From positions 1,328,501 through 1,392,500 of the forward strand of contig NZ_CP036265.1 in assembly GCF_007743815.1 (NCBI RefSeq): 64,000 bases of DNA. Reading direction: 5' to 3'. Under the pieces are notes generated by a model. It worked only from the letters and a program-made list of their open reading frames with translations, did not search any database and was not told where the DNA came from. The position numbers and the translations under genes are program-made. This DNA is from Alienimonas californiensis (GTDB lineage: Bacteria; Planctomycetota; Planctomycetia; Planctomycetales; Planctomycetaceae). This document shows, piece after piece, positions 1 to 64,000 of the stretch. Each line of letters begins with the position of its first letter. Positions within the stretch are counted from its first letter, which is position 1.

Positions 1-986
1 TGGTCGGTCCGCTGCAGGGCGCTGACGATGCCGGCGGTCGTGGTGAATTGAAACCCGCCCGGGTGGCCGACCGCGACCGTCTGGGAACCGGCGAGCGGAA
101 GCGTCTCGGCCAGCGGCAGCGGGACGGCGCCGGCGGGCAGCGATTCCAGTTCCAACACGGCGAGATCGCGCTGGGCGTCCCAGCCGCGGACGCCCACGAC
201 CTCCCGCTCCTGGCCGTCGCGGAAGTGGGCGACGGCCCGGTCGCCCTCGGAGATCACGTGATAATTCGTCGCCACCAGCCCGGACCCGTCGGCGGCTGAC
301 CCGTCGGCACCGGGGCCGCCCACCACAAACCCGCTGCCCAGCCCGACTTCGTCCCCGTCCTCGTCATACATCGTAATTCGCACCACCCCGGGGGAGACGC
401 GTGCGATCACCTCCGGAATGGACAATTCCTCGCCGGGCGGCAGCCCGCTGCCGGCCCCGTTCATGCCGGCGAGGGCGAAGCCGTCGGCGAGATCTTCTTC
501 CACGTCGTCGACGGGCAGGCGGGCGCTCATGCCGCCGCCGTCGTTCAGGCGGGCGAGGGCGGGGTTCGTCTCCGGTTCCTCGTCCCCCGCACCAAAGTAG
601 AACGCGGCCCCGACGCCCGCGGCGATCAGCGTCAGCGCAGCGCCGGCCCCGCCTAATTTCCAGGCCATCCCCACCGGCGGCTTGCCGCCCCGCGACCGCG
701 ACCGACGCGTCCGGGCGACCGGCCGCACGGCGCTCGGGCCGGTCGGCAGTCCGGGGATCAATTCCGGGACCTCCCCGGTGAAGGCGTCGTCTGCCGCGGG
801 GCCGCCGGCGGTCGGGTCGTCCGGGGCGACGACGATCGACGAGGCGTCCCGAAGCGCCGAGGGCGCCTCCCCGCCGCCCACAATAATTGGTTCGCCGCAT
901 TTCGGGCAGCGGGCCCGCCGGCCGAGCTTGTCTTCCCGGGCGACGATCGACGCCGCACAGGCCGGGCAGGAAAACTTCACGCTCAT
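1..986 (-). CDS. HtrA/Deg-like trypsin-fold serine protease with zinc-ribbon N-terminus (partial, C-terminus outside window)
   Basis: The frame is open from an ATG at 984-986 (minus strand) to the window edge, giving about 328 residues without a stop. The N-terminus (MSVKFSCPACAASI, then CPKCGEP) has two CxxC pairs, a zinc ribbon typical of planctomycete membrane proteins. An acidic/Pro linker and a basic stretch (RTRRSRSRGGK) precede one membrane segment (about residues 108-128, GGAGAALTLIAAGVGAAFYF). The C-terminal part is a trypsin-fold domain: IPEVIARVSPGVVRI, GLGSGFVV, TNYHVIS (catalytic His) and DAQRDLAVLEL (catalytic Asp). The GNSGG serine motif should lie just beyond base 1. The likely role is extracytoplasmic proteolysis or protein quality control. 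It is a serine protease by fold, and substrates are unknown. Confidence 0.85.
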   Translation of the reverse strand, partial: MSVKFSCPACAASIVAREDKLGRRARCPKCGEPIIVGGGEAPSALRDASSIVVAPDDPTAGGPAADDAFTGEVPELIPGLPTGPSAVRPVARTRRSRSRGGKPPVGMAWKLGGAGAALTLIAAGVGAAFYFGAGDEEPETNPALARLNDGGGMSARLPVDDVEEDLADGFALAGMNGAGSGLPPGEELSIPEVIARVSPGVVRITMYDEDGDEVGLGSGFVVGGPGADGSAADGSGLVATNYHVISEGDRAVAHFRDGQEREVVGVRGWDAQRDLAVLELESLPAGAVPLPLAETLPLAGSQTVAVGHPGGFQFTTTAGIVSALQRTD

Positions 987-1526
987 ACCAACTCGCCTGC
1001 CTCGGGGGATGCGGGAGGGCCCCGCAACCGCCCGCCGTCGCGGGAGCCGAAGCCGATCCTACCGCCGCCGCGCCGACCGGGCGAGAGGCGGGATGAGCGT
1101 GCAACAGGGACGCCGTTCTCCCCTCGCCCCCTTTTGGGGGAGAGGGGTCGGGGGTGAGGGGGCAGTGATTCCCGCACGTTGTTCAAGGTCCGCCTTGCTC
1201 GCCCGAAGGCCGGTTCGTCACCCCAGAAAGCGGGGACGTAGAAACCGTGCGTCACCCTCACCCCCGGCCCCTCTCCCTCGAGGGAGAGGGGGGAGGAGCG
1301 GGGCGAACCTTCTGGGGTTTCGTTAACTCGTCCCCCCTCGCCCCCCTTTTGGGGGAGAGGGGTCGGGGGTGAGGGGGCGGTGATTCCCGCACGCCGTTCA
1401 CGGCCCGACTCGCTCTCCCGTCGCCCAGTTCGTTACTGCATGAGCGGGGACGGGCGAATCGTTCGCCCACCCTCACCCCCGGCCCCTCTCCCTCGAGGGA
1501 GAGGGGGGACGAAAATGGCCGGCCGC
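987..1526. repeat. Gene-free stretch: two tandem copies of a ~175 bp composite hairpin repeat
   Basis: No credible gene lies here. Two units (about 1117-1293 and 1330-1508) share one plan. Each starts with a C-rich/G-rich hairpin (CTCCCCTCGCCCCC, TTTT loop, GGGGGAGAGGGG), then TCGGGGGTGAGGGGGC and GTGATTCCCGCACG. A more variable middle of about 80 bp follows. Each ends with CCTCACCCCCGGCCCC and a second hairpin (CTCTCCCTCGAGGGAGAG). The outer GGGGGTGAGG and CCTCACCCCC segments are inverted relative to each other, so the unit can fold on itself. Another copy is at 33133-33306. The right hairpin ends about 19 bp from the stop of the VWA gene and may also terminate it. Confidence 0.8.
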
Positions 1527-3584
1527 TTATCGGTCGCCCAGGCGGGCGGCTTGTTCGGCGAGGCCGACGAACTCTTCGCGGTAGCCGCCGGCGTCTTCGC
1601 CCACGGCGGCCTCGGCCCAGGCGGCGGCGTCGCCGAGTTTGGCGGTCCCGCTGTGCTCGCTGTTTCGCAGCAGCATGCCGAAGGCGGCCACGGCGGCGGC
1701 GAAGCGGTAGTCGGCGCTCGCTTCCTCGAAGGCCTTCATCGAGTCCGGGACGGGCACGTTGAACTCGGTCGCCGGGTCCTCCTTGGTGGCGTTCGGAGCT
1801 TTATAACGCAGGTTGACCGTCAGCAGTTCGCCGCTGTTCATCGCGGCGTCGGTCGGCTCGCCGGGGGTTTGATACTTGGACTGCGGCGTCTCGGGTGCCT
1901 CTTCGTCGGCGCCGGCGGGGACGACTTCATAGAGGGCCGTGACGGAGTGCCCGGCGCCGATCTCGCCGGCGTCCTTGGCGTCGTCGCGGAAGTCCTCGGC
2001 GGCCATCTTGCGGTTCTCGTAGCCGATCAGGCGGTAGGACTTCACCGCCGCCGGATTAAAGTCCGCCTGAATCTTCACGTCCTTGGCGATCGTCACCAGC
2101 GTGCCGGTGAGCTGTTCGACGAGCATCTTTTTCGCCTCGCGAATGTCGTCGATATAGCCGTAGTTGCCGTCGCCCTTATCGGCGAGCTGCTCCATTTTGG
2201 CGTCCTGGTAGTTGCCTGTGCCGAAGCCCAGGACCGTCAGCGAGACGCCCGCCTTGGCCTTTTCCTCGATCATTTCCACCAGGGAGCTGTCGTCGGTCAC
2301 GCCGACGTTGAAGTCGCCGTCGGTGCACAGAATCACGCGGTTCACGCCGCCTTTGATGAAGTTCTCCCGGGCGGTGCGGTAGGCCAGTTCGATGCCTTGC
2401 CCGCCGTTGGTGCTCCCGCCGGCGGCGAGGTTGTCCAACGCGTCGATGATCGCCTGCGGGTCGTCGCCGCCGGTCGGCGGCAGGGCCAAGCCGCTGGCGC
2501 CGGCGTAGACGACGATGGAGACCTTATCGTTCTCGCCCAATTGCTGGGTCAGCAACGTCATCGCCTGTTTGACCAAGCCGAGTTTATCGGCCGAATCCAT
2601 CGATCCGGAGACGTCCAGCAGGAAGACCAGGTTGCACAGCGGGCGGGCGTCGGTCTCCATCTCCCGACCCTTCAGGGCGATGCGGACCAGGCGGTGGTCC
2701 GTCGCCCACGGGCAGGAGGCGACCTCCGCATGCACGGCGAACGGGCGGGATTCTTCGTCCCCGTCTCCCTCGGCAGGGGCCCCCTCGGCCGAGGGCGGTT
2801 CGTAGTCGTAGCGGAAGTAATTGACGAGTTCTTCAATCCGCACGGCGCCCGGCGGGGGCAGCTGGCCGCCGTTGAGGAACCGACGCACGTTGGCGTAACT
2901 TGCGGTGTCCACATCGACCGCGAAGGTGGAGAGCGGCGTGTCCTTGGCGGACAGGAAGCGGTTCTCCGGAATCGGGGCGTACTGCTCGCGGCTGAAGTCC
3001 GATTTCCGTTCCCGGACGAGCAGTTCGGTTTGCAGCTCGACCTCCTGTTCGCCGAGCCGTTCGGCGTCCCGCAGGGCATTGAGCCGCAGGCCCCGCGATT
3101 CGGACTTGAGCGTCGCGCCCCGGGCCGGGGCGTTGGCGGCCAGCGGCATCCCCTCCATCGGCTCCGCCGGCGCCGCCGTCTCGAGGGAATTGAGCGAGAC
3201 GGGGTGCTGGACGCTCTCGAACATCGGCACGTCGGCCGGAAGCCCGGCGGCGTCGGCGGCGAAGGCGTCCACCGGCATGTCGCTGTCGGCCTCTCCTTCA
3301 GCCATTTCTTGGCCGGGGGCGCCGCCACTGTCCCACTTCGACTGAGGAGCGGCGGCCGGGCCGGACGACGGACGGGAGGCCTCGGCGGGGGCGACCTCGT
3401 CCGCGGGGGCGGAGACGACGGCGGCCTCGCGGGCCTCCTCAACGCAGCCGCTCAGCGTCGGAGCGAGGGCGAGGGCGGCCAGCAGGGCCAACGGCGGCAG
3501 CCCGGCGAGCCGGCGTCGGGGCGATGCGAGGTGTCGTGCCGCTGCGAAGGGGCGGGAAATGCGGGGCGAGCGGGGGCGGAACAC
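1527..3584 (-). CDS. VWA-domain lipoprotein, YfbK family (VWF-N / VWA / DUF3520)
   Basis: 685 residues from a GTG start. Residues 28-47 form a lipoprotein signal (LPPLALLAALALAPTLSGC) with the acylated Cys at 47, so the protein is probably membrane-anchored and periplasm-facing. A long Ala/Pro/Asp-rich region follows, then the YfbK N-terminal region (ENRFLSAKDTPLSTFAVDVD, RIEELVNYF), then a von Willebrand A domain with an intact MIDAS motif DVSGSMDSAD (Asp at about 324), TNGGQGIELAY and ILCTDGDFNVG. The last ~180 residues match the DUF3520 type C-terminus (ADFNPAAVKSYRLIGYENR, YRFAAAVAAFGMLLR). Family members are metal-dependent adhesion or scaffold proteins without a defined partner. It is divergent from the MarR gene and shares a 187 bp promoter region with it. 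Confidence 0.9.
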   Translation of the reverse strand: MFRPRSPRISRPFAAARHLASPRRRLAGLPPLALLAALALAPTLSGCVEEAREAAVVSAPADEVAPAEASRPSSGPAAAPQSKWDSGGAPGQEMAEGEADSDMPVDAFAADAAGLPADVPMFESVQHPVSLNSLETAAPAEPMEGMPLAANAPARGATLKSESRGLRLNALRDAERLGEQEVELQTELLVRERKSDFSREQYAPIPENRFLSAKDTPLSTFAVDVDTASYANVRRFLNGGQLPPPGAVRIEELVNYFRYDYEPPSAEGAPAEGDGDEESRPFAVHAEVASCPWATDHRLVRIALKGREMETDARPLCNLVFLLDVSGSMDSADKLGLVKQAMTLLTQQLGENDKVSIVVYAGASGLALPPTGGDDPQAIIDALDNLAAGGSTNGGQGIELAYRTARENFIKGGVNRVILCTDGDFNVGVTDDSSLVEMIEEKAKAGVSLTVLGFGTGNYQDAKMEQLADKGDGNYGYIDDIREAKKMLVEQLTGTLVTIAKDVKIQADFNPAAVKSYRLIGYENRKMAAEDFRDDAKDAGEIGAGHSVTALYEVVPAGADEEAPETPQSKYQTPGEPTDAAMNSGELLTVNLRYKAPNATKEDPATEFNVPVPDSMKAFEEASADYRFAAAVAAFGMLLRNSEHSGTAKLGDAAAWAEAAVGEDAGGYREEFVGLAEQAARLGDR

Positions 3585-3771
3585 GGCGGCGCGGGGGTGA
3601 GAGGAGGCGGGGACGGCCCCCGGACGCCGCGGCCGGCGGCAGAGTTCCCGGCAATCCGGCCCGTCGTCCGATCTGAGTCGGCGGGGGGACTCAACGGTCC
3701 CCCGGGATTCCCCGACGCTCTTGTTCTCGTCAGAGCGTTGTCGATACGGGTCGGGTCGTCATCATAACTGA
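3585..3771. promoter_or_regulatory. Divergent intergenic region between VWA lipoprotein and MarR genes
   Basis: This 187 bp gap separates two head-to-head genes, so it must carry both promoters. MarR regulators often bind such divergent regions. I could not pick out a convincing palindromic operator by eye, so this entry rests only on gene arrangement. Confidence 0.35.
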
Positions 3772-4443
3772 GTGACCGAGCCCGCCCCGCCGCCGACCGC
3801 CTCTTCGCCGGACGCCCCCCCGCCGGACGCGTCCCTCGCGGGCCCGTTCTCGCCGGACGTTCCCCGGCCGGACGCCCCCGCGTCGGGCGACGCCGCGTCG
3901 GGCGACGCCGCGCCGGGCGACGCCGCGGGGCCGGAGGGGTCGGCTCCGACCGGGTTGGCGGCGGATCTCGGCAAGCGGCTCCCGTTCCAGCACGCCGAGG
4001 AAGAGGCGTACCTGAACCTGATCCGCAGCGCGGACGTGCTGGCCCGGCAGTTCGACGAGCTGTTCAAATCCCGGGGCCTGTCGCAGCCGCTGTATAACTG
4101 CCTGCGAATTCTCGTGGGGGCGGAGACCGTCGCTCAGCGGTGCGACCGCACCCGTTTTCACGGGTTGGCGATCAAGGAGATCGGCGACCGCCTCGTCACC
4201 CACGCCCCGGACGTGACCCGCCTGGCGGACCGCCTGGAACGGCTGGGGCTGGCCGAACGTCGGCGCTGCTCCGAGGACCGCCGCAGCGTGCGGGTGTTCC
4301 CCACCGACAAAGCCCGCACGCTGCTGGCGGAGTTGGCCGAGCCGATCCTCGCCCTGCACCGCACCCAGTTGGGCCACCTCGGGCCGGAGAAGCTGGCCCA
4401 GTTGTCGGGGTTATTGGAAGAGGCCCGCCGCGGCGGCGAGTGA
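3772..4443 (+). CDS. MarR-family transcriptional regulator with long disordered N-terminal extension
   Basis: 223 residues if read from the GTG at 3772. The first ~65 residues are Pro/Ala/Asp-rich with PDAP and GDAAS/GDAAP repeats; a start nearer residue 66 is possible but no ATG offers itself. The conserved part is a winged-helix MarR fold: a helical dimerisation segment (LNLIRSADVLARQF), a recognition helix region (HAPDVTRLADRLERLGL) and a wing (RRRCSEDRRSVRVFPTDKA). The protein should act as a dimeric DNA-binding regulator, often ligand- or redox-responsive. No ligand can be inferred. It is followed by a hairpin terminator region and a convergent gene. Confidence 0.88.
   Translation: MTEPAPPPTASSPDAPPPDASLAGPFSPDVPRPDAPASGDAASGDAAPGDAAGPEGSAPTGLAADLGKRLPFQHAEEEAYLNLIRSADVLARQFDELFKSRGLSQPLYNCLRILVGAETVAQRCDRTRFHGLAIKEIGDRLVTHAPDVTRLADRLERLGLAERRRCSEDRRSVRVFPTDKARTLLAELAEPILALHRTQLGHLGPEKLAQLSGLLEEARRGGE
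3880..3924 (+). repeat. Three tandem 15-bp units inside the MarR gene
   Basis: Units 3880-3894, 3895-3909 and 3910-3924 read GCG(T/C)CGGGCGACGCC and encode ASGDA/ASGDA/APGDA. The unit length is a multiple of three, so copy-number change would keep the frame. This is a likely slippage microrepeat in a disordered tail. Confidence 0.8.
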
Positions 4444-4470
4444 GGGACGCGTCCGTGAGGCTCCCATGAG

Positions 4471-4502
4471 AAAACGGCGGCTGGGGAGAACCCCGGCCGC
4501 CG
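4471..4502 (-). terminator. Hairpin terminator between convergent MarR and DUF1559 genes
   Basis: Arms CGGCGGCTGGGG (4475-4486) and CCCCGGCCGCCG (4491-4502) pair with one G-U wobble around a 4-nt AGAA loop. AAAA at 4471-4474 reads as a U-run after the stem on the minus strand, fitting intrinsic termination of the DUF1559 gene. The stem could also stop transcription from the plus strand. Confidence 0.65.
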
Positions 4503-4551
4503 CGTTCGTCATGGAAGGTCCGTCAGGCGGGTCGAGCCCGCCGGGCGGGGT

Positions 4552-5814
4552 TCAGTCTTCCGTGATGCCCTTGCCGAAGGCGCCCTCGTCCTGCATGAGC
4601 AGCGGGCCGTTCCAGGAAATGCTGGGCGGCAGTTCGACGTCGCTGCCGGTGAAGCCGTCGGCGGCCACGGTGGCGGTGGAGGCCATGGCGAAGCCGGGGT
4701 TCAGGAAGCCGTCGCCGTTCTGGTCCTGCACCTGGATGACGGAGCCGTCGCCGTTGAGCAGGTTGACGTGCTTCTTCTTGCCGGTGCCGCCCCAGGCGAA
4801 CCAGTCGCGGGTGTCCTGCAGATAGATCGCGGCGCCGGCGGCGGTATCGTTCGTGGCGGCGATGCTGTCGCCGTTCGGCAGCCCGCCCAGGATCCCGCCC
4901 TGCTTGAACGGGGCGAGTACGGAGGAGATCGTCACGCCGGCGCCGTTATCCATCAGGGTCACGCTGCTGCCGTCGGCGGAGTGGGCCGGGCCGTCGTTGA
5001 AGGCCTCGGCGAGCTGCTCGCCGGCGCCGAGCTTGCCGGGGATGTCCGCTTCCAGAATCGCCTCGTCGGTGTCGCCGGAGGCGCCGACGCCCAGGAACGG
5101 CACGACGCTGGAGGGGATGTTGCTGTTTTCCAAGCGGGTCCGGGTCAGCGGGCCCAGCGTCCCGGACAGGCCCTTCAGGCTGCCGGTGGCGCTGATCGTC
5201 TGGACGGTCACGCCCGGTTGCAGCTTCGGACCGCTCCGGACGAGCCACCAGCTGGCGGCGTAGTTGGTGGTGTAGCCGTCTTCCATCATCTGCGAGACGA
5301 CGGCGGCCCGCTCGGGGCTGTTGGCGGCGGAGCCGTCGAAGTCGTCGGCGGGGTCGACGGTGCCGTTCCCGCAGATGCCGGCCTGCAGACGGCTCGCCGG
5401 GGCGCCGTCCCGACCGTCGGTGGTGTCGTTGCCGAGCAGGTCGTTCAGCTTCTCCGAGCCCTTCAGGTCGCTGATCGGGCTGGTCAGGTCCTGGCCGCTG
5501 GCGGCGCCGCTGTTGACCATGTCGGCGACCCAGCCGTAGGTGTCCGGGCAGCCGTCGCGGCGGAAGTCGTAGGCGCCGGTGCAGAACCGCTCCAGCGGGT
5601 CGTTGGTGGCGAAGCTGTGCAGGCCGATGCCGATGTTCTTCAGGTTGGACTTATCCTTCAAGCTGTTCGCCGCGGCCCGGGCGTTGTTGACGGCCGGGAT
5701 GATCAGCGAAACCAGGATCGCGATGATCGCAATGACCACCAGCAGCTCGATCAGGGTGAACCCCTTCCGGGTTCCCTGAACGGGGGCCGCGGCGGAGGAG
5801 AGACGACGTTGCAT
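4552..5814 (-). CDS. DUF1559 protein with prepilin-type N-terminal methylation site
   Basis: The preferred start is the ATG at 5814 ([13 protein letters not shown]), giving 420 residues. The upstream in-frame ATG at 5898 adds 28 residues unlike a leader. The type IV prepilin-like signal [19 protein letters not shown] has the Gly-Phe cleavage site and Glu at +5. The next segment, [22 protein letters not shown], resembles the usual planctomycete continuation. The C-terminal two thirds is a variable extracellular domain. DUF1559 proteins are hugely expanded in planctomycetes and are thought to be pseudopilin-like surface proteins; the specific role is unknown. The gene ends next to a hairpin terminator. 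Confidence 0.9.
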
Positions 5815-6515
5815 GACGAGGGTGGACTTCTGAGAAGAGAGGCGAGGGGGGAAGACGCCCGAGGGCGAGCGACGAACGGCCGGCCGGACGCACGCCACAG
5901 CCGCTTTCGCGGCGCCCCGACGGCCTCGCGGGGAGGCCGATGCTTCCGGAGGGATTCAGGACTTCCCCCGAGCGAGGCCCGGGATCGACCGGGTTTCACT
6001 CGGAGTTGGGGGAGTTTCCCGGTGCGACGTGAGGGAACGACCGGGCGCCGTGTGAAGCTTCAGTGAACCCTCCCGCCGGGCGGCGGGGCGGACGGCGGTC
6101 GATTTCGGACCGGCGGTCGGGCAGTCGCGGCGAGCCGTTTGCGTCCGACAAGGGGGCAGTGTCCCCCACCGCGTGAACGCCGCTTTCGGATCGCCGTGAA
6201 GATCCGACGAACCCCCGGAAACTCGACGGAAGCGGCGTTTGCGGCGCCCGGGGCGGGTTCGCCGACGACGGGAAAGTCGCCGTCGCCGGCGCGTTCGTCA
6301 GGAACGGGAACCGGACGCCGCCGGTCGGCTCCGACCGCCCGTCGCGTTGCCCGATGCGGGCGCGGTGGGTCACAATGGGAACGCCGTTCGCCCCGGTCCC
6401 GTTCGTCCCGATCCCGCTCGCCCGTTCCCGCCGCGCCTCGCCCGCGTTGCCAGTCCTCGCCCACCGGCCGCTGATCCGCTCCGCCGCCCCGAGGCCGGCC
6501 GCGTCTGGCGCCCCC
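5815..6515. promoter_or_regulatory. Divergent intergenic region, about 700 bp, no gene seen
   Basis: The stretch separates the DUF1559 gene (minus) from the hydrolase gene (plus). Reading frames here are GC-rich shadows with no recognisable protein. It must hold both promoters, but I could not assign -35/-10 elements or a riboswitch fold. Confidence 0.4.
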
Positions 6516-7844
6516 ATGCCCGACCCCGCCGGCGCCCCCGCGTTCGATCCGCCGCCCTTTCGGCCGCATCGACTGCTGCGCGGCGGACACGCGCAAACCC
6601 TCGCCGCCGTCTACTGGACCGGCACGGCACCTTTTCTCGCCCCCCTGCCCGGCGCCCGCTTCCGCCGCCACCGGGTCGATCTGGGAGACGGCGACGCCCT
6701 CGCCCTGCACGATCTGACGCCGCCGGACTGGTCCCTCGGCGACCCCGTCGCCCTGCTGGTGCACGGGCTGGGAGGCTCCGCGGACAGCCCGTACATGGTG
6801 CGGATCGCCGCCAAGTTGGCCGCCCTCGGCGTGCGGGCGGTTCGGATGGACCATCGCACCTGCGGCGCCGGGGCGGACTTCTCCCGCCAGCCGTACCACG
6901 CCGGCCTCAGCGGCGACGTGCGGGCGGCGGCGTGGTTCCTGTGCGGGCCCGGCGGGCTCTGCCCCGGCTCCCCGCTGGGGCTGGCGGGGTTCTCGATGGG
7001 AGGGAACATGGTGTTGAAGACCCTGGGCGAACACGCCGAGGCCCAGCGCGCCGGGTCGGGAGCCGCAGGCGATCCGACCGGGAACGCGTCCGACGACCCG
7101 ACCGGAAGCGGGTCCGACGACCGCCCCGCGGACGCCCCGGGCGACGGGCCGGCGGGGGCCGTCCCCGGCGCCCCGCCCGACGCGCAGCACCCCTGGGCGC
7201 TGCCGGACGTCCCGCTGCGGGGGGTCGTCGTGAACCCCGCCGCGGACCTCGCCGCCTGCTGCGATTCCCTCACCGGTCCGGTGCAGCGGTTTTACGATCG
7301 CTACTTCGCCAAGCACCTCACCCGGCACGTGGCGAACACCCCGACAATCTGCTCGCGGCGGGTGAGGGACCTACTGAACGCCCGCCCGAGGAACATGCGC
7401 GACTTCGACGCCGCCGTCACCGTGCCCGGCTGGCGATACGAATCGGTCGACCACTACTACGCCCGGGAAAGCGCCGCCCCGCTGGTCCGCCGGATCGACG
7501 CCCCCACGCTGATCCTCTCCGCCGAGGACGACCCGCTGGTGCCCGCCGAGGTGGTCCGCGGCCTCACGCCGGGCGCCGGGGTGACGATCCACGTCTGCGA
7601 AGGCGGCGGCCACCTGGGCTACATCGCCAGCGAGCCCCGCGGCGATCACCCGGACGCGGACCGCCGCTGGATGGACTGGCGGGTCGTCGATTGGCTGACC
7701 GCCCCGGCCCCCGCCGCCCCGCGGCCGCCCGCGCTCGTCACGCCGAGCCTCCAGCACGCCGCGCCCGGCCCGAAGAGTCCCGCCGCCCCGCGGAGCGACC
7801 GCGGCTCCGCGGACGCCGCCCGCTTCGCGTCGACGCCCCGTTAA
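6516..7844 (+). CDS. YheT-like alpha/beta hydrolase (COG0429)
   Basis: 442 residues from the ATG at 6516 (MPDPAGAPAFDPPPFRPHR). The longer frame upstream is low-complexity and less likely. The N-terminal PHRLLRGGHAQTLA is the hallmark of the YheT/ABHD1 group, followed by the oxyanion region LLVHGLGGSADS. The nucleophile elbow is GFSMGGN (Ser160), the acid lies in LSAEDDPLVPAE (Asp338/339) and the base in EGGGHLGY (His366). A ~45-residue Gly/Asp/Pro-rich insertion after the nucleophile helix is unusual and probably a disordered loop. The family comprises esterases or lipases of mostly unknown substrate. The gene starts a plus-strand run reaching the Thg1-like gene. Confidence 0.9.
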   Translation: MPDPAGAPAFDPPPFRPHRLLRGGHAQTLAAVYWTGTAPFLAPLPGARFRRHRVDLGDGDALALHDLTPPDWSLGDPVALLVHGLGGSADSPYMVRIAAKLAALGVRAVRMDHRTCGAGADFSRQPYHAGLSGDVRAAAWFLCGPGGLCPGSPLGLAGFSMGGNMVLKTLGEHAEAQRAGSGAAGDPTGNASDDPTGSGSDDRPADAPGDGPAGAVPGAPPDAQHPWALPDVPLRGVVVNPAADLAACCDSLTGPVQRFYDRYFAKHLTRHVANTPTICSRRVRDLLNARPRNMRDFDAAVTVPGWRYESVDHYYARESAAPLVRRIDAPTLILSAEDDPLVPAEVVRGLTPGAGVTIHVCEGGGHLGYIASEPRGDHPDADRRWMDWRVVDWLTAPAPAAPRPPALVTPSLQHAAPGPKSPAAPRSDRGSADAARFASTPR

Positions 7845-7872
7845 GCGTCGCTCCGCCTCTGACACCGCCGTC

Positions 7873-8550
7873 ATGCCCTCCGCCGCCCTGCTGACGCTCG
7901 CGCTGTTGGCCGGGGCCGACGCCGAATCCTCCGCCATGACGCCCGAGCTCACCAACTACGTCTCCGCCCGGGTCGACGAGTTCGATCAGATCCCCGCCGC
8001 CCGCAAGGCGGACCTGGAGCGCCTGGCGGCCTACGTCCGCGCCCAGCGGGACGCCGGGCAGCCGGCCCGGCTGACGTTTATTTGCACGCACAACTCCCGC
8101 CGCAGCCATCTGGGCCAGCTCTGGGCGGCGGTCGCCGCGACGCATTACGGGGTGGACGAGGTCAAAACCTTCTCCGGCGGCACGGAGGCGACCGCCTTCA
8201 ACTCCCGCGCCGTCGCCGCCCTCCAGCGGGCCGGTTTCGAGATTGAATCGAACGGAGCGGAGGCGAACCCCCGCTACACGGTGACGCTCGGCGAGACGCG
8301 GCCGGCGTCGGTTTGTTTCTCGAAGAAATACGACGAGGCCCCGAACCCGCGGGCGGACTTCGCGGCGATCATAGTCTGCACCGACGCCGACGAGGCCTGC
8401 CCGATCGTCCCCGGCGCCGCCGCCCGCTTCGCCCTGCCCTACGAAGACCCCAAGGTCGCCGACGACACCCCCGCCGAAGCGGAACGCTACGACGAACGCA
8501 CCGCCCAGATCGGCCGGGAGTTTTTATATGCGTTTTCGCGGGTGCGGTGA
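7873..8550 (+). CDS. Low-molecular-weight phosphotyrosine phosphatase / arsenate reductase-fold protein
   Basis: 225 residues, 28 bp after the hydrolase gene. The catalytic P-loop is FICTHNSRRSHLGQ (C-x5-R, Cys71), with a downstream aspartate-containing segment (PYEDPKVADD). FSGGTEATAFNSRAVAAL and the KKYDEAPNP and VCTDADEACP segments fit the group annotated as protein-tyrosine-phosphatase or arsenate reductase-like. The first ~20 residues resemble a weak signal peptide. An alternative ATG at 7936 (MTPELTNYVSARV) removes them and may be the true start, because these enzymes are normally cytoplasmic. It could dephosphorylate a protein or small molecule, or reduce arsenate; no other ars gene is nearby. 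Confidence 0.82.
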   Translation: MPSAALLTLALLAGADAESSAMTPELTNYVSARVDEFDQIPAARKADLERLAAYVRAQRDAGQPARLTFICTHNSRRSHLGQLWAAVAATHYGVDEVKTFSGGTEATAFNSRAVAALQRAGFEIESNGAEANPRYTVTLGETRPASVCFSKKYDEAPNPRADFAAIIVCTDADEACPIVPGAAARFALPYEDPKVADDTPAEAERYDERTAQIGREFLYAFSRVR

Positions 8551-8557
8551 GGCCGGG

Positions 8558-9679
8558 ATGAGCGCCGCCGTCGCCTGTCGCTCGCCGCCGGGCGGTTATC
8601 TGCGTGGCCTGGACGGTCTGCGGGGAGCGGCCGTGGGCATGGTGCTGTTCGCCCACAGCGTGATTTACGACGAGTTCAGTTCGTGGCGTTCGGTCGGCTC
8701 GGCGGCCGGGGGCGCCGGGGTCACGATTTTCTTCGTGCTCAGCGGGTATCTAATCACCCGATTGTTGCTGGCGGAGGAGCGGCGCACCGGAACGATCGCG
8801 CTGAAGCTGTTCTACGCAAGGCGGGCCGTCCGGCTGTTTCCGGCACTGTGGCTGTACCTGGCGGTCGTCGGCCTGCTGGCGCTGCCCGGGTTCCTCCCGG
8901 ACTGCCCTTGGCACAGTTTCGCCGCCTCGCTGCTTTATCTTCGCAATCTGGTCGGCCGCGGCCACGAGACGGCGCATCTCTGGTCGTTATCGATCGAAGA
9001 GCAGTTTTATCTGCTGTGGCCGTTCGTCATCGTGCTGCTGCCGGGACGGGACCGTGTCCGGCTCGGGGCGGCGTTGGCGGGCGTCGTCACCGTGACCGTC
9101 TGGCGAACGGCGGCCGCCGCGGAGGGCTGGGCCTCCCCGGCGGCGCTGTACCTGCGCACCGACTTCCGCTTCGACGCCCCGCTGGTCGGCTGCGCCCTCG
9201 CCCTGCTGGAACAGGTCCGGCCGAGCCTGTTCGATTTCTGGACCACGCCCGGTCGCAGTGATCTGCTCGCCGGAACGGCCGCGGCGGCGCTGGTCAGTTG
9301 GATCACGCTGGGCGGGGGCGGGCCCATCGCCGAATCGATCCGCCTGACCGGCGTCTGCCTGTCGGCGTCCGCGCTCATTGTGTCGCAACTCGGCACGCCG
9401 GGCCCGCTCAGCGGCTGGTTCGCCTGGACCCCGCTCGTCGCGCTCGGTCGGATCTCCTACGGCGTGTATCTCTGGCAGCAATTATTTCTCGGTCCGCACG
9501 TCGACGGCTTCGAGCGTCTACGGTCGTTCCCGAACGGCTTGGCAGCGACGTTCGCCGCGGCGCTGCTCTCCTACTGGCTCCTGGAGCGTCCGCTGCTGGC
9601 GTTCAAAAACCGACGACTGCGCGTAGTTCACGGCCCCCCGCCCGAGCGCTCCCCCTCCGATCGTAGTCCGCTCCGCTGA
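8558..9679 (+). CDS. Acyltransferase 3 family membrane protein (OafA/YrhL-like)
   Basis: 373 residues. The ATG at 8558 is preferred because it lies 8 bp after the previous stop; an in-frame ATG at 8528 overlaps it. The N-terminal GYLRGLDGLRGAAVGMVLFA is followed by the conserved His region (AHSVIYDEF) used in acyl transfer. FFVLSGYLITRLLL, LWSLSIEEQFYLLWPFVIV and ISYGVYLWQQLFL are family-typical. About ten hydrophobic helices span the chain. Members O-acetylate or acylate cell-surface sugars at the inner membrane, so exopolysaccharide or lipid modification is likely. The acceptor is unknown. Confidence 0.92.
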   Translation: MSAAVACRSPPGGYLRGLDGLRGAAVGMVLFAHSVIYDEFSSWRSVGSAAGGAGVTIFFVLSGYLITRLLLAEERRTGTIALKLFYARRAVRLFPALWLYLAVVGLLALPGFLPDCPWHSFAASLLYLRNLVGRGHETAHLWSLSIEEQFYLLWPFVIVLLPGRDRVRLGAALAGVVTVTVWRTAAAAEGWASPAALYLRTDFRFDAPLVGCALALLEQVRPSLFDFWTTPGRSDLLAGTAAAALVSWITLGGGGPIAESIRLTGVCLSASALIVSQLGTPGPLSGWFAWTPLVALGRISYGVYLWQQLFLGPHVDGFERLRSFPNGLAATFAAALLSYWLLERPLLAFKNRRLRVVHGPPPERSPSDRSPLR

Positions 9680-9753
9680 TGGAACGCCGCGAACGACTCC
9701 TGCTCGTCGCCTCCGCCGGGCACTGTTTTCAATCATACCTTGAAGGAATATAA

Positions 9754-10302
9754 ATGCCGCAGGTCGACCCAACCGCCCGGTTCGAGGCAGAACTGCTCCG
9801 CCCCGCGGACGCGGGCGGCGGCGGGTGGGCGTTCGTCGTGCTGCCGAAGGAGGTCAGCGCCACGCTGCCTCGGCGGGGGCGGACGACCGTGGAGGGGACG
9901 CTCAACGGCGTGCCCTTTCAGGAGACGCTCGAACCGGACGGCCAACAGAGCCACTGGTTGAGGATCGACCGGGCGCTGTCGGAAGCCGCGGGGGCGGCGG
10001 TCGGGGAGGTCGTTTCCATTGAACTGCAGCCCGTCGAGCGGGAGCCGGAACCGGCGGTCCCGGACGATCTGCAGGAGGCCCTGACAGCCTCCCCCGCGGC
10101 CCGGCGGACATGGGACGCGACGACGACGCTGGCCCGGGTGGACTGGGTGCATTGGGTCGTCTCCGCCAAGCGGCCGGCGACTCGCACTAAGCGGATCGGC
10201 GACGCTTGCGAGAAGCTCGCCGGCGGGGCGAAACGGGTCTGCTGCTTCGACCCCTCCGGCTACTACAGCAAGGCCCTCAGCGCCCCCGCCGCCGCCGAGT
10301 GA
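9754..10302 (+). CDS. YdeI/OmpD-associated family protein with DUF1905 domain
   Basis: 182 residues. A clear ribosome site (AAGGA about 8 nt upstream) fixes the start MPQVDPTARFEAELLRP. The N-terminal half is the DUF1905 beta-barrel (GWAFVVLPKEVSATLP, TVEGTLNGVPFQETL, IDRALSEAAGAAVGEVVSIE). The C-terminal half matches the YdeI-like bacteriocin-protection region (PDDLQEAL, VDWVHWVVSAKRPATRTKRI). Family members are small cytosolic proteins loosely linked to resistance phenotypes, and the biochemical role is not defined. Confidence 0.85.
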   Translation: MPQVDPTARFEAELLRPADAGGGGWAFVVLPKEVSATLPRRGRTTVEGTLNGVPFQETLEPDGQQSHWLRIDRALSEAAGAAVGEVVSIELQPVEREPEPAVPDDLQEALTASPAARRTWDATTTLARVDWVHWVVSAKRPATRTKRIGDACEKLAGGAKRVCCFDPSGYYSKALSAPAAAE

Positions 10303-10386
10303 GGCGGGGCGGGCGCCGCCGGCACGCGACGCTGCGCCGGCGACGCCCCCGTTCATCCCGACAGAATCATTTCAGAAGGCCGTTCC

Positions 10387-10872
10387 ATGACGCCCCCCGT
10401 CCCCTGCCTCTGGTTCGACGGCGACGCCGAGGAGGCCGCCGCGTTTTATACCTCGCTGCTGCCGAACTCCCGCGTCGGCCGGGTCTTAAAATCCCCGACC
10501 GACACCCCCAGCGGCCCGGCCGGCCAGGTGTTGACCGTGGAGTTCACGCTGGCCGGGGCGCCGTACGTGATCCTCAACGGCGGCCCGGGCTACCCGCACA
10601 CGCAGGCGGTCTCCTTTCAAATCCACTGTGAAGACCAGGCGGAGGTCGACCGGCTGTGGGCGGCGCTGTTGGAAAACGGCGGCTCCCCGATGGCCTGCGG
10701 CTGGATCACGGACCGCTGGGGTCTGTGCTGGCAGATCGTGCCGAAGCGGTTGATGGAACTCATCGCCGACCCCGACCCGCAGCGAGCCGAGCGGGCCATG
10801 AACGCGATGATGCAGATGATTAAAATCGACGCCGCCGAGATCGAACGCGCCGCCGACGGGGCCGAACCGTAA
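10387..10872 (+). CDS. VOC-superfamily (PhnB / 3-demethylubiquinone methyltransferase-like) protein
   Basis: 161 residues. PCLWFDGDAEEAAAFYTSLL and the paired beta-alpha-beta modules with ILNGGPGYPHTQAVSFQIHC fit the glyoxalase/bleomycin-resistance fold of the PhnB-like branch. GWITDRWGLCWQIVPKRLME is the usual closing motif of this branch. Such proteins are annotated as methyltransferases by old transfer, but most have no demonstrated reaction. The C-terminal helix (RAERAMNAMMQMIKIDAAEI) is also family-typical. It sits 9 bp before the kinase gene. Confidence 0.9.
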   Translation: MTPPVPCLWFDGDAEEAAAFYTSLLPNSRVGRVLKSPTDTPSGPAGQVLTVEFTLAGAPYVILNGGPGYPHTQAVSFQIHCEDQAEVDRLWAALLENGGSPMACGWITDRWGLCWQIVPKRLMELIADPDPQRAERAMNAMMQMIKIDAAEIERAADGAEP

Positions 10873-10881
10873 ACTCCGCGG

Positions 10882-11367
10882 ATGCAGGCGATCGTTTTGA
10901 TTGGGATCCCCGGCTCCGGCAAGTCGACGTATTGTCGGGAGGTTCTGTGGGAGACGCACCTCCGGTTGAGCCGCGATCAATTGAAGACGCGGCGCCGGCT
11001 GGCGGGGCTGCTGGCGGCGGCGATCGACACGCAGACCCCCTTCGCGCACGACGCGACCAACGTCACACGGGCCGAGCGCGAACCGACGATCGCGGCCGCC
11101 AAAAGGGCCGGGTACGAGGTCGTCGGATTGTTCTTCGAGTCGAAGATCGAACCCTGCCTGGCCCGTAACGCGGCACGCGCCGGCCGGGCGCGGGTGCCGG
11201 ACGCCGGCGTCCGCGGCCGCCGGAACGAACTGGAACTGCCCACGCTGGCCGAGGGGTTCGACGCGCTGCGGTTCGTGCGGATCGAGGGCGGCCGGTTCGT
11301 CGAATCGCCGTGGCGGGCGGAACCCGGCGAACGGGGGGCGGCGGGCGGTGTCGGACGGGGACCATGA
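10882..11367 (+). CDS. P-loop kinase (AAA_33 / polynucleotide-kinase-like)
   Basis: 161 residues. The Walker A motif GIPGSGKST lies at residues 8-16 (Lys14), followed by LSRDQLKTRRR, which resembles the kinase lid/acceptor segment of T4 Pnkp-type and Zeta-like kinases. AHDATNVTRAERE is the conserved DxTN region of this group. The size matches a stand-alone kinase domain with no phosphatase or ligase. The stop codon TGA at 11365-11367 overlaps the ATG of the Thg1-like gene, implying translational coupling and a joint task. A 5'-OH RNA kinase activity is inferred, not shown. It could alternatively phosphorylate a small molecule. Confidence 0.8.
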   Translation: MQAIVLIGIPGSGKSTYCREVLWETHLRLSRDQLKTRRRLAGLLAAAIDTQTPFAHDATNVTRAEREPTIAAAKRAGYEVVGLFFESKIEPCLARNAARAGRARVPDAGVRGRRNELELPTLAEGFDALRFVRIEGGRFVESPWRAEPGERGAAGGVGRGP

Positions 11368-12179
11368 CCGACCGCACCGCCCTCGGCGACCGCATGAAAG
11401 ACCTGGAGCGGCGGGAGACCGACCGCCGCCTCCTGCCGCGGCTGCCGATCCTCGCCCGGGTGGACGGCCGCGGGTTCTCGAAATTCACGCGGGGCATGGA
11501 GCGGCCGTACGACCCGCGAATGTCGCGGTGCATGCGGGAGACTGCCCGCGGCCTCGTCGAGCGAACCGCCGCGTTGGCCGCCTACACGCAGTCCGACGAG
11601 ATCAGCCTGCTGTGGCTCGACGAGACCGACATATCGACAGCGTTTTTCGACGGCCGCGTGCAAAAGCTCGCCTCCGTGCTCGCGGGGCTCGCCACGGTTT
11701 CATTTAACGAGCAGGTCGCTGCGGTCCTGCCGACGTTTGCGGACCGTCTCCCGCACTTCGACGCCCGAGCGTGGGCCGTCCCCACACGGGAGGACGCGGC
11801 GGACGCGTTTCTCTGGCGGGAGCGGGACGCGACGAAGAACAGCGTCAGCATGGCTGCCCGGGCGTTCTATTCGCACGAGGAACTGCACGGCCGCTCCGGC
11901 CGGGAGATGCAAGATTTACTCATGGGCAAGGGCGTCAATTGGAACGACTTCCCGCCGTTCTTTAAGCGGGGCGTTTTCCTCCGCCGCATCGAAACGCGCC
12001 GGACGTACGACGCCGACGAACTCGACGTCCTGCCTCCCAAGCACCGCGCCCGCACCGATCCCGGGCTGGAGGTCGTGCGGCATCGGGTGGAAGCCGTGGA
12101 CGTGCCGCCGTTCGGCAAGGTGACGAACCGAGCGGGCTTTTTGTTCTCCGGCGAACCGCCCGAAACGGCGGCGGCGTAA
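11364..12179 (+). CDS. Thg1-like protein (tRNAHis guanylyltransferase family, 3'-5' polymerase)
   Basis: 271 residues from the ATG at 11364, coupled to the kinase gene by an ATGA overlap. The two metal-binding carboxylate motifs of the Thg1 palm domain are present: ILARVDGRGFSKF (Asp34) and AYTQSDEISLLW (Asp78, Glu79). KNSVSMAARAFYSHEELHGR and QDLLMGKGVNWNDFPPFFKR match the Thg1-like protein (TLP) branch. Thg1 adds G-1 to tRNAHis, while bacterial TLPs repair 5'-truncated tRNAs templated by the complementary strand. Bacteria usually encode G-1 in the gene, so a repair role is more likely than tRNAHis maturation. Confidence 0.9.
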   Translation: MTDRTALGDRMKDLERRETDRRLLPRLPILARVDGRGFSKFTRGMERPYDPRMSRCMRETARGLVERTAALAAYTQSDEISLLWLDETDISTAFFDGRVQKLASVLAGLATVSFNEQVAAVLPTFADRLPHFDARAWAVPTREDAADAFLWRERDATKNSVSMAARAFYSHEELHGRSGREMQDLLMGKGVNWNDFPPFFKRGVFLRRIETRRTYDADELDVLPPKHRARTDPGLEVVRHRVEAVDVPPFGKVTNRAGFLFSGEPPETAAA

Positions 12180-12195
12180 ATCGTGGCGTCGAATG

Positions 12196-12274
12196 ACGGC
12201 AGCCCGAGGCGCGAGCCGAGGTCGGGTGACGTTGGCCATGTCGAACCGCCTCGGCTCGCGCCTCGGGCTGCCGT
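12196..12274. repeat. Palindromic intergenic repeat, 26-bp perfect arms
   Basis: Arms at 12196-12221 and 12249-12274 are perfect reverse complements (ACGGCAGCCCGAGGCG... and ...CGCCTCGGGCTGCCGT), with a 27 bp loop. It lies directly downstream of the Thg1-like gene, so it may act as a terminator. The core GCCCGAGGCGC-AGCCGAGG is related to the imperfect palindrome at 33359-33425, marking a dispersed family. Confidence 0.85.
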
Positions 12275-12456
12275 GATAATGCGTCGTCGCGTATCCGATC
12301 AGCAGTCCGCTTGATGCCCCGCCCTCGCACCCGCCGGCGGTGGATCACTTGAGGCGTCGACAGGCCGGCGGCCGATCTGGCGGGCGGCGGGGGCGGTGAT
12401 TGAGGGCGGGGTCGTTTATCCTGCCTCGCTCGCCCCCCGTTCGGAACGCGCCGCCG

Positions 12457-13965
12457 ATGTCTCGTACTCTCTCGTCCCCCGTCCGACTGGCGGCGGGGTT
12501 CGTCGCCGCGGCGTTCGTGCTGGTCGGGCCGAGGGCCGGGGCGGTTAGCGCCGGCGAGGCGGACGCGGCGGCGGACGAACCGTACGACGTGCTGTTCCTC
12601 ATCTCGGACGACCTCACCGCCGGGGCGCTGTCCTGCTACGGCAACTCGGTCTGTCAAACGCCGAACATCGACGCCCTCGCCGCGGAGGGGACGCGGTTCA
12701 CCCGAGCCTACTGCCAGGCGACCTATTGCGGGCCGTCGCGGGCGTCGCTGCTCAGCGGGTATTACCCGCACGCCACCGGGGTGTTCGGCTACGTCAGCCC
12801 GCGGCCGCAGATCGTCGACCGGCAGACGTGGCCGGAGTTCTTCAAGGAACGCGGCTATCATTCGACCCGCGTCAGCAAGATTTTTCACATGGGCGTTCCC
12901 GGCGGCGTCGAGCTGCGGGAGGGGGTGACGGACCCGCGGGCTTACGACGAGGCGGACGATGCCCGAAGCTGGACCGAACGCTACAACAGCCCCGGCCCCG
13001 AATGGCGGGCGGCCGGCGACGGGGAAACGCTGGAGGGCAACCCGGACGGCACAAGGCCCGTGGTGGGCGGGAACACGTTCGTGGTCGTCGAGGCGGACGC
13101 CGGCGACGAGGCCCACTCCGACGGCATGACGGCCGCCAAGGCCGTTGAATTGATCTCGCGGCCGCGGGACGAACCGCTGTGGCTGGGCGTGGGGTTCGTA
13201 CGGCCGCACGTGCCGTTCGTCGCCCCCCGGCCGTACTTCGAACCGTTCCTGCCCTACGAAAAACTCGCCCTGCCGGAGCGGCTGGAGCACGATTGGGACG
13301 ATATCCCCAAGTCCGGCATCAACTATAAGACGAGCGTCAACATGCAGATGGACCTCCGCAAGCAGCGGAAGGCCCTCGGCGGGTACTACGCCTCCGTCGC
13401 CTTCATGGACGCCCAGGTCGGCAAAGTGATGCGGGCCCTGGAAGAATCCGGCCGGCGGGACCGCACGATCGTGATCTTCACCAGCGACCACGGCTATCAC
13501 CTCGGCGAGCACGACTTCTGGGCGAAGGTCAGTCTGCATGAGGAGTCGGCCCGGGTGCCGCTGATCGTCAGCGTGCCCGGCAAGGCCCCGGCGGTCTGCG
13601 ACGGGTTTGTGGAGCTGCTCGATTTATTCCCGACCACGCTGAGCCTGTGCGGGTTCGAGCCGCCGGCCCGGTTGCAGGGCGAGGACATTTCCCCGCTGCT
13701 GGACGACCCGGCCGCCGCAGTCCGGGAGCGGGCCTTCTGCGTGGCGCCGAACCGCCGGGGGTTCCTGCTCCGCGACGACCGATATGCGTTCATTCAATAC
13801 AACGAGGAAGCCTCCGGCGGGATCGAACTGTTCGATATGCACGCGGACCCGCAGCAGTTTCATAACCTCGCCGACCGCCCCGCGTTCGCGGAGACGGTCG
13901 CCCGTTATCAGGGGCTGCTCGCCGACAAACTGGCCGCCGTCCGCGACCACGATCTCGCCGACTGA
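12457..13965 (+). CDS. Secreted sulfatase (iduronate-2-sulfatase-like)
   Basis: 502 residues from the ATG at 12457 (MSRTLSSPVRLAAGFVAAAF); an in-frame ATG at 12400 gives a poorer leader. A signal peptide is followed by the metal-binding LFLISDDLTAGALSCYGN. The formylglycine motif is YCGPSRASLLSG (C-x-P-S-R, Cys91). FVRPHVPFVAPRPYFEPFLP and TSDHGYHLGEHDFWAKVSLH are hallmarks of the iduronate-2-sulfatase branch. An anaerobic or aerobic maturase must convert the Cys, and none is in the window. It probably removes sulfate from algal or host polysaccharides outside the cytoplasm. Confidence 0.93.
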   Translation: MSRTLSSPVRLAAGFVAAAFVLVGPRAGAVSAGEADAAADEPYDVLFLISDDLTAGALSCYGNSVCQTPNIDALAAEGTRFTRAYCQATYCGPSRASLLSGYYPHATGVFGYVSPRPQIVDRQTWPEFFKERGYHSTRVSKIFHMGVPGGVELREGVTDPRAYDEADDARSWTERYNSPGPEWRAAGDGETLEGNPDGTRPVVGGNTFVVVEADAGDEAHSDGMTAAKAVELISRPRDEPLWLGVGFVRPHVPFVAPRPYFEPFLPYEKLALPERLEHDWDDIPKSGINYKTSVNMQMDLRKQRKALGGYYASVAFMDAQVGKVMRALEESGRRDRTIVIFTSDHGYHLGEHDFWAKVSLHEESARVPLIVSVPGKAPAVCDGFVELLDLFPTTLSLCGFEPPARLQGEDISPLLDDPAAAVRERAFCVAPNRRGFLLRDDRYAFIQYNEEASGGIELFDMHADPQQFHNLADRPAFAETVARYQGLLADKLAAVRDHDLAD

Positions 13966-14062
13966 CCGCCTGTCCCCCGGGTCCGGCCCCGTGTCCGGCG
14001 AGGGCGGCGGCGGGTAGAAGGGGCGGCGTTCCCCCCGCCCACCCGCTTTCCCCGCCGCTGCG

Positions 14063-14851
14063 ATGGCCGATCCCGATCCGTTCCGTCCGCTGGCCGGACG
14101 TCGCGCCCTGGTGACGGGGGCCTCGTCGGGCATCGGGCGGGCGATCGCGGAGATTCTGGCCGGCGCGGGGGCCGCGGTGGTCGTCAGCGCCCGGCGGGCG
14201 GAGCGGTTGGAGACGGTCGTCTCGGGGATCGAAGCGGCCGGCGGGATCGCCCACGCGGCGCCGGCGGACGCCGCGGACAACGCGGCCGTCGACGCGCTCT
14301 GGACCACGGCGACCGCGGCGCTGGGCGGGCTGCCGGATCTGGTCGTCGCCAACGCCGGGCGGGGGTTGCAGGGCGGCGTGCTGAGTTCCGACGAAGCCGC
14401 CTGGGAGGAGATGACGCGCCTCAACGTGCTGGGGGCGATGCACCTGATGCGGGTCGCCGCCGAAGCCCTGCGGGCCGTGCACGACGGGCCGAGCGACGAC
14501 GTCCCGCGGGACCTGTTCGTGATCGGGTCGGTGGTGGGGACGAACGTGTCGCCGTTCTCCGGCGTGTACGGGGCGACGAAGTTCGCCGTCGAGGCCGCCG
14601 CCGAGGCCCTGCGGCGGGAGGTCGGCAAAAGCGGCGTGCGGGTCACCACGATCAAGCCGGGCATCGTGGCCAGCGAGTTTCAGGAGGTCGCCGGCTACGA
14701 CCACGAGAACTTCGGTCAGGTGATCGAGAAGTTCGGGGCGATGCTGGACCCGGAGGACGTGGCCCGCTGCATCCGGTTCGTCGCTTCCCAGCCGGCGAAC
14801 GTGCACGTCAACACGCTAACGGTTCGCCCGGTGGGGCAGGACTACCCGTGA
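14063..14851 (+). CDS. Short-chain dehydrogenase/reductase (SDR)
   Basis: 262 residues, a normal length for a classical SDR. The cofactor motif is ALVTGASSGIGRAIAE (TGxxxGIG), the structural VVANAGRG corresponds to NAG, and the active site has a Ser in FVIGSVVGT and YGATKFAVEA (YxxxK). The Arg in SARRAERLE after beta-2 suggests NADP(H) preference. The C-terminal region (TTIKPGIVASEF, DPEDVARCIRFVASQP) matches the YdfG/clavulanate-dehydrogenase-like group acting on hydroxy acids or carbonyls. The substrate is unknown. Confidence 0.92.
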   Translation: MADPDPFRPLAGRRALVTGASSGIGRAIAEILAGAGAAVVVSARRAERLETVVSGIEAAGGIAHAAPADAADNAAVDALWTTATAALGGLPDLVVANAGRGLQGGVLSSDEAAWEEMTRLNVLGAMHLMRVAAEALRAVHDGPSDDVPRDLFVIGSVVGTNVSPFSGVYGATKFAVEAAAEALRREVGKSGVRVTTIKPGIVASEFQEVAGYDHENFGQVIEKFGAMLDPEDVARCIRFVASQPANVHVNTLTVRPVGQDYP

Positions 14852-14964
14852 GTTCATCACCCGTGAGCCGGCCGCGGCGCCGCGGTACAACGCACGTTCC
14901 CTCCTAAGGCGGAGCCATGGCTCCGGCTTGGGCCGCTCTTCGCATCACCGGAAGAGGCCGCCCC

Positions 14965-16458
14965 GTGCTCTGCATCGCCGTCACGCCGACCAGCCGGACG
15001 CTGGCGAAGGTCGATCTGCTCAACGCCGCCCGGCGGGCGGACCTGGTGGAGCTGTGTCTGGATCACCTCACGAAGGACCCGGACGTGGGCGATCTGCTCG
15101 CGGCCTGTCCGAAGCCGGTGATCGTCTCCTGCCGCAGCCGGCAGCACGGCGGGCAGTACGACGGGGGGGAGACGCACCGGCTGGGGCTGCTCCGGCAGGC
15201 GATCATCGCCGGGCCGGCCTACGTGGAGCTGGACGTGGACGCCGCCGAGGCCCTGCCGCGGTTCGGCCAGACCAAACGGCTGGTCGCCTTCCATAGCCCC
15301 CACAAGCCGCTGAAGAAGATCGAGGCGACGGTGCAGCGGGCCGTCCAAGAGTTCCACGCCGACGCGGTGAAGTTCACCTGGCCGACGCCGCACCTGTCGA
15401 TGGCCTGGCCGCTGATCTACGCGGTCTCGCAAAAGCTGTCCGTGCCGGTGGTCGGTCAGGGGATCGGGGCGGGCGGGCTGACGTTCAGCCTTCTCGCCCG
15501 CCGGTTCGGCTCCCCGTGGATCTACGCGGCGCTGGAAAAGGGCATGGAGGACGTGCCCGGCCAGCCCACGGTGGAGGAGTTGGACGCGGTCTACGACGCC
15601 CGGTCGATCGATCGGAACACGCGGTTCGTGGCCTTCGCCGGCTTCCCGACGGAGCACGGGGGGGGCGGACCGGGCGACGACGCGGACGCCGGTCAGACGG
15701 CGGTCTGCGCCCGCTGGAACGCCGCGGCCCGGGCCGCCGGGGCGCCGCACCGGGCGCTGCCGCTGGAGGCGGGGCGGTTCGACCATCTGGGCGACATGCT
15801 GCGCATTTTGAAGGTTCGGGCGGCGGCGCTGGGCCCGGCGCTCTCCGCGGAGGCGGCCGTCGGGTGGTCGCGGTTCGTCTCGCCCCCGTCGGCGGGCGGC
15901 ACGTCAGGCGGCGCCGTGCCGACGGTGGCGCTGCAGGACGACGACGGCTGGCGGGGTCGGTCGCTCTCCCGGGCCGCGGTGGCGGACGCGCTGGCGGCCT
16001 GCTTCGACGGCAGCCTGGAGCGCCGTCAGGTCGCCCTGCTGGGCGCCGGGACCGGGGCGGCGGGGATGATCCAGGCGCTGCGGGACCGGGGGGCGAACGT
16101 GGCGATCGCGGACCCGGACGACGACGCCGCCGCGACGCTGGCCCGCTCGCTGGACGCCCGGGCGGTGCCGTGGCGGGCGATCTACATGACGCACCTCGAC
16201 GCCCTGGTCCGCGGCGAATCCGCCGCGGCGGGGGCGGGTCCGGCGCCGCTCGGCGAGGGGCCGAAGGCGTTCGCGAAATCCGGGTTCGAGCCGCGGCTGC
16301 GCGTCGCCGACGCCACCGCGGTCTGGGGCGAGACGGACTTCCTCGCCGCCGCCCGCCGCCACGGCTGCACGATCGTGGAGCCGTCCGAGGTCCGCTCCGC
16401 CGTGCTGGCCCGGCTGTTCGAAACCGTGGCGGAGGCCAACTGGCCGGAGGGCGAGTAA
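14965..16458 (+). CDS. Type I 3-dehydroquinate dehydratase fused to shikimate-dehydrogenase-like domain
   Basis: 497 residues from the GTG at 14965 (VLCIAVTPTSRTLAKVDLLN), which matches the family N-terminus better than the in-frame ATG at 14917. The first ~215 residues are a type I dehydroquinase TIM barrel. The general-base His is in LVAFHSPHKPLK (about residue 110) and the Schiff-base Lys in DAVKFTWP (about 136), so shikimate-pathway step three is expected. The second half resembles shikimate dehydrogenase, with an intact dinucleotide fold VALLGAGTGAAGMIQALRDR. The usual substrate motifs (SxSPxxHN and the VTxPxK catalytic Lys) are not visible, so NADP-dependent reduction is doubtful. Confidence 0.85.
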   Translation: MLCIAVTPTSRTLAKVDLLNAARRADLVELCLDHLTKDPDVGDLLAACPKPVIVSCRSRQHGGQYDGGETHRLGLLRQAIIAGPAYVELDVDAAEALPRFGQTKRLVAFHSPHKPLKKIEATVQRAVQEFHADAVKFTWPTPHLSMAWPLIYAVSQKLSVPVVGQGIGAGGLTFSLLARRFGSPWIYAALEKGMEDVPGQPTVEELDAVYDARSIDRNTRFVAFAGFPTEHGGGGPGDDADAGQTAVCARWNAAARAAGAPHRALPLEAGRFDHLGDMLRILKVRAAALGPALSAEAAVGWSRFVSPPSAGGTSGGAVPTVALQDDDGWRGRSLSRAAVADALAACFDGSLERRQVALLGAGTGAAGMIQALRDRGANVAIADPDDDAAATLARSLDARAVPWRAIYMTHLDALVRGESAAAGAGPAPLGEGPKAFAKSGFEPRLRVADATAVWGETDFLAAARRHGCTIVEPSEVRSAVLARLFETVAEANWPEGE

Positions 16459-16464
16459 AAGGTT

Positions 16465-16536
16465 TTGCAATCGCGGCGACCTCGAGTGCAGAATGAGCCC
16501 TGAAACTGCAATCGCCTCCCGTCCGAGTGCAATCGC
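16465..16536 (+). promoter_or_regulatory. Four phased TGCA direct repeats (operator-like) with overlapping promoter, upstream of Fic gene
   Basis: TGCAATCGC occurs at 16466, 16507 and 16528, and the related TGCAGAATG at 16487. Start-to-start distances are 21, 20 and 21 bp, i.e. two helical turns each, so all sites face the same side of the DNA. The last copy ends at the base before the GTG start of the Fic gene. TTGCAA (16465-16470), 18 bp and CAGAAT (16489-16494) could be -35/-10 boxes overlapping the sites. Regulator binding here would block transcription, and translation initiation lies inside the array. Confidence 0.6.
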
Positions 16537-17757
16537 GTGAACCGCGACGCCTTCACAGCCGACGCCCCCGGGGAGTTGGTCTCGATCCGCCTGCCGTCGC
16601 GTCGGCCGGGCGGGCCGTGGGAGGAGGATTGGTCGTTCATCCCGCATCCTTTGCCGCCCGACTGGGAGTTTCCCGCCCAGCTCTGGCCACTGCTGGCCGC
16701 GGCGAAGGAGCGGGTGGGCGTGCTGGAGGGTCTCAGCCGGTTGTTGCCGGACCCGACGGTGTTGCTGCGGCCACTGGTCGCCCGGGAGGCGGTTCTCTCC
16801 TCAAAAATCGAGGGGACGCACGTGACCCCCCGGGAGTTGCTGCTGTTTGAACTGGAAGGGGGGCCGGACGACCCGGACGACGCGGTGGAGGGCGAGTCGG
16901 AGCGTCGCAACGCCCGCCGGGAGACGGCGAATCTGGCCGGGGTGCTGCGCGTCGCCGCGGAACGGGGGGGACGGCCGCTGGGGCTCGCCGACCTGCGCGG
17001 GATGCACGCGGCGTTGATGGCCGGCGTACGCGGTTCGGACCGACATCCCGGCCGGTTTCGCACGGTGCAGGTGTCGCTCGGCCGGGACCGCAAATTCATC
17101 CCTCCCCCGCCGGAACGGTTGTCGGACTGCCTCGACGCCTTCGGCGCCTACCTCACGATGTCCCCTCGCTTCCAAGACCCGCTGGTCGACGCGTTCCTGG
17201 TGCATTATCAGTTCGAGGCAATCCACCCGTTCGAAGACGGGAACGGCCGGATCGGCCGCTTGCTGCTGGCTCTCTGCTTCGTGCAATGGGGAGCCCTCAC
17301 GCGACCGTGCCTTTATCTCAGTCCGTATTTCGAACGGTTTCAACAGGAATATTACGACCGATTGCTCGCCGTGAGCGCCCGCGGCGACTGGGGCGGCTGG
17401 ATCGAATATTGCCTCAGCGGCGTCGTCGAGTCCGCGGACGACACCGTCCGCCGCTGCGAACGCTTGCTGGCGGTCCGGGCCGACTTCACCCGTCGCGTCG
17501 CCGCCGCCAACGGCGGGGCGCGACTGGTGGCGGTGGTGGACGGGCTCTTCGAAAGTCCGTTCGTACGGGTGGCCGGTTTGGCCGACCGACACGGCGTGCA
17601 CTACAACACCGCCCTCGGCGACTGCCGCCGGCTGGTCGACTTGGGGATTCTCGAAGAGGTCGCCGACCTGAAGCCGCGGACGTTCCGCAGCCCGGACCTC
17701 TTTCACATCGCCTACGACCTGACGGAGCCGGACGGCCTCGTTTACACCGGCACGTAG
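16537..17757 (+). CDS. Fic-domain AMPylator with N-terminal inhibitory motif and C-terminal winged helix
   Basis: 406 residues from a GTG start. The N-terminal domain contains VLSSKIEGTH, in which S-x-x-x-E-G (Ser88, Glu92, Gly93) is the class II inhibitory helix that blocks ATP positioning. The catalytic Fic motif is HPFEDGNGRIGR (His230), preceded by the beta-hairpin flap FRTVQVSLGR. The C-terminal ~80 residues (FVRVAGLADRHGVHYNTALGDCRRLVDLGIL) look like a winged-helix DNA-binding domain. Family enzymes transfer AMP to hydroxyl side chains of proteins; this one is probably self-inhibited. The C-terminal HTH makes autoregulation through the upstream repeats plausible. Confidence 0.92.
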   Translation: MNRDAFTADAPGELVSIRLPSRRPGGPWEEDWSFIPHPLPPDWEFPAQLWPLLAAAKERVGVLEGLSRLLPDPTVLLRPLVAREAVLSSKIEGTHVTPRELLLFELEGGPDDPDDAVEGESERRNARRETANLAGVLRVAAERGGRPLGLADLRGMHAALMAGVRGSDRHPGRFRTVQVSLGRDRKFIPPPPERLSDCLDAFGAYLTMSPRFQDPLVDAFLVHYQFEAIHPFEDGNGRIGRLLLALCFVQWGALTRPCLYLSPYFERFQQEYYDRLLAVSARGDWGGWIEYCLSGVVESADDTVRRCERLLAVRADFTRRVAAANGGARLVAVVDGLFESPFVRVAGLADRHGVHYNTALGDCRRLVDLGILEEVADLKPRTFRSPDLFHIAYDLTEPDGLVYTGT

Positions 17758-17894
17758 GTCGGCACGTACGCCGGCAGGCAGGCCGTCTTCGTCGCTCCGC
17801 GAAGCGCCCCCGCCACGGTCGACGGCTGCGGCGGGGTTCGGATGATGGGGGGGCGCCCCGCCCTCCGTCCTCGTCCCGCAGCCGTTCGTCGCCC

Positions 17895-20192
17895 GTGTCG
17901 CCGGAACACTTTCTCAATCGCGAGCTGTCCTGGCTGGAGTTCAACCAGCGGGTGCTCGACGAGGCGGCCGATCCGCTGGTCCCGCCGCTGGAACGGCTGA
18001 AGTTCCTCGCCATCACCGGGACGAACCTAGACGAGTTCTTCATGGTCCGCGTCGGCGGCCTGCAGATGCTCGCCGAGGAGGGCCGCGAAGACGCCGACGG
18101 CTGGGACGGACAGGGGGACGACGACGAGGCGGGGGCGCTGTACGACGAGGACCTCGCCGGATCGGTCCCCGGCGCCCCGCCGGGGACCGATCCGGCGGGG
18201 ATGACGCCCGAGCAGCAACTCGCCGCGATAGCCGAGCGCTGCTCCCGGATGAGCGCCGACCAGTACGCCCTGCTGGCCGAGCTGGACGAACTGCTCGCCG
18301 GCCACGGGTTCGTGCGGCCGAACCCGGCGAAGCTGACCTCGCACCAGGCCACGGCGCTGGATCACGCCTTCCGCGAGGCCCTGTTCGGGGTGCTCACGCC
18401 CACCAGCGTGACCGGCCCGGAGGACTTTCCGCTGGTGGAGACCGGGGCGGTCTGCGTGCTGGTGCGGCTCGCCCCCGCCGCCGCCGAAGAGGAGGCGGAC
18501 CATCCGGTGATCAAAGCCGCCGCGAACGCCCTCAGCGAAGGCGGCCCGCGGTTCGCGGTGATCCCCTGCGGCCGGGCCGTGCCCCGCTGGCTGACCCTGC
18601 CGACCGACGTCACGCCCGCGGACGCCAAACCCGCGTCCGCCCCCGCCCCGGGGAGCCACGAGGGCGGCCGGGCCTTCGCCTACCTGCCGGTCGAGGAGGC
18701 CGTCGCCCACCTCGCCGGGCGGTTCTTCGAGGGGCAGACCGTCGAGGAAACGGTCGCCTTCCGCGTGACCCGCAACGCGGACCTGGCCATCCGGGAGGAC
18801 CAGGCGGGGGACCTGCTCCGTCAGATGCGGCGGGTGCTGGAAAAGCGCCGCCGCACCGGCTGCGTGCGGCTGGAACTGGCCGCGGGGGCCTCCGAGGCGG
18901 CGACGGCGTTCCTGACCCACTGTTTGGACGTCGCCGGGCAGGACGTTTATACGGCGCCGGGGCCGGTGGGCCTGGGGGCGTTGATGAAGGTCACGGGGGC
19001 GGCGGGCTTCGACGACCTGCGGATCGACGACTGGCCCCCGCAGCCCCCGCCGCGGCTGGAGGGCGAGGAGCCGTCGTTCGACGCGCTGGCGGCGAACGAC
19101 GTGCTTCTCTATCACCCCTACGACAGCTACGAGCCGGTCGTGCGGCTGGCCGAGGAGGCCGCCGAGGACCCGGACGTGCTGGCCATCAAGCAGACCTTAT
19201 ATCGCACCAGCGCCGACAGCCGGATCGTCGCCGCCCTCAAAACCGCCGCCCGGGAGGGGAAAAGCGTCACCGCGGTGGTCGAACTGAAAGCCCGGTTCGA
19301 CGAGGCCCGTAACATCGAGTGGGCCCGCGACCTGGAGCGGGCCGGCGTGCAGGTGATCTACGGCGTGCGGGGGCTCAAAACGCACGCCAAGCTGCTGCTG
19401 GTGATCCGCCGCGAACCGGACGGCGTGCGTCGGTACGCCCACTTCGGCACCGGCAACTATAACGAGTCGACGGCCCGGATTTATTCCGACGCCAGCCTGA
19501 TGACCGCCGACGAGGACCTCACGGCGGACGCCGTCAACTTCTTTAACGCCGTCACCGGCTACAGCCAGCCGCAGGCGTTCCGGCGGATCGAGGCGGCGCC
19601 GATCGGCATGCGGGAGCGCCTGGCCGAATTGATCGGCGCCGAGGCCGACCGCGCCCGACAGGGCGTGCCCGCGGGGATCGACGCGAAGATGAACTCGCTG
19701 GTGGACCCGGCGCTGATCGACGCCCTCTACGACGCCAGCGCCGCCGGCGTGAAGATCCGCCTGAACGTGCGGGGCATCTGCTGCCTGCGGCCGGGGGTGG
19801 AGGGCGTCAGCGAGAACATTCAGGTCGTCTCCGTGGTGGACCGCTTCCTGGAGCACGCCCGCGTGATGCGGTTCGTCCACGGCGGGGATGAATTGATGTA
19901 CCTCTCCAGCGCCGACTGGATGCCCCGCAACCTGGACCGGCGGATCGAACTGCTGGTGCCGATCACCGCCGAGCCCCTCAAACGGCGGATGCGGGAGACG
20001 ATGGCCCTGTACTTCCGGGACAACGTCAAAGCCCGCGAACTGCACGCCGACGGCGTGTGGCGAAAGGTGAACCGACGCGGCCGCAAGATTCGCAGCCAGC
20101 GGGTGCTGTATGAGGAGGCCGTCTCCCGGGCCGAACGGCTCCGCCCCACGGTGTTCGAACCGCACCGGGCCCCCGGCAAACAGGACGAGTAG
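17895..20192 (+). CDS. ppk1: Polyphosphate kinase PPK1
   Basis: 765 residues from the GTG at 17895 (VSPEHFLNRELSWLEFNQRV). The open frame runs further upstream, but only overlaps the Fic gene without homology. NRELSWLEFNQRVLDEA and FLAITGTNLDEFFMVRVGGL are the classic PPK1 N-terminal motifs. The catalytic half has LAIKQTLYRTSADS, GVRGLKTHAKLLLV (autophosphorylated His region), FGTGNYNESTARIYSDASL, LNVRGICCLRPGV and SSADWMPRNLDRRIE. A ~50-residue acidic, Gly/Pro-rich insertion near residues 60-110 is unusual. The enzyme reversibly polymerises ATP gamma-phosphate into polyphosphate. No ppx gene lies nearby. Confidence 0.95.
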   Translation: MSPEHFLNRELSWLEFNQRVLDEAADPLVPPLERLKFLAITGTNLDEFFMVRVGGLQMLAEEGREDADGWDGQGDDDEAGALYDEDLAGSVPGAPPGTDPAGMTPEQQLAAIAERCSRMSADQYALLAELDELLAGHGFVRPNPAKLTSHQATALDHAFREALFGVLTPTSVTGPEDFPLVETGAVCVLVRLAPAAAEEEADHPVIKAAANALSEGGPRFAVIPCGRAVPRWLTLPTDVTPADAKPASAPAPGSHEGGRAFAYLPVEEAVAHLAGRFFEGQTVEETVAFRVTRNADLAIREDQAGDLLRQMRRVLEKRRRTGCVRLELAAGASEAATAFLTHCLDVAGQDVYTAPGPVGLGALMKVTGAAGFDDLRIDDWPPQPPPRLEGEEPSFDALAANDVLLYHPYDSYEPVVRLAEEAAEDPDVLAIKQTLYRTSADSRIVAALKTAAREGKSVTAVVELKARFDEARNIEWARDLERAGVQVIYGVRGLKTHAKLLLVIRREPDGVRRYAHFGTGNYNESTARIYSDASLMTADEDLTADAVNFFNAVTGYSQPQAFRRIEAAPIGMRERLAELIGAEADRARQGVPAGIDAKMNSLVDPALIDALYDASAAGVKIRLNVRGICCLRPGVEGVSENIQVVSVVDRFLEHARVMRFVHGGDELMYLSSADWMPRNLDRRIELLVPITAEPLKRRMRETMALYFRDNVKARELHADGVWRKVNRRGRKIRSQRVLYEEAVSRAERLRPTVFEPHRAPGKQDE

Positions 20193-20317
20193 TCGACCGG
20201 AGAAATCCGCGGGGCGGGCGGACCCAAGAGTCCCCCGCCGCCGCAGCTAGCCGCAGGGAGCGGGGGCGATCACACTTGGTGGCCCCCGTCCCCGCGTCCC
20301 GTCCGAGGCGCCGTCCG

Positions 20318-22867
20318 ATGCGTTTCCATCTCGTCCCGGTCGTCGTCGTCGTTCAAGGCGTATTGACCGTTGCGGCGCCGGCGTGGGGGCAGGCGGCGGG
20401 GCCGGCGTTGATCGCGGCGCCGCCGCGGCCGCTGCAAACGGACGCCCCCGCCGGCGGGGCGGGGCTGTTCGTGGGGGTGAACCGGTTCTCCGACCCCTCC
20501 GGCGCCGTCTCCGACCTGCGGTACGCGGTGAACGACGCCGTCGGTCTGGCCCACCTGTTCGCCCTGGAACTGGACCTGATCCCGGCGAAGAACTGCACGC
20601 TGGCCCTCTCCGGGGAGCCGGACGGGGAGCGGGGCCAGGCGGAATTAAAAGCGCTGACGGCGGCCGGGGCGCAGGTGACGGGGGCGACGAAGTCGGAGAT
20701 CCTCGACGGCCTGTTCCGGGCCTGCGACGCCGCCGCCCAGGCCGTCGGACCGGCCGCGGGACAGGCCGCCGGACCGGCCGGCGCCGAGAACGCCGCCGCC
20801 CGGGCGCCGTTGGTGATCTCGCTCAGTTCGCACGGCTTCGACGACGCCGGCACGCCGTTCGTCATGCCCTCGGACGGCCGCCGCCGCCGGTTGGGGGTCA
20901 CGGCGCTGCCGCTGTCGATCGTGGAGGACGAAGCCGGCCGCTCCCGGGCGGGCCATCGGCTGTTGCTGGTCGACGCCTGCCAGGAGCGGATCGGCGGGAC
21001 GAAGGCGGTGGGCGCCGCGGGCACGGTCGCGGCGATGTCGCCGGCGTTCGCCGCGGCGCTGGCCAAACCGACCGGGCAGGTGAAGATCGCCAGTTGCGCC
21101 GCCGGCCAGGTCAGCGTGGAGGTCCCCTCGCTGCGGCACGGGGTGTTCACCAAGGCGTTCCTGGATTGCCTGCGCGGCGCCGCGGGCGACCGGGACGGGG
21201 ACGGCGTGATCTCCCTGGGCGACGTGGAGCCGGTCATGGAGGCCCGGGTGAAGGCGCTGATCGCCGACTACAACCAGGGGCTGCCGGAGGGGCGGCGGAT
21301 CGAGCAGTCCCCGGCGTTTTATGGGCCGCTCGCCGCCCGTCGGCTCCCCCTGGCCGTGCCCGCGACCGACGTCGCCGCCCTGATCGCCCAACTCGCGGCG
21401 CAGACCTCCCCGGACGGCTATCCCCCCGTCCTGCACGACCGCGTCGCCGCCGCGTTGCAGGGGCAGGCGGACCCCCGCCTGCACCGGGCGGCGGAGCAGT
21501 TCGCCGCGGGCGGGGACGCCTTCACCTTCCGGGCGGTCGCCGAGGCGCTGCTGACCGGCCGCAAGGTCGTGACCGTCGCCGCCGACGGCTCCGGCGACGT
21601 GCGGACCGTCGCCGAGGCCCTGGCGAAGGTCGCCGACGACGGCCGCGTCCGCGTTCTGCCGGGGACGTATCGGGAGGAGCCGCTCGTGATCGACCGCCCC
21701 GTCACGCTGGAGGGCGTAGGTCCGCGGGAGGAGATCGAGATCCAGTGCGCGACCGGCTACCCGGTGTGGCTGACGGCGACCGGCGCCGTCGTGCGGGGGC
21801 TCTCGCTGACCTGCACCGCCCCCGCCCGCTTGAACGCGGAGGGCGAGCCGGTGGAGACGTTCGAGGCGATCTACGTGACTGCGGGGCGACCGACGATCGA
21901 AGACTGCTTCTTGCGGTCGGAGTTCGGCGGCGGCGTCGGCGTCCAGGGGGCCGGCGCCGAGCCCACGGTGCGAAACTGCGTTGTGGAAGACGCGGGCTTG
22001 AACGGGATCCACATCGCGGACGGCGCGGGCGGTTTCTATGCGGGGTGCGTCGTCCGACGCGCCAAGGGGATCGGCTTCGCGGCGGCGGGCGCCGGCACGG
22101 CGCCCACGGTCAGGAACTGCTCCGCCGAGGACGGCGAGGGCAACGGATTGGTGATCCTCGACGGCGCCGCCGGGACCTATGAAGGGTGCGTCTTCAAGCG
22201 TCACAAGGGGCCCAGCATCGCCGTGGCGGGCGCCGGTACGGCCCCCTCGCTCAAGAACTGCTCCGCCGAAGACGGCGCCCACGGGCTCTACATCGGGGGC
22301 GGGGCCGCCGGCTCCTATCAGGACTGCGCCTTCACCGGCGACGCCCTCGCCAGCATCTTCGTGGAGGGCGCCGGCACGGCCCCCACGCTGACGAACTGCT
22401 CCGTCGTGGGCGGAAAGGACACGGGACTCTTGATCCATGACGGCGCCGCCGGAGTGTTCGAGGGGTGCACGTTCAAGGACCATCAATACGCCGGCGTGAC
22501 GCTCCAGGACGCGGGCACCCGGCCGACCCTCCGCCGCTGCACGATCGCCGGCAACGGCTACCAGGCGATCTGGGTGCGGGCCGGCGCCGGCGCGACCGTC
22601 GAGAACTGCGACCTCAGCGGCAACGTCCGCGGCCCCACCTTTCTCGACGAGGGCGCCGGGTCTCTCGACATCACCCCCTCCGCCATGATTCCCCCCGCCC
22701 CGGGAGTCTTTCCCCCCGCCCCGGGAGGCCTTCCCCCCGCCCCGCCGGCGCCCTTCGATCCGCCGGCGCCCCCCGCCCCGCCGGAGTTCCTCGATGCGCC
22801 GGCGCCGCCCGCTTCGCCAGAAATCCTGGACCCGCCGGCGCCGCCCGCCCCGCCGGGGGGCGGGTGA
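20318..22867 (+). CDS. Secreted caspase-fold protease fused to a right-handed beta-helix and Pro-rich tail
   Basis: 849 residues from the ATG at 20318. The signal peptide is MRFHLVPVVVVVQGVLTVAA...AWG. Residues ~45-350 form a peptidase C14 (caspase/metacaspase) domain: LFVGVNRFSD, LRYAVNDAVGLAHLF, LVISLSSHGFDD (catalytic His172) and LLLVDACQER (catalytic Cys221). From ~415 there is a parallel beta-helix of the pectate-lyase/NosD type (VAADGSGDVRTVAEALAKV, VLPGTYREEP), with repeated GAGTAPT-xx-NCS turns about 46 residues apart. The last ~60 residues are PPAPP repeats. It is predicted to be exported; the helix may bind surface polymers or substrates. Confidence 0.88.
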   Translation: MRFHLVPVVVVVQGVLTVAAPAWGQAAGPALIAAPPRPLQTDAPAGGAGLFVGVNRFSDPSGAVSDLRYAVNDAVGLAHLFALELDLIPAKNCTLALSGEPDGERGQAELKALTAAGAQVTGATKSEILDGLFRACDAAAQAVGPAAGQAAGPAGAENAAARAPLVISLSSHGFDDAGTPFVMPSDGRRRRLGVTALPLSIVEDEAGRSRAGHRLLLVDACQERIGGTKAVGAAGTVAAMSPAFAAALAKPTGQVKIASCAAGQVSVEVPSLRHGVFTKAFLDCLRGAAGDRDGDGVISLGDVEPVMEARVKALIADYNQGLPEGRRIEQSPAFYGPLAARRLPLAVPATDVAALIAQLAAQTSPDGYPPVLHDRVAAALQGQADPRLHRAAEQFAAGGDAFTFRAVAEALLTGRKVVTVAADGSGDVRTVAEALAKVADDGRVRVLPGTYREEPLVIDRPVTLEGVGPREEIEIQCATGYPVWLTATGAVVRGLSLTCTAPARLNAEGEPVETFEAIYVTAGRPTIEDCFLRSEFGGGVGVQGAGAEPTVRNCVVEDAGLNGIHIADGAGGFYAGCVVRRAKGIGFAAAGAGTAPTVRNCSAEDGEGNGLVILDGAAGTYEGCVFKRHKGPSIAVAGAGTAPSLKNCSAEDGAHGLYIGGGAAGSYQDCAFTGDALASIFVEGAGTAPTLTNCSVVGGKDTGLLIHDGAAGVFEGCTFKDHQYAGVTLQDAGTRPTLRRCTIAGNGYQAIWVRAGAGATVENCDLSGNVRGPTFLDEGAGSLDITPSAMIPPAPGVFPPAPGGLPPAPPAPFDPPAPPAPPEFLDAPAPPASPEILDPPAPPAPPGGG

Positions 22868-23044
22868 TCAACCGTGACGGGCGGGAGGAGCGGCGGTTGC
22901 GGACGGTCTGCGAGAAACTTTTCGGACGGCGGGAAGCGGAGCGGCGGCGGCGGCGTATCGCCTGACGAGGGGGCCGCCGGCTCCCCGGTTTTTCCGCCGA
23001 ACCCGACTCCCGGCCGCACCCGGCCCCCACCGAAAGGTTTCCTA

Positions 23045-23365
23045 ATGTTCCGCCTCGTCACCGCCCGCCTGCTGCCCGCCGCCGCCCTCGCCGCAGCGTT
23101 GGCCGCCCCCTCGATCGCCGCCGCCGGCCACTGCGATTCCGGTTCCTGCCACACCGATTCCCGCAACGATTACCGGATCAATTACCGCACCGATTATCAC
23201 GACGACTGCCGGTACGAGTGGGTCACCAAATACCGCGTCGAGACCGTGGTGAAACACAAGCACGTCGTTCAATACGACAGCTACGGCGACCCGTACGTGG
23301 CCGAGGTTCCCTACCGGGCGAAAGTTCGCGTGCCCTACCGCGTGAAGGTGAAGGTCTGTCACTGA
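23045..23365 (+). CDS. Small secreted Cys/His/Tyr-rich protein, unknown function
   Basis: 106 residues. The ATG at 23045 follows an AAAGG-type ribosome site; the longer upstream frame is shadow. Residues 1-27 (MFRLVTARLLPAAALAAALA...IAAA) are a good signal peptide. The mature part begins GHCDSGSCHTDSRND and then has alternating Tyr/Arg segments (YRINYRTDYHDDCRYEW, VPYRAKVRVPYRVKVKVCH) with a central VVKHKHVVQYDSYGDPYV. Four Cys and several His could bind metal or form disulfides. I do not recognise the family. It lies between a caspase gene and a sigma-factor gene on the same strand. Confidence 0.75.
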   Translation: MFRLVTARLLPAAALAAALAAPSIAAAGHCDSGSCHTDSRNDYRINYRTDYHDDCRYEWVTKYRVETVVKHKHVVQYDSYGDPYVAEVPYRAKVRVPYRVKVKVCH

Positions 23366-23449
23366 GGGCCTGTCGCGGCGGCCGGCGGAGGGTTGCGGCT
23401 GCGGGGGCGGATGGGGACTCTCGCGGTCCCCGCCGTTCCCCCCGACGCC

Positions 23450-24088
23450 ATGCTCGATCCCGGCGCTGCCCCCTCCCCCGACGACGCACTCGCCGCCGCC
23501 GCGGCCGAGGGGGACCGGGCCGCCTGGTCCCGGTTGGTGCTCTCGCTGACCCCGCGGCTGATCGGTTTTTTGAAGGCGTCCGGGCTGCGGTCCGCCGAAG
23601 CCGAGGACGCCGCCCAGGAGGCCTGGTTGCGGGTCTGGAGCCACTTCGGCGACTACGACCGCACCCGGCCCTTCCGGCCCTGGCTGTTTCAGATCGCCCG
23701 GAATCATTCCCTCACCCAGCGCCGCTCCGCGGCCCGCCGGGCGCTGCGGGAGCGGGACCGCGGGGAGACCGCCGCCCCCGCCCCCCAGCCGCACGAGGGG
23801 GTCGAACGGCAGGAGACGGTCGACGCCGTGACCCGCTGTTTAGGCGGGCTTTCGGAGGTCGAACGCACCTGCCTGGCCCTCCGCTACCGGGAGGGCCTGA
23901 AGAATCACGAGGTGGCGGACCGGCTGGCGACGCCCAAGGGCACCGTCGACGGCGCCTTCTCCCGCGGCCTGAAGAAGATGTCCGACTGCCTCTCCCGCAG
24001 CGCGTCCCCCCCGCCCGCGTCCGCTTCGTCCTCGTCCTCGTCCTCCCGCCTCCCGGCCGACGCCTCGCCCGGCCTGAACCGTGACTGA
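23450..24088 (+). CDS. ECF-type RNA polymerase sigma factor
   Basis: 212 residues from the ATG at 23450 (MLDPGAAPSPDDAL). Region 2 is seen in LVLSLTPRLIGFLKASG and EDAAQEAWLRVWSHFGDYD through FRPWLFQIARNHSL. Region 4 is LGGLSEVERTCLALRYREGL and KNHEVADRLATPKGTVDGAF, a helix-turn-helix for the -35 element. A Ser/Pro-rich tail of ~35 residues follows and is unlike standard ECF factors. Its stop overlaps the start of the downstream membrane-protein gene by 8 bp, the arrangement typical of sigma/anti-sigma pairs. Confidence 0.9.
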   Translation: MLDPGAAPSPDDALAAAAAEGDRAAWSRLVLSLTPRLIGFLKASGLRSAEAEDAAQEAWLRVWSHFGDYDRTRPFRPWLFQIARNHSLTQRRSAARRALRERDRGETAAPAPQPHEGVERQETVDAVTRCLGGLSEVERTCLALRYREGLKNHEVADRLATPKGTVDGAFSRGLKKMSDCLSRSASPPPASASSSSSSSRLPADASPGLNRD

Positions 24089-25214
24089 CGTCATGAACGC
24101 CCCCTTCCTCCTGGAGACGATGCCGGACGCCCCCAGCGCCCGCGGTCCGTGGCTGGACCGGGCGCTGGTGGGCCGCGGGCTGGATCAGCTCGTTGCGGAA
24201 CTGGAAGCCCTCGGGGCGGCGGTCGCCGCCGAGACGGCTCCGCAGGCCGAACCGGCCGCCGACCCCGCGGACCTGGACGCCGCCCTCGGCCCGCACCGCG
24301 ACGCGGTGCTGACCGACGGCGTGGCCGCGGCGCCGGCGGGCCTGGTCGCGGCGCTGCTGGCCCGGCCGGCGCTGCTGATCACGCTGCGGACGTTGGTGTT
24401 GGAGGAGGGCGGCCCGCATTGGGACGCCGTCGCCGCCGAGGATCCGGAACTGCTCGCCGCCGCCGAACGCGTCGCCGCGGTCGTCGCCGAACGCCTCGCC
24501 GACGCCCCCGCCCCGCCGCCCGCCAAACGGGCGTCCGCCCAGCCAGAGCAAGCCTCGACCCTCCGTCGCGGCGGCATCCTGCCGCCGTCCGCGAGCGCCG
24601 CGAACGGGAGTCTCGGAAACGATTCACGTCGAGAGTCGGCGGCTGGAAGCCGCCGCGACGGCGAACCGCCCGTCGCCAAGCCGCTGCCGGAGAAGACGGT
24701 CGCGGCGCCGCCGAAACAGGAGCGGCGGGGGTCCGGACGTTCGCTGGTCGCGGCCGGGCTGTCGGGCTTGGCCGGGCTGGCGCTGGGCTTTCTGGTCGCC
24801 GTGTTCATGGACGTTGCACCGCAGTTAACCGTCCCGGTCGCGACGATCGGCTGGGGCTGGGCCGGGCCGGAGGGTCTGCCGCAGGCCGACTCGCCCCGGG
24901 CCTACCTGAACGAATTAGCCGACGAGGCCGAGGAGTGGTTCGGCAAACGCCCCGAGGACGCCCCGGCGGTGGCGAAGCGGATCGCGGAGTTTCGGGCCGG
25001 GTGCAGCGTGCTGATCCTCGCCGAGCACCCCGCCCTATCGCCGGCGTCGGCGGAATTATTGCGGGAGAAGTGCCGCAACTGGGCCGCGGCACTGGACGCA
25101 CAACTCGCCGCCGTCGAGGCCGGCGAACCGCCGATCGAGGTGCGATCCCGGACGGACGAAACCGTCCGCAAATTAATCGACGCCCTGCGGGGCGAGGCGA
25201 TCCTCAACGTCTGA
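24081..25214 (+). CDS. Single-pass membrane protein coupled to the ECF sigma gene (candidate anti-sigma/sensor)
   Basis: 377 residues from the GTG at 24081, overlapping the sigma stop by 8 bp; the in-frame ATG at 24093 is an alternative. The N-terminal ~145 residues are helical and Ala/Leu/Glu-rich (LDQLVAELEALGAAVAAE). A basic/Pro linker follows, then one membrane helix at about 222-243 (LVAAGLSGLAGLALGFLVAV). The C-terminal ~120 residues (YLNELADEAEEWFGKRPEDA, LILAEHPALSPASAEL) would be outside. No zinc-binding HxxxCxxC motif of classical ZAS anti-sigmas is present. The role is inferred from coupling only. A palindromic repeat is translated within the linker. Confidence 0.7.
   Translation: MTDVMNAPFLLETMPDAPSARGPWLDRALVGRGLDQLVAELEALGAAVAAETAPQAEPAADPADLDAALGPHRDAVLTDGVAAAPAGLVAALLARPALLITLRTLVLEEGGPHWDAVAAEDPELLAAAERVAAVVAERLADAPAPPPAKRASAQPEQASTLRRGGILPPSASAANGSLGNDSRRESAAGSRRDGEPPVAKPLPEKTVAAPPKQERRGSGRSLVAAGLSGLAGLALGFLVAVFMDVAPQLTVPVATIGWGWAGPEGLPQADSPRAYLNELADEAEEWFGKRPEDAPAVAKRIAEFRAGCSVLILAEHPALSPASAELLREKCRNWAAALDAQLAAVEAGEPPIEVRSRTDETVRKLIDALRGEAILNV
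24563..24661. repeat. Palindromic repeat embedded in a coding sequence
   Basis: Arms CCGTCGCGGCGGC (24563-24575) and GCCGCCGCGACGG (24649-24661) are perfect reverse complements. Each is part of a smaller hairpin (CGGCGGCATCCTGCCGCCG and CGGCGGCTGGAAGCCGCCG). The second hairpin sequence recurs between convergent genes at 52149-52175. The 99 bp (33 codons) is translated in frame as part of the linker just before the membrane helix of the sigma-coupled protein. Confidence 0.8.
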
Positions 25215-25587
25215 CCCCGTCCGCCGGCTCCTGCCGCGGATTGAGAGTCAAACTGCGGATTGCGTTCCCAACGTCCGCTTGCGGTTTCGCGGCGCCCAAG
25301 GGTTCTCCGGTGCCGCGAAACCGCAAGCGGACGAACGAATTCAACGCGTCGTCCGGTTTCTTTGCAGATTGCGGCAAGCAGCCCGCGATCGGCGGCGTAT
25401 CGCTCGCGTGTCGAACTTCGCCCCCTCCGTCGTCCCCGTTCAGTCCGCTCCCCGCGTGGGTCATGGATTAACGGTTGCGGGCGGGGTCAAGGGGGTTTGT
25501 CATGAGACTCGCCCCGCGTCCTCTCCCATTCGCCGGATGCGTGTCCGGCGTCTCGCCTCCCGTCGCTCCCTTCAAGCCGTCGCCGTG
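25215..25587. repeat. Intergenic region with 25-bp-arm palindrome
   Basis: The 373 bp between the membrane-protein and haem-protein genes holds one palindrome with arms at 25272-25296 and 25309-25333 (CGTCCGCTTGCGGTTTCGCG... against ...CGCGAAACCGCAAGCGGACG), with one mismatch and a 12 bp loop. It could terminate upstream transcription. The remaining ~250 bp carry no recognisable gene. Confidence 0.75.
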
Positions 25588-27354
25588 ATGAACGCTCGCC
25601 TGCTCCCCGCCGCGCTCGCCGCGGCCGTCGTGTTCTCGGCCGCCCCCGCCGGGGGCGCGACGGAGACGGCCGCGGACTCGGCGACCGTCGCCTCCGCGGC
25701 CCGCTCCGTTTTAAGGACGCACTGCTCCCGCTGTCACAGCGGCGAGGGCTCCCCCGGGGGGAGCTTCGACGTGCTGGACGTGGCCTCGTTAAAGAAGGCC
25801 GGCCACCTCGACGCCGACAGCCCCGCCGACAGCTTCGTGCTGGACGCGATCGAGACGAATTACATGCCCCCCACTAACATCCGCGAACAAGCCCCCGTGC
25901 CGGAGTCGGACCGGGCGGCACTGCGGGCCTGGCTGGCGGCCGGCGCCCCGGACTTCCCCTCCGAGGCCGACCGCCAGCACGTCATGCTCACCTCGGTGCT
26001 CTCCGCCGTGCGGGACGACCTGCGGGAGACGACCCGCGAAGACCGGCCGACGCGGCGGTACTTCAGCCTGCACACGCTGTTCAATAATCCGAACGTGCTC
26101 GCCTCGGACCTGCCTGCCTACCGGGCGGCGCTGTCCAAATCCGTCAACAGTATGTCCTGGGAACCCACCATCACCCCGCCCCGCGAGGTGACCGGCGAGG
26201 GGCTGCCCGGCGGCGTGCTGTACGCCGTCGATCTGCGGGATTACGGCTGGGACGCCGCCGACTGGCAGACCGTGTTGAAGGCCTACCCGTACGGCCTGAG
26301 TTACGGGAACCTCGGCGGGGACGAGGGCGAGACGCTGGGCCGTTTGGGCGAGGATCTGGAGGATTTGTCCGGCACGACGCTGCCGATCGTGCGGGCCGAC
26401 TGGTTCGTCGCCGCCGCCGCCCGCCCGCCGCTTTATAACGTGCTGCTCGATCTGCCGGAGACCGAACTGGCTCTGGAAAAGAAGCTGGACGTGGACGTGA
26501 AGCGCCACTTCGCGGACCCGCGGCCGCGGACCATCGCCCGAGCCGGCTTCTCCCGCAGCGGCGTCAGCGCCCAGAACCGGCTGGTCGAACGGCACGCCTC
26601 CCCCTACGGCGCCTACTGGAAAAGCTACGACTTCGGCCCGGACAACGGCCGCGGCAAGCTCACCCGGTTCCCCCTCGGCCCGGCGGGGGCGTTTACAAAC
26701 CACGAACGCCTCGCCTTCAAGCACGACGGCGGCGAGGCGATCTTCAGCCTGCCCAACGGCCTGCACGGCTACTTCCTGTCCGACGGCGCGGGCGCCTACC
26801 TGCACGCCGGGCCGATCGAGGTCGTCGGCGACACCCTCAAGACGGCCGGCACCCCCTCGATCGTCAACGGCGTCTCCTGCTTCGCCTGTCATAAGACCGG
26901 CATGATCGACCTGACGGACACCATGCGGACCGGCAACGGGGTGTTCGGCGAGGCCGAGGACCTCATCCGCCAACTCCACCCGCCCAAGGAGGAGATGGAC
27001 CGCCTCGTGCAGAGCGACCGCGCCGCCTACCTGCGGGCCCTCCGGCAGGCCGTGGCGGAGTTCGACGACAGCGAACCCACCGCCGAGGGCTACGTCGATC
27101 CGATCGGCCACGTCGCCCGTCAGCACCGGCTGGTGTTCCTGGACGGGGAGGCGGTCGCCGCCGAATTGAACCTCGCCAGTTTTGAAGAGCTCCGCGACCG
27201 CGTCAGCCACCGCGATCTGAAGGAATTAGGCCTGGAACCGCTGCTGGAGGGCGGGGCGATCGGCCGGCCGGAGTGGGAGGCGACCTACCGCGGCGTCTCC
27301 CTGATGCAGGAACTCGCCCGCCGGCTGCGGTACACGCCGGTCACCCCGCTGTGA
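25588..27354 (+). CDS. Secreted protein with two c-type haem motifs
   Basis: 588 residues. The ATG at 25588 gives a proper signal peptide (MNARLLPAALAAAVVFSAAP); the frame upstream is repeat-derived. THCSRCHSGEG (Cys46, Cys49, His50) and VSCFACHKTG (Cys431, Cys434, His435) are two CxxCH haem attachment sites, widely spaced. Between them lies a ~350-residue region (YFSLHTLFNNPNVL, AVDLRDYGWDAADWQTVL, KAYPYGLSYGNLGGDE) often seen in planctomycete secreted cytochrome-like proteins. MPPTN after the first haem may supply the axial Met. A periplasmic redox role is likely and the substrate is unknown. It sits between the sigma pair and the caspase-WD40 genes. Confidence 0.82.
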   Translation: MNARLLPAALAAAVVFSAAPAGGATETAADSATVASAARSVLRTHCSRCHSGEGSPGGSFDVLDVASLKKAGHLDADSPADSFVLDAIETNYMPPTNIREQAPVPESDRAALRAWLAAGAPDFPSEADRQHVMLTSVLSAVRDDLRETTREDRPTRRYFSLHTLFNNPNVLASDLPAYRAALSKSVNSMSWEPTITPPREVTGEGLPGGVLYAVDLRDYGWDAADWQTVLKAYPYGLSYGNLGGDEGETLGRLGEDLEDLSGTTLPIVRADWFVAAAARPPLYNVLLDLPETELALEKKLDVDVKRHFADPRPRTIARAGFSRSGVSAQNRLVERHASPYGAYWKSYDFGPDNGRGKLTRFPLGPAGAFTNHERLAFKHDGGEAIFSLPNGLHGYFLSDGAGAYLHAGPIEVVGDTLKTAGTPSIVNGVSCFACHKTGMIDLTDTMRTGNGVFGEAEDLIRQLHPPKEEMDRLVQSDRAAYLRALRQAVAEFDDSEPTAEGYVDPIGHVARQHRLVFLDGEAVAAELNLASFEELRDRVSHRDLKELGLEPLLEGGAIGRPEWEATYRGVSLMQELARRLRYTPVTPL

Positions 27355-27383
27355 GTCCGATTTGGATCTGAAATGACCGTTCA

Positions 27384-27476
27384 CCAACCCGAAGCGTCAG
27401 CGAGGGCCCCGCGGCGTCGCCGCGGGGAAACGCTCGCCGGGCTGCGCCCGACGCCCTCGCTCACGCTTCGGGTTGG
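27384..27476. repeat. CAACCCGAAGCGTCAGCGAG-type palindromic repeat, copy 1
   Basis: The left arm (27384 onward, CCAACCCGAAGCGTCAGCGA) and right arm (27453-27476, ...TCACGCTTCGGGTTGG) are inverted with one mismatch and a ~45 bp GC-rich middle. The same arms recur at 39658-39740 and 41241-41301. It lies between two co-directional genes in the caspase cluster. Confidence 0.88.
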
Positions 27477-27525
27477 TTTTGAAACCGCGTCTCCGCCCCC
27501 CGTCCTCCTCACCACGCCCCTCGAC

Positions 27526-28713
27526 ATGGCTCGCTCATCGATTTCCGCCGCCCTCGTCGGGTGGCTCTCCCTGACCGTCGCGCTCTCCGCCGCCCCAACC
27601 GCCCCCGCCGCCGAGGGGGAAGCGACCGTCGCCGCCCAGTGCGCCGCCCTCGCCAAGCGGGTGACCGAGGTGGCGGACGGCAAACCGGTGCAGATCGGCC
27701 AGTTCGCCCCGGTCGGCCTCAGCGCGAACTTCGGCCCCGGGCTGGAGGAGTCCCTGAAGACGGCGCTGGAAGCCGCGAACGCCCGCGTGGTGACGAAGGA
27801 CGCTGCCTTCGAGGTGCACGGCACCTACGCCTTCGCCAAAACGCGGGGCTCGGAGTTCGACGGCCGCAAGGTCGTGAAAGTGGACGCCGAGGTCGTCGAC
27901 TTGGAGTTCGCCGAGACGATCACCCGCATCCCCCTGCGGATCGACGCCAACGAGGAGGTCGCCGAGGTGATCGGCGTCACCGGCACGATCGCCGAACCCG
28001 CCCCCAAGCCCGACCCCGCCGCCCCCGCGCCCGGCGCCGAGGCCGAGAAGAACAAGCAGCGGGCCGACCTGGAGCAGCTCGAGGCCTCCCCCACCGCGTC
28101 GGTGCGGAACGGCAGCCAGGTGCAGCCGGACTCCGAAAGCCTGCTGGCCGTCGAGGTGATGGCCGGGCCGTCGCTGAGCCAGCTCCGCCCGCGGGCCGCG
28201 ACGGTGCAGGACGGCAAGGTGTTCGTGGATTTGGAGCTGGGCGAGGTCTTTCAGTTGCGGGTCTATAACGGCTCCGAGGAGGAGATCGGCGTGAAGGCCT
28301 CGCTGGACGGGCTGAACAGCTTCCACTTCGCCGACAAGGTCCACCGCGGCCCGGACGGCAAGCTGACGGTCGGCCCGCATTATATTTACGAGCCCGGCCA
28401 GACCCTCGACATCCCCGGCTGGTTCCTGCGGATGGAGGGGCAGAACAATTATCAGGCGTTCTCGATGGTGGAGTACGGCGCCGGGGCGGCCTCCTCGCAG
28501 GGCCGCGACGCTAGCGGGCGGATCGGCGTGATCCACGTGCAGTTCTCCGACGTCGCCCCCCCCGGCAAAGCGGGGGACCTGGTGAAGGGCGGCGGGACGA
28601 AGTCCCTGGAGATCGACCGCGGCGAAGGGTTCACCGTCGATCAGAAGTCCGTCCGCCGCGAGGTCCTGCCCCCCTTCGCCTTCGTCACGATCCGGTACGA
28701 TCGCGCCCGCTGA
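27526..28713 (+). CDS. Secreted protein of unknown function in caspase cluster
   Basis: 395 residues from the ATG at 27526 (MARSSISAALVGWLSLTVAL), a clear signal peptide. Residues ~25-150 (VQIGQFAPVGLSANFGPGLE, LKTALEAANARVVTKDAAFE, VHGTYAF) suggest an alpha/beta domain reminiscent of CsgG/LpoB-type lipoprotein domains, but I cannot assign it. A Pro/Ala/Glu linker follows. The C-terminal ~180 residues are beta-rich (GEVFQLRVYNGSEEEIGVKA, YIYEPGQTLDIPGWFL, IGVIHVQFSDVAPPG), as in an accessory sandwich domain. Only 63 bp separate it from the first caspase-WD40 gene, so co-transcription and a shared function are likely. Confidence 0.72.
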   Translation: MARSSISAALVGWLSLTVALSAAPTAPAAEGEATVAAQCAALAKRVTEVADGKPVQIGQFAPVGLSANFGPGLEESLKTALEAANARVVTKDAAFEVHGTYAFAKTRGSEFDGRKVVKVDAEVVDLEFAETITRIPLRIDANEEVAEVIGVTGTIAEPAPKPDPAAPAPGAEAEKNKQRADLEQLEASPTASVRNGSQVQPDSESLLAVEVMAGPSLSQLRPRAATVQDGKVFVDLELGEVFQLRVYNGSEEEIGVKASLDGLNSFHFADKVHRGPDGKLTVGPHYIYEPGQTLDIPGWFLRMEGQNNYQAFSMVEYGAGAASSQGRDASGRIGVIHVQFSDVAPPGKAGDLVKGGGTKSLEIDRGEGFTVDQKSVRREVLPPFAFVTIRYDRAR

Positions 28714-28776
28714 GCCCGCGGCGCCCGCCCCCGGCGCCCGCGCGTCCCCCCGTTCCCCCGCGTCCTGGACCCTGCC

Positions 28777-30882
28777 GTGCCCGCCCCGTGCCCCCCGCCG
28801 CTCGCCGTCGCTTCGCTGCTGATCGCCGCGGCGCTCGGCGGGGGCCTCGGCCCGGCCGTCGCGCACGCGCAGCCGCCCGGCGAGCCGGAGGACGAGTTCT
28901 CCGTCGACGAGGCGAACGACGTCCGGACCATCCCGCGGTATGCAGTGGTCGTCGGCGTGAGCGACTACGACGACCAGGCGATCCCCGACCTGCCGGTCTG
29001 CGATCTGGACGCCAAGGAGGTCTACGCGGCGCTGACCGACCCGAACGTGGGCGGCGTGCCGAAGGCGAACGCCACACTGTTGATCGGCAAGGACGCCTCC
29101 CGCAACGGGGTCCTCAAAGCGTTGAACGCACTGCGGGCGACGCCGAAGAACGCGACCGTGTACTTCTATTTCAGCGGCCACGGCGCCCGGGTGGGCGATC
29201 AGACGTACCTCATCCCGCAGGACGCCGAAGCCAGCTTCCTCGCCGGTTCCGCGCTCTCGCAGAACGAATTAAACCGTTATCTGGAGGCCGTGCCCGCCAG
29301 CCGGATGGTGCAGTTCGTGGACGCCTGCTTCGCCGCCGGGCTGCGGTCCGATCCGTCGAAACCGACCAAGGCCTTCGCCGCCGACGCCGAGGCGGCGCTG
29401 CAATCCTTCACCGGCCGCGGCCGCATCTTCTTCGGGGCCGCGGGGGAGGACGAAGAGGCCCTCACCGCCCCGGACAAGCAGCGGAGCGTATTCACCCTCC
29501 ATCTGCTCGACGGGTTGAAGGGCGGGGCGGACGAGAACCTCGACGGGGTGGTGACGGCGTTTGAGGTGCAGGCCTATCTGGACCGCACCGTCTCCGTGGA
29601 AGCCGCCCAGCGGGGCGGTCTGCACAGCCCGCGGGTGGAGTTCCCCGCCGACGTGGTGAACCCCAGCCGCTACCCCCTCACCATCAACGCCGCCGCGCTG
29701 GAGTCGCGGACCGCCGCCGCGAAACTGCTCCGCACGCGGCTGAACGCCTTGGAGGCGTTCTTCTACGCCGGGAAGCTGAACCTGGCGCGGCTCGAACTGG
29801 CGCGGGATCTCGTGAAGCGCCCCGAGAAAGCCCTCGCCGGCCACGAACGGATCGCCCGCGACGAGGTGCTGGCCGCGATCGACCGCGGTTCGGTCGACGC
29901 CCGGATGTCGCTCGCCCTGGACCGGATGGGCGCCCCCTCCCTGCCGGCGGCGCCCAAATCGATGCACCTGCGGGCGACCGTGCCGGCGCCGCTGACGCTG
30001 GAGGGGCACGACCGCCCCGTCGCCGCCGTCGCCGTCTTGCCGGACGGGTGGCGGGCCGTCAGCGCCTCGGCCGACGGGACGCTGAAGGTCTGGAACCTCG
30101 CCACCCGAACCTGCGACCGCACGCTGGGGGGCGATCAGGGGCACGGGGGGAAGGTCTCCGCCGTGGCCGTCACCCCGGACGGGCTGCGGGCCGTCAGCGG
30201 GTCGGCCGACCAGACGTTGAAGGTCTGGGATCTGGCCACCGGAGTCTGCGAACGCACGCTGGAGGGGCTCGCCAGCAACGTCACCGCCGTCGCCGTCACG
30301 CCGGACGGCAAGCGGGCCGTCAGCGGGGCCTGGGATAAGACGCTGCGGGTCTGGGACCTGAGCACCGGCGAGGCCGGCGATCCCCTGGAGGGCCACACGA
30401 ACTGGATCGCCGCCCTGGCGATCACGCCGGACGGGACGCGGGCCGTCAGCGCCTCCTACGACAACGACCTGCGGATCTGGAACCTGACCACCGGCGCCTG
30501 CGAGCGCACGCTGACGGGCCATTCCAACAGCGTGACCGCGGTGGCGATCGCCCCGGACGGGCAGCGGGCCGTCAGCGCCTCGGGCGACGGGACGTTGAAG
30601 GTCTGGAACCTCGCCGACGGGAGCTGCGAGCGAACGCTGGAGGGGCACTCCGAATGGGTCGACGCCGTCGCCGTCACCCCGGACGGCCGCCGGGCCGTCA
30701 GCGGCGCCTGGGACGGGCAACTGAAGGTGTGGAACCTGTCGACCGGCGTCTGCGAACGCACGTTGCAGGGCCACGCCGGCGTCGTGAACGCCGTGGCCGT
30801 GACGCCGGACGGCGGGCGGATCGTCAGCGGCTCCCACGACGACACCCTGCGGGTCTGGGACGTCTTCGAACCGGACCGCTGA
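28777..30882 (+). CDS. Secreted caspase-fold protease with seven WD40 repeats (paralogue 1)
   Basis: 701 residues from a GTG start. The signal peptide is VPAPCPPPLAVASLLIAAAL...AHA (GTG read as Met). The caspase domain (~45-280) shows YAVVVGVSDYDDQAIPDLPV, VYFYFSGHGARVGD (His135) and MVQFVDACFAAG (Cys184), with SFTGRGRIFFGAAGEDEEAL forming the specificity region. A helical linker (~300-390) follows, then seven WD40 blades from ~405 to the end, each with VAVTPDG-xRAVSG-x-WD-x-TLKVWNL. The closing repeat ends almost at the C-terminus. This is an exported caspase-like protease with a beta-propeller; its closest visible relative is the next gene, 53 bp downstream. Confidence 0.92.
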   Translation: MPAPCPPPLAVASLLIAAALGGGLGPAVAHAQPPGEPEDEFSVDEANDVRTIPRYAVVVGVSDYDDQAIPDLPVCDLDAKEVYAALTDPNVGGVPKANATLLIGKDASRNGVLKALNALRATPKNATVYFYFSGHGARVGDQTYLIPQDAEASFLAGSALSQNELNRYLEAVPASRMVQFVDACFAAGLRSDPSKPTKAFAADAEAALQSFTGRGRIFFGAAGEDEEALTAPDKQRSVFTLHLLDGLKGGADENLDGVVTAFEVQAYLDRTVSVEAAQRGGLHSPRVEFPADVVNPSRYPLTINAAALESRTAAAKLLRTRLNALEAFFYAGKLNLARLELARDLVKRPEKALAGHERIARDEVLAAIDRGSVDARMSLALDRMGAPSLPAAPKSMHLRATVPAPLTLEGHDRPVAAVAVLPDGWRAVSASADGTLKVWNLATRTCDRTLGGDQGHGGKVSAVAVTPDGLRAVSGSADQTLKVWDLATGVCERTLEGLASNVTAVAVTPDGKRAVSGAWDKTLRVWDLSTGEAGDPLEGHTNWIAALAITPDGTRAVSASYDNDLRIWNLTTGACERTLTGHSNSVTAVAIAPDGQRAVSASGDGTLKVWNLADGSCERTLEGHSEWVDAVAVTPDGRRAVSGAWDGQLKVWNLSTGVCERTLQGHAGVVNAVAVTPDGGRIVSGSHDDTLRVWDVFEPDR

Positions 30883-30935
30883 CCCGCCGCCGGTACCCTG
30901 TCCTGAGCCTTCGCCCCGCAGCCCCCGCCGTCGCC

Positions 30936-33113
30936 GTGTCGTTCGCCCGCCGTCCGCTGCCGCTCGTCGCTTCCGGGCCGTTCGTCGCCGCGCTGGCCTT
31001 GTGTCTGCTGACCGGGGCGACCGCGTTCGCCCAAGCCCCCGCCCTGCCCAACGGGGCTACCCCGCCGAACGGGGCGGCGGCTCCGGACGATCGGTTCTCC
31101 GCGGAGGAGGCCAACGCCGTGGCCGGGCGGGTGAAGAACGAACCGCGGCACGCCCTGATCGTCGGCGTGCCGGACTACGCGGACGCGGCCATCCCCGACC
31201 TGCCCGTCTGCGCGCCGGACGCGAAGGCGGTCTACGACCTGCTGACCGACCCGGCCGTGGGCGGCGTGCCGAAGGCGAACGCCACGCTGCTGATCGGCAA
31301 GGACGCCTCCCGCCGCAACATTCTCAAGGCGTTGAACGACCTGCGGGCCGTGCCGCAGGAGTCCACGGTCTTCTTCTACTTCAGCGGTCACGGCGCCCGG
31401 GTGGGGGATCAAACGTACCTGATCCCGCAGGACGCCGAAGCCGCCTTCCTCGCCGGCTCCGCCCTCTCCCAAAGCGAACTGGACCGCTATTTGAAAGCGG
31501 TGCCCGCCAGCCGCGTGGCGCTGTTCGTCGACGCCTGCTTCGCCGCCGGCCTCCGCACCGACCCCGGCCGTCCCACGAAAGCCTTCGCCGCGGACGCCGA
31601 GGCCGCCCTGCAATCCTTCACCGGCCGCGGCCGCATCTTTTTCGGCGCCGCCGGCGCCGACGAGGAAGCCCTCACCGCTCCCGACAAACAGCGGAGCGTG
31701 TTCACCCTCCACCTGCTCGAAGGCTTGGGCGGGAAGGCCGACGGCAACGGCGACGGCGTGGTGACGGCCTTCGAGGTCGCCGCCTATCTGGACGGCACCG
31801 TCTCCGCCGAGGCGAGGAAGCGGGGCGGCCTGCACCGGCCCCGGGTGGACATCCCCGCGGACGTCGTCGACCCCAGCCGCTACCCCCTCACGATCCACGC
31901 CGCGGCATTGAAGTCGCGGACCGCCGCCGCGGTGCTGCTCCGCCAGCGATTGGACGTGCTCGACGGGTTCTTCCTCGACGGCGCCCTCACCCGGCCCCAG
32001 CGCGATCAGGCCGCGACGCTGCTATCGACGGACGAACCGCGCCTCTCCCGCCTCCAGCGGCAGGCCCGCGACACGGCGCTGGCCGCGGTCGAACGGGGCG
32101 CGGTCGACGAACGTCTGACCCGCGCCTTGGATCTGATGGTCGAACAGGCCCCCCCGCCGTCGACCGGGGCGCCGTCGACCGGGGAGCCGAAGGGCCCCAC
32201 GCCGATGCGGCTGCGGGCGGTCGTGCCCCCGCCGCGGGTGGCGGAGGGGCACCTCGCCGGGGTGCTGTCGCTGGCCGTCGCCCCGGACGGGCAGCGGGCC
32301 GTCAGCGGATCGTGGGATAAGACGCTGCGGGTCTGGAACCTCGCCGAGGGAACCGCCGAACGGACCCTGGAGGGCCACCGGGAACGCGTGAACGCCGTGG
32401 CGATCACGCCGGACGGGACGCGGGCGCTCAGCGGGTCCTGGGACCGCACGCTGGCGGTCTGGAACCTCGCCGACGGCCAGCCGGAGCGGGCGCTCAACGG
32501 GCACAGTTGGGGCGTGCTCGCCGCGACGATCACGCCGGACGGGCAGCGGGCGCTCAGCGGGTCGTGGGACAAGACGGTGCGGGTCTGGACCCTCGCCGAC
32601 GGCCGGGAGCAGTTCGTTCTGAAGGGCCACGCGGAGCAGATTAATTCAATCGCGGTCGCGCCGGACGGCGGACGGGCGGTCAGCGCCTCGGACGACGGCA
32701 CGCTCCGGGTCTGGAACCTCGCCGACGGCCGGGAGGAGCGGGTCCTCGAAGGCCACGCCGCCGCGGTGCGGGCCGTGGCGATCGCCCCGGACGGCGAGCG
32801 GGCCGTCAGCGGGGACAAGCACGGCGCCCTGCGGATCTGGAACCTGACCACCGGCGCCGCCGAGCGGACCATGAAGGGCCACCCCGACGGCGTGAACGCC
32901 GTGGCGATCACCCCCGACGGCCGGCGGGCCGTCAGCGGGGGGGGCGACGGCACGGTGCGGGTCTGGAACCTCGCCGCCGGCGCCGCCGAGGGCACGCTGG
33001 AGGGCCACACCGGCAGCGTGAACGCCGTGGCGATCACCCCCGACGGCCGGCAGATCGTCAGCGGCTCCAACGACCGCACCCTCCGCCTCTGGGACGCCTT
33101 CGAGCGGGAATGA
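30936..33113 (+). CDS. Secreted caspase-fold protease with seven WD40 repeats (paralogue 2)
   Basis: 725 residues from the GTG at 30936 (VSFARRPLPLVASGPFVAAL), with a signal peptide ending near FAQA. The frame extends upstream into the previous gene without homology. The caspase domain has HALIVGVPDYADAAIPDLPV, VFFYFSGHGARVGD (His152) and VALFVDACFAAG (Cys201). Seven WD40 blades run from ~431 to the end. Long segments are nearly identical to paralogue 1 (GGVPKANATLLIGKDASR, QSFTGRGRIFFGAAG), so the pair arose by tandem duplication. Both catalytic residues survive in each copy, arguing against a dead duplicate. Confidence 0.92.
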   Translation: MSFARRPLPLVASGPFVAALALCLLTGATAFAQAPALPNGATPPNGAAAPDDRFSAEEANAVAGRVKNEPRHALIVGVPDYADAAIPDLPVCAPDAKAVYDLLTDPAVGGVPKANATLLIGKDASRRNILKALNDLRAVPQESTVFFYFSGHGARVGDQTYLIPQDAEAAFLAGSALSQSELDRYLKAVPASRVALFVDACFAAGLRTDPGRPTKAFAADAEAALQSFTGRGRIFFGAAGADEEALTAPDKQRSVFTLHLLEGLGGKADGNGDGVVTAFEVAAYLDGTVSAEARKRGGLHRPRVDIPADVVDPSRYPLTIHAAALKSRTAAAVLLRQRLDVLDGFFLDGALTRPQRDQAATLLSTDEPRLSRLQRQARDTALAAVERGAVDERLTRALDLMVEQAPPPSTGAPSTGEPKGPTPMRLRAVVPPPRVAEGHLAGVLSLAVAPDGQRAVSGSWDKTLRVWNLAEGTAERTLEGHRERVNAVAITPDGTRALSGSWDRTLAVWNLADGQPERALNGHSWGVLAATITPDGQRALSGSWDKTVRVWTLADGREQFVLKGHAEQINSIAVAPDGGRAVSASDDGTLRVWNLADGREERVLEGHAAAVRAVAIAPDGERAVSGDKHGALRIWNLTTGAAERTMKGHPDGVNAVAITPDGRRAVSGGGDGTVRVWNLAAGAAEGTLEGHTGSVNAVAITPDGRQIVSGSNDRTLRLWDAFERE

Positions 33114-33537
33114 ACTGCGTCGAATCCCGGTTCTCCCCTCTCCCCCCTTTTGGGGGAGAGGGGTCGGGGGTGAGGGGGCGGCGACTCCCGGACGCTCTTC
33201 GACGGCCCGCCTCGCTCTCCCGCCGGTCCGTCACCGCACAGAGCGGGGGCGGGTGAGGGTGCGTCACCCTCACCCCCGGCCCCTCTCCCTGGGGGAGAGG
33301 GGCCGGGGGAGGGGACAGTGACGCCCGGTCGCCGTTGTGGGTCCGCTCACTCTCTTGCAGCCCGAGGCGCAAGCCGAGGCGGGCGAGCATGGCCGACTCA
33401 CTCGGCCTCGCTTGCGCTTCGGGCTCACAATCTTTGAGCGGCAGCGGGCGAACCGTGCGTCACCCTCACCCCCAGCCCCTCTCCCTCAAGGGAGAGGGGA
33501 GCACGACGCCCCGGCTCGCGCCTCGGCCCGCCGTCGC
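33114..33537. repeat. Gene-free stretch: composite hairpin repeat plus imperfect palindrome
   Basis: The 424 bp lies between the convergent caspase and dnaE2 genes. A third copy of the ~175 bp composite element occupies 33133-33306: hairpin CCCCTCTCCCCC / GGGGGAGAGGGG first, then TCGGGGGTGAGGGGGCGGCG, then CCTCACCCCCGGCCCC with a final hairpin. An imperfect palindrome related to 12196-12274 lies at 33359-33425. A lone right half (CCTCACCCCCAGCCCCTCTC and hairpin) lies at about 33461-33497. No gene is visible. The first hairpin, 20 bp after the caspase stop, may terminate it. Confidence 0.8.
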
Positions 33538-36500
33538 TCAGTGAAAATCCCGGCTGCGCAGCCGGGCGCCGTCGAGCGCGGCGTCGGCGGGGCCGGACCG
33601 CAGCGCCTCCCGCAGGTCGGTCAGCCGACTGACGACCAGGTGCAGCGTCTTACGGCTGTCGTCCCGCTGCACGGCGCCCGTCACCAGCAGCGCCCCGGCG
33701 GTGCGGGCGGGGCGGTGGAACGCCTCCCACACGCTCGGCCAGAGCACGAGGTTCGTCTCGCCGGTTTCGTCTTCAATCGTGACGAACGTGACCCCCTTCG
33801 CCGACCCCGGCCGCTGCCGCATGAGCACCAGCCCGGCGACCGTCGCGGTCGTGCCGTCCGCCAGCCCGCCCAGCCGCCGGCAGGGCAATACGCCGCGGGT
33901 CTTTAATTGATCGCGGACGGCCGCCATCGGGTGGCCGTTCAGGCTCAATCCGGTGCGGGCGTAGTCCTCGATCACGGTTTGATGGGGGGTGAAGTTCGGC
34001 AGGGCCGGCGTCGGGTCGGAGGGTTCGACCTCCAGCCCCGCGGCGTCCGGCAGCGGGGCCGCGGTGCGATCCGGCAGGGCGTGCCAGCGGGCCTGACGGC
34101 GGGCCAGCCCCAGCGAGGCGAACGCCCCCGCCCCGGCGAGCCGGTCGCAGGCCGTCCGCGGCAGCCCGGCCCGGCGGGCGCAGTCCGCCACGGAGACGAA
34201 CGCCCCGCCCGCCGCCCGCGCCCGGGAAATCGCCTCCGCGTGCACCTCCCGCAGCCCGGCGATCTGCCGCAGCCCCAACCGCAGCGCCGGCCGCTCCGGC
34301 AACGGGCCGCCGCTGACGTGGCCTTCCTTGTTCCGGTCTTCGAGGGTGCAGTCCCAGTCGGAGGCGTTCACGCACGCCGGCCGCACGATCACCCCCTGCC
34401 GCTTCGCCTCTTTCACAAGCTGGGCCGGCTGATAAAAGCCCATCGGCTGGCTGTTCAGGATCGCCGCGAAGAACGCCGCCGGATGCCTGCATTTGAGATA
34501 GCAACTCACGACCACCAGACAGGCGAAGCTGGCGGCGTGGCTCTCCGGGAAGCCGTACTCGCCGAAGCCCTGAATCTGAGCGAACAGGCGGTCGGCGAAG
34601 TCCCGCTCGTAGCCGTTGGCCCGCAGGCCGTCCTTCAATTTGCGTTCGAAGTCGCCGATGTCCCGACCGCTTTTCCGCCACCCGGCCAGCGCCCGCCGCA
34701 ATTGATCCGCCTCGCCCGGGCTGAAGCCGGCGGCGACCTCGGCGAGCTTCATGCACTGCTCCTGAAAGATCGGCACCCCCAGCGTGCGTTCCAGCACGGC
34801 CTTCACCCGGTCGTCCGGGTAGGTCACGTCCTCTTCGCCCCGCCGGCGGCGGATATACGGATGCACCATCCCGCCCTGAATCGGCCCCGGACGGATCAGG
34901 GCCACTTCAATGACGAGGTCGTAATACCGCTCCGGCCGGGTGCGGGGCAGCGTGGCCCGCTGGGCGCGGCTTTCAATTTGAAACACCCCCGCCGTCTCCG
35001 CCCGACGGATCATGCGGTAGGTGTCCGCATCGTCGATCGGAATATCGGCCAGGTCCAGCACGTTCGCCCCCGTCACGCCGAGGTCCCGCGGGGCCTCGGC
35101 GTGACGGGCCGGCGAGGCGCTCCGCCGCAGTTCCGGGGCGAGCCTGTGCACGTCCAGCAGGCGAAAACACTTTTGAATCGCCGTGAGCATCCCCAACGCC
35201 AGCACGTCGACTTTTAACAGCCCGAGGGCTTCGAGATCGTCCTTGTCCCACTGCACGACGGTGCGGTCGGTCATGCTGGCGTTTTCCACGGGGACGAGTT
35301 CGTCCAACCGGCCGCGGGTCATCACCATCCCGCCGCTGTGCTGCGAGAGGTGCCGCGGAAAGCCCAGCAATTGCCGGACGAGCGTGATGAGCTGCTGGGC
35401 CAGCCGCGTGTCCGGGTCGAACGCCGCCTCGCGGAAGCGGGTTTTCAGTTTCTCGCCGCAGCCCTCCTCGCCGTAGCGGCCGATGCTTTTGGCGAGCGCG
35501 TCGACCCGGTCCAGACTCAGCCCCAGCGCCTTGCCGACGTCGCGGATGGCGCTGCGGGGGCGGTAGGTGATGACCGTCGCCGCGATGCCGGCCCGCTCCC
35601 GGCCGTATTTTTGGTAGAGGTATTGAATCACCTCCTCGCGGCGTTCGTGTTCGAAGTCGACGTCGATGTCCGGCGGTTCGTTGCGTTCCTCGGACAGGAA
35701 CCGCTCGAAGAAGAGATGATGCTCCGCCGGGTCCACCGCGGTGACGCCCAGGCAGTAGCAGACGGCGCTGTTCGCCGCCGAGCCCCGGCCCTGACAGAGA
35801 ATCCCCCGGCTGCGGGCGAACCGCACCAGGTCGTAGACGGTGAGGAAATAAGCCGCGTAGTTCAGCTTTTCGATCAGCCACAATTCATGCCCCAGCGCCG
35901 TCTTGACCGCGTCCGGCACGCCCCTGGGATAGCGGTCGCGGGGGTAGCGCTTCTCCGCCCCGGCCCAGGTCAGGCGGGCGAGGTAGCCCATCGGCGTTTC
36001 GCCCTTCGGGACGATCTCCTCCGGGTATTCGTACCGCAGTTCGTCCAGATTGAACCGGCAGCGCTCGGCGATCTCGACGGTGCGATCCAGCAGGTCGGCC
36101 CGGCCGTGGAAGGTGCGGAGCAGGTCGCCGCGGTCTTTGAGGTGGCGTTCCCCGTTGGGGGCGAGTTCGGCGACCAGTTCCGACACCGGCCGCCCCAGCC
36201 GGGTCGCGGTGAGCACGTCGTGCAGAAACCGTCGGTCCGGGGCGTGATACAGCACGCCCCCCGCCGCGACCGGCGGCAACCGGGCCGCGTTCGCCGCGGC
36301 CAACTGTTCCGCCAACGCCCGCCGATCCTCCGGCCCGCGACTCAGTTCGACCAACCCCCAGCAACGCCCGGGGAAGGCGTCGCGGAAGTCCGCGGGAGTC
36401 GTTGTCTCCTCGCGGGACTCCCGATCGAGAGTTAGCGTGACGCCGCAGCAGAGTCCGGCGGCGTGGGCGGCGACGTCGGAGAAGCGGAGGTCGCACGCTC

Positions 36501-36891
36501 CCTTCGGCGCCCGCCGCCGGCCGGCCGTGAGCAATCGCGACAGGTTGGCGTAACCGGCCCGCGTCTCCGCCAGCAGCACGCAGGGGGGAGCGTCGCGGCA
36601 GACGACTTCCGCCCCGACCAACAGCGGCAGCCCGACCCGCTTCGCCGCGACGTGCGCCCGCACCACGCCGGCGAGGGTGTTCACGTCCGTCACCGCGAGG
36701 CCGGCGTAACCAAGGGCCGCGGCGGTCTCGACCAGTTCGTCCGGGTGGCTGGCGCCCTCGAGGAACGTGAAGTTCGACCGGCAACGCAACTCCGCATAGT
36801 TCGCCCCCCTCTCAGTTAACGCCGAGGGCCGGCCGGCCCTCGGCGTTACGGGCGCGTCAGGGCGCGAGGGCGGGTGCGGCGTCTCCGGCAT
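33538..36891 (-). CDS. dnaE2: Error-prone DNA polymerase III alpha subunit, ImuC/DnaE2
   Basis: 1117 residues, usual length for DnaE2. The PHP domain begins YAELRCRSNFTFLEGASHPD. The polymerase palm has RNEPPDIDVDFEHERREEVI with catalytic aspartates. GRGSAANSAVCYCLGVTAVD and LSQHSGGMVMTRGRLDELVP are DnaE hallmarks. The C-terminal OB fold is seen at VAGLVLMRQRPGSAKGVTFV. DnaE2 works with ImuA and ImuB in SOS translesion synthesis, causing damage-induced mutation. The gene is the last of the imuA-imuB-dnaE2 operon, 16 bp after imuB. It lacks a dedicated proofreading subunit nearby, as expected for this branch. Confidence 0.95.
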   Translation of the reverse strand: MPETPHPPSRPDAPVTPRAGRPSALTERGANYAELRCRSNFTFLEGASHPDELVETAAALGYAGLAVTDVNTLAGVVRAHVAAKRVGLPLLVGAEVVCRDAPPCVLLAETRAGYANLSRLLTAGRRRAPKGACDLRFSDVAAHAAGLCCGVTLTLDRESREETTTPADFRDAFPGRCWGLVELSRGPEDRRALAEQLAAANAARLPPVAAGGVLYHAPDRRFLHDVLTATRLGRPVSELVAELAPNGERHLKDRGDLLRTFHGRADLLDRTVEIAERCRFNLDELRYEYPEEIVPKGETPMGYLARLTWAGAEKRYPRDRYPRGVPDAVKTALGHELWLIEKLNYAAYFLTVYDLVRFARSRGILCQGRGSAANSAVCYCLGVTAVDPAEHHLFFERFLSEERNEPPDIDVDFEHERREEVIQYLYQKYGRERAGIAATVITYRPRSAIRDVGKALGLSLDRVDALAKSIGRYGEEGCGEKLKTRFREAAFDPDTRLAQQLITLVRQLLGFPRHLSQHSGGMVMTRGRLDELVPVENASMTDRTVVQWDKDDLEALGLLKVDVLALGMLTAIQKCFRLLDVHRLAPELRRSASPARHAEAPRDLGVTGANVLDLADIPIDDADTYRMIRRAETAGVFQIESRAQRATLPRTRPERYYDLVIEVALIRPGPIQGGMVHPYIRRRRGEEDVTYPDDRVKAVLERTLGVPIFQEQCMKLAEVAAGFSPGEADQLRRALAGWRKSGRDIGDFERKLKDGLRANGYERDFADRLFAQIQGFGEYGFPESHAASFACLVVVSCYLKCRHPAAFFAAILNSQPMGFYQPAQLVKEAKRQGVIVRPACVNASDWDCTLEDRNKEGHVSGGPLPERPALRLGLRQIAGLREVHAEAISRARAAGGAFVSVADCARRAGLPRTACDRLAGAGAFASLGLARRQARWHALPDRTAAPLPDAAGLEVEPSDPTPALPNFTPHQTVIEDYARTGLSLNGHPMAAVRDQLKTRGVLPCRRLGGLADGTTATVAGLVLMRQRPGSAKGVTFVTIEDETGETNLVLWPSVWEAFHRPARTAGALLVTGAVQRDDSRKTLHLVVSRLTDLREALRSGPADAALDGARLRSRDFH

Positions 36892-36907
36892 GAACGGTCT
36901 CCCGGCG

Positions 36908-38527
36908 CTAGCTGAACAGGCCGTGCAGGAACCAGCGACCGGTCTTCAGGTCGCGGAACAGCCAGAGCCGTTCCCCGCCGGCCAGTTCGGCCCGCCAGTA
37001 GTCGCGCTCCGTCCGCGGGCCGGCCCACCAGCCGGTTTGCAGACGCTCCGGGCCCCAGGCGGAGGGGATCTCCGTCGTGCCGCGGCCGCGGCGGGTCAGG
37101 CGGAACGGCGGGCCGTCCGGGACCAGCGAGAGCACCCGCACCGGCTCCGGCGGGTCCAGCAGCACGACCGGCCGCGTCCCCGGCAGCCAGCCGGCCGGCA
37201 CGGGATAGCCGCCGTCCCCCCGGCCGTTCAGGGCGGGGACGAGGCGGTAGGAACGCTCCGGCAGCGGATCGCCGGTCGGTTCGGCCCGGCAGACGCGGTC
37301 TTCCCCCAGCCGGCCGGAGAGGGTTTCGAGCAGATCGGCCAGGTCCCGGGCCTGTTCGCCGCCGGTCTCGAACAGCGTGCCGCGGGCGACCCGCAGGCGT
37401 TCGTGGGCGGTGACGGTCAGCGTCGCCCGCCGCGGCGGGGGCAGTTCGAGCCGGTCCAGCCGGAGGGCCAGCAGCGAACTCAGCCGGGCGGCCTCCCGCG
37501 TCGGCCGGGCCGTCGCCAGCGGGACGACGCGGGCCGGGCCGCCGTTGTCGGGGATGAACTCGAACCGGGCCTCCCGCACGCCGCGGCTTTCGGGGAGGCG
37601 GTTCAGAACCTCCGCGATCAACCCGTCGCACAGCCGTCCGACCGCCTCCCGGGCGGCGGGGGCGTGCTCGCCCTCCCACTTCGCCGCCACCGGGGCCGGC
37701 GGCCGCACGGGTTCGATCGGCTCGGGCAGGCGACCGAAGAAACGGTCCAGCCGTTCGGCGAGGACCGGCCCGAACCGGCTCGGCAGCGAGGCCCGCGGCA
37801 ACCCGCGGACGCCGCCGACGTCGGTCACGCCCAACTCCCGCAGCGTGCGGAGCAGCTTCGTCGGCAACCGCAGCGCCGCGGCCGGCAGGGCGTGCAGGCG
37901 GTCGGCGGGCTCGTCGTCGGTCAGAATGGTCACGCGGTCCGGGCCGAACCGCGCCAGGCCCCAGGCGGCGCCGACGCAGCCGGCGATCGCGGCCCGGGCG
38001 GCGAGACGTTCGCTCCGGGCCAGCCGCACGGCGAAGCGGACCAGCGCCCGCTCCCCGCCGAACAGGTGGGCGCAGCCGGTCACGTCCGCCGCCAGCCCGC
38101 AGGGTTCCGCCCCATCCCCGGCGTCGGCGACGCCCACCCGGGGGGAGAGCCGCCGGGAGAACAGCGCGGCGAGGTCCTCCAGCGCCGCCCGGTCGGCGGC
38201 GGGGTCGTGCTCCTCGCAGACGGCGTCCGGGACGTGCAGCGGGACCTCCGCCAGCGGCATGCCCAGCCGCACCCCGGCCCGCCGGCAGGCCCGGCAGCGG
38301 GCGGCGACCTCCCGCCCCCGCCGCCCGGCCCGGTGCAGGACGAGGGGCGAAGCGGCGGAACCGGCGGGTGAGCAGCCGTCAGCCGGCACGGGCGAACTCC
38401 CGGCGGCGGGGCCGGATTGTGCTTCGTTCGCCGAATCGCGGCGGACCCGCTGCACCGGCCAGTCCGGCAGCCACAGGCAAAGAGTCCGCGGGGGCGGGGA
38501 CTTCCGCGGGGACGAGCCGTGCGTCAT
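36908..38527 (-). CDS. imuB: ImuB, Y-family polymerase-like SOS mutagenesis protein
   Basis: 539 residues. The N-terminal RTLCLWLPDWPVQRVRR is diagnostic of ImuB. A ~40-residue Ala/Pro/Ser insertion follows, then DinB-like palm and fingers (RAGVRLGMPLAEV, EDLAALFSRRLSPRVGVADA, LTGCAHLFGGERAL-like VTGCAHLFGGERALV), the thumb/HhH (ELGVTDVGGVRGLPRASLPS) and little finger. ImuB proteins lack polymerase activity and act as the hub binding the beta clamp, ImuA and DnaE2. The start overlaps the imuA reading frame by 149 bp. Even a later start must leave over 100 bp shared, because the conserved N-terminal motif lies within the overlap. Confidence 0.93.
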   Translation of the reverse strand: MTHGSSPRKSPPPRTLCLWLPDWPVQRVRRDSANEAQSGPAAGSSPVPADGCSPAGSAASPLVLHRAGRRGREVAARCRACRRAGVRLGMPLAEVPLHVPDAVCEEHDPAADRAALEDLAALFSRRLSPRVGVADAGDGAEPCGLAADVTGCAHLFGGERALVRFAVRLARSERLAARAAIAGCVGAAWGLARFGPDRVTILTDDEPADRLHALPAAALRLPTKLLRTLRELGVTDVGGVRGLPRASLPSRFGPVLAERLDRFFGRLPEPIEPVRPPAPVAAKWEGEHAPAAREAVGRLCDGLIAEVLNRLPESRGVREARFEFIPDNGGPARVVPLATARPTREAARLSSLLALRLDRLELPPPRRATLTVTAHERLRVARGTLFETGGEQARDLADLLETLSGRLGEDRVCRAEPTGDPLPERSYRLVPALNGRGDGGYPVPAGWLPGTRPVVLLDPPEPVRVLSLVPDGPPFRLTRRGRGTTEIPSAWGPERLQTGWWAGPRTERDYWRAELAGGERLWLFRDLKTGRWFLHGLFS

Positions 38528-39275
38528 CGGTCAGCTCCAGGGTCACGCCGCGTTCGAGGTCCTCCGTCAGCGCCGCTCCCCGCCGCCGCAGCACGCGGAC
38601 GCGCCAGCGGGGTCGGGGGGAATCGCACTCCCGCACGCCGGGGCCGGGGGCGGGAGCGACTTCCAATCGCACGTCGGCCCAGCAGGCTTCGCGGCGGGCG
38701 GCCGCCGGGCGGACCAGCAGGCCGGGGCCGCCGCCGGCCGCGGCGCCGGTCTCCGCCGCCAGGGCCAGCCGGCGGGCGGCGACCGGGTCGAGCCCCGCCG
38801 GCAGGAAGCCCGCCGTCGCCCCCAGCCCGGGGCACCGCAGGCAGCGTTCCAGCGCCCACAGCCGATCGCGGTCGGAGCGGGGGCGAACCCAGACCGCCCG
38901 CCGCAGCCCGAGGGCCGCCCAGGCCACCGGCAGCCCCCGCCCCCCGCCGCCGAGCACCACCGCCGCCGTCCGCTCGTGCACTTTGTCCCTGTCGCTCTCG
39001 TCCGCCCCCCGCAGCGCCGCCGCGGCGAGGGCGACCGCGAACCCCCACGGTGCCGGCCCCTCGCCCGCGGCCCCGGCGCCCGCCACCAGTTCCACGAGCC
39101 CCGCCGGGCCGTCGAGCCACGCTCCCAGTGCCCCGGCGGTCGCCTCTTTCCTCAGCCCGGCGCTCACGCCGGGGAGCGTGTCGGCCAGATGACGAACCCG
39201 CGTTCGTGTCGCCGCCCGGGAGGTCCCGGGGCCGGCGCCAGATGTGGGGGCTGCGGGGTCGAAGAGGGACAGCAT
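38379..39275 (-). CDS. imuA: ImuA-like (RecA-related) SOS mutagenesis protein
   Basis: 298 residues from the ATG at 39275 (MLSLFDPAAPTSGAGP). The central LPVAWAALGLRRAVWVRPRS and RDRLWALERCLRCPGLGATA match the ImuA/SulA-like RecA fold, where the conserved Walker motifs are degenerate. GGGPGLLVRPAAARREACWA followed by LEVAPAPG fits the family C-terminal region. ImuA binds RecA and ImuB in Myxococcus and Caulobacter-type mutasomes. The last ~50 residues (after LELTDDARLVPAEVP) are read from the sequence that also encodes the ImuB N-terminus and are low-complexity, so they may be dispensable. Confidence 0.88.
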   Translation of the reverse strand: MLSLFDPAAPTSGAGPGTSRAATRTRVRHLADTLPGVSAGLRKEATAGALGAWLDGPAGLVELVAGAGAAGEGPAPWGFAVALAAAALRGADESDRDKVHERTAAVVLGGGGRGLPVAWAALGLRRAVWVRPRSDRDRLWALERCLRCPGLGATAGFLPAGLDPVAARRLALAAETGAAAGGGPGLLVRPAAARREACWADVRLEVAPAPGPGVRECDSPRPRWRVRVLRRRGAALTEDLERGVTLELTDDARLVPAEVPAPADSLPVAAGLAGAAGPPRFGERSTIRPRRREFARAG

Positions 39276-39841
39276 GTTGTGGACTCCCGTACACTCGAGA
39301 GCCTACCAGCCGTTCGCCATGTGTCCATGCGGACACTACCAAATCTCGCCCCGAGCGGCGACTTCCGTCTCCCCCCGGGAGCGAGTTGCCGGGGAGCCCC
39401 GTCCGGCCGACCGGCGTTCGCCCCCTGTTCTCCAAGAGAAACGTCGCTGCGGCAGACTTCCGTCGGAGGGTGCTCGGCGATTGCCGCGGACCTGCGCCGC
39501 ATTGGTCCTATCGGAGCTCGTTGATTCGGCGGCGGAACGGCGGCTCGTCGGTTCGTGCTCCCCGGGTTCGCTCTCTCCCCGAGGTGTCGTGACCGAACTC
39601 CTCGTGACGCCGGCGAGGCTCGCGGCGGCGTGCTGCGGGCCTAAATGGTCGCGTCCCCACCAACCCGAAGCGTCAGCGAGGGCCGCAGGCCGGGACGGCG
39701 TTCGCCACACCGAAGCCCTCGCTGACGCTTCGGGTTGGTGTTTTCGAGCCTGCGGACGCATCGGCCGTTTCGGATGATTGTCCCCGAGCGGCCCGGTAGG
39801 CTCGGTGGCGACCGCTTCTCAACGTCCGCTGGAACGCCGAA
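39276..39841. repeat. Divergent intergenic region with CAACCCGAAGCG-type palindrome, copy 2 (39658-39740)
   Basis: The 566 bp between imuA (minus) and the sulfatase (plus) holds the candidate operator at 39321-39336 and one palindromic repeat. Its arms start CACCAACCCGAAGCGTCAGC (39658) and end GCTGACGCTTCGGGTTGGTG (39740), perfect over at least 26 bp, with a ~31 bp loop. The rest shows no gene. The sulfatase promoter must lie in the last ~100 bp. Confidence 0.85.
39321..39336 (-). promoter_or_regulatory. Inverted repeat GTGTCC-N4-GGACAC upstream of imuA, candidate damage-response operator
   Basis: GTGTCC ATGC GGACAC is a perfect 6+6 inverted repeat with a 4 bp spacer, centred about 53 bp before the imuA start. 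The operon is normally SOS-controlled, and Gram-positive type LexA boxes have the same half-site/N4/half-site geometry, though a different sequence. Planctomycete LexA boxes are not known to me, so assignment is tentative. Confidence 0.4.
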
Positions 39842-41215
39842 ATGCGCCTGCTCGCCCTACTTCTCTGCCTCGGCGTCCTCCAGACGTCGACGGCGGCCGC
39901 CGCGGACCGGGCCGCGGGCGCCCCGAACGTGGTGATCATTTTTATCGACGACCAGGGCTACGGGGACCTGTCCTGCTACGGGTCCGAGATCGCCGAGACG
40001 CCGCGGATCGACAGCCTCGCCGCGGAGGGGATGAAGTTCACCAGCTTTTATTCGGCCTACTGCGTCTGCTCCGCGTCGCGGGCGGCGCTGCTGACCGGGT
40101 GCTATCCGCCGCGGCTCTCGATGCCGGGCGTGCTGGGGCCGAACTCCCGGGTCGGCCTGCACCCGGACGAGGTCACGATCGCCGACCTGCTGAAAGAGCG
40201 GGGCTACGCCACGATGTGCGTCGGCAAATGGCACGTCGGCGACCGGCTGGAGACGCTGCCGACGGCCCAGGGCTTCGACCGCTACTTCGGGCTGCCGTAC
40301 TCCAACGACATGGCCCGTCAAAAGGGCTGGGGCAACGATTCGCCGGATCTGGACAAGATCTGGCGGCAGAAGAAATGGGACATTTATCACAACGACCTGT
40401 ACCGGAACGGGGAGAGCGCCGAGTCGCCGGTCGATCAGACCACGCTGACGCAGCGTTACACCGAGGAGGCGGTGGGTTTCATCCGTGAAAACAAGGACCG
40501 GCCGTTCCTGCTTTATATGCCGCACACGATGGTCCACGTGCCGTTGTTCGTGACGGACGACCGCTGGGAGGAAGACCCGGCCAAGGCCTACCGCCTCGCG
40601 GTGGAGCACGTCGACTGGTCGGTGGGCGAGGTGCTGGACACGCTGGAGGAATTGAAGCTCGCCGAGAACACCTTGGTGATCTATACGTCCGACAACGGCC
40701 CGTGGTTGAGCAAGCGGCATCACGCCGGCTCCGCCGGCCCGCTGCGGAACGGCAAGGGGACGACCTGGGAGGGCGGCATGCGGGTGCCGGGCCTGTTCCG
40801 CTGGCCCGGGGTGATCCCGGCCGGGACGGTCACGGACCGGGTCGCCGGGACGGTCGACCTGCTGCCGACGCTCGCCGAGGCCGCCGGGGCGGAGTTGCCG
40901 GACCGGCCGATCGACGGCCACAGCCTGCTCGGCCTGCTGAAGGACCCGCAGGCCCCCTCGCCGCACGACGAGCACGGGCTGTTCTATTACAAGAACGGCC
41001 GGGTCGAGGGGCTGCGGATGGGCCGCTGGAAGCTGCGGTTCGGCGACAAGAACGCTTCTACGGTCTCGCTGTACGACCTCGACGCCGACATCGGCAAATC
41101 GCACGACGTGGCCGCCGCGAACCCCGCCGTCCTCGGGCGGCTGATCGCGATTGCCGAACGCTACGACAGAGACCTGAAAGCGAACCAGCGGCCGATCTGG
41201 ACGGCTGGGAAATAG
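39842..41215 (+). CDS. Secreted arylsulfatase-type sulfatase
   Basis: 457 residues with signal peptide MRLLALLLCLGVLQTSTAAA. The metal site NVVIIFIDDQGYGDLSCYGS is followed by the formylglycine motif VCSASRAALLTG (C-x-A-S-R, Cys76), the alternative to C-x-P-S-R. The catalytic base region ATMCVGKWHVGD (Lys/His) and IYTSDNGPWLSK are intact, as is FLLYMPHTMVHVPLFV. The architecture matches arylsulfatase A/choline-sulfatase-like enzymes that desulfate polysaccharides or aromatic esters in the periplasm. It is not close to the other sulfatase in sequence. A palindromic repeat lies 25 bp past its stop. Confidence 0.93.
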   Translation: MRLLALLLCLGVLQTSTAAAADRAAGAPNVVIIFIDDQGYGDLSCYGSEIAETPRIDSLAAEGMKFTSFYSAYCVCSASRAALLTGCYPPRLSMPGVLGPNSRVGLHPDEVTIADLLKERGYATMCVGKWHVGDRLETLPTAQGFDRYFGLPYSNDMARQKGWGNDSPDLDKIWRQKKWDIYHNDLYRNGESAESPVDQTTLTQRYTEEAVGFIRENKDRPFLLYMPHTMVHVPLFVTDDRWEEDPAKAYRLAVEHVDWSVGEVLDTLEELKLAENTLVIYTSDNGPWLSKRHHAGSAGPLRNGKGTTWEGGMRVPGLFRWPGVIPAGTVTDRVAGTVDLLPTLAEAAGAELPDRPIDGHSLLGLLKDPQAPSPHDEHGLFYYKNGRVEGLRMGRWKLRFGDKNASTVSLYDLDADIGKSHDVAAANPAVLGRLIAIAERYDRDLKANQRPIWTAGK

Positions 41216-41240
41216 GGCGGGTTTTCAAAGAGTCGATGAT

Positions 41241-41301
41241 CAACCCGAAGCGTCAGCGAGGGCGTCCACGCCGTCGTTGCCCTCGCTGACGCTTCGGGTT
41301 G
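41241..41301. repeat. CAACCCGAAGCG-type palindromic repeat, copy 3
   Basis: Perfect 23-bp arms (41241-41263, starting CAACCCGAAGCGTCAGCGAG; 41279-41301) enclose a 15 bp loop. The element sits between the convergent sulfatase and ankyrin genes and could terminate both. Confidence 0.9.
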
Positions 41302-41345
41302 GTATTCAAATCGCTTCTCCGACGGCCGGAGCTTGCGCTCCGGGC

Positions 41346-42659
41346 TCACGGCCGCCCTAACACCTCCAGCAGCGCCGCCTCGGTCGGCGGGTGGGGACGG
41401 AAGTTGCCGGGGCGGTGGCCGCGGGCGATTTCCAGCGGGGTCTGGCCGCGGCGGTTCTTGCGGTTCCAGTCCGCCGGGTCGGCCCCGCGCTCGGCCAGCA
41501 GACGGACGACCGCGGGGCGGTTCTTGTAGGCCGCCCCGTGCATCACGGTGTCGCCGCGGCCGTCGACGGCGGCGAGGTCCGCCCCGCGGTCCAACAGCAG
41601 CGTGACGGCTTCCACCGCCTCCGCCTCGGTGCCGGCCGGCTCGTCGCCGCTGCCCAGCGGGCCGACGCCCGCGGCGGCCAGCAATGGCGTGGCGCCGTCG
41701 TTTGTTTTCAGCGTCTCGTCGGCGCCCAGTTCGAGCAGAACCGCCATCAGCGGGGCGTCGCAGGCCTCGCAGGCCAGAATAAACGGCGTCGCCCCGGCCT
41801 TATTTATTCCGGGGCGACCGCGCGGCGTGCTTTTCAGGCGGGCGTCCACGTCCGCCCCGGCGGCGACGAGTTGACGGGCGAACGTCAGGCTGCCCAGCGC
41901 CCCGGAGCCCCGCGGCGGCGGGTCGCCGTCGCCGCCCAGCGGTTTGCGGACTTTGGAGATCGCGTGCAGGGCCGTCACGCCGCCGGACCGCCCGTTCGGG
42001 TCCGCCCCGGCCTCCAGCAGGGCGGCGGCGAGGGCGAAGTGGCCGTTCTCCACCGCCAGGCCCAGCGGGGTCGTGCCGCTCTCCAACCCGTCGCCGGGCC
42101 GCTTTTCGACGGTCGCCCCGGCGTTCACGTCCGCCCCGGCCGCCAGCAGCCGACGGGCGATGTCCGCCCGGCCCTCCCGCACGGCGAACAGCAGCGCGGT
42201 GAACCCGCCCGGCGTCCTCGCGTCCCGGTCGGCGCCCGCGGCGAGCAGGCGGTCCACGGCGTCCCCGTTCCCCGCGGCGGCGGCCCACATCAGCGCCGTC
42301 TGGCCGGCCCGCTCCGTCGCGTTCGCCTTCGCCCCGGCTTTGAGGAGGGCGTTGAGCGCCCCGACGGCGCCGGTCCGGGCGGCGGTCATCAGCGGGGTCT
42401 CGCCGCCGGGGGCGGTCCGGTTCGGGTCGGCTCCGGCGTTCAGCAGGGCGGTCACGCAGGCTTCGTCCCCCGCCTCGCAGGCCAGCGAGAGCGGCGTCAC
42501 CCCGTAGCGGTTCACGGCGTCCGCAGCCGCCCCCTCGCTCAGCAACCGCGTCACCGCGGCGGCGTCGCCGAGGGCCGCGGCGTCGTGCAGCGGGGTGGAT
42601 GCGGGCGCCGCGTCCGGGGGAGCGGACAGGCAGACGAGCAGCAGGCCGGCGGCGGTCAC
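41346..42659 (-). CDS. Secreted ankyrin-repeat protein of the DUF1592/DUF1552 gene set
   Basis: 437 residues from the GTG at 42659, which overlaps the TGA of the DUF1552 gene (GTGA), so the two are translationally coupled. The frame continues upstream without meaning. A short signal peptide (VTAAGLLLVCLSAPPDAAPA) precedes about ten ankyrin repeats (STPLHDAAALGDAAAVTRLL, GVTPLSLACEAGDEACVTAL, GQTALMWAAAAGNGDAVDRL, and so on), to the C-terminus. Each has the TPLxxA turn and the LLxxGAD finger. The role is unknown; ankyrin proteins usually mediate protein contacts. The same order is commonly found in planctomycetes. Confidence 0.9.
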   Translation of the reverse strand: MTAAGLLLVCLSAPPDAAPASTPLHDAAALGDAAAVTRLLSEGAAADAVNRYGVTPLSLACEAGDEACVTALLNAGADPNRTAPGGETPLMTAARTGAVGALNALLKAGAKANATERAGQTALMWAAAAGNGDAVDRLLAAGADRDARTPGGFTALLFAVREGRADIARRLLAAGADVNAGATVEKRPGDGLESGTTPLGLAVENGHFALAAALLEAGADPNGRSGGVTALHAISKVRKPLGGDGDPPPRGSGALGSLTFARQLVAAGADVDARLKSTPRGRPGINKAGATPFILACEACDAPLMAVLLELGADETLKTNDGATPLLAAAGVGPLGSGDEPAGTEAEAVEAVTLLLDRGADLAAVDGRGDTVMHGAAYKNRPAVVRLLAERGADPADWNRKNRRGQTPLEIARGHRPGNFRPHPPTEAALLEVLGRP

Positions 42660-44014
42660 GCGGCGCCTCCCAGCAGGCCGGCGACGGTGCCGCGGCTGTC
42701 GCCGAACGACTCCGCCGGCACGCCGACCTCGTGCAACAGGGTCAGATGCAGGTTCGCCAGCGGGGTCGGCTCGGCGAACCGCACGTGCCGGCCGCCGACG
42801 TGGTTCCCCGCGGCCCCGCCGGCGACCAGCACGGGCAGATCGGTGTGGTCGTGCACGTTCGGGTCGCCCATCCCGCTGCCGTACAGATAGAGCACGTGAT
42901 CCAACAGCGACCCGCCGGCCTCCGGCACGGCCGCCAGTTTCTTCAGGAACTCCGCGAACAGACCGACGTGGAAGCGGTTGATCTGCGCCACCTGGGCCAC
43001 CTTGGCCGGGTCGTTGCCGTGGTGGGTGAGGGGGTGGTGCGGGGCGTTCACGCCGGCTTCGACGTAGGTCCGGTTGCTGGTTTCGCGGGCCAGTTGGAAG
43101 GTCGTCACGCGGGTCACGTCCCCCCGCAGGGCCAGTATTTGCAGGTCGAACATCAGCCGGGCGTGCTCCGCGTAGGAGGCCGGCACGCCGGTCGGGCGGT
43201 CGAGGTCCGGCAGATCGCCCTCGGCCGCGGCGGCTTCGGCCCGGCCGACCCGGCGTTCGATCTCGCGGACGGCGTCCAGATAGCCGGCGACCCGCTCCCG
43301 GTCGCCGGCGCCGAGTTCGGTTCCCAGCCGTTTGAACTCCCCGACGACGCTGTCCAGCAGGCTTCCGCGCCGCCGCAGGGCCGCCCGGCACTGCTCCGGC
43401 GTGCCGCCCTCGCCGAACAGGCTTTCGAAGACCAGCCGGGGGTGGGCCTCGGCGGGCAGCGGGTCGGTCGGGGAGGCCCAGGAGAGGTTGTTTTGATAGA
43501 CGCAGGCGTAGCCGTTGTCGCACTGGCCGACCATGCTCATCAGGTCCATCGCCAGTTCCAGCGACGGCAGTTTGGTGTCGGCGCCGAGGTGCCGGGCGGC
43601 GATCTGATCGACGGTCGTGCCGAGGCGGTAGTCGCTGCTTTCGGTCCGCTTGGCCTCGGCGGCGGAGAGGAACGCGGCGTTGGAGGTGGCGTGCGTGCCG
43701 GGATAGGCCTTCCGCAGTTCCAGGTTCCCCACGACCGACACCCGGTCCCGCACCGCTTCCAACGGTTCGAGCGTCGGCGGCAGCGCCCCCAGCGCCTCCC
43801 CGCCGGGCGTTCCCCCCTCAGGCATCCAGCGGGAGGGGTCGCAGCCCATCGGCATATACACGAACCCCAACCGCCGCAGCGCCGCGGGGGCGGCCGGCGT
43901 GGCCTCCTGAGCGGTGAGGGCCGGCGTCATCGCCTCCAGCAACGGCAACCCCACCGCCGCCCCGGCCCCCTTCAGCAGCGTACGGCGGGGCAACGCGCGA
44001 CGGGCGACGAACAT
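42656..44014 (-). CDS. DUF1552 protein with twin-arginine signal
   Basis: 452 residues from the ATG at 44014 (MFVARRALPRRTLLKGAGAA); the frame reaches further upstream but the start gives a proper Tat leader (PRRTLLKG-hydrophobic-EAMTP). Conserved DUF1552 segments are RLGFVYMPMGCDPSRWMPEG, HATSNAAFLSAAEAKRTES, TVDQIAARHLG, LFGEGGTPEQCRAALRRRGS and YLYGSGMGDPNVHDHTDLPV. Family members resemble DUF1501-type sulfatase/phosphatase folds and are exported folded. They almost always accompany DUF1587/1588/1592 cytochrome proteins. Here that partner gene is displaced by about 3.4 kb. Confidence 0.93.
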   Translation of the reverse strand: MFVARRALPRRTLLKGAGAAVGLPLLEAMTPALTAQEATPAAPAALRRLGFVYMPMGCDPSRWMPEGGTPGGEALGALPPTLEPLEAVRDRVSVVGNLELRKAYPGTHATSNAAFLSAAEAKRTESSDYRLGTTVDQIAARHLGADTKLPSLELAMDLMSMVGQCDNGYACVYQNNLSWASPTDPLPAEAHPRLVFESLFGEGGTPEQCRAALRRRGSLLDSVVGEFKRLGTELGAGDRERVAGYLDAVREIERRVGRAEAAAAEGDLPDLDRPTGVPASYAEHARLMFDLQILALRGDVTRVTTFQLARETSNRTYVEAGVNAPHHPLTHHGNDPAKVAQVAQINRFHVGLFAEFLKKLAAVPEAGGSLLDHVLYLYGSGMGDPNVHDHTDLPVLVAGGAAGNHVGGRHVRFAEPTPLANLHLTLLHEVGVPAESFGDSRGTVAGLLGGAA

Positions 44015-44915
44015 GGGCGGCTCCGGGTGCGGGGACAGCGGGGGGACGCCGGGCGGCGGACCGATCAACCAACACAAGTGTAACGTCTTTGGCCCCCCAA
44101 CCGACCCGAACCGAGCCCCGACCGTCAGGGAGGCGGCCGTTTTCGACGGCCCGCCCGCCGTGCATCGGCCGGACCGCTTTGCGGGCTGATGACGCTTCGG
44201 ACCGGCAAGAGCGGCCGCCTCCCGGGCGGTCGGGGCTCGGACGACGAACGCGCCGCGCAGCGGCGAACCCGACCGCGCGGGTGCCCCAGTGGGGCTCGCT
44301 GCGCGGTCGGGCCGCCGAGTCCCCTGTTCTTGGGAGGACCGGTCGCCGTGGGTTCTGCATCACGCGTGTCGTTCGCCGCCCCGCCCGGTCGAGGACCGGC
44401 CCGGCCGGTGGACGCCGGGGAAGGAGTGGGGAAGGAGGATTCGGGCACACGGCGTTCGCCGGGCTTCGGAAACGATCGCCCGCGGCGCCCGGGGCCTCAC
44501 GAGCCGAAGGCTCGCCGACTCTCCCGGACGGTCGCGCGGCGGGTGCGGCGTCCGTGCCGACGGGCGGGGGGCGGATCGCGTCGCTCGGCTGCGCAGGCCG
44601 AGCGAACGCGGGGGCGGGCGAGTGCGGCGTCCGTCACCAACGTCGGCCGTCTCGCCCGCCCCGCGAGGAGCCGGATCGCTGCCCGCATCCGGTGCGGGCG
44701 GGGACGATCAAGCCCTCACCCTAGACGGGAGCGGGACCTGTTTTGTCGGAACCGCTTGCCCGGCCGTCGGTTCGGCGCACGAACCCGTCGGCGCCCCGAC
44801 ACCCCGCCGGATCGAACGGCCGTCGGCCCCCCCCCCCCGCCGCCCGCCCGGGGGCGGCCGATTCACGTCGACACGCTTCTCCGAGACGTCTCGCCGGCCG
44901 ACCCCGGCCACCCCG
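44015..44915. other. Gene-free, apparently decaying DNA upstream of the groEL remnant
   Basis: Only GC-rich shadow frames occur, with no recognisable protein. One hairpin is visible (CCCGACCGCGC at 44268-44278 with GCGCGGTCGGG at 44301-44311). The region falls between two genes that are normally adjacent, and a C-terminal groEL fragment follows it. Part of it may be the eroded body of that gene, but I could not read any other chaperonin motif. Confidence 0.5.
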
Positions 44916-45053
44916 CCGAAGAAGGTGTTGAAGAGCGCCCTGACGAACGCCGCCAGCATCGCCGGCCTGATGCTGACGACCCAGTGCCTCGTCACCAAAA
45001 CCGGCGACCCCGGCGAGGATAAGCTCCCGACGGTCGAAGGCGCGGTGCGGTAG
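44916..45053 (+). pseudogene. groEL: groEL (chaperonin 60) C-terminal remnant
   Basis: Forty-five codons ending in TAG encode PKKVLKSALTNAASIAGLML followed by TTQCLVTKTGDPGED. This is the conserved GroEL C-terminal helix region (compare the SALQ-AAS-AGL-TTE pattern of chaperonins). Upstream in the same frame there is no GroEL ATPase, intermediate or apical motif, so the fragment lacks about 490 residues. A good intrinsic terminator follows at 45114-45144, as expected after a once-functional gene. The Met/Gly-rich tail of housekeeping GroEL is absent. Confidence 0.7.
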
Positions 45054-45113
45054 TGAAGACTGCGAAGGGACTCTTCCGTCCCTGGCTATCACGCCTGACT
45101 TTCAGTCACTTGA

Positions 45114-45144
45114 CAGCTCACTCGGAAACGGGTGAGCTGTTTTT
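45114..45144 (+). terminator. Intrinsic terminator after groEL remnant
   Basis: Stem CAGCTCAC (45114-45121) pairs with GTGAGCTG (45132-45139) around a 10-nt loop, followed by TTTTT (45140-45144). It has classical rho-independent form and points along the plus strand. It is the only textbook stem plus T-run seen on this strand in the window. Confidence 0.85.
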
Positions 45145-45432
45145 AAGTCGGTGCCACCTGTCGACCGAGGCTTTTTCGGGATAAATAAGAGTCGAGCAAT
45201 CTCTGCCGCATTCTCGCGGCGAATGGTAGAGACGCGGGCGGTTCGGCCACGTCACGCTTTCGTACAGTTTTCACCAGCTGAAAGGCATTTTTATTTAGGG
45301 AACGAGACGGCAGTGAGGATTCCCACGACTGCACCAACGACGGCCGCACAGCCGCAATACCGATTCGGGAACTGGCACTTCTTTGCGAGTCTCGCAACTG
45401 TTCTTTTCACACTGACAGGGAGGATTAAGGTT

Positions 45433-46800
45433 ATGCCGCTTGAGCCAATGTTTGCCCGGGGCGGGGCCGTGTTTCAGGACCTGTCGGGCTCGAATTTGTT
45501 CGTGCCCAAGGGGGAGATTAAACCTTCGCTTCTGGCTCGGAAGGGTTGGGCCACGCATCCCATCTGCCTGGTGGGACTCTTCCTGAGCTTGGTGAATCCG
45601 CCCGCTCCGGCTGACGCTGGGATCACCCTCAGCGGGGGCAGCGTCTATGTGTTGGGATTCGACGCTGATGAAGGTGAGTCTATGTATGCCAGCGAGATCT
45701 CGCCGTTCTACGAATTCGACCAAGGGGTTTATGGCCAGCAGGTGATGTCCGTCTCCCTTCGAACAATGCGCGCCGAGACGTCCACGATCGTTGACATCAG
45801 CGACGAAGGGCGCAATGGACGATTCTCCACTTTCAGTACGATCCAGTTTTTACCAGCAGCAGGCAACTTCGGGAACGCCGGCGCACATAGCGGAGGCGGC
45901 TCCTTTTCGATGAGATGGGAAGACCTTGAGCCGGAGACCCTGCATGTCGTTTTTGCGAGCCAGGGAGAGTCGGTGTATAGCAGTGGGATCCTTTTCCCAG
46001 GTGGGTCCGGCTCAGTGAGTGTGAAAACAGATAAATCTTGGACCGGAGTGACGACGATTACAGACTCGATTGGTAGAGACTTAAGTTTTGGCCTTGTCTG
46101 GCAGCAACCAGTTGTTACTTGGGATGATCCTTGGGATGCTGCTGGGAGTTGGTCTATGTCACACGCCGCGGTGTGGGGTGTCGGCGGTTTGCCGGGACTT
46201 CATTCGACGAACCCGCTCTTTCCGGATCCATCCCCAACTCGCGTAGATCTTGGGAATTCCGTGTTCTCTCAAACGCGGCCGGTTGCGACTGGCGGAAGCT
46301 ATACCTTTACCCTGCCTGTCGTAGACGGCTACGGGCTCGAGAGTTTCCTGTACCTCGATCCCGAGGTTGCCACTGGATACGAATACTCCGCCGAAGGCAG
46401 CCGTTTTTCCAAGTTCATTCTGCCGGACCCTTTTCCCAACGGCGCAACCGAGTTCCAACTGGTCGTCAACGACCAATTCTTCACCTTATTCGCTGGCCAG
46501 GAGTTCGACTTCCGCAACGTCGATCTCAATGGCGTGGACCGCTTTAAACTGCTGGGCATCCCGGTGACCGAAGGGATCGATCCCAACATGCAGCCGCCGT
46601 TCGTGAGCGGTCTCAGCTTCACCGATGCCGGCGTGGTCACCGTCAACCAGCGGGCGCTGACGCCCGGGGTGCAGACGCCCGTCCCCGAACCCTCCAGCGT
46701 TGTCCTCTTGGGCATCAGCATCTGCATGCTTGGACTTCGGGCGGGACGCCGTCGATTGCACTTGACCGGAATTGCGAATTCGCCCGCGCAACCTGAGTAA
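45433..46800 (+). CDS. PEP-CTERM sorting-domain protein, lower GC than surroundings
   Basis: 455 residues. The ATG at 45433 has a TTAAGG site 6 bp upstream; the frame opens further 5' but without a leader. A hydrophobic export segment lies at about 42-61 (HPICLVGLFLSLVNPPAPADA). The body is a beta-rich exoprotein (SFSMRWEDLEPETLHVVFAS, GGSYTFTLPVVDGYGLESFL). The C-terminus is a PEP-CTERM signal: TPVPEPSSVVLLGISICMLG then a hydrophobic helix and RAGRRR. It would be processed by an exosortase and displayed or shed with exopolysaccharide. Codon use is visibly AT-richer than the flanking genes, suggesting acquisition. Confidence 0.85.
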   Translation: MPLEPMFARGGAVFQDLSGSNLFVPKGEIKPSLLARKGWATHPICLVGLFLSLVNPPAPADAGITLSGGSVYVLGFDADEGESMYASEISPFYEFDQGVYGQQVMSVSLRTMRAETSTIVDISDEGRNGRFSTFSTIQFLPAAGNFGNAGAHSGGGSFSMRWEDLEPETLHVVFASQGESVYSSGILFPGGSGSVSVKTDKSWTGVTTITDSIGRDLSFGLVWQQPVVTWDDPWDAAGSWSMSHAAVWGVGGLPGLHSTNPLFPDPSPTRVDLGNSVFSQTRPVATGGSYTFTLPVVDGYGLESFLYLDPEVATGYEYSAEGSRFSKFILPDPFPNGATEFQLVVNDQFFTLFAGQEFDFRNVDLNGVDRFKLLGIPVTEGIDPNMQPPFVSGLSFTDAGVVTVNQRALTPGVQTPVPEPSSVVLLGISICMLGLRAGRRRLHLTGIANSPAQPE

Positions 46801-46810
46801 GGCAGCGGCA

Positions 46811-46980
46811 GGGTGGCATGCTGATGGCGTCCGATCTCCCTTCCACTCTGGGTGGCATGCCTTCAGCCTCTTTCGGCTGTCGGCATGCTGGAGCGACGTC
46901 CGAATCCTCGTCCCTCCGTCGACGCCGCGCTCCATGCCGACGGCTCTCCGCTGGCGCTGCGAGGCGAAGGCATGCCACCC
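46811..46980. repeat. Palindromic element A (GGGTGGCATGCC arms)
   Basis: GGGTGGCATGCC at 46850-46861 is the exact reverse complement of GGCATGCCACCC at 46969-46980; a further GGGTGGCATGC lies at 46811. It is the first of four different palindromic elements stacked between the PEP-CTERM gene and the DUF1592 gene. Confidence 0.8.
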
Positions 46981-47057
46981 GATGGGAGGCTTGCCTCGTT
47001 GGAGCCGTCGGGCGGGTGGCACTGGTAAGGCTTCGACAGCGCCTTGCCGCTTTGGGC

Positions 47058-47149
47058 GCCACTGGCTCTGCCAGTGCGTTCGGCTCACGACGACCGGGCC
47101 CGGTCCGAATCGTTCGTGCGTCACCCGAGCACTGGCAGAGCCAGTGGCA
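47058..47149. repeat. Palindromic element B (20-bp perfect arms)
   Basis: GCCACTGGCTCTGCCAGTGC (47058-47077) and GCACTGGCAGAGCCAGTGGC (47130-47149) are exact reverse complements separated by 52 bp. Each arm is itself nearly palindromic (ACTGG...CCAGT), so a cruciform or a double hairpin is possible. Confidence 0.88.
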
Positions 47150-47219
47150 CACGACGGGGGCAAGGCATGGTTGCGGCGGGCGCCTGGGGCAGGCCGACCG
47201 TCCGCACCTTCACCAGCAT

Positions 47220-47357
47220 GGGTGGCTGGGGCAGAAGGGAGGGAGGCGCCCGCCGACTGACCGCATGCCCCAGAACCAGCAGTGCCCGAGCCCTCTTCCC
47301 CTCGTTCGCACGCCACCCGTTCTGGGGCATCCGCTGACGCTCCTGCCCCAGCCACCC
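47220..47357. repeat. Palindromic element C (nested inverted arms)
   Basis: Outer arms GGGTGGCTGGGGCAG (47220-47234) and CTGCCCCAGCCACCC (47343-47357) enclose inner arms ATGCCCCAGAAC (47265-47276) and GTTCTGGGGCAT (47319-47330). Both pairs are perfect, giving a long branched hairpin. Confidence 0.88.
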
Positions 47358-47371
47358 ACCGGACGTCCGTC

Positions 47372-47424
47372 GGGTCCGCTCTGCGGACCGCCCTCTCCGC
47401 CCACGCGGTCCGCACAGCGGACCC
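47372..47424. repeat. Palindromic element D reaching the DUF1592 stop codon
   Basis: GGGTCCGCTCTGCGGACC (47372-47389) and GGTCCGCACAGCGGACCC (47407-47424) are inverted with one mismatch. The last base is the first base of the minus-strand stop codon of the DUF1592 gene, so the element abuts or defines that gene end. Confidence 0.82.
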
Positions 47425-49811
47425 TACGGCGAGGCGGCCGCCGCCCGCAGGCGGAACGGGGTGCTCTCCGTGACGGCGGTCAGCAGGGTGGCGGAGCGCC
47501 AGCCGGCGGCTTCGGCCTGTCGCACGATCTGCCGCACGGCGGGGGCGTCGTGGGGGGTCAGGCCGCGGCCGAGGGCGTAGATCAGCAGCTTTTCAGTCAG
47601 GGCCGTGGCGAATAAATCGGGGCGGTCCAGCAGGGCCGCTTCGAGGTCGGCGACGCCGGACAGCGGGCCGCCGCCGGGGAAGCCGCCGGTGGTGTCGACG
47701 GGGCGGTCCTCCTCCAACCGACGGACGCGGCCGACGGCGTCGTAGCCCTCCAACGCCAGGCCCAGCGGGTCGATCCGGTCGTGGCAGACCGCGCACGCGG
47801 CGTTCGCCCGGTGGGCCGCCAGCCGCGCGCGGACCGGCAAGCCGGCCGCGACGGTGTTGTCCTCCAAATCCGGGATATCCGGCGGCGGGGGCGGCGGGGG
47901 GGTGCCGAGCAGGTTCTCCAACACCCACGCCCCCCGCAGCACCGGCGAGGTGCGATTGGCGTAAGACGTCACCGTCAACACGCTGCCCTGCCGCAGCAGG
48001 CCGCCCCGCGTGTTGTCCGGCAGACTGACCTTGCGGAACCGACTGCCGCGGACGCCGGGCAGGCCGTAGTGGGTCGCCAGCCGCTCGTTCAGGTGGGCGT
48101 AGCCGGGGGCGAGCAGGTCCGTGACCGGGCGGTCGTTTCGTAACACGTCGGCGACCAGCAGTTCGGACTCCCGGCGGAAGGCGTCGCGGAGGTTGTCGTC
48201 GAAGTCCGGGAACCGCCGCATGTCCGGGGCGGCGCCCTCCAAGTTGCGGAGCCGCAGCCATTGGCCGGCGAAGTTCGTGGCGAGGGCGTCCGCCCGCTCG
48301 TCAGCCAGCATCCGCCGCACCTGCCGGCCGAGTTCCCCCGGCCGGGAGAGTTCCCCCCGCTCCGCCAGATCGAGCAGCGCCTCGTCCGGCCCGCTGGCCC
48401 AGAGGAAGAACGACAGCCGCGACGCCAGCGCCACGTCGTCCACCGGGTAGGCCTCGCCGTCCGCCAGGCCCGGCGGGTCGCGTTCGATCTTGAACAGGAA
48501 GTTCGGGTTCACCAGCGCCCCGGCGACGGCCAGTTCCAGCCCGGCGTCGAAGTCGTTCTCGTCAGGGCCCACCTCGTCGCGGCCGGCTTCGTAGAGGGCG
48601 CGCAGCGGGGCGAGGTCGGCGTCGGACACCGGCCGGCGGTAGGCCCGGCGGGCCAGTCGGGCGAGGGCGGCGGCGGCCCGGTCGTCGTCGCTCAGGTTCT
48701 CCGGCAGATCGCCCAGCAGCCGCCGCCGGCTCGGGGGGTCGCCGGCCTCGGACGCGTCCAGCGGGCCGGCGATCGTGATTTGATAGACCGCCGGCGTCCG
48801 CCGCGGGTGGCGGTAGAAGTTGAACCGGGCGTCCGGCGGCCGGCGGGCGGTTTCGATCAGGGAGCGGCCGACCCCGGCGAACGTCGCCCCCACCGCGTGC
48901 GGCCCCGCGGGGACCGTCAGCCGGACCGTCAGATGCCGGTCCACGGCGGCGTGGTCGGGAGGCTCCCCGCCGTCCGGCCCCTTCGAGCGGCGGGGCGGTT
49001 CGACCGTGAACGTCGCCGCCGGTTCCCCGTCGAGGAGAATCTCCAGCCGGTGGGGGCGGTCGAGGCCCTCGACCTCTTCATTGCGGTCCCGCATCAGCCG
49101 GACGGCGATCTCGTACTCGCCGGTCCGCGGGAAGGCGTGCGAGACGACCGCCCCGCCGCGGGTGCCGGGCGGCAGGCCGGCGGCGTGGGCCTCTTGGGTG
49201 CGGTCGGGGGGCAGCCGCACGGTCACGTCGCCCGCCCCGCCCGGTCGGCCGACGGCCTGCCGGGCGACCCGCTCGGCGGCGGCGAGGAAGCGGTTCAGCC
49301 GGGTCGGGGAGAGCTCGCCGACCGTCACGTTGTCGAACCCGTGCCCCTCCTCGTCGGCCGGCAGCAGTTCGGCGGCGTTCACCTCGACGGCCAGCAGGTC
49401 GCGGACGGCGTGCTGATACTCGGCCCGGGTGAGCCGCCGGAAGGTCGCCGTCCGCCCCGGCCGCGGCGCCCGCACGGCCGCGGCGTCGAGTTCGGACTCC
49501 AGCGCCCCCAGCGCCGCGGCGACCGCGGCGGCGTCCGGCCGGGGCAGTTCCGCGGGCGGCATCTGGCCGGTGCGGAGGCGCCGCACGACGGCCTCCCACA
49601 CCGCCGCGGCCGCCGCGGGATCGGCGGGGTCGGGGGCGGCGAGATCGAGCCCCCCCTCGGCGGCCGGCCCGGCGTGACAGTCGAGGCAGGACTGTTCCAG
49701 CAGCGCCGCGACCGGCTCCCCCGCCGCCGCGACGGTCCCGACGGTCCCGCCCCCGCACAGCGTGCCGACGAACAACCCTGCGAGAACGGCTTTGGTCGCC
49801 GGTCGGATCAT
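47424..49811 (-). CDS. DUF1587/DUF1592/DUF1588/DUF1585 cytochrome-c-type secreted protein
   Basis: 795 residues from the ATG at 49811. A signal peptide (MIRPATKAVLAGLFVGTLCG...VAAAG) precedes one haem motif EQSCLDCHAGPAAEGG. The order of planctomycete domains is visible: DUF1587 (FRRLTRAEYQHAVRDLLAVE), DUF1595 (ARLARRAYRRPVSDADLAPL), DUF1592 (SRLSFFLWASGPDEALLDLA), DUF1588 (LLRQGSVLTVTSYANRTSPV, CAVCHDRIDPLGLALEGYD) and DUF1585 (LTEKLLIYALGRGLTPHDAP). The second CxxCH in DUF1588 is intact. It is probably a periplasmic redox partner of DUF1552 proteins; biochemical function is unproven. Confidence 0.94.
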   Translation of the reverse strand: MIRPATKAVLAGLFVGTLCGGGTVGTVAAAGEPVAALLEQSCLDCHAGPAAEGGLDLAAPDPADPAAAAAVWEAVVRRLRTGQMPPAELPRPDAAAVAAALGALESELDAAAVRAPRPGRTATFRRLTRAEYQHAVRDLLAVEVNAAELLPADEEGHGFDNVTVGELSPTRLNRFLAAAERVARQAVGRPGGAGDVTVRLPPDRTQEAHAAGLPPGTRGGAVVSHAFPRTGEYEIAVRLMRDRNEEVEGLDRPHRLEILLDGEPAATFTVEPPRRSKGPDGGEPPDHAAVDRHLTVRLTVPAGPHAVGATFAGVGRSLIETARRPPDARFNFYRHPRRTPAVYQITIAGPLDASEAGDPPSRRRLLGDLPENLSDDDRAAAALARLARRAYRRPVSDADLAPLRALYEAGRDEVGPDENDFDAGLELAVAGALVNPNFLFKIERDPPGLADGEAYPVDDVALASRLSFFLWASGPDEALLDLAERGELSRPGELGRQVRRMLADERADALATNFAGQWLRLRNLEGAAPDMRRFPDFDDNLRDAFRRESELLVADVLRNDRPVTDLLAPGYAHLNERLATHYGLPGVRGSRFRKVSLPDNTRGGLLRQGSVLTVTSYANRTSPVLRGAWVLENLLGTPPPPPPPDIPDLEDNTVAAGLPVRARLAAHRANAACAVCHDRIDPLGLALEGYDAVGRVRRLEEDRPVDTTGGFPGGGPLSGVADLEAALLDRPDLFATALTEKLLIYALGRGLTPHDAPAVRQIVRQAEAAGWRSATLLTAVTESTPFRLRAAAASP

Positions 49812-50037
49812 GAGAGAGGGCGGTTGGGGGCGGCGCCGGGGCGGACGGAACGCATCGGGGGCATTCTATCCGACGAGCCGGCCGCAGGTCCCCCGCGATC
49901 CGGAGCGGGCCCCGTTGTTCACGCCGCCCCGCCGCGGTGCGTTCCGCCGCCGTTGGACAGCGCGTCGCCCGGTTCGGACGATACGCGGCCCCCCGACCCG
50001 CTGGGAACGAGGCGTCACGCGCCCGGAACGTCGCACC
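49812..50037. promoter_or_regulatory. Divergent intergenic region between DUF1592 and PhoD-like genes
   Basis: The 226 bp gap separates head-to-head genes and must hold two promoters. I could not identify -10/-35 elements with confidence, nor a palindromic repeat. Confidence 0.35.
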
Positions 50038-51366
50038 ATGACCCGTCTGATTCCGTTGCTCCTGCTGGCGGCGCCCGCCGTCGCCCACGCCGCCGGCTTC
50101 GCCAACGGGGTGAAGATCGGCGAAGTCACCCCCGCCTCCGCCGTGCTTTGGGTCCGCCTGACGGCGGACGACGAAGCCGGCAATCCGGTCCGCGAGTGGA
50201 CGGCCGACGCGCCGAACTGGACCGTGCCCGGCCTCGTCGGCGAGGTTCGCTTTCGAATCCGGGCGAACGATTCTGAAGACGAGCGGACCACCGACTGGAC
50301 GGCGGTCGACGGCGACTGCGATTATTGCCATCAAACGACCGTCGACGGGCTGGAGCCCGACACGCGTTATCAGGTCGTCGCGGAAGCCCGGTCGGGGGAC
50401 GAGACCGCGACCTTCGACGCCTCCTTCCGCACCGCGCCGGCGGCGGACTCGGAGGCGCCGCTGTTGTTTACCGTGTCGACCTGCCAGGAGTTCGATACCA
50501 GCGACGACTTTGAGCACGGCCATCGGATTTATCGGTCGATGCTGACGCTCGAGCCGGCGTTCTTCGTGCAGACCGGCGACACGCTGTATTACGACCGCAC
50601 GGAGCCGCTGGCGAAAGACATGGCGACCGCCCGCTACCGGTGGAATCGCATGTACGCCTTTCCCAACTTCGTCGCCTTCCACCGCCGCATCCCGAGTTAT
50701 TGGATGCACGACGACCACGACCTGCTCAAGGACGACGCCTGGCCCGGGCAGACCTACGGGGACCTCACCTGGGATCAGGGATTAAAAATCTGGGACGAGC
50801 AAATTCCCCAGTCGGACAAGCCGTACCGCAGTTTCCGCTGGGGCGAACACGTCGAAATCTGGCTGCCCGAGGGCCGCGAGTTCCGCTCGCCGAACACGAT
50901 GCCGGACGGACCGGACAAAACGATCTTCGGCGAGGAGCAATGGCGCTGGCTGGAGACGTCGATGCGCGACTCCGACGCGACGTTTAAATTGTTCCTCTCC
51001 GCCACGCCGGTGGTCGGCCCCGACCGCGACAAGAAAAAGGACAACCACGCCAACGCCGCCTTCGAGCACGAGGGGCGCCGGCTCCGCGCGTTCCTCAATT
51101 CCGTGCCGGGCTGCTTCGTCATCAACGGCGACCGGCACTGGCAGTATCACTCCGTCGACGCGGAGACCGGCCTGAACGAGTTCGGCTGCGGCCCCGCCTC
51201 CGACGCCCACGCCGGCGGCTGGAAGCAGGACGACGTCCGCCCCGAACACCGCTTCCTGCGCGTCAAAGGCGGTTTCCTGTCCGTCCGCATCGAGCCGACC
51301 CGGGCCGTCGTCACCCATCACGACGTCGAAGGCCGGCCGGTACACGAGACCGCCGTCACGCGGTAA
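50038..51366 (+). CDS. Alkaline phosphatase D (PhoD)-like metallophosphoesterase
   Basis: 442 residues from the ATG at 50038, with signal peptide MTRLIPLLLLAAPAVAHAAG. An N-terminal fibronectin-like domain (GFANGVKIGEVTPASAVLWV, VDGLEPDTRYQVV) precedes the catalytic domain. TVSTCQEFDTSDD, FFVQTGDTLYYDR, YWMHDDHDLLKDDAW and GCFVINGDRHWQYHSV are the metal-binding motifs (GD, DDHD, GDRHW) of PhoD-type enzymes. It probably releases phosphate from diesters or monoesters outside the cytoplasm. No Pho box was seen. The DUF1080 gene follows 49 bp later on the same strand. Confidence 0.9.
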   Translation: MTRLIPLLLLAAPAVAHAAGFANGVKIGEVTPASAVLWVRLTADDEAGNPVREWTADAPNWTVPGLVGEVRFRIRANDSEDERTTDWTAVDGDCDYCHQTTVDGLEPDTRYQVVAEARSGDETATFDASFRTAPAADSEAPLLFTVSTCQEFDTSDDFEHGHRIYRSMLTLEPAFFVQTGDTLYYDRTEPLAKDMATARYRWNRMYAFPNFVAFHRRIPSYWMHDDHDLLKDDAWPGQTYGDLTWDQGLKIWDEQIPQSDKPYRSFRWGEHVEIWLPEGREFRSPNTMPDGPDKTIFGEEQWRWLETSMRDSDATFKLFLSATPVVGPDRDKKKDNHANAAFEHEGRRLRAFLNSVPGCFVINGDRHWQYHSVDAETGLNEFGCGPASDAHAGGWKQDDVRPEHRFLRVKGGFLSVRIEPTRAVVTHHDVEGRPVHETAVTR

Positions 51367-51415
51367 CCTCGCCGCGTTTCCCACCCCCTTCCCCGCCGCT
51401 CGCCCGCCAAACGCC

Positions 51416-52087
51416 ATGCTCCTAAAATCGTGCCTCCCGGCCCTCGCCGCCCTCGCCCTCCTGGCGCCGGCCGCCCTCGCCGACGACGCCAAAACCGACG
51501 ACGGCTTCACCCCGCTGTTCGACGGCGAAACCCTCGACGGCTGGAAGAACCCCTACACCTGGGGCGAAGCGAAAGTCGTCGACGGCGAGATCCATCTCAA
51601 GGCCGATAAAAAGTTCTTTCTCGTCACCGAGAAGGAATACGACGACTTCATCTTCGAGGGGGACGTGCACCTCCCGGAGGGCCCGGCGAACAGCGGCTTT
51701 ATGTTCCGGGCGAACGTGGAGCCCAATAAAGTGTACGGCTATCAGTCCGAGGTCGACGGCAGCCCCCGCGGCTGGTCGGGCGGACTCTACGACGAAGGCC
51801 GCCGCGGGTGGTTCGTCAGCCCCAAGCGGGGCGATAAGGAGAGCGAAGCCGCATTCAAGAAGCGTGCCGGCGACGCCTTCAAACGCAACGGCTGGAACAC
51901 CTACCGCATCACCGCCCAGGGCGACCACATCACCATCGCCGTCAATGGCGTGGTCGTTAGCGACTTTAAGGACGACGTCGACGCCGCGGGGCCGATCGGC
52001 ATCCAGCACCACGGCGAAAAGGGCGCGGTCTACCGCTTCCGCAACCTCCGCGTGAAGCCGCTGAAATCCGGCGACGCCGCCAAATAA
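51416..52087 (+). CDS. DUF1080 (3-keto-disaccharide hydrolase-like) secreted protein
   Basis: 223 residues with signal peptide MLLKSCLPALAALALLAPAA. The DUF1080 concanavalin-like fold is shown by FTPLFDGETLDGWKNPYTWG, WNTYRITAQGDHITIAVNGV and AGPIGIQHHGEKGAVYRFRN. Some DUF1080 members cleave 3-keto-glycosides, and others are only carbohydrate-binding. Planctomycete genomes carry many copies. It shares the plus strand with the PhoD-like gene and is convergent with the symporter gene. Confidence 0.92.
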   Translation: MLLKSCLPALAALALLAPAALADDAKTDDGFTPLFDGETLDGWKNPYTWGEAKVVDGEIHLKADKKFFLVTEKEYDDFIFEGDVHLPEGPANSGFMFRANVEPNKVYGYQSEVDGSPRGWSGGLYDEGRRGWFVSPKRGDKESEAAFKKRAGDAFKRNGWNTYRITAQGDHITIAVNGVVVSDFKDDVDAAGPIGIQHHGEKGAVYRFRNLRVKPLKSGDAAK

Positions 52088-52110
52088 TTCCGGCCCCGGC
52101 CCGCCGCCCC

Positions 52111-52174
52111 GGCCAGCGGGACGTCCCGCTGGCCGGCGTTCGTTCCCCGTCGCGGCGGCTGGAAGCCGCCGCGA

Positions 52175-52175
<1 letters not shown>
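52111..52175. terminator. Two palindromes between convergent genes (likely bidirectional terminator)
   Basis: A perfect 24-bp palindrome (52111-52134, half-site GGCCAGCGGGAC) is followed by a 12-bp-arm hairpin (52149-52175, GTCGCGGCGGCT-GGA-AGCCGCCGCGAC). The latter ends in the stop codon of the symporter gene. The second hairpin matches one of the hairpins at 24563-24661. No T-run is present, so terminator function is inferred from position. Confidence 0.6.
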
Positions 52176-54220
<2,045 letters not shown>

Positions 54221-54398
54221 GGTGACTGTCCGGTCCGCCCCGGGCGACCTCGGCCGGCCCGCGTGCGGTCGCCGGTGGACAGGGCGGGCGCGGGGCGGGA
54301 CGATCGGCGGCCCGACTCACCGTCACCGCGACGCCACGTTGTTTTTGAGGCGTTTTGGGGGTCGGTCCGCCCTCCAGCCCGTCACGGAACGCTTGGGA
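54221..54398. promoter_or_regulatory. Divergent intergenic region between symporter and giant TPR genes
   Basis: This 178 bp segment separates head-to-head genes and must contain both promoters. No clear operator or hairpin was found by eye. Confidence 0.35.
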
Positions 54399-57300
54399 AT
54401 GGCTCTCTCTTATTGCTCGGCAGCCGGGTCTTCAACGGACCGCCCGATTGCGAATCGCGGCCGCGGCCCGTTCTTAGCGGCCGTCGCCCTGTCCTTGCTG
54501 CTCCCCGCCGCCGCGGCCCCGCAGGACGACCCGGCGAACGCCGCTCCCCCGGCCGCCGAGCCCGCGGACGCGCCCGCGGAATCGCCGGAGATCGCCCGGG
54601 AGCGGGAGATCGCGGAGCGGTTCCTCAGCCTGCTCGAACGCAATCCCCGCCCCGGCACCGCGCTGGACCGGGCCTACGCCTTCTACGCCGAACGCGGCGA
54701 ACTGGCCGAACTCGCCGACCGGCTGCGGAGCCGGATGGAGGAGGACGAAGAGGACGCCGCCGCCCCGGCGATTCTCGGTCTGATCGAAGCCCGCCGCGGC
54801 AACGACGACGCCGCGATCGCCGCCTTTCAGGCCGCCGCGGAGCGGGCGCCGGAGGATCCGAACCCCCGCGCCCGCCTCGCCGAGACGCTGGCGCTGGCCG
54901 GTCGGCCGGTCGAGGCGGCCGCGGCCTACGAGGCGGCGCTGGCCCGCGACCCGAGCCGCCGCGATCTGCCGGACCTGCTCTCCGGCCTCGGCCGGGCCCT
55001 GACCCGCGGGGGACAGGAGGACGAGGCCGCCGCGGTCTGGGACCGGCTGACCCAACAATTCCCCGGCGACGACGCCGTGCGGGAGCAGATCGCCGCCGTG
55101 CTGGAAGCGGAGGGGAACCTCGACGCCGCCCTCGCCCGCTACGAGGCCCTCGCCGCGGAGACCTCCGACGAGTACCGCCGCATCGCCTTCGGCCTGAAGG
55201 CGGCGGGGTTGAAGGTCCGCCTCGGCCGCACCGAGGCGGCCGTGCAGGACTTCGAGGCCCTGCTGGCGAACCTCAACCCGGACAGCTGGCTGTTCCGCGA
55301 GGTGCGGGGCGGGATCGAGCGCTCCTTCCTCCGCACCGACGACCTCGCCGGCCTGACCGCCTACTACGAGGGCTGGTTGGAGGATCATCCGGAAGACGTC
55401 GCCGCGATGGCCCGGCTGGGCGAGTTGCTGGACCGCCAGAACCGCGACGCCGAGGCCCGCAAGTGGCTGGAGAAAGGGGTCGAGAAGGCCCCCGGCGACG
55501 CCCGGCTGCGGCGGGCGCTGATCGCCCAGCTGCTGCGGGCCGAGGAGTACGCCGCCGCCGCGGAGCAGTTCGCCACGCTGGACGAGCAGACCCCCGGCGA
55601 CGCCGACACCCTCCGCGACTGGGGTTCGGTCCTGCTGAGCGACCCGTCCCGGTCCGACGCCGAACGGTTGGCCGCGGCCAAGGCGATCTGGCAGCGGCTG
55701 TTGGAGGAGCGGGGCGAGGACCCGGTCGCCGTGACCCGGGTGGCGGACTGGCTGCGGCAGGCGGGCGACGCGGAGGGCGCCAAGGCCCTCTACCGCCGGG
55801 CCGCGGAGTTGGCGCCGGAGGACCCCCGCTACCGGGAGTATCTGGGCGAATACCTGCACGTGCTGGGGGAGTCGGAGGCGGCCGTGGCCGTCTGGACGGA
55901 GCTGGCCGCCGGGGAAAACCGGGGCGTGAAGACGCTGGCCCGGCTATCCGAGGTGTTGGGCGGCTTCGGCTACGACGAGCGGGCCGCGACCGCGGCCGCG
56001 GAGGCGGACGCGTTGGACGTGCAGGAGGCCGGTTCGGCCGACCCGACGGCGGGGGCGCTGGAGTTCGCGGACCGGATGCGGTTCGCGGAGCTGTTCAGCC
56101 GGGCCGGGCGGGCGGACGCCGCCGAGGGGCAGATCGCCAAGGCGGAGGCGCTGGCGGTGACGCTCGAGGAGCGCCGGGCGGCTCTCAACGCCGCCATCGA
56201 CGCCGACCAGGCCGCCGACCGACTGGAGGATCGCATTGAGGAACTGAAGGCGACCGCCGCCGCCGAACCGCAGAACGCGGACGTGCGACTGCGGCTGGCG
56301 TTGTATCAGGACGCCGCGGGCGACTCGGCGCGCGCCGCGGCGAGCGCCGCCGAAGCGTCGGCCCTCGCCCCCGCCGATGTGATCGTTCTGGCCACGCTGA
56401 CGGAACTTCAGGAGCAGGCGGGGTTCACGGCGGACGCCGCGGCGAGCGCCCGCCGCCTCGCCGGTCTGGACCGGCAGCGCCGGGCGGACCACCTCATGCG
56501 CCTGGCCGAGTTGCAACTGCGGCTCGGGCAGCAGGCGGACGCCCTCCGTACGGCCCGGGAGGTCGTCGCCGGGGCGCCCGGCAGCCCGGAGGCGCTGTCG
56601 TTCCTCTCCCGCACGGCGTTTCAGATCGGGAACGAGGAGATGGGCCTGGACGCCCTGCGGCGGGCGGCCCGCTCCGCGGGGAGCGATCCCGGTCCGCTGC
56701 TGGAACTCGCCTCGGCGCTGGCGGATCGGTTCCGCACGGACGAAGCCGTGGAGCTGCTGTGGCGGGCGTTCGAGACCGCCGGGTCCGTGGACGATAAAAG
56801 CGTCGTCGTCCGCCGGCTCGCCGAGCTCTCCCAGCGGCAGAACCGGTTCGCCCCGTTTCTGGAGAAACTGGAACGCACCGCGACGGGCGGGCGGCGGCCC
56901 GGGGCGGCGGAGGCGGGGGTCGACCGGGAAACGGCCCTGCTGTTGGCGGAGGCGCATCTCGCCGTCGACGACGCGGCGTCCGCCCGGGAGACGTTGGAAC
57001 CGCTGCTGAACCGCGACCCGCGGGACGCGGCGCTGCTGGCCCGGCTGGCGACGCTGGCGGAGAGCGCCGGCGACCTGGAGGACGCCGTGGCCTTCCAACG
57101 CCGGGTCGTGGAACTCGGCGACGCCCCCGCCGAGCGGATGCGGCTGGCCGGGCTGCTGATCGCCGCCGGGGACGGGGAGGCGGCCGAACGCCTCTACCTG
57201 GAATCGTTGAGCCGCGAAACCGACCCGGCCGAGCGGGTCCGGGCGATCGACAGCCTGCTGAGAAGCGGCCGCGAGGGGGCGGCCGTCCAACTGGCGGACG

Positions 57301-60300
57301 CCGGCCTGTTGCGCGACGGCGACGACTGGGAACTGCTGGCCCGGCTGGCAGTCGCGGTCCTCCTAGCCCGGAACGACGAGCTGACGGAGGCGCCGGCCTC
57401 CCTGCGGCCAGCCGCACCCGTCGACGCCGAACCCGCCCCTGCCGAGCCGGAATCAGGCGACGCCGAACCGGGCCTCAGTCGTGAACGGCGGGAGGCGATT
57501 GCGAGCGTCGCCTTCGAGCGGATCTGGGATCTCGACCTCGACCCGGACGCGCCCTCCGCGGCGACGAAGGCCGCCGCCGAGCGGAGCCGCTCCCGCCGCA
57601 CCGGCAGCGGGGGGAGCGCCTCCGGCGGGGCGGCGCCCCCGACGCTCGGCCTGATCTATGCACGGCCTCAGGCCGTTTACCCCTTCCTGCCGCTGTTGGG
57701 GCTGTCCGATCAGCAGTACTCCAGCGGCGGCTCCGGCCAGCCGGTCTTCGCGCCGGACGACTACGGCACGGCCCGCCTGCTCGCGGCGGTGTGGCGGTCG
57801 ACCCGTGACGAGGACTTCGCCCGCCGCGTCTTCGAAGAGGCCGGGGTCCGCGTCGCCGACGCCCCGCCCGCCGCAGCCGACGCTGACGCCCCCCCGCCGC
57901 TCCTCGACGCCGACGCCGCCCCCGACCGCGGCCGGCTGTGGGACGCCTACTTCCTGACGTCGACGGCCCAGCGGAACCCGTCCATGTTGCCGGAACCGCT
58001 GCGGGGGCGGATCGGGGAGCTGCTCCCGGCGATCTCGGGGCGGCTGGCGCGGCTCCCCGACGCCGGGGCGGCGGAGGCGCAGGCGTATCTCGTCTCGCTC
58101 CGATCGAGACAGTACCGGAGCGCCGATGCGGAGGAGCCGGCGCCGCTTTCCCAGGAGGAACTGGCGCTGATCGAGCGATCCACGGCGATCCTGAAGGCGT
58201 CGGACGCGACCGCGCCGGCGACCTACCAACTGACGCTGATCAGCGAACTGGAACGGGCCGGCGAGGACGAGCGGGCCGCCCAACTCACGGCGGCGATGTT
58301 GGAGGGGGCGGACGAGCCGGAGGAGATTCAGGCGGCGATCACCGCGTTCGGGTCCCCCGCCCGCCGGGCGGACGCCTCCGAGCGCCTCGACGCGATCCTG
58401 GCGCTGCTGGGCCGGGCCGCGGCCCTCGAACCGCAGGAGCGGGCCCGGGCGCTGCCGTCGGGCAGCACGTTCGCCCGGTTGGCCGGCGAGTCGGCGGCCC
58501 AGGGCGACGCCAAGCGCCTGTTCGCCCTGCTGGACGCCCACGCCGACGCCGTCGCCGGCACGCACGACGGCTCCGGCTCCGCGACCGAGGGGCGCCCAGT
58601 CGTCCAGTGGGTCTTCCTGGAGAACGGCGGCCTCAGCGGAAGCTCCCGGGGGAACAGCTTTCCCCCGCCGGCGGCGCCGATCGCCGACGAGCACGTCACG
58701 CTCCTCTCCTCCCTGATGAACTGGATGGCGCGACCGGGGTCCCTCGCCGCGCTCCGCGACGACGCCGACGAACCGTCGGACGACGACGCCGACGACGCGG
58801 CGCCGACGCTCGGCTTGTCCCCGGCGGACCTGCTGGCCCACCTGCGGGAACGGGCCGAGCGGCCGGACGCTCCGGCCCGCGGGCACGACCTGTTGCGGGT
58901 GGCCTGCGTGGAGGCGTGGACCGGAGAGGTCGACGCCGCCGTGGCCACCCTGGAGCGGGCGCTGGACGCGAACCCGGACGACGCCGCGCTGCGGCGGGTC
59001 ACGGCGGCCGCCAAGATCGAACGCGGCGATCCGGCCGCCGGTCTGGCCGTGCTGGACGGGGTCGAACCCTCGAACCCGGATCAGCTGCGCGAGCGCGAAC
59101 TGCTGGCCCTCCGCGTCGCCGCCCAGACCGGCGATCTGGACCGCGCCCGGGCCGCGGCCGAGCGCCTGTTCGGCCTGCGGCTGAACTCCGGCGAGCAACT
59201 GGAACTGGCTCAAACCCTGCAACGCCTGGGCATGAGCGAGAAGGCGGAGGCCGTCCTCGCCCGGATGCGCCGCGGCGCCTCCAACGACGCGACCGCCCTG
59301 GCGGGGATGATGGAGCTCTACCAGCGCGGCGGGAAGCAGGACGTCGCCGTGGAGATCGCCCGCACCATGCTGATGCGGTTCGGCGGCTCGCAACCCGTTC
59401 CCGGCCAGGGCGTCACCAGCGCCCAGCGGGAGACGCAGGTCGCGTGGCGGCGGGCGGTCGACCTGCTGCGCACGCAGGGCGAACTCGACCCGATCATCGA
59501 GGACCTGAAGGCCAAGCTGGAACGGAATCCCAACGCGAACGCCGTGCGGCGCGACCTGATCGCGCTGCTGACGGCCGTCAACCGGAGCGAGGAGGCGCAG
59601 GCCCTGGTCAAAGCCGACGCGGCCCGGCCGACCCCCAGCGACCCCCGCGTCATGGCCGCCCTGGCGGCCACCCTGCAGAACCAGGACGCCGACGCCGCCG
59701 CCGACCTCTACGTGAAGGTCATCGCCGCGGACCCCTCCGTCATCGCCAACGAGTACTGGAACGTTCAGAACGCCTTCCAGCGGGCCAAGCGGACGAAGGA
59801 CCTCATGGCGGCGGTCGGGAAAACCGACCCGGCCGACTGGGGCCAGTACCGGCACGCGATCCCCAACCTGATCAGCAACTCGCTCAACGAGGCGGACTCC
59901 CGCGAGGCCGCGATCGAGGCGTTGCAGTCGATGTGGGAACGGCACCCGAGCGAACGCCCCTCGCTGTTCTCCTCCCTGAGCAACCCAAAGCTGATCGCCG
60001 CGGAGGGGATCTACCAGTACGCCGTCGAGCAGGCGGTGAAGGCCCCCTCGGGCCCCGGCTGGGCGGAGTTCGGGAACGTGCGGCTGTGGAGCGGCGACCC
60101 CAACGGGCTGGCGAACCTCGTGACGGCGGCGGCGAAGTCTCGGGACGAACTGGACGAGTTCATCGCCCAGGTGCAGGCTGAGCGGGAACGCCGCCCGGAC
60201 TGGCACGCCGGCCGCGGGCTGCTCGCCGCCGCCCAAGCCGCGGCCGGCGACGCGGACGCCGCCCGCGACGAGGTCGCAGCGCTCCTCGCCCTGCCGGAGA

Positions 60301-63300
60301 AGGACGGGCCGACGGGCGCCGCCGCGTGGCTCCTCAGCGTCGCCCTGGACCAGGCCCGCGGCGACGTGAACGTCACCAACAAGACCCAGGGTCCGCTGGA
60401 CGACTTGGCGCTGACGCTGATGCGCCGGGCCGCCGCGGACGGCGCCTCGACCCCCTACCGGGGCAACGGCTTCGATTTCTCCCCGGAGCGGCGCCTCGTC
60501 GACCTGCTGATCCGCGGCGATCAAACGCCGGAGGCCCGCAAGCTGCTGTTGGCCGCGGTGTTCGAACCGCAGGCCGACCTGTACGCGAACTACGGCCCCG
60601 GCAACTCGAGTTACGCCGCCCGGATGGAGGTGCGCTCCTGGACCGAGATCGGCACGAAGCTGGCGGACATGGGCTTTCCCATGGACGCCCTCCGCGTCCT
60701 GAACCACGCCCTGGCGGACGGCGTCCCGCGGTCCCAGATGCCGTCTAATCAATACGAACGGCGTCAGTTGGACGAGGCGTTCGCGAAGGTGCAGAGCTCG
60801 CTCACCCCGGCGCTCCTCGCCGAGGAGTTGGGGCGGCGCCTGTCCGCCGAACGCACGGCCGCCGAGTCCGGCGAGCCGCAGTCCGCCGAGCCGCCGCCGC
60901 ACAACCGGGAGTCCCTACTGGACCTGTTCGTCACTGCCAACGACGGCGGGGAGGACCTGCGGGGGGCGACGGTCTCCAGCGGGCTGATGCAAACGTTGCT
61001 GTCCACCGAGAAGCCGCTATCCCCCAACCGCAGTCAGACGACCGCGGGGGCTTCGCGTTTGCTCTTACCCACGCTCCGCAACCCCGCCGCCGAGGTGCAG
61101 GCCGCCATGACGCCGCGTTCGGGCGAGGAGACGGCTGACAAGATCGCCGAGCGGGTCGCCCCGCTGCGGGAGACGTTGAAGGGCTACGCGGAGGTGCGGC
61201 CGGACGACCTCAGCGTGCACGCGACCGCGGTGCTGCTGGCGTTCGCGGCGGGCGACGAGGAGGCCGCCGCCGAGCCCGTCGCGGCGCTCGTCCGGCTGGC
61301 GTCGCAAACCAGTGACCCCGTGGCCGACGGCGACGGGGCCGCGGACGCTGACTCCCAGGCCGACAAGGCCGCGGAGGCGAATCGGATCGGGGCGCTGTGG
61401 CTCGTCGGCGTGGCGGCGGCCGAGCGACCGGCGACCGCGGACGACGGCGTCGTGTTGATGGAGGCCGCCTTCGCCGCCGCCGGGCGGCTGCCCGATTCCG
61501 CGTGGCAGATCGCGTTGAGCGTCGAATCCGGCCGCGTCGCGGCGGCCCGCGGGGACGCCGAAACGGCCGAGGACCGCTGGACGCAGTTGCTGGAAACGGT
61601 GCTCGACCGCGAACTCTCCGACGCGGCGGACGATCCTGCGGCGCCCGGCGAGGCCGGAGCCTCCGTGATTCCGCCCGTCGCCCCGCCCGTCGGCCCCTCC
61701 GTCGCCCCGCCGGGTCCCGCCGGTCCGGCGCCGCCGGGCGTGCGGGCGGCGTTGCTGGCCTTCGCCCTGGCCGCCGTTGCGGAACCCGCCGCCGTCGCCG
61801 AACCGGCTGAGAAGGGGCTGCCGATCACCTCCGGCCCCCGCGCCCGCCGGGCGTTGCAGGTCGCCCAGCTCGCCGCCGAGAACGGCCTGACCGAACTGAG
61901 CCTGCGGGCCGTGCGGGAATCGCTGGGCGGCGGCGCCCCGCTGGGCGGCGGGGCGGCGGGCGGCAACTCCGCCGCCGCCTCCCTCGTCGGCGGGTTCGTG
62001 GGCGGCGGGTTCGTGGTCTCCAGCGGGAACAACGGCGGCGGCATGTTCGGCTCCGTCCTGAACGCCCCCGAGCAGGCCGGCATGCCGCTGGCGGACGCGG
62101 AGATCGCGACCGCCCTGACCACCCTGTCGTCGCAGTGGGAGGCCGCCGGGGCCGACCCCGCGGCGGTCGCGGCGACGCTGCTCGACGTCGTGCTGCCCGC
62201 CGCCCGGCCGAACGAAGCCTTCCCCTACCTGGAACCGTTCGTCGCCGGCTCGGGCTCCGACGCAGCCGCGACCGCGACCGCGACGCGGGACGCCGTCGCC
62301 CCGCTGCTGACGTGGGCGACCCGGGCGGGAACGCTGGGGGCGGTCCGGCGGCGGTTGGAGGGACGGCAGTCGGCCGGCGAGGCGGGGCGGGCGGTCGATC
62401 TGCTGCGGGTCCGGCTGGCGGTTGCGGAGGACCGGGCGGCGGACGCCGCCGCGGGGCTGGTCGCCCTCAAGGAGGCGGTGCGCACGGATCTGTCAGGGAC
62501 CGGCGGCGAGACGCTGCTGCACGCCGCCCTGCCGGCGCTGGAGGCCGGCGTCGCCGCCCCGGAGGCCATCGACGCCCTGTTGGCGGGCGTGGAGAGCTAC
62601 GGGAAGTCGGAGGGCGTCTGGACGCGGTTGCTGCCCCAACTGGCCCGCGCCGCCTTCGAGCAGGGCGATCCGGCCATGGGGGAACGCCTCCTCGACCGGT
62701 TCGTCGAGCTGGCCCGCTCCAACCCCGCCGTCCGGGTGAACGCGAAGCAGGAGGCGCTGACCAGTGCGATCCACGAAGCGGCCCGCGGCGGGGCGGCGGT
62801 CCCGGCTCTCAAATGGCTCAACGCCCTGGAAAAACTGCCGGTCTACGAGGAGCAGTCCAGGGCCCCGCGGTTCAACCGGGACGAGGTGACGCCCGACCTG
62901 GCCCGCGCCGCCGCGGCGCTGCCGGCGGACGAGCGGTTCGACGTCCTGCTGGCCTGGGCGATCCCGGGAACCTCGCTGAGCGAGGCGGAACAGGTCGCCG
63001 CACGCCGGCCGGGGGCGATCCGGGACCTGGCGGCGCTGCTGCCGACGGACGGCCCGCCGGCGGAGTTCGGTCGGCCCGCGGATCCGGCCCGTCGGCTCAG
63101 CGCTGAGGCCGGGCGGGCGCCGGCGCCGCTGACGAGCCTCCTCGTCGCGCTGGCCGCCGCGGCGGTGGAGGCCGATCGGGTCGACGAACTCGCCGCCGCG
63201 CTGGACCGGGCGGCCGCGGCCCGGGCCTTCGCCCCGGACGACGCCGACGTTCCCCGGAGCGCCCCCGGGGCCTCCTTCGCCTCGCCCGAACTCATTCAGG

Positions 63301-64000
63301 TTCAGCGGACGGTCACGCTGCCCAACGGCGCGACGACGACGGTGATGACGACCCAGCGCCAGCCGCGTCGCGTCGACGGGATCGCCCCGATCCCGCTCGA
63401 TGCGTCGGGCACGGTGCGGACCGCGACGCTGCGGGCGTTAACGGGTCTGAAGCCCGATCTGCCGAAGGCGTTCGCCGCCGCCGCCGAGCTGCGCCAGTGG
63501 ATCGCGGATCGCGACGACGGCAACCCGTCCGGCGAGTGGAAGGTCGCGCTCGATCAGGCGTTCGCGGCGAACCTGCTGCTCGCGTGGGCGGCGCTCGGGG
63601 AGCCGGAGACCCGGACCGCGGCCTTGGAGGAGCTCAAGACGCTGGAAACATGGGCGGTCGGGAACAATGTCGTCGGCGGGGACTTCCGCGAGTCGATTCT
63701 CGCCCTGCGCACCGAGGCGGAGGGTCCGCCGGGCGTGCCGCCGCTGGGCGCCGACCACGGCCTCTGGCGGTCCGCCGCCCCGGGCTCCTACGCCACCGGG
63801 CCGACCGGCCGGCCGGGCTGGACCTTCTTGCACGGCATGGCCCATGCGACCGGGTCCGGCCGGGCGAACCTGCTGACGTTCCGACTGCCGCTGACCGGGA
63901 CGTTTCAGCTGTTCGTCGTCGCGTCGAACGGAACTCGCGAGGAGGCGTTCCCGATGTACAACGGCCTGCTCCACGAGGCGTTCCCGCACAACGGCAGCTT
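54399..64000 (+). CDS. Giant secreted TPR-repeat protein (partial, C-terminus outside window)
   Basis: The frame from the ATG at 54399 has no stop up to base 64000, giving at least 3200 residues. A signal peptide (RGRGPFLAAVALSLLLPAAA) is followed by a very long array of helical tetratricopeptide-like repeats (AAIAAFQAAAERAPEDPNPR, GRPVEAAAAYEAALARDPSR, GDAEGAKALYRRAAELAPED and many more). Disordered Pro/Ala/Asp linkers near residues ~1020-1080 and ~2420-2460 divide the array. The last visible residues (WTFLHGMAHATGSGRANLLT, FRLPLTGTFQLFVV) turn beta-rich and may begin a LamG-like/DUF1583-type domain, as in other planctomycete TPR giants. A scaffold for protein assembly outside the cytoplasm is the likely role. 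Confidence 0.85.
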   Translation, partial: MALSYCSAAGSSTDRPIANRGRGPFLAAVALSLLLPAAAAPQDDPANAAPPAAEPADAPAESPEIAREREIAERFLSLLERNPRPGTALDRAYAFYAERGELAELADRLRSRMEEDEEDAAAPAILGLIEARRGNDDAAIAAFQAAAERAPEDPNPRARLAETLALAGRPVEAAAAYEAALARDPSRRDLPDLLSGLGRALTRGGQEDEAAAVWDRLTQQFPGDDAVREQIAAVLEAEGNLDAALARYEALAAETSDEYRRIAFGLKAAGLKVRLGRTEAAVQDFEALLANLNPDSWLFREVRGGIERSFLRTDDLAGLTAYYEGWLEDHPEDVAAMARLGELLDRQNRDAEARKWLEKGVEKAPGDARLRRALIAQLLRAEEYAAAAEQFATLDEQTPGDADTLRDWGSVLLSDPSRSDAERLAAAKAIWQRLLEERGEDPVAVTRVADWLRQAGDAEGAKALYRRAAELAPEDPRYREYLGEYLHVLGESEAAVAVWTELAAGENRGVKTLARLSEVLGGFGYDERAATAAAEADALDVQEAGSADPTAGALEFADRMRFAELFSRAGRADAAEGQIAKAEALAVTLEERRAALNAAIDADQAADRLEDRIEELKATAAAEPQNADVRLRLALYQDAAGDSARAAASAAEASALAPADVIVLATLTELQEQAGFTADAAASARRLAGLDRQRRADHLMRLAELQLRLGQQADALRTAREVVAGAPGSPEALSFLSRTAFQIGNEEMGLDALRRAARSAGSDPGPLLELASALADRFRTDEAVELLWRAFETAGSVDDKSVVVRRLAELSQRQNRFAPFLEKLERTATGGRRPGAAEAGVDRETALLLAEAHLAVDDAASARETLEPLLNRDPRDAALLARLATLAESAGDLEDAVAFQRRVVELGDAPAERMRLAGLLIAAGDGEAAERLYLESLSRETDPAERVRAIDSLLRSGREGAAVQLADAGLLRDGDDWELLARLAVAVLLARNDELTEAPASLRPAAPVDAEPAPAEPESGDAEPGLSRERREAIASVAFERIWDLDLDPDAPSAATKAAAERSRSRRTGSGGSASGGAAPPTLGLIYARPQAVYPFLPLLGLSDQQYSSGGSGQPVFAPDDYGTARLLAAVWRSTRDEDFARRVFEEAGVRVADAPPAAADADAPPPLLDADAAPDRGRLWDAYFLTSTAQRNPSMLPEPLRGRIGELLPAISGRLARLPDAGAAEAQAYLVSLRSRQYRSADAEEPAPLSQEELALIERSTAILKASDATAPATYQLTLISELERAGEDERAAQLTAAMLEGADEPEEIQAAITAFGSPARRADASERLDAILALLGRAAALEPQERARALPSGSTFARLAGESAAQGDAKRLFALLDAHADAVAGTHDGSGSATEGRPVVQWVFLENGGLSGSSRGNSFPPPAAPIADEHVTLLSSLMNWMARPGSLAALRDDADEPSDDDADDAAPTLGLSPADLLAHLRERAERPDAPARGHDLLRVACVEAWTGEVDAAVATLERALDANPDDAALRRVTAAAKIERGDPAAGLAVLDGVEPSNPDQLRERELLALRVAAQTGDLDRARAAAERLFGLRLNSGEQLELAQTLQRLGMSEKAEAVLARMRRGASNDATALAGMMELYQRGGKQDVAVEIARTMLMRFGGSQPVPGQGVTSAQRETQVAWRRAVDLLRTQGELDPIIEDLKAKLERNPNANAVRRDLIALLTAVNRSEEAQALVKADAARPTPSDPRVMAALAATLQNQDADAAADLYVKVIAADPSVIANEYWNVQNAFQRAKRTKDLMAAVGKTDPADWGQYRHAIPNLISNSLNEADSREAAIEALQSMWERHPSERPSLFSSLSNPKLIAAEGIYQYAVEQAVKAPSGPGWAEFGNVRLWSGDPNGLANLVTAAAKSRDELDEFIAQVQAERERRPDWHAGRGLLAAAQAAAGDADAARDEVAALLALPEKDGPTGAAAWLLSVALDQARGDVNVTNKTQGPLDDLALTLMRRAAADGASTPYRGNGFDFSPERRLVDLLIRGDQTPEARKLLLAAVFEPQADLYANYGPGNSSYAARMEVRSWTEIGTKLADMGFPMDALRVLNHALADGVPRSQMPSNQYERRQLDEAFAKVQSSLTPALLAEELGRRLSAERTAAESGEPQSAEPPPHNRESLLDLFVTANDGGEDLRGATVSSGLMQTLLSTEKPLSPNRSQTTAGASRLLLPTLRNPAAEVQAAMTPRSGEETADKIAERVAPLRETLKGYAEVRPDDLSVHATAVLLAFAAGDEEAAAEPVAALVRLASQTSDPVADGDGAADADSQADKAAEANRIGALWLVGVAAAERPATADDGVVLMEAAFAAAGRLPDSAWQIALSVESGRVAAARGDAETAEDRWTQLLETVLDRELSDAADDPAAPGEAGASVIPPVAPPVGPSVAPPGPAGPAPPGVRAALLAFALAAVAEPAAVAEPAEKGLPITSGPRARRALQVAQLAAENGLTELSLRAVRESLGGGAPLGGGAAGGNSAAASLVGGFVGGGFVVSSGNNGGGMFGSVLNAPEQAGMPLADAEIATALTTLSSQWEAAGADPAAVAATLLDVVLPAARPNEAFPYLEPFVAGSGSDAAATATATRDAVAPLLTWATRAGTLGAVRRRLEGRQSAGEAGRAVDLLRVRLAVAEDRAADAAAGLVALKEAVRTDLSGTGGETLLHAALPALEAGVAAPEAIDALLAGVESYGKSEGVWTRLLPQLARAAFEQGDPAMGERLLDRFVELARSNPAVRVNAKQEALTSAIHEAARGGAAVPALKWLNALEKLPVYEEQSRAPRFNRDEVTPDLARAAAALPADERFDVLLAWAIPGTSLSEAEQVAARRPGAIRDLAALLPTDGPPAEFGRPADPARRLSAEAGRAPAPLTSLLVALAAAAVEADRVDELAAALDRAAAARAFAPDDADVPRSAPGASFASPELIQVQRTVTLPNGATTTVMTTQRQPRRVDGIAPIPLDASGTVRTATLRALTGLKPDLPKAFAAAAELRQWIADRDDGNPSGEWKVALDQAFAANLLLAWAALGEPETRTAALEELKTLETWAVGNNVVGGDFRESILALRTEAEGPPGVPPLGADHGLWRSAAPGSYATGPTGRPGWTFLHGMAHATGSGRANLLTFRLPLTGTFQLFVVASNGTREEAFPMYNGLLHEAFPHNGS

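Follow-up and report, generated by a model that had tools for sequence, protein, structure and literature searches.

A recurrent gene neighbourhood of a dihaem protein, an LpoB/Ig-like partner and exported caspase-fold proteases suggests a cell-envelope signalling cassette in planctomycetes

Bacterial relatives of the caspases have mostly been discussed as death or defence proteases. Passages of the work on EACC1- and EACC2-caspase conflict systems (Kaur et al., PMC7159879, PMC8195603) describe a caspase gene that stays constant while its C-terminal domains are exchanged among many kinds, a design also seen in the genes reported here, and they state that most EACC2 neighbourhoods without TRADD-N contain an ECF sigma factor. 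In contrast to the EACC systems, the caspases considered here scored below the cut-off of the NCBIfam model caspase_w_EACC1 (NF047832; 104.2, 101.2 and 46.6 bits against 140), appear to be exported, and have a dihaem protein and an LpoB/Ig-like protein as their constant partners, with no EACC partner among the window-protein matches listed. A caspase-fold protease gene beside a sigma gene, as here, is also found in the Myxococcus metacaspase operons with sigma-70 genes (Asplund-Samuelsson 2012, PMC3501461) and in ECF54 with CHAT-type proteases (PMC8999054), the latter being described as working without an anti-sigma factor; unlike here, the relevant parts of these two sources report no cytochrome or LpoB/Ig-like partner, and the word "cytochrome" is absent from the main text of PMC3501461. 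The same source has sections that present metacaspase-WD40 and metacaspase-FGE-sulfatase proteins, with the same domain pairs as the caspases described below, as architectures. No description of a dihaem-partner-caspase cassette was found in the literature searched, and the repeated neighbourhood reported here suggests an undescribed cell-envelope signalling cassette in planctomycetes.

The gene cluster and its proteins

The window, meaning the whole stretch of 64,000 nucleotides that was analysed, comes from Alienimonas californiensis CA12 (genome 5,475,215 bp). A sequence-only reading of this DNA had proposed three exported caspase-fold proteases, a sigma factor with its membrane protein, a two-haem-motif protein and two secreted proteins of no known family, and all of these genes were found at or near the positions it gave and on the plus strand (Table 1). 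Both of the secreted proteins are there, and the larger type, here called the partner, recurs elsewhere, but the small one is in none of the recurrent neighbour families listed from the clustering of called genes. The second WD40 caspase gene probably starts near 30936, which corrects the open reading frame start of 30654.

Table 1. Genes of the caspase-dihaem cluster in the window.
Feature	Position	Strand	Basis
Caspase-fold protease with C-terminal right-handed beta-helix, exported	20318..22867	+	PF00656, PF13229, dyad, hydrophobic N-terminus
Small secreted protein, function unassigned	23045..23365	+	No Pfam match
ECF sigma factor	23450..24088	+	PF04542, PF08281, TIGR02937
Membrane protein, candidate anti-sigma factor	24081..25214	+	Overlaps sigma gene; no Pfam match
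Exported dihaem protein (two CxxCH)	25585..27354	+	Class-I cytochrome c (PSCyt1-like) domain and ~450-residue domain
Exported partner protein ("unk")	27526..28713	+	N-terminal LpoB/TolB-N/CsgG-like domain and C-terminal Ig-like beta sandwich
Caspase-fold protease with seven WD40 repeats, export likely	28777..30882	+	PF00656, PF00400
Caspase-fold protease with seven WD40 repeats, exported, tandem duplicate	30936..33113	+	PF00656, PF00400, signal-like N-terminus

The claim of three caspase-fold proteases with an intact His/Cys dyad was borne out, as Peptidase_C14 (PF00656, cut-off 21.4 bits) was above its cut-off and both residues align in all three. The beta-helix caspase scored 24.8 bits with this model and 113.7 bits with Beta_helix (PF13229), while the N-terminal parts of the first and second WD40 caspases reached 51.1 and 55.4 bits (52.7 and 56.8 bits in the genome-wide search), with Peptidase_C14 and no other match in their first 388-400 residues and seven PF00400 stretches in each protein. 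At 65% identity, the two WD40 caspases are therefore taken as tandem duplicates. The counterpart of the beta-helix caspase in A. chondri is 55% identical in the caspase part and is encoded directly 5' of a dihaem gene (L069). A profile made from 65 caspase sequences matches MALT1 and metacaspase structures, and the window caspase domain alone, used as a sequence query against the PDB, gave no match at 0.01. The signal peptides claimed for all three were upheld in part: the second WD40 caspase has a signal-like N-terminus and the other two have a hydrophobic one, but these two fail a simple signal-peptide rule, and since the first WD40 caspase has no basic residue before its hydrophobic stretch, its export signal or its start is less certain.

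The sigma factor carries both Sigma70_r2 and Sigma70_r4 and scored 83.1 bits with TIGR02937 (cut-off 42.9). Its proposed coupling to a single-pass membrane protein agrees with the 8-nt overlap of the two genes; the single pass is less clear in the window copy, in which residues 221-239 form a clear membrane segment and residues 75-93 a weaker, hydrophobic one, and 10 other members of the family have one segment. Two cysteines after the membrane segment are both present in 11 of 11 members (alignment A5), and the NCBIfam antisigma model matched one of two scanned relatives, at E 0.025 only.

In the dihaem family (alignment A1, n = 17), the first CxxCH is present in at least 90% of the members, and the MP and the second CxxCH are invariant, so that the class-I cytochrome c features of the N-domain, CxxCH and Met-Pro, are kept across the alignment. 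The PSCyt1 profile matches 17 of 17 members at E values no higher than 5, the best being 1.4e-9; for the window copy by itself the E value is 0.55, a match below the cut-off. The second domain, of about 450 residues and with the second CxxCH, belongs to an undescribed family. Comparison of this domain by VIA-align placed three cytochrome c'-beta chains first, with Z scores of only 4.7-4.4, and HHalign against cytochrome P460/c'-beta aligned 13 columns around CxxCH and no more; Foldseek with the AlphaFold model of the protein (pLDDT 82.7) returned no match at E 0.001, and PF16694 was not among the Pfam matches of the 17 members. The modelled likeness to cytochrome P460/c'-beta is thus a weak structural hint without profile support.

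The partner protein, whose window copy belongs to no Pfam family, was likewise modelled (pLDDT 80.6), and its residues 33-141 superimpose on LpoB (4q6z) with a VIA-align Z of 11.2 over 100 residues at 2.4 A. Its N-domain is thus predicted to fold like the LpoB C-terminal domain, LpoB being an activator of a cell-wall synthase; the fold is in common and kinship is not implied. The Ig-like FixG_C gave a weak match in 3 of 19 partner relatives, and when 75 partner ORFs were tested with a simple rule, none of the 60 that begin in a signal-like way had a lipobox-like motif.

Recurrence across Planctomycetota

The dihaem protein, the partner and usually at least one exported caspase form a cassette that recurs across Planctomycetota. 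Loci were picked by the dihaem protein only, as the best 80 of 548 relatives, and were counted from six-frame searches because gene calling does poorly in low-G+C genomes; neighbour families were clustered from called genes. Caspases were sought with a domain model and Pfam, as the whole caspase-WD40 query mostly brought up unrelated WD40 proteins. Among these best 80 of 548, the partner gene lies within 2.5 kb of the dihaem gene in 47 partner-linked loci, directly downstream of it in 45, and a caspase is present in 36 of the 47 (33 within 5 kb) as against 3 of the 33 others. Only four of the 11 partner-linked loci without a caspase are shorter than 10 kb, and that of Rhodopirellula sallentina (L117) has none in 14 kb of sequence. 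On a tree of the dihaem proteins, which leaves out nine of the 80 loci as identical in sequence to one already included, caspases occur in 32 of 49 cassette-type loci and 0 of 22 in the sister clade (39/58 against 0/22 with the nine counted). A separate count, around 30 hand-picked dihaem genes, placed 20 of the 60 Pfam caspases in 15 genomes within 10 kb of a dihaem gene, where 0.39 were expected; G014:C270, the two-piece G016:C369, the second piece of G046:C70 and weaker partial matches were omitted from it.

What stays constant is the dihaem gene with the partner gene, while the caspases vary in their number, up to nine Pfam caspases surrounding one dihaem gene (G046, contig 8), and in their attached domains, which include WD40, FGE, TPR and beta-helix. 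A syntenic Alienimonas locus has kept both caspases and the flanks, with the dihaem and partner genes missing together. The cassette caspases are predicted from sequence to be probably active, because the His and Cys are kept in most of the caspase domains (78 of 85 over all loci; 69 of 75 without identical ORFs). PF00656 matches 60 of 65 cassette caspase ORFs at E 0.001, the scan having covered 65 of 76 owing to a limit on size and to truncated ends, and 64 of the 65 rows of the caspase alignment (A4) are distinct. By the simple signal-peptide rule, signal-like N-termini are present in 62 of 76 caspase ORFs (74 distinct, given the identical pairs L077/L099 and L081/L149), 75 of 93 dihaem ORFs and 60 of 75 partner ORFs. 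Five doubly represented loci (L071, L076, L110, L132 and L154 or L084) were skipped in the dyad alignment, the signal rule and the clustering.

Only 8 of the best 80 of 548 loci have the sigma/membrane pair next to the cassette, one of the eight not being partner-linked by the distance rule, and the pair also lies beside the cassette in the window, L075 and L079, which are outside this count. Two loci (L120 and L136) have the pair and the partner gene and no caspase. By genome, the membrane protein is present in 17 of 79, and 13 of these 17 are among the 18 with a partner gene (p 6e-8, computed without relatedness correction). The outcome that the sequence-only reading had set against itself, caspase genes never near the sigma pair, the haem protein or the partner type in related genomes, was tested and did not occur; of its larger claim, that the gene set is one envelope system, the joint recurrence of caspases, haem protein and partner stands, and the sigma pair belongs to it by adjacency only in part, co-occurring by genome.

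Candidate functions of the cassette

The reading put forward here, tentatively and as falling a little short of probable, is a planctomycete cell-envelope signalling cassette with the dihaem protein as sensor, the partner as coupler and the caspases as output, and with release of the sigma factor where that pair is present. The exported dihaem protein would bind haem and respond to a haem-binding gas, an oxidant or the redox state. The LpoB/Ig-like partner would link it to the envelope or its clients, and the exported caspase-fold proteases would be a switchable output. Where the sigma pair is present, an activated caspase would, perhaps under a physiological stress, be the first to cut the membrane protein, the putative anti-sigma factor, on its outer side and so free the sigma factor. 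A sensor role of the dihaem protein is suggested by gene fusions: protein kinase, PSCyt1 and dihaem are joined in L098, L104 and L142, the latter two having a membrane segment that separates kinase from cytochrome, and L131 joins FHA, a membrane segment, a degenerate caspase lacking the His/Cys dyad, PSCyt1 and dihaem. Furthermore, TPR matched 6 and WD40 matched 4 of 26 long or sister-clade dihaem proteins. Because the module is thus the outer domain of membrane-segment kinases and in relatives occurs fused to WD40, to TPR or to a degenerate caspase, the dihaem protein appears the stronger sensor candidate and the caspases are read as output. The WD40 and beta-helix parts, which had been proposed as the sensors, appear the weaker candidates, as the sensor-like fusions belong to the dihaem module instead.

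That the neighbourhood reflects chance or lineage, with no functional tie, could be argued from planctomycete genomes containing several caspases and many PSCyt1 proteins, and from the Fisher p-values for the caspase association (1e-9 and 4.5e-8) taking no account of genome relatedness or near-identical loci. Against it are these same values, the 20 caspases observed where 0.39 were expected and a recurrence that spans several families with differing flanks; with the partner-linked counts and the clade specificity on the tree, chance clustering was rejected, and this explanation is regarded as exceedingly improbable. The earlier proposal makes the sigma factor the master switch of proteolysis under envelope stress, with the WD40 and beta-helix parts as sensors, and fits the position of the pair inside the window cluster and its co-occurrence by genome. 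It is judged quite improbable, given the few loci with an adjacent pair (8 of the best 80 of 548), the sensor-like fusions on the dihaem module and the lack of a convincing promoter motif in 20 sigma upstream regions. In these regions the best spaced word pair occurred in 5, as in shuffles (3-5), and GAAC...GTC occurred in 6 (shuffles: mean 1.9, maximum 5), which is not counted as a shared promoter because 20 ECF-like pairs were tried.

An envelope-building machine is another reading, in which the dihaem protein would act enzymatically on secreted proteins, for instance as a peroxidase-like oxidase, and the caspases would process the same clients, in maturation and not signalling. A small secreted Tyr-rich family, a possible client, is present at 13 of 58 cassette-type loci and 0 of 22 in the sister clade (a weak L138 match excluded), 9 of the 10 genomes with this family also have the partner gene, and the partner N-domain resembles LpoB. 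However, neither the window cluster nor 45 of the 58 loci have the Tyr-rich gene, and the kinase, FHA and WD40 fusions of the dihaem module appear sensory; maturation is considered unlikely. Conflict or defence is held to be similarly doubtful; here variable sensor domains on expanding exported caspases would recognise an invader or competitor, leading to death or arrest of the cell, with the cytochrome as part of the trigger. The exchangeable parts of the caspases, the nine around one dihaem gene and the match of the PADLOC "caspase" model to both window WD40 caspases would suit this, and such parts are employed by published caspase conflict systems in the portions of PMC7159879 and PMC10907252 that describe them. 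Those portions also give the systems other core genes, MoxR-vWA, EACC1 and STAND, of which there is none for the eight window proteins among the matches listed, and the cassette caspases, moreover, appear to be exported.

The signalling reading has a bolder form that is thought rather unlikely, an envelope cytochrome c-WD40-caspase switch in bacteria, in which the dihaem protein would control the exported caspases and also gene expression, the latter by way of a membrane-held sigma factor. In the animal apoptosome, cytochrome c, the WD40 repeats of Apaf-1 and a caspase are brought together, and a c-type haem protein, WD40 repeats and the caspase fold are also combined here; the likeness is one of analogy only, a shared logic in another location and with no ATPase. 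In contrast to the apoptosome, the WD40 repeats are here on the caspase itself, the site would be the cell envelope and not the cytosol, and no STAND/AP-ATPase, NACHT or CARD was found by Pfam in the window protein set.

Three families, the dihaem C-domain, the LpoB/Ig-like partner and the Cys-pair membrane protein, had no Pfam or NCBIfam match above cut-off in the members scanned. With a conserved extracytoplasmic caspase-haem cassette, the bacterial caspase relatives would gain candidate partners and a concrete candidate for their input signal. Such a cassette also opens to testing both the control of sigma factors by caspase-fold proteases through an extracytoplasmic cut of an anti-sigma factor and a possible bacterial counterpart of the coupling between cytochrome c and caspases.

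The caspase cluster and its recurrence across genomes

The cluster lies on the single 5,475,215-bp contig of the Alienimonas californiensis genome, where its upstream neighbour is a polyphosphate kinase gene. Its genes include those of a two-CxxCH (dihaem) protein and an exported partner, the pair around which the cassette is defined, and two caspase-WD40 proteins with a mutual identity of 65%. Convergent with the end of the cluster, on the minus strand at 33538-38527, are genes of the DNA polymerase III alpha and impB/mucB/samB types in Pfam, the latter match being slightly below the cut-off; we take this pair to resemble DnaE2-ImuB.

Genes of the cluster, in window coordinates
Feature	Position	Strand
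Caspase with beta-helix	20318-22867	+
Small secreted protein	23045-23365	+
ECF sigma factor	23450-24088	+
Membrane protein (8-nt overlap with ECF sigma gene)	24081-25214	+
Two-CxxCH (dihaem) protein	25585-27354	+
Exported protein, family unassigned (partner)	27526-28713	+
Caspase-WD40, first	28777-30882	+
Caspase-WD40, second	30936-33113	+

Loci for comparison were chosen blind to caspases, by scanning the genome collection with an alignment of 17 dihaem homologues alone, and the best 80 of 548 confirmed dihaem relatives were analysed. Planctomycetes are named in 76 of these 80 locus titles, and the named loci from elsewhere belong to a Blastocatellia, a Chloracidobacterium and a Poribacteria bin. 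Within the same best 80 of 548, six-frame searches placed a partner gene no more than 2.5 kb from the dihaem gene in 47 loci, directly downstream on the same strand in 45 of them. Caspase domains were found in 36 of the 47 partner-linked loci (33 within 5 kb), as opposed to 3 of the remaining 33. Among those three, L107 has a partner gene at a greater distance, and L131 has a single ORF in which the dihaem module is fused to a degenerate caspase.

In a rapidly built tree, 76 dihaem sequences fall into groups of 22 and 54 rows, separated with full SH-aLRT support. No locus in the 22-row clade has a caspase or a partner gene, whereas 37 on the other side have a caspase; restricted to tree members among the best 80 of 548, the counts are 32 of 49 versus 0 of 22. 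Explaining caspase presence takes 14 changes along the branches, so that the association is patchy at fine scale, which is what one expects for an exchangeable output gene. An independent Pfam count gave 60 PF00656 matches in fifteen genomes. Of these, 20 are no more than 10 kb away from a dihaem gene in a set of 30, against a density expectation of 0.39, and they are spread over 12 of the genomes; some neighbours will have escaped the count, since many contigs are short. In one genome (G046), nine Pfam caspases, one with an internal stop codon, surround a single dihaem-partner pair on contig 8 (L233, L079), and a tenth adjoins another dihaem gene on contig 70.

The dihaem protein and its partner

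In the dihaem protein, the N-terminal ~130 residues make up a PSCyt1-type class-I cytochrome c domain. The remaining ~450 residues matched no Pfam or NCBIfam family except CxxCH-type entries, and the second CxxCH is invariant across the 17 homologues. With a pLDDT of 82.7, the AlphaFold model is of good quality. Its top VIA-align match is cytochrome c'-beta, but at a Z of 4.7; profile comparison with the P460 family found nothing shared beyond CxxCH. It is mainly the domain joins in relatives that lead us to call this protein the input. A protein kinase lies upstream of the dihaem module in the same protein in L098, L104 and L142, with a receptor-kinase-like order of kinase, membrane segment and cytochrome/dihaem module in L104:8549-11665 and L142:2890-5622. 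The single ORF of L131 (4317-7820) runs from FHA through a membrane segment and a degenerate caspase, with Q and A at the dyad positions, to PSCyt1 and then the dihaem domain. Of 26 dihaem proteins that are long or belong to the sister clade, six match TPR and four WD40 repeats. Domain combinations of this sort are characteristic of sensor modules that have been reused.

The window partner matched no Pfam family, and three of its relatives (19 rows in the family alignment) weakly match Ig-like FixG_C. In its AlphaFold model (pLDDT 80.6), the N-terminal domain resembles LpoB (Z 11.2), TolB-N, PelC and CsgG, and the C-terminal part is a beta sandwich for which the structural matches are weak (MSP/ZP-like, Z about 5). 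A second A. californiensis caspase cluster (L241, G000:C1:184000-203999) shares synteny with L084 of A. chondri. It keeps the two caspases, the gene for a small Tyr-rich secreted protein and the flanks, and the dihaem and partner genes are missing together, the window copy being the sole full-length dihaem gene of the genome. The dihaem and partner genes behave as a pair.

Caspases, sigma factor and Tyr-rich protein

The caspase profile matches structures of paracaspase MALT1 and metacaspases, families that cleave after basic residues. A model seeded from the window and its own genome found 85 caspase domains, 78 of them with both dyad residues; once identical ORFs were removed, the dyad was complete in 69 of 75 caspases, a higher conservation than in planctomycete caspases generally, where the Cys-His pair is conserved in 64% (PMC3501461). 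The 65 caspase ORFs scanned for domains gave 60 matches to PF00656, 33 to the FGE-sulfatase domain and 14 to WD40 repeats. By a simple rule of our own, 62 of 76 caspase ORFs have a signal-like N-terminal segment; two of the three window caspases fail this rule, yet both have a hydrophobic N-terminus.

The sigma-coupled membrane protein is a family of its own (11 aligned rows), with two invariant cysteines C-terminal of the membrane segment. The sigma-membrane pair occurs in 8 of the best 80 of 548 loci, seven of them partner-linked and five with a caspase, and additionally in the window, L075 and L079; in L075, of a different family, the sigma factor, membrane protein, caspase-WD40, dihaem protein and partner are all in one locus. 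The membrane protein is present in 17 of 79 related genomes, and 13 of those 17 are among the 18 with a partner gene. Most further copies, whose surroundings were examined in 14 genomes, are located away from the cassette, and a few are neighbours of a caspase, in L225 and L228, or of a dihaem gene, in L220 and L230. Co-occurrence by genome with inconstant adjacency fits a shared pathway. A search for a shared promoter upstream of 20 sigma genes gave nothing convincing; GAAC-N14-19-GTC, one of 20 pairs tried, occurs in 6 of the 20 regions (shuffle mean 1.9), as a lead only.

The Tyr-rich protein is encoded in 13 of 58 cassette-type loci versus 0 of 22 others, and a partner gene is present in 9 of the 10 genomes that have it; it may be a client of the cassette. 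Members are ~160 aa long, without a Pfam match, and lie in caspase-dihaem loci (e.g., L074:9279-9758, L098:13112-13597). The copy in the window's genome (G000:C1:198137-198577), which has an internal stop codon, adjoins two other caspases.

Related systems and a proposed pathway

Full-text searching of open-access journal papers gave no account of caspases with this cytochrome. Related arrangements are the EACC1/EACC2 caspase systems (PMC7159879, PMC8195603), caspase-sigma operons of Myxococcus (PMC3501461), ECF54 with CHAT proteases (PMC8999054), Planctomycetes WD40 neighbourhoods containing sigma-70 genes (PMC5587647), and caspase or FGE proteins diversified by retroelements (PMC7517822, PMC10907252).

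The anatomy of the cassette is observed directly, and from it we infer an order of events. The dihaem protein would most likely act as an extracytoplasmic sensor of a redox or gas signal, with the partner linking it to the envelope and the exported caspases as putative responders. Where the sigma factor is present, a caspase would cut its membrane partner and so free the sigma factor.
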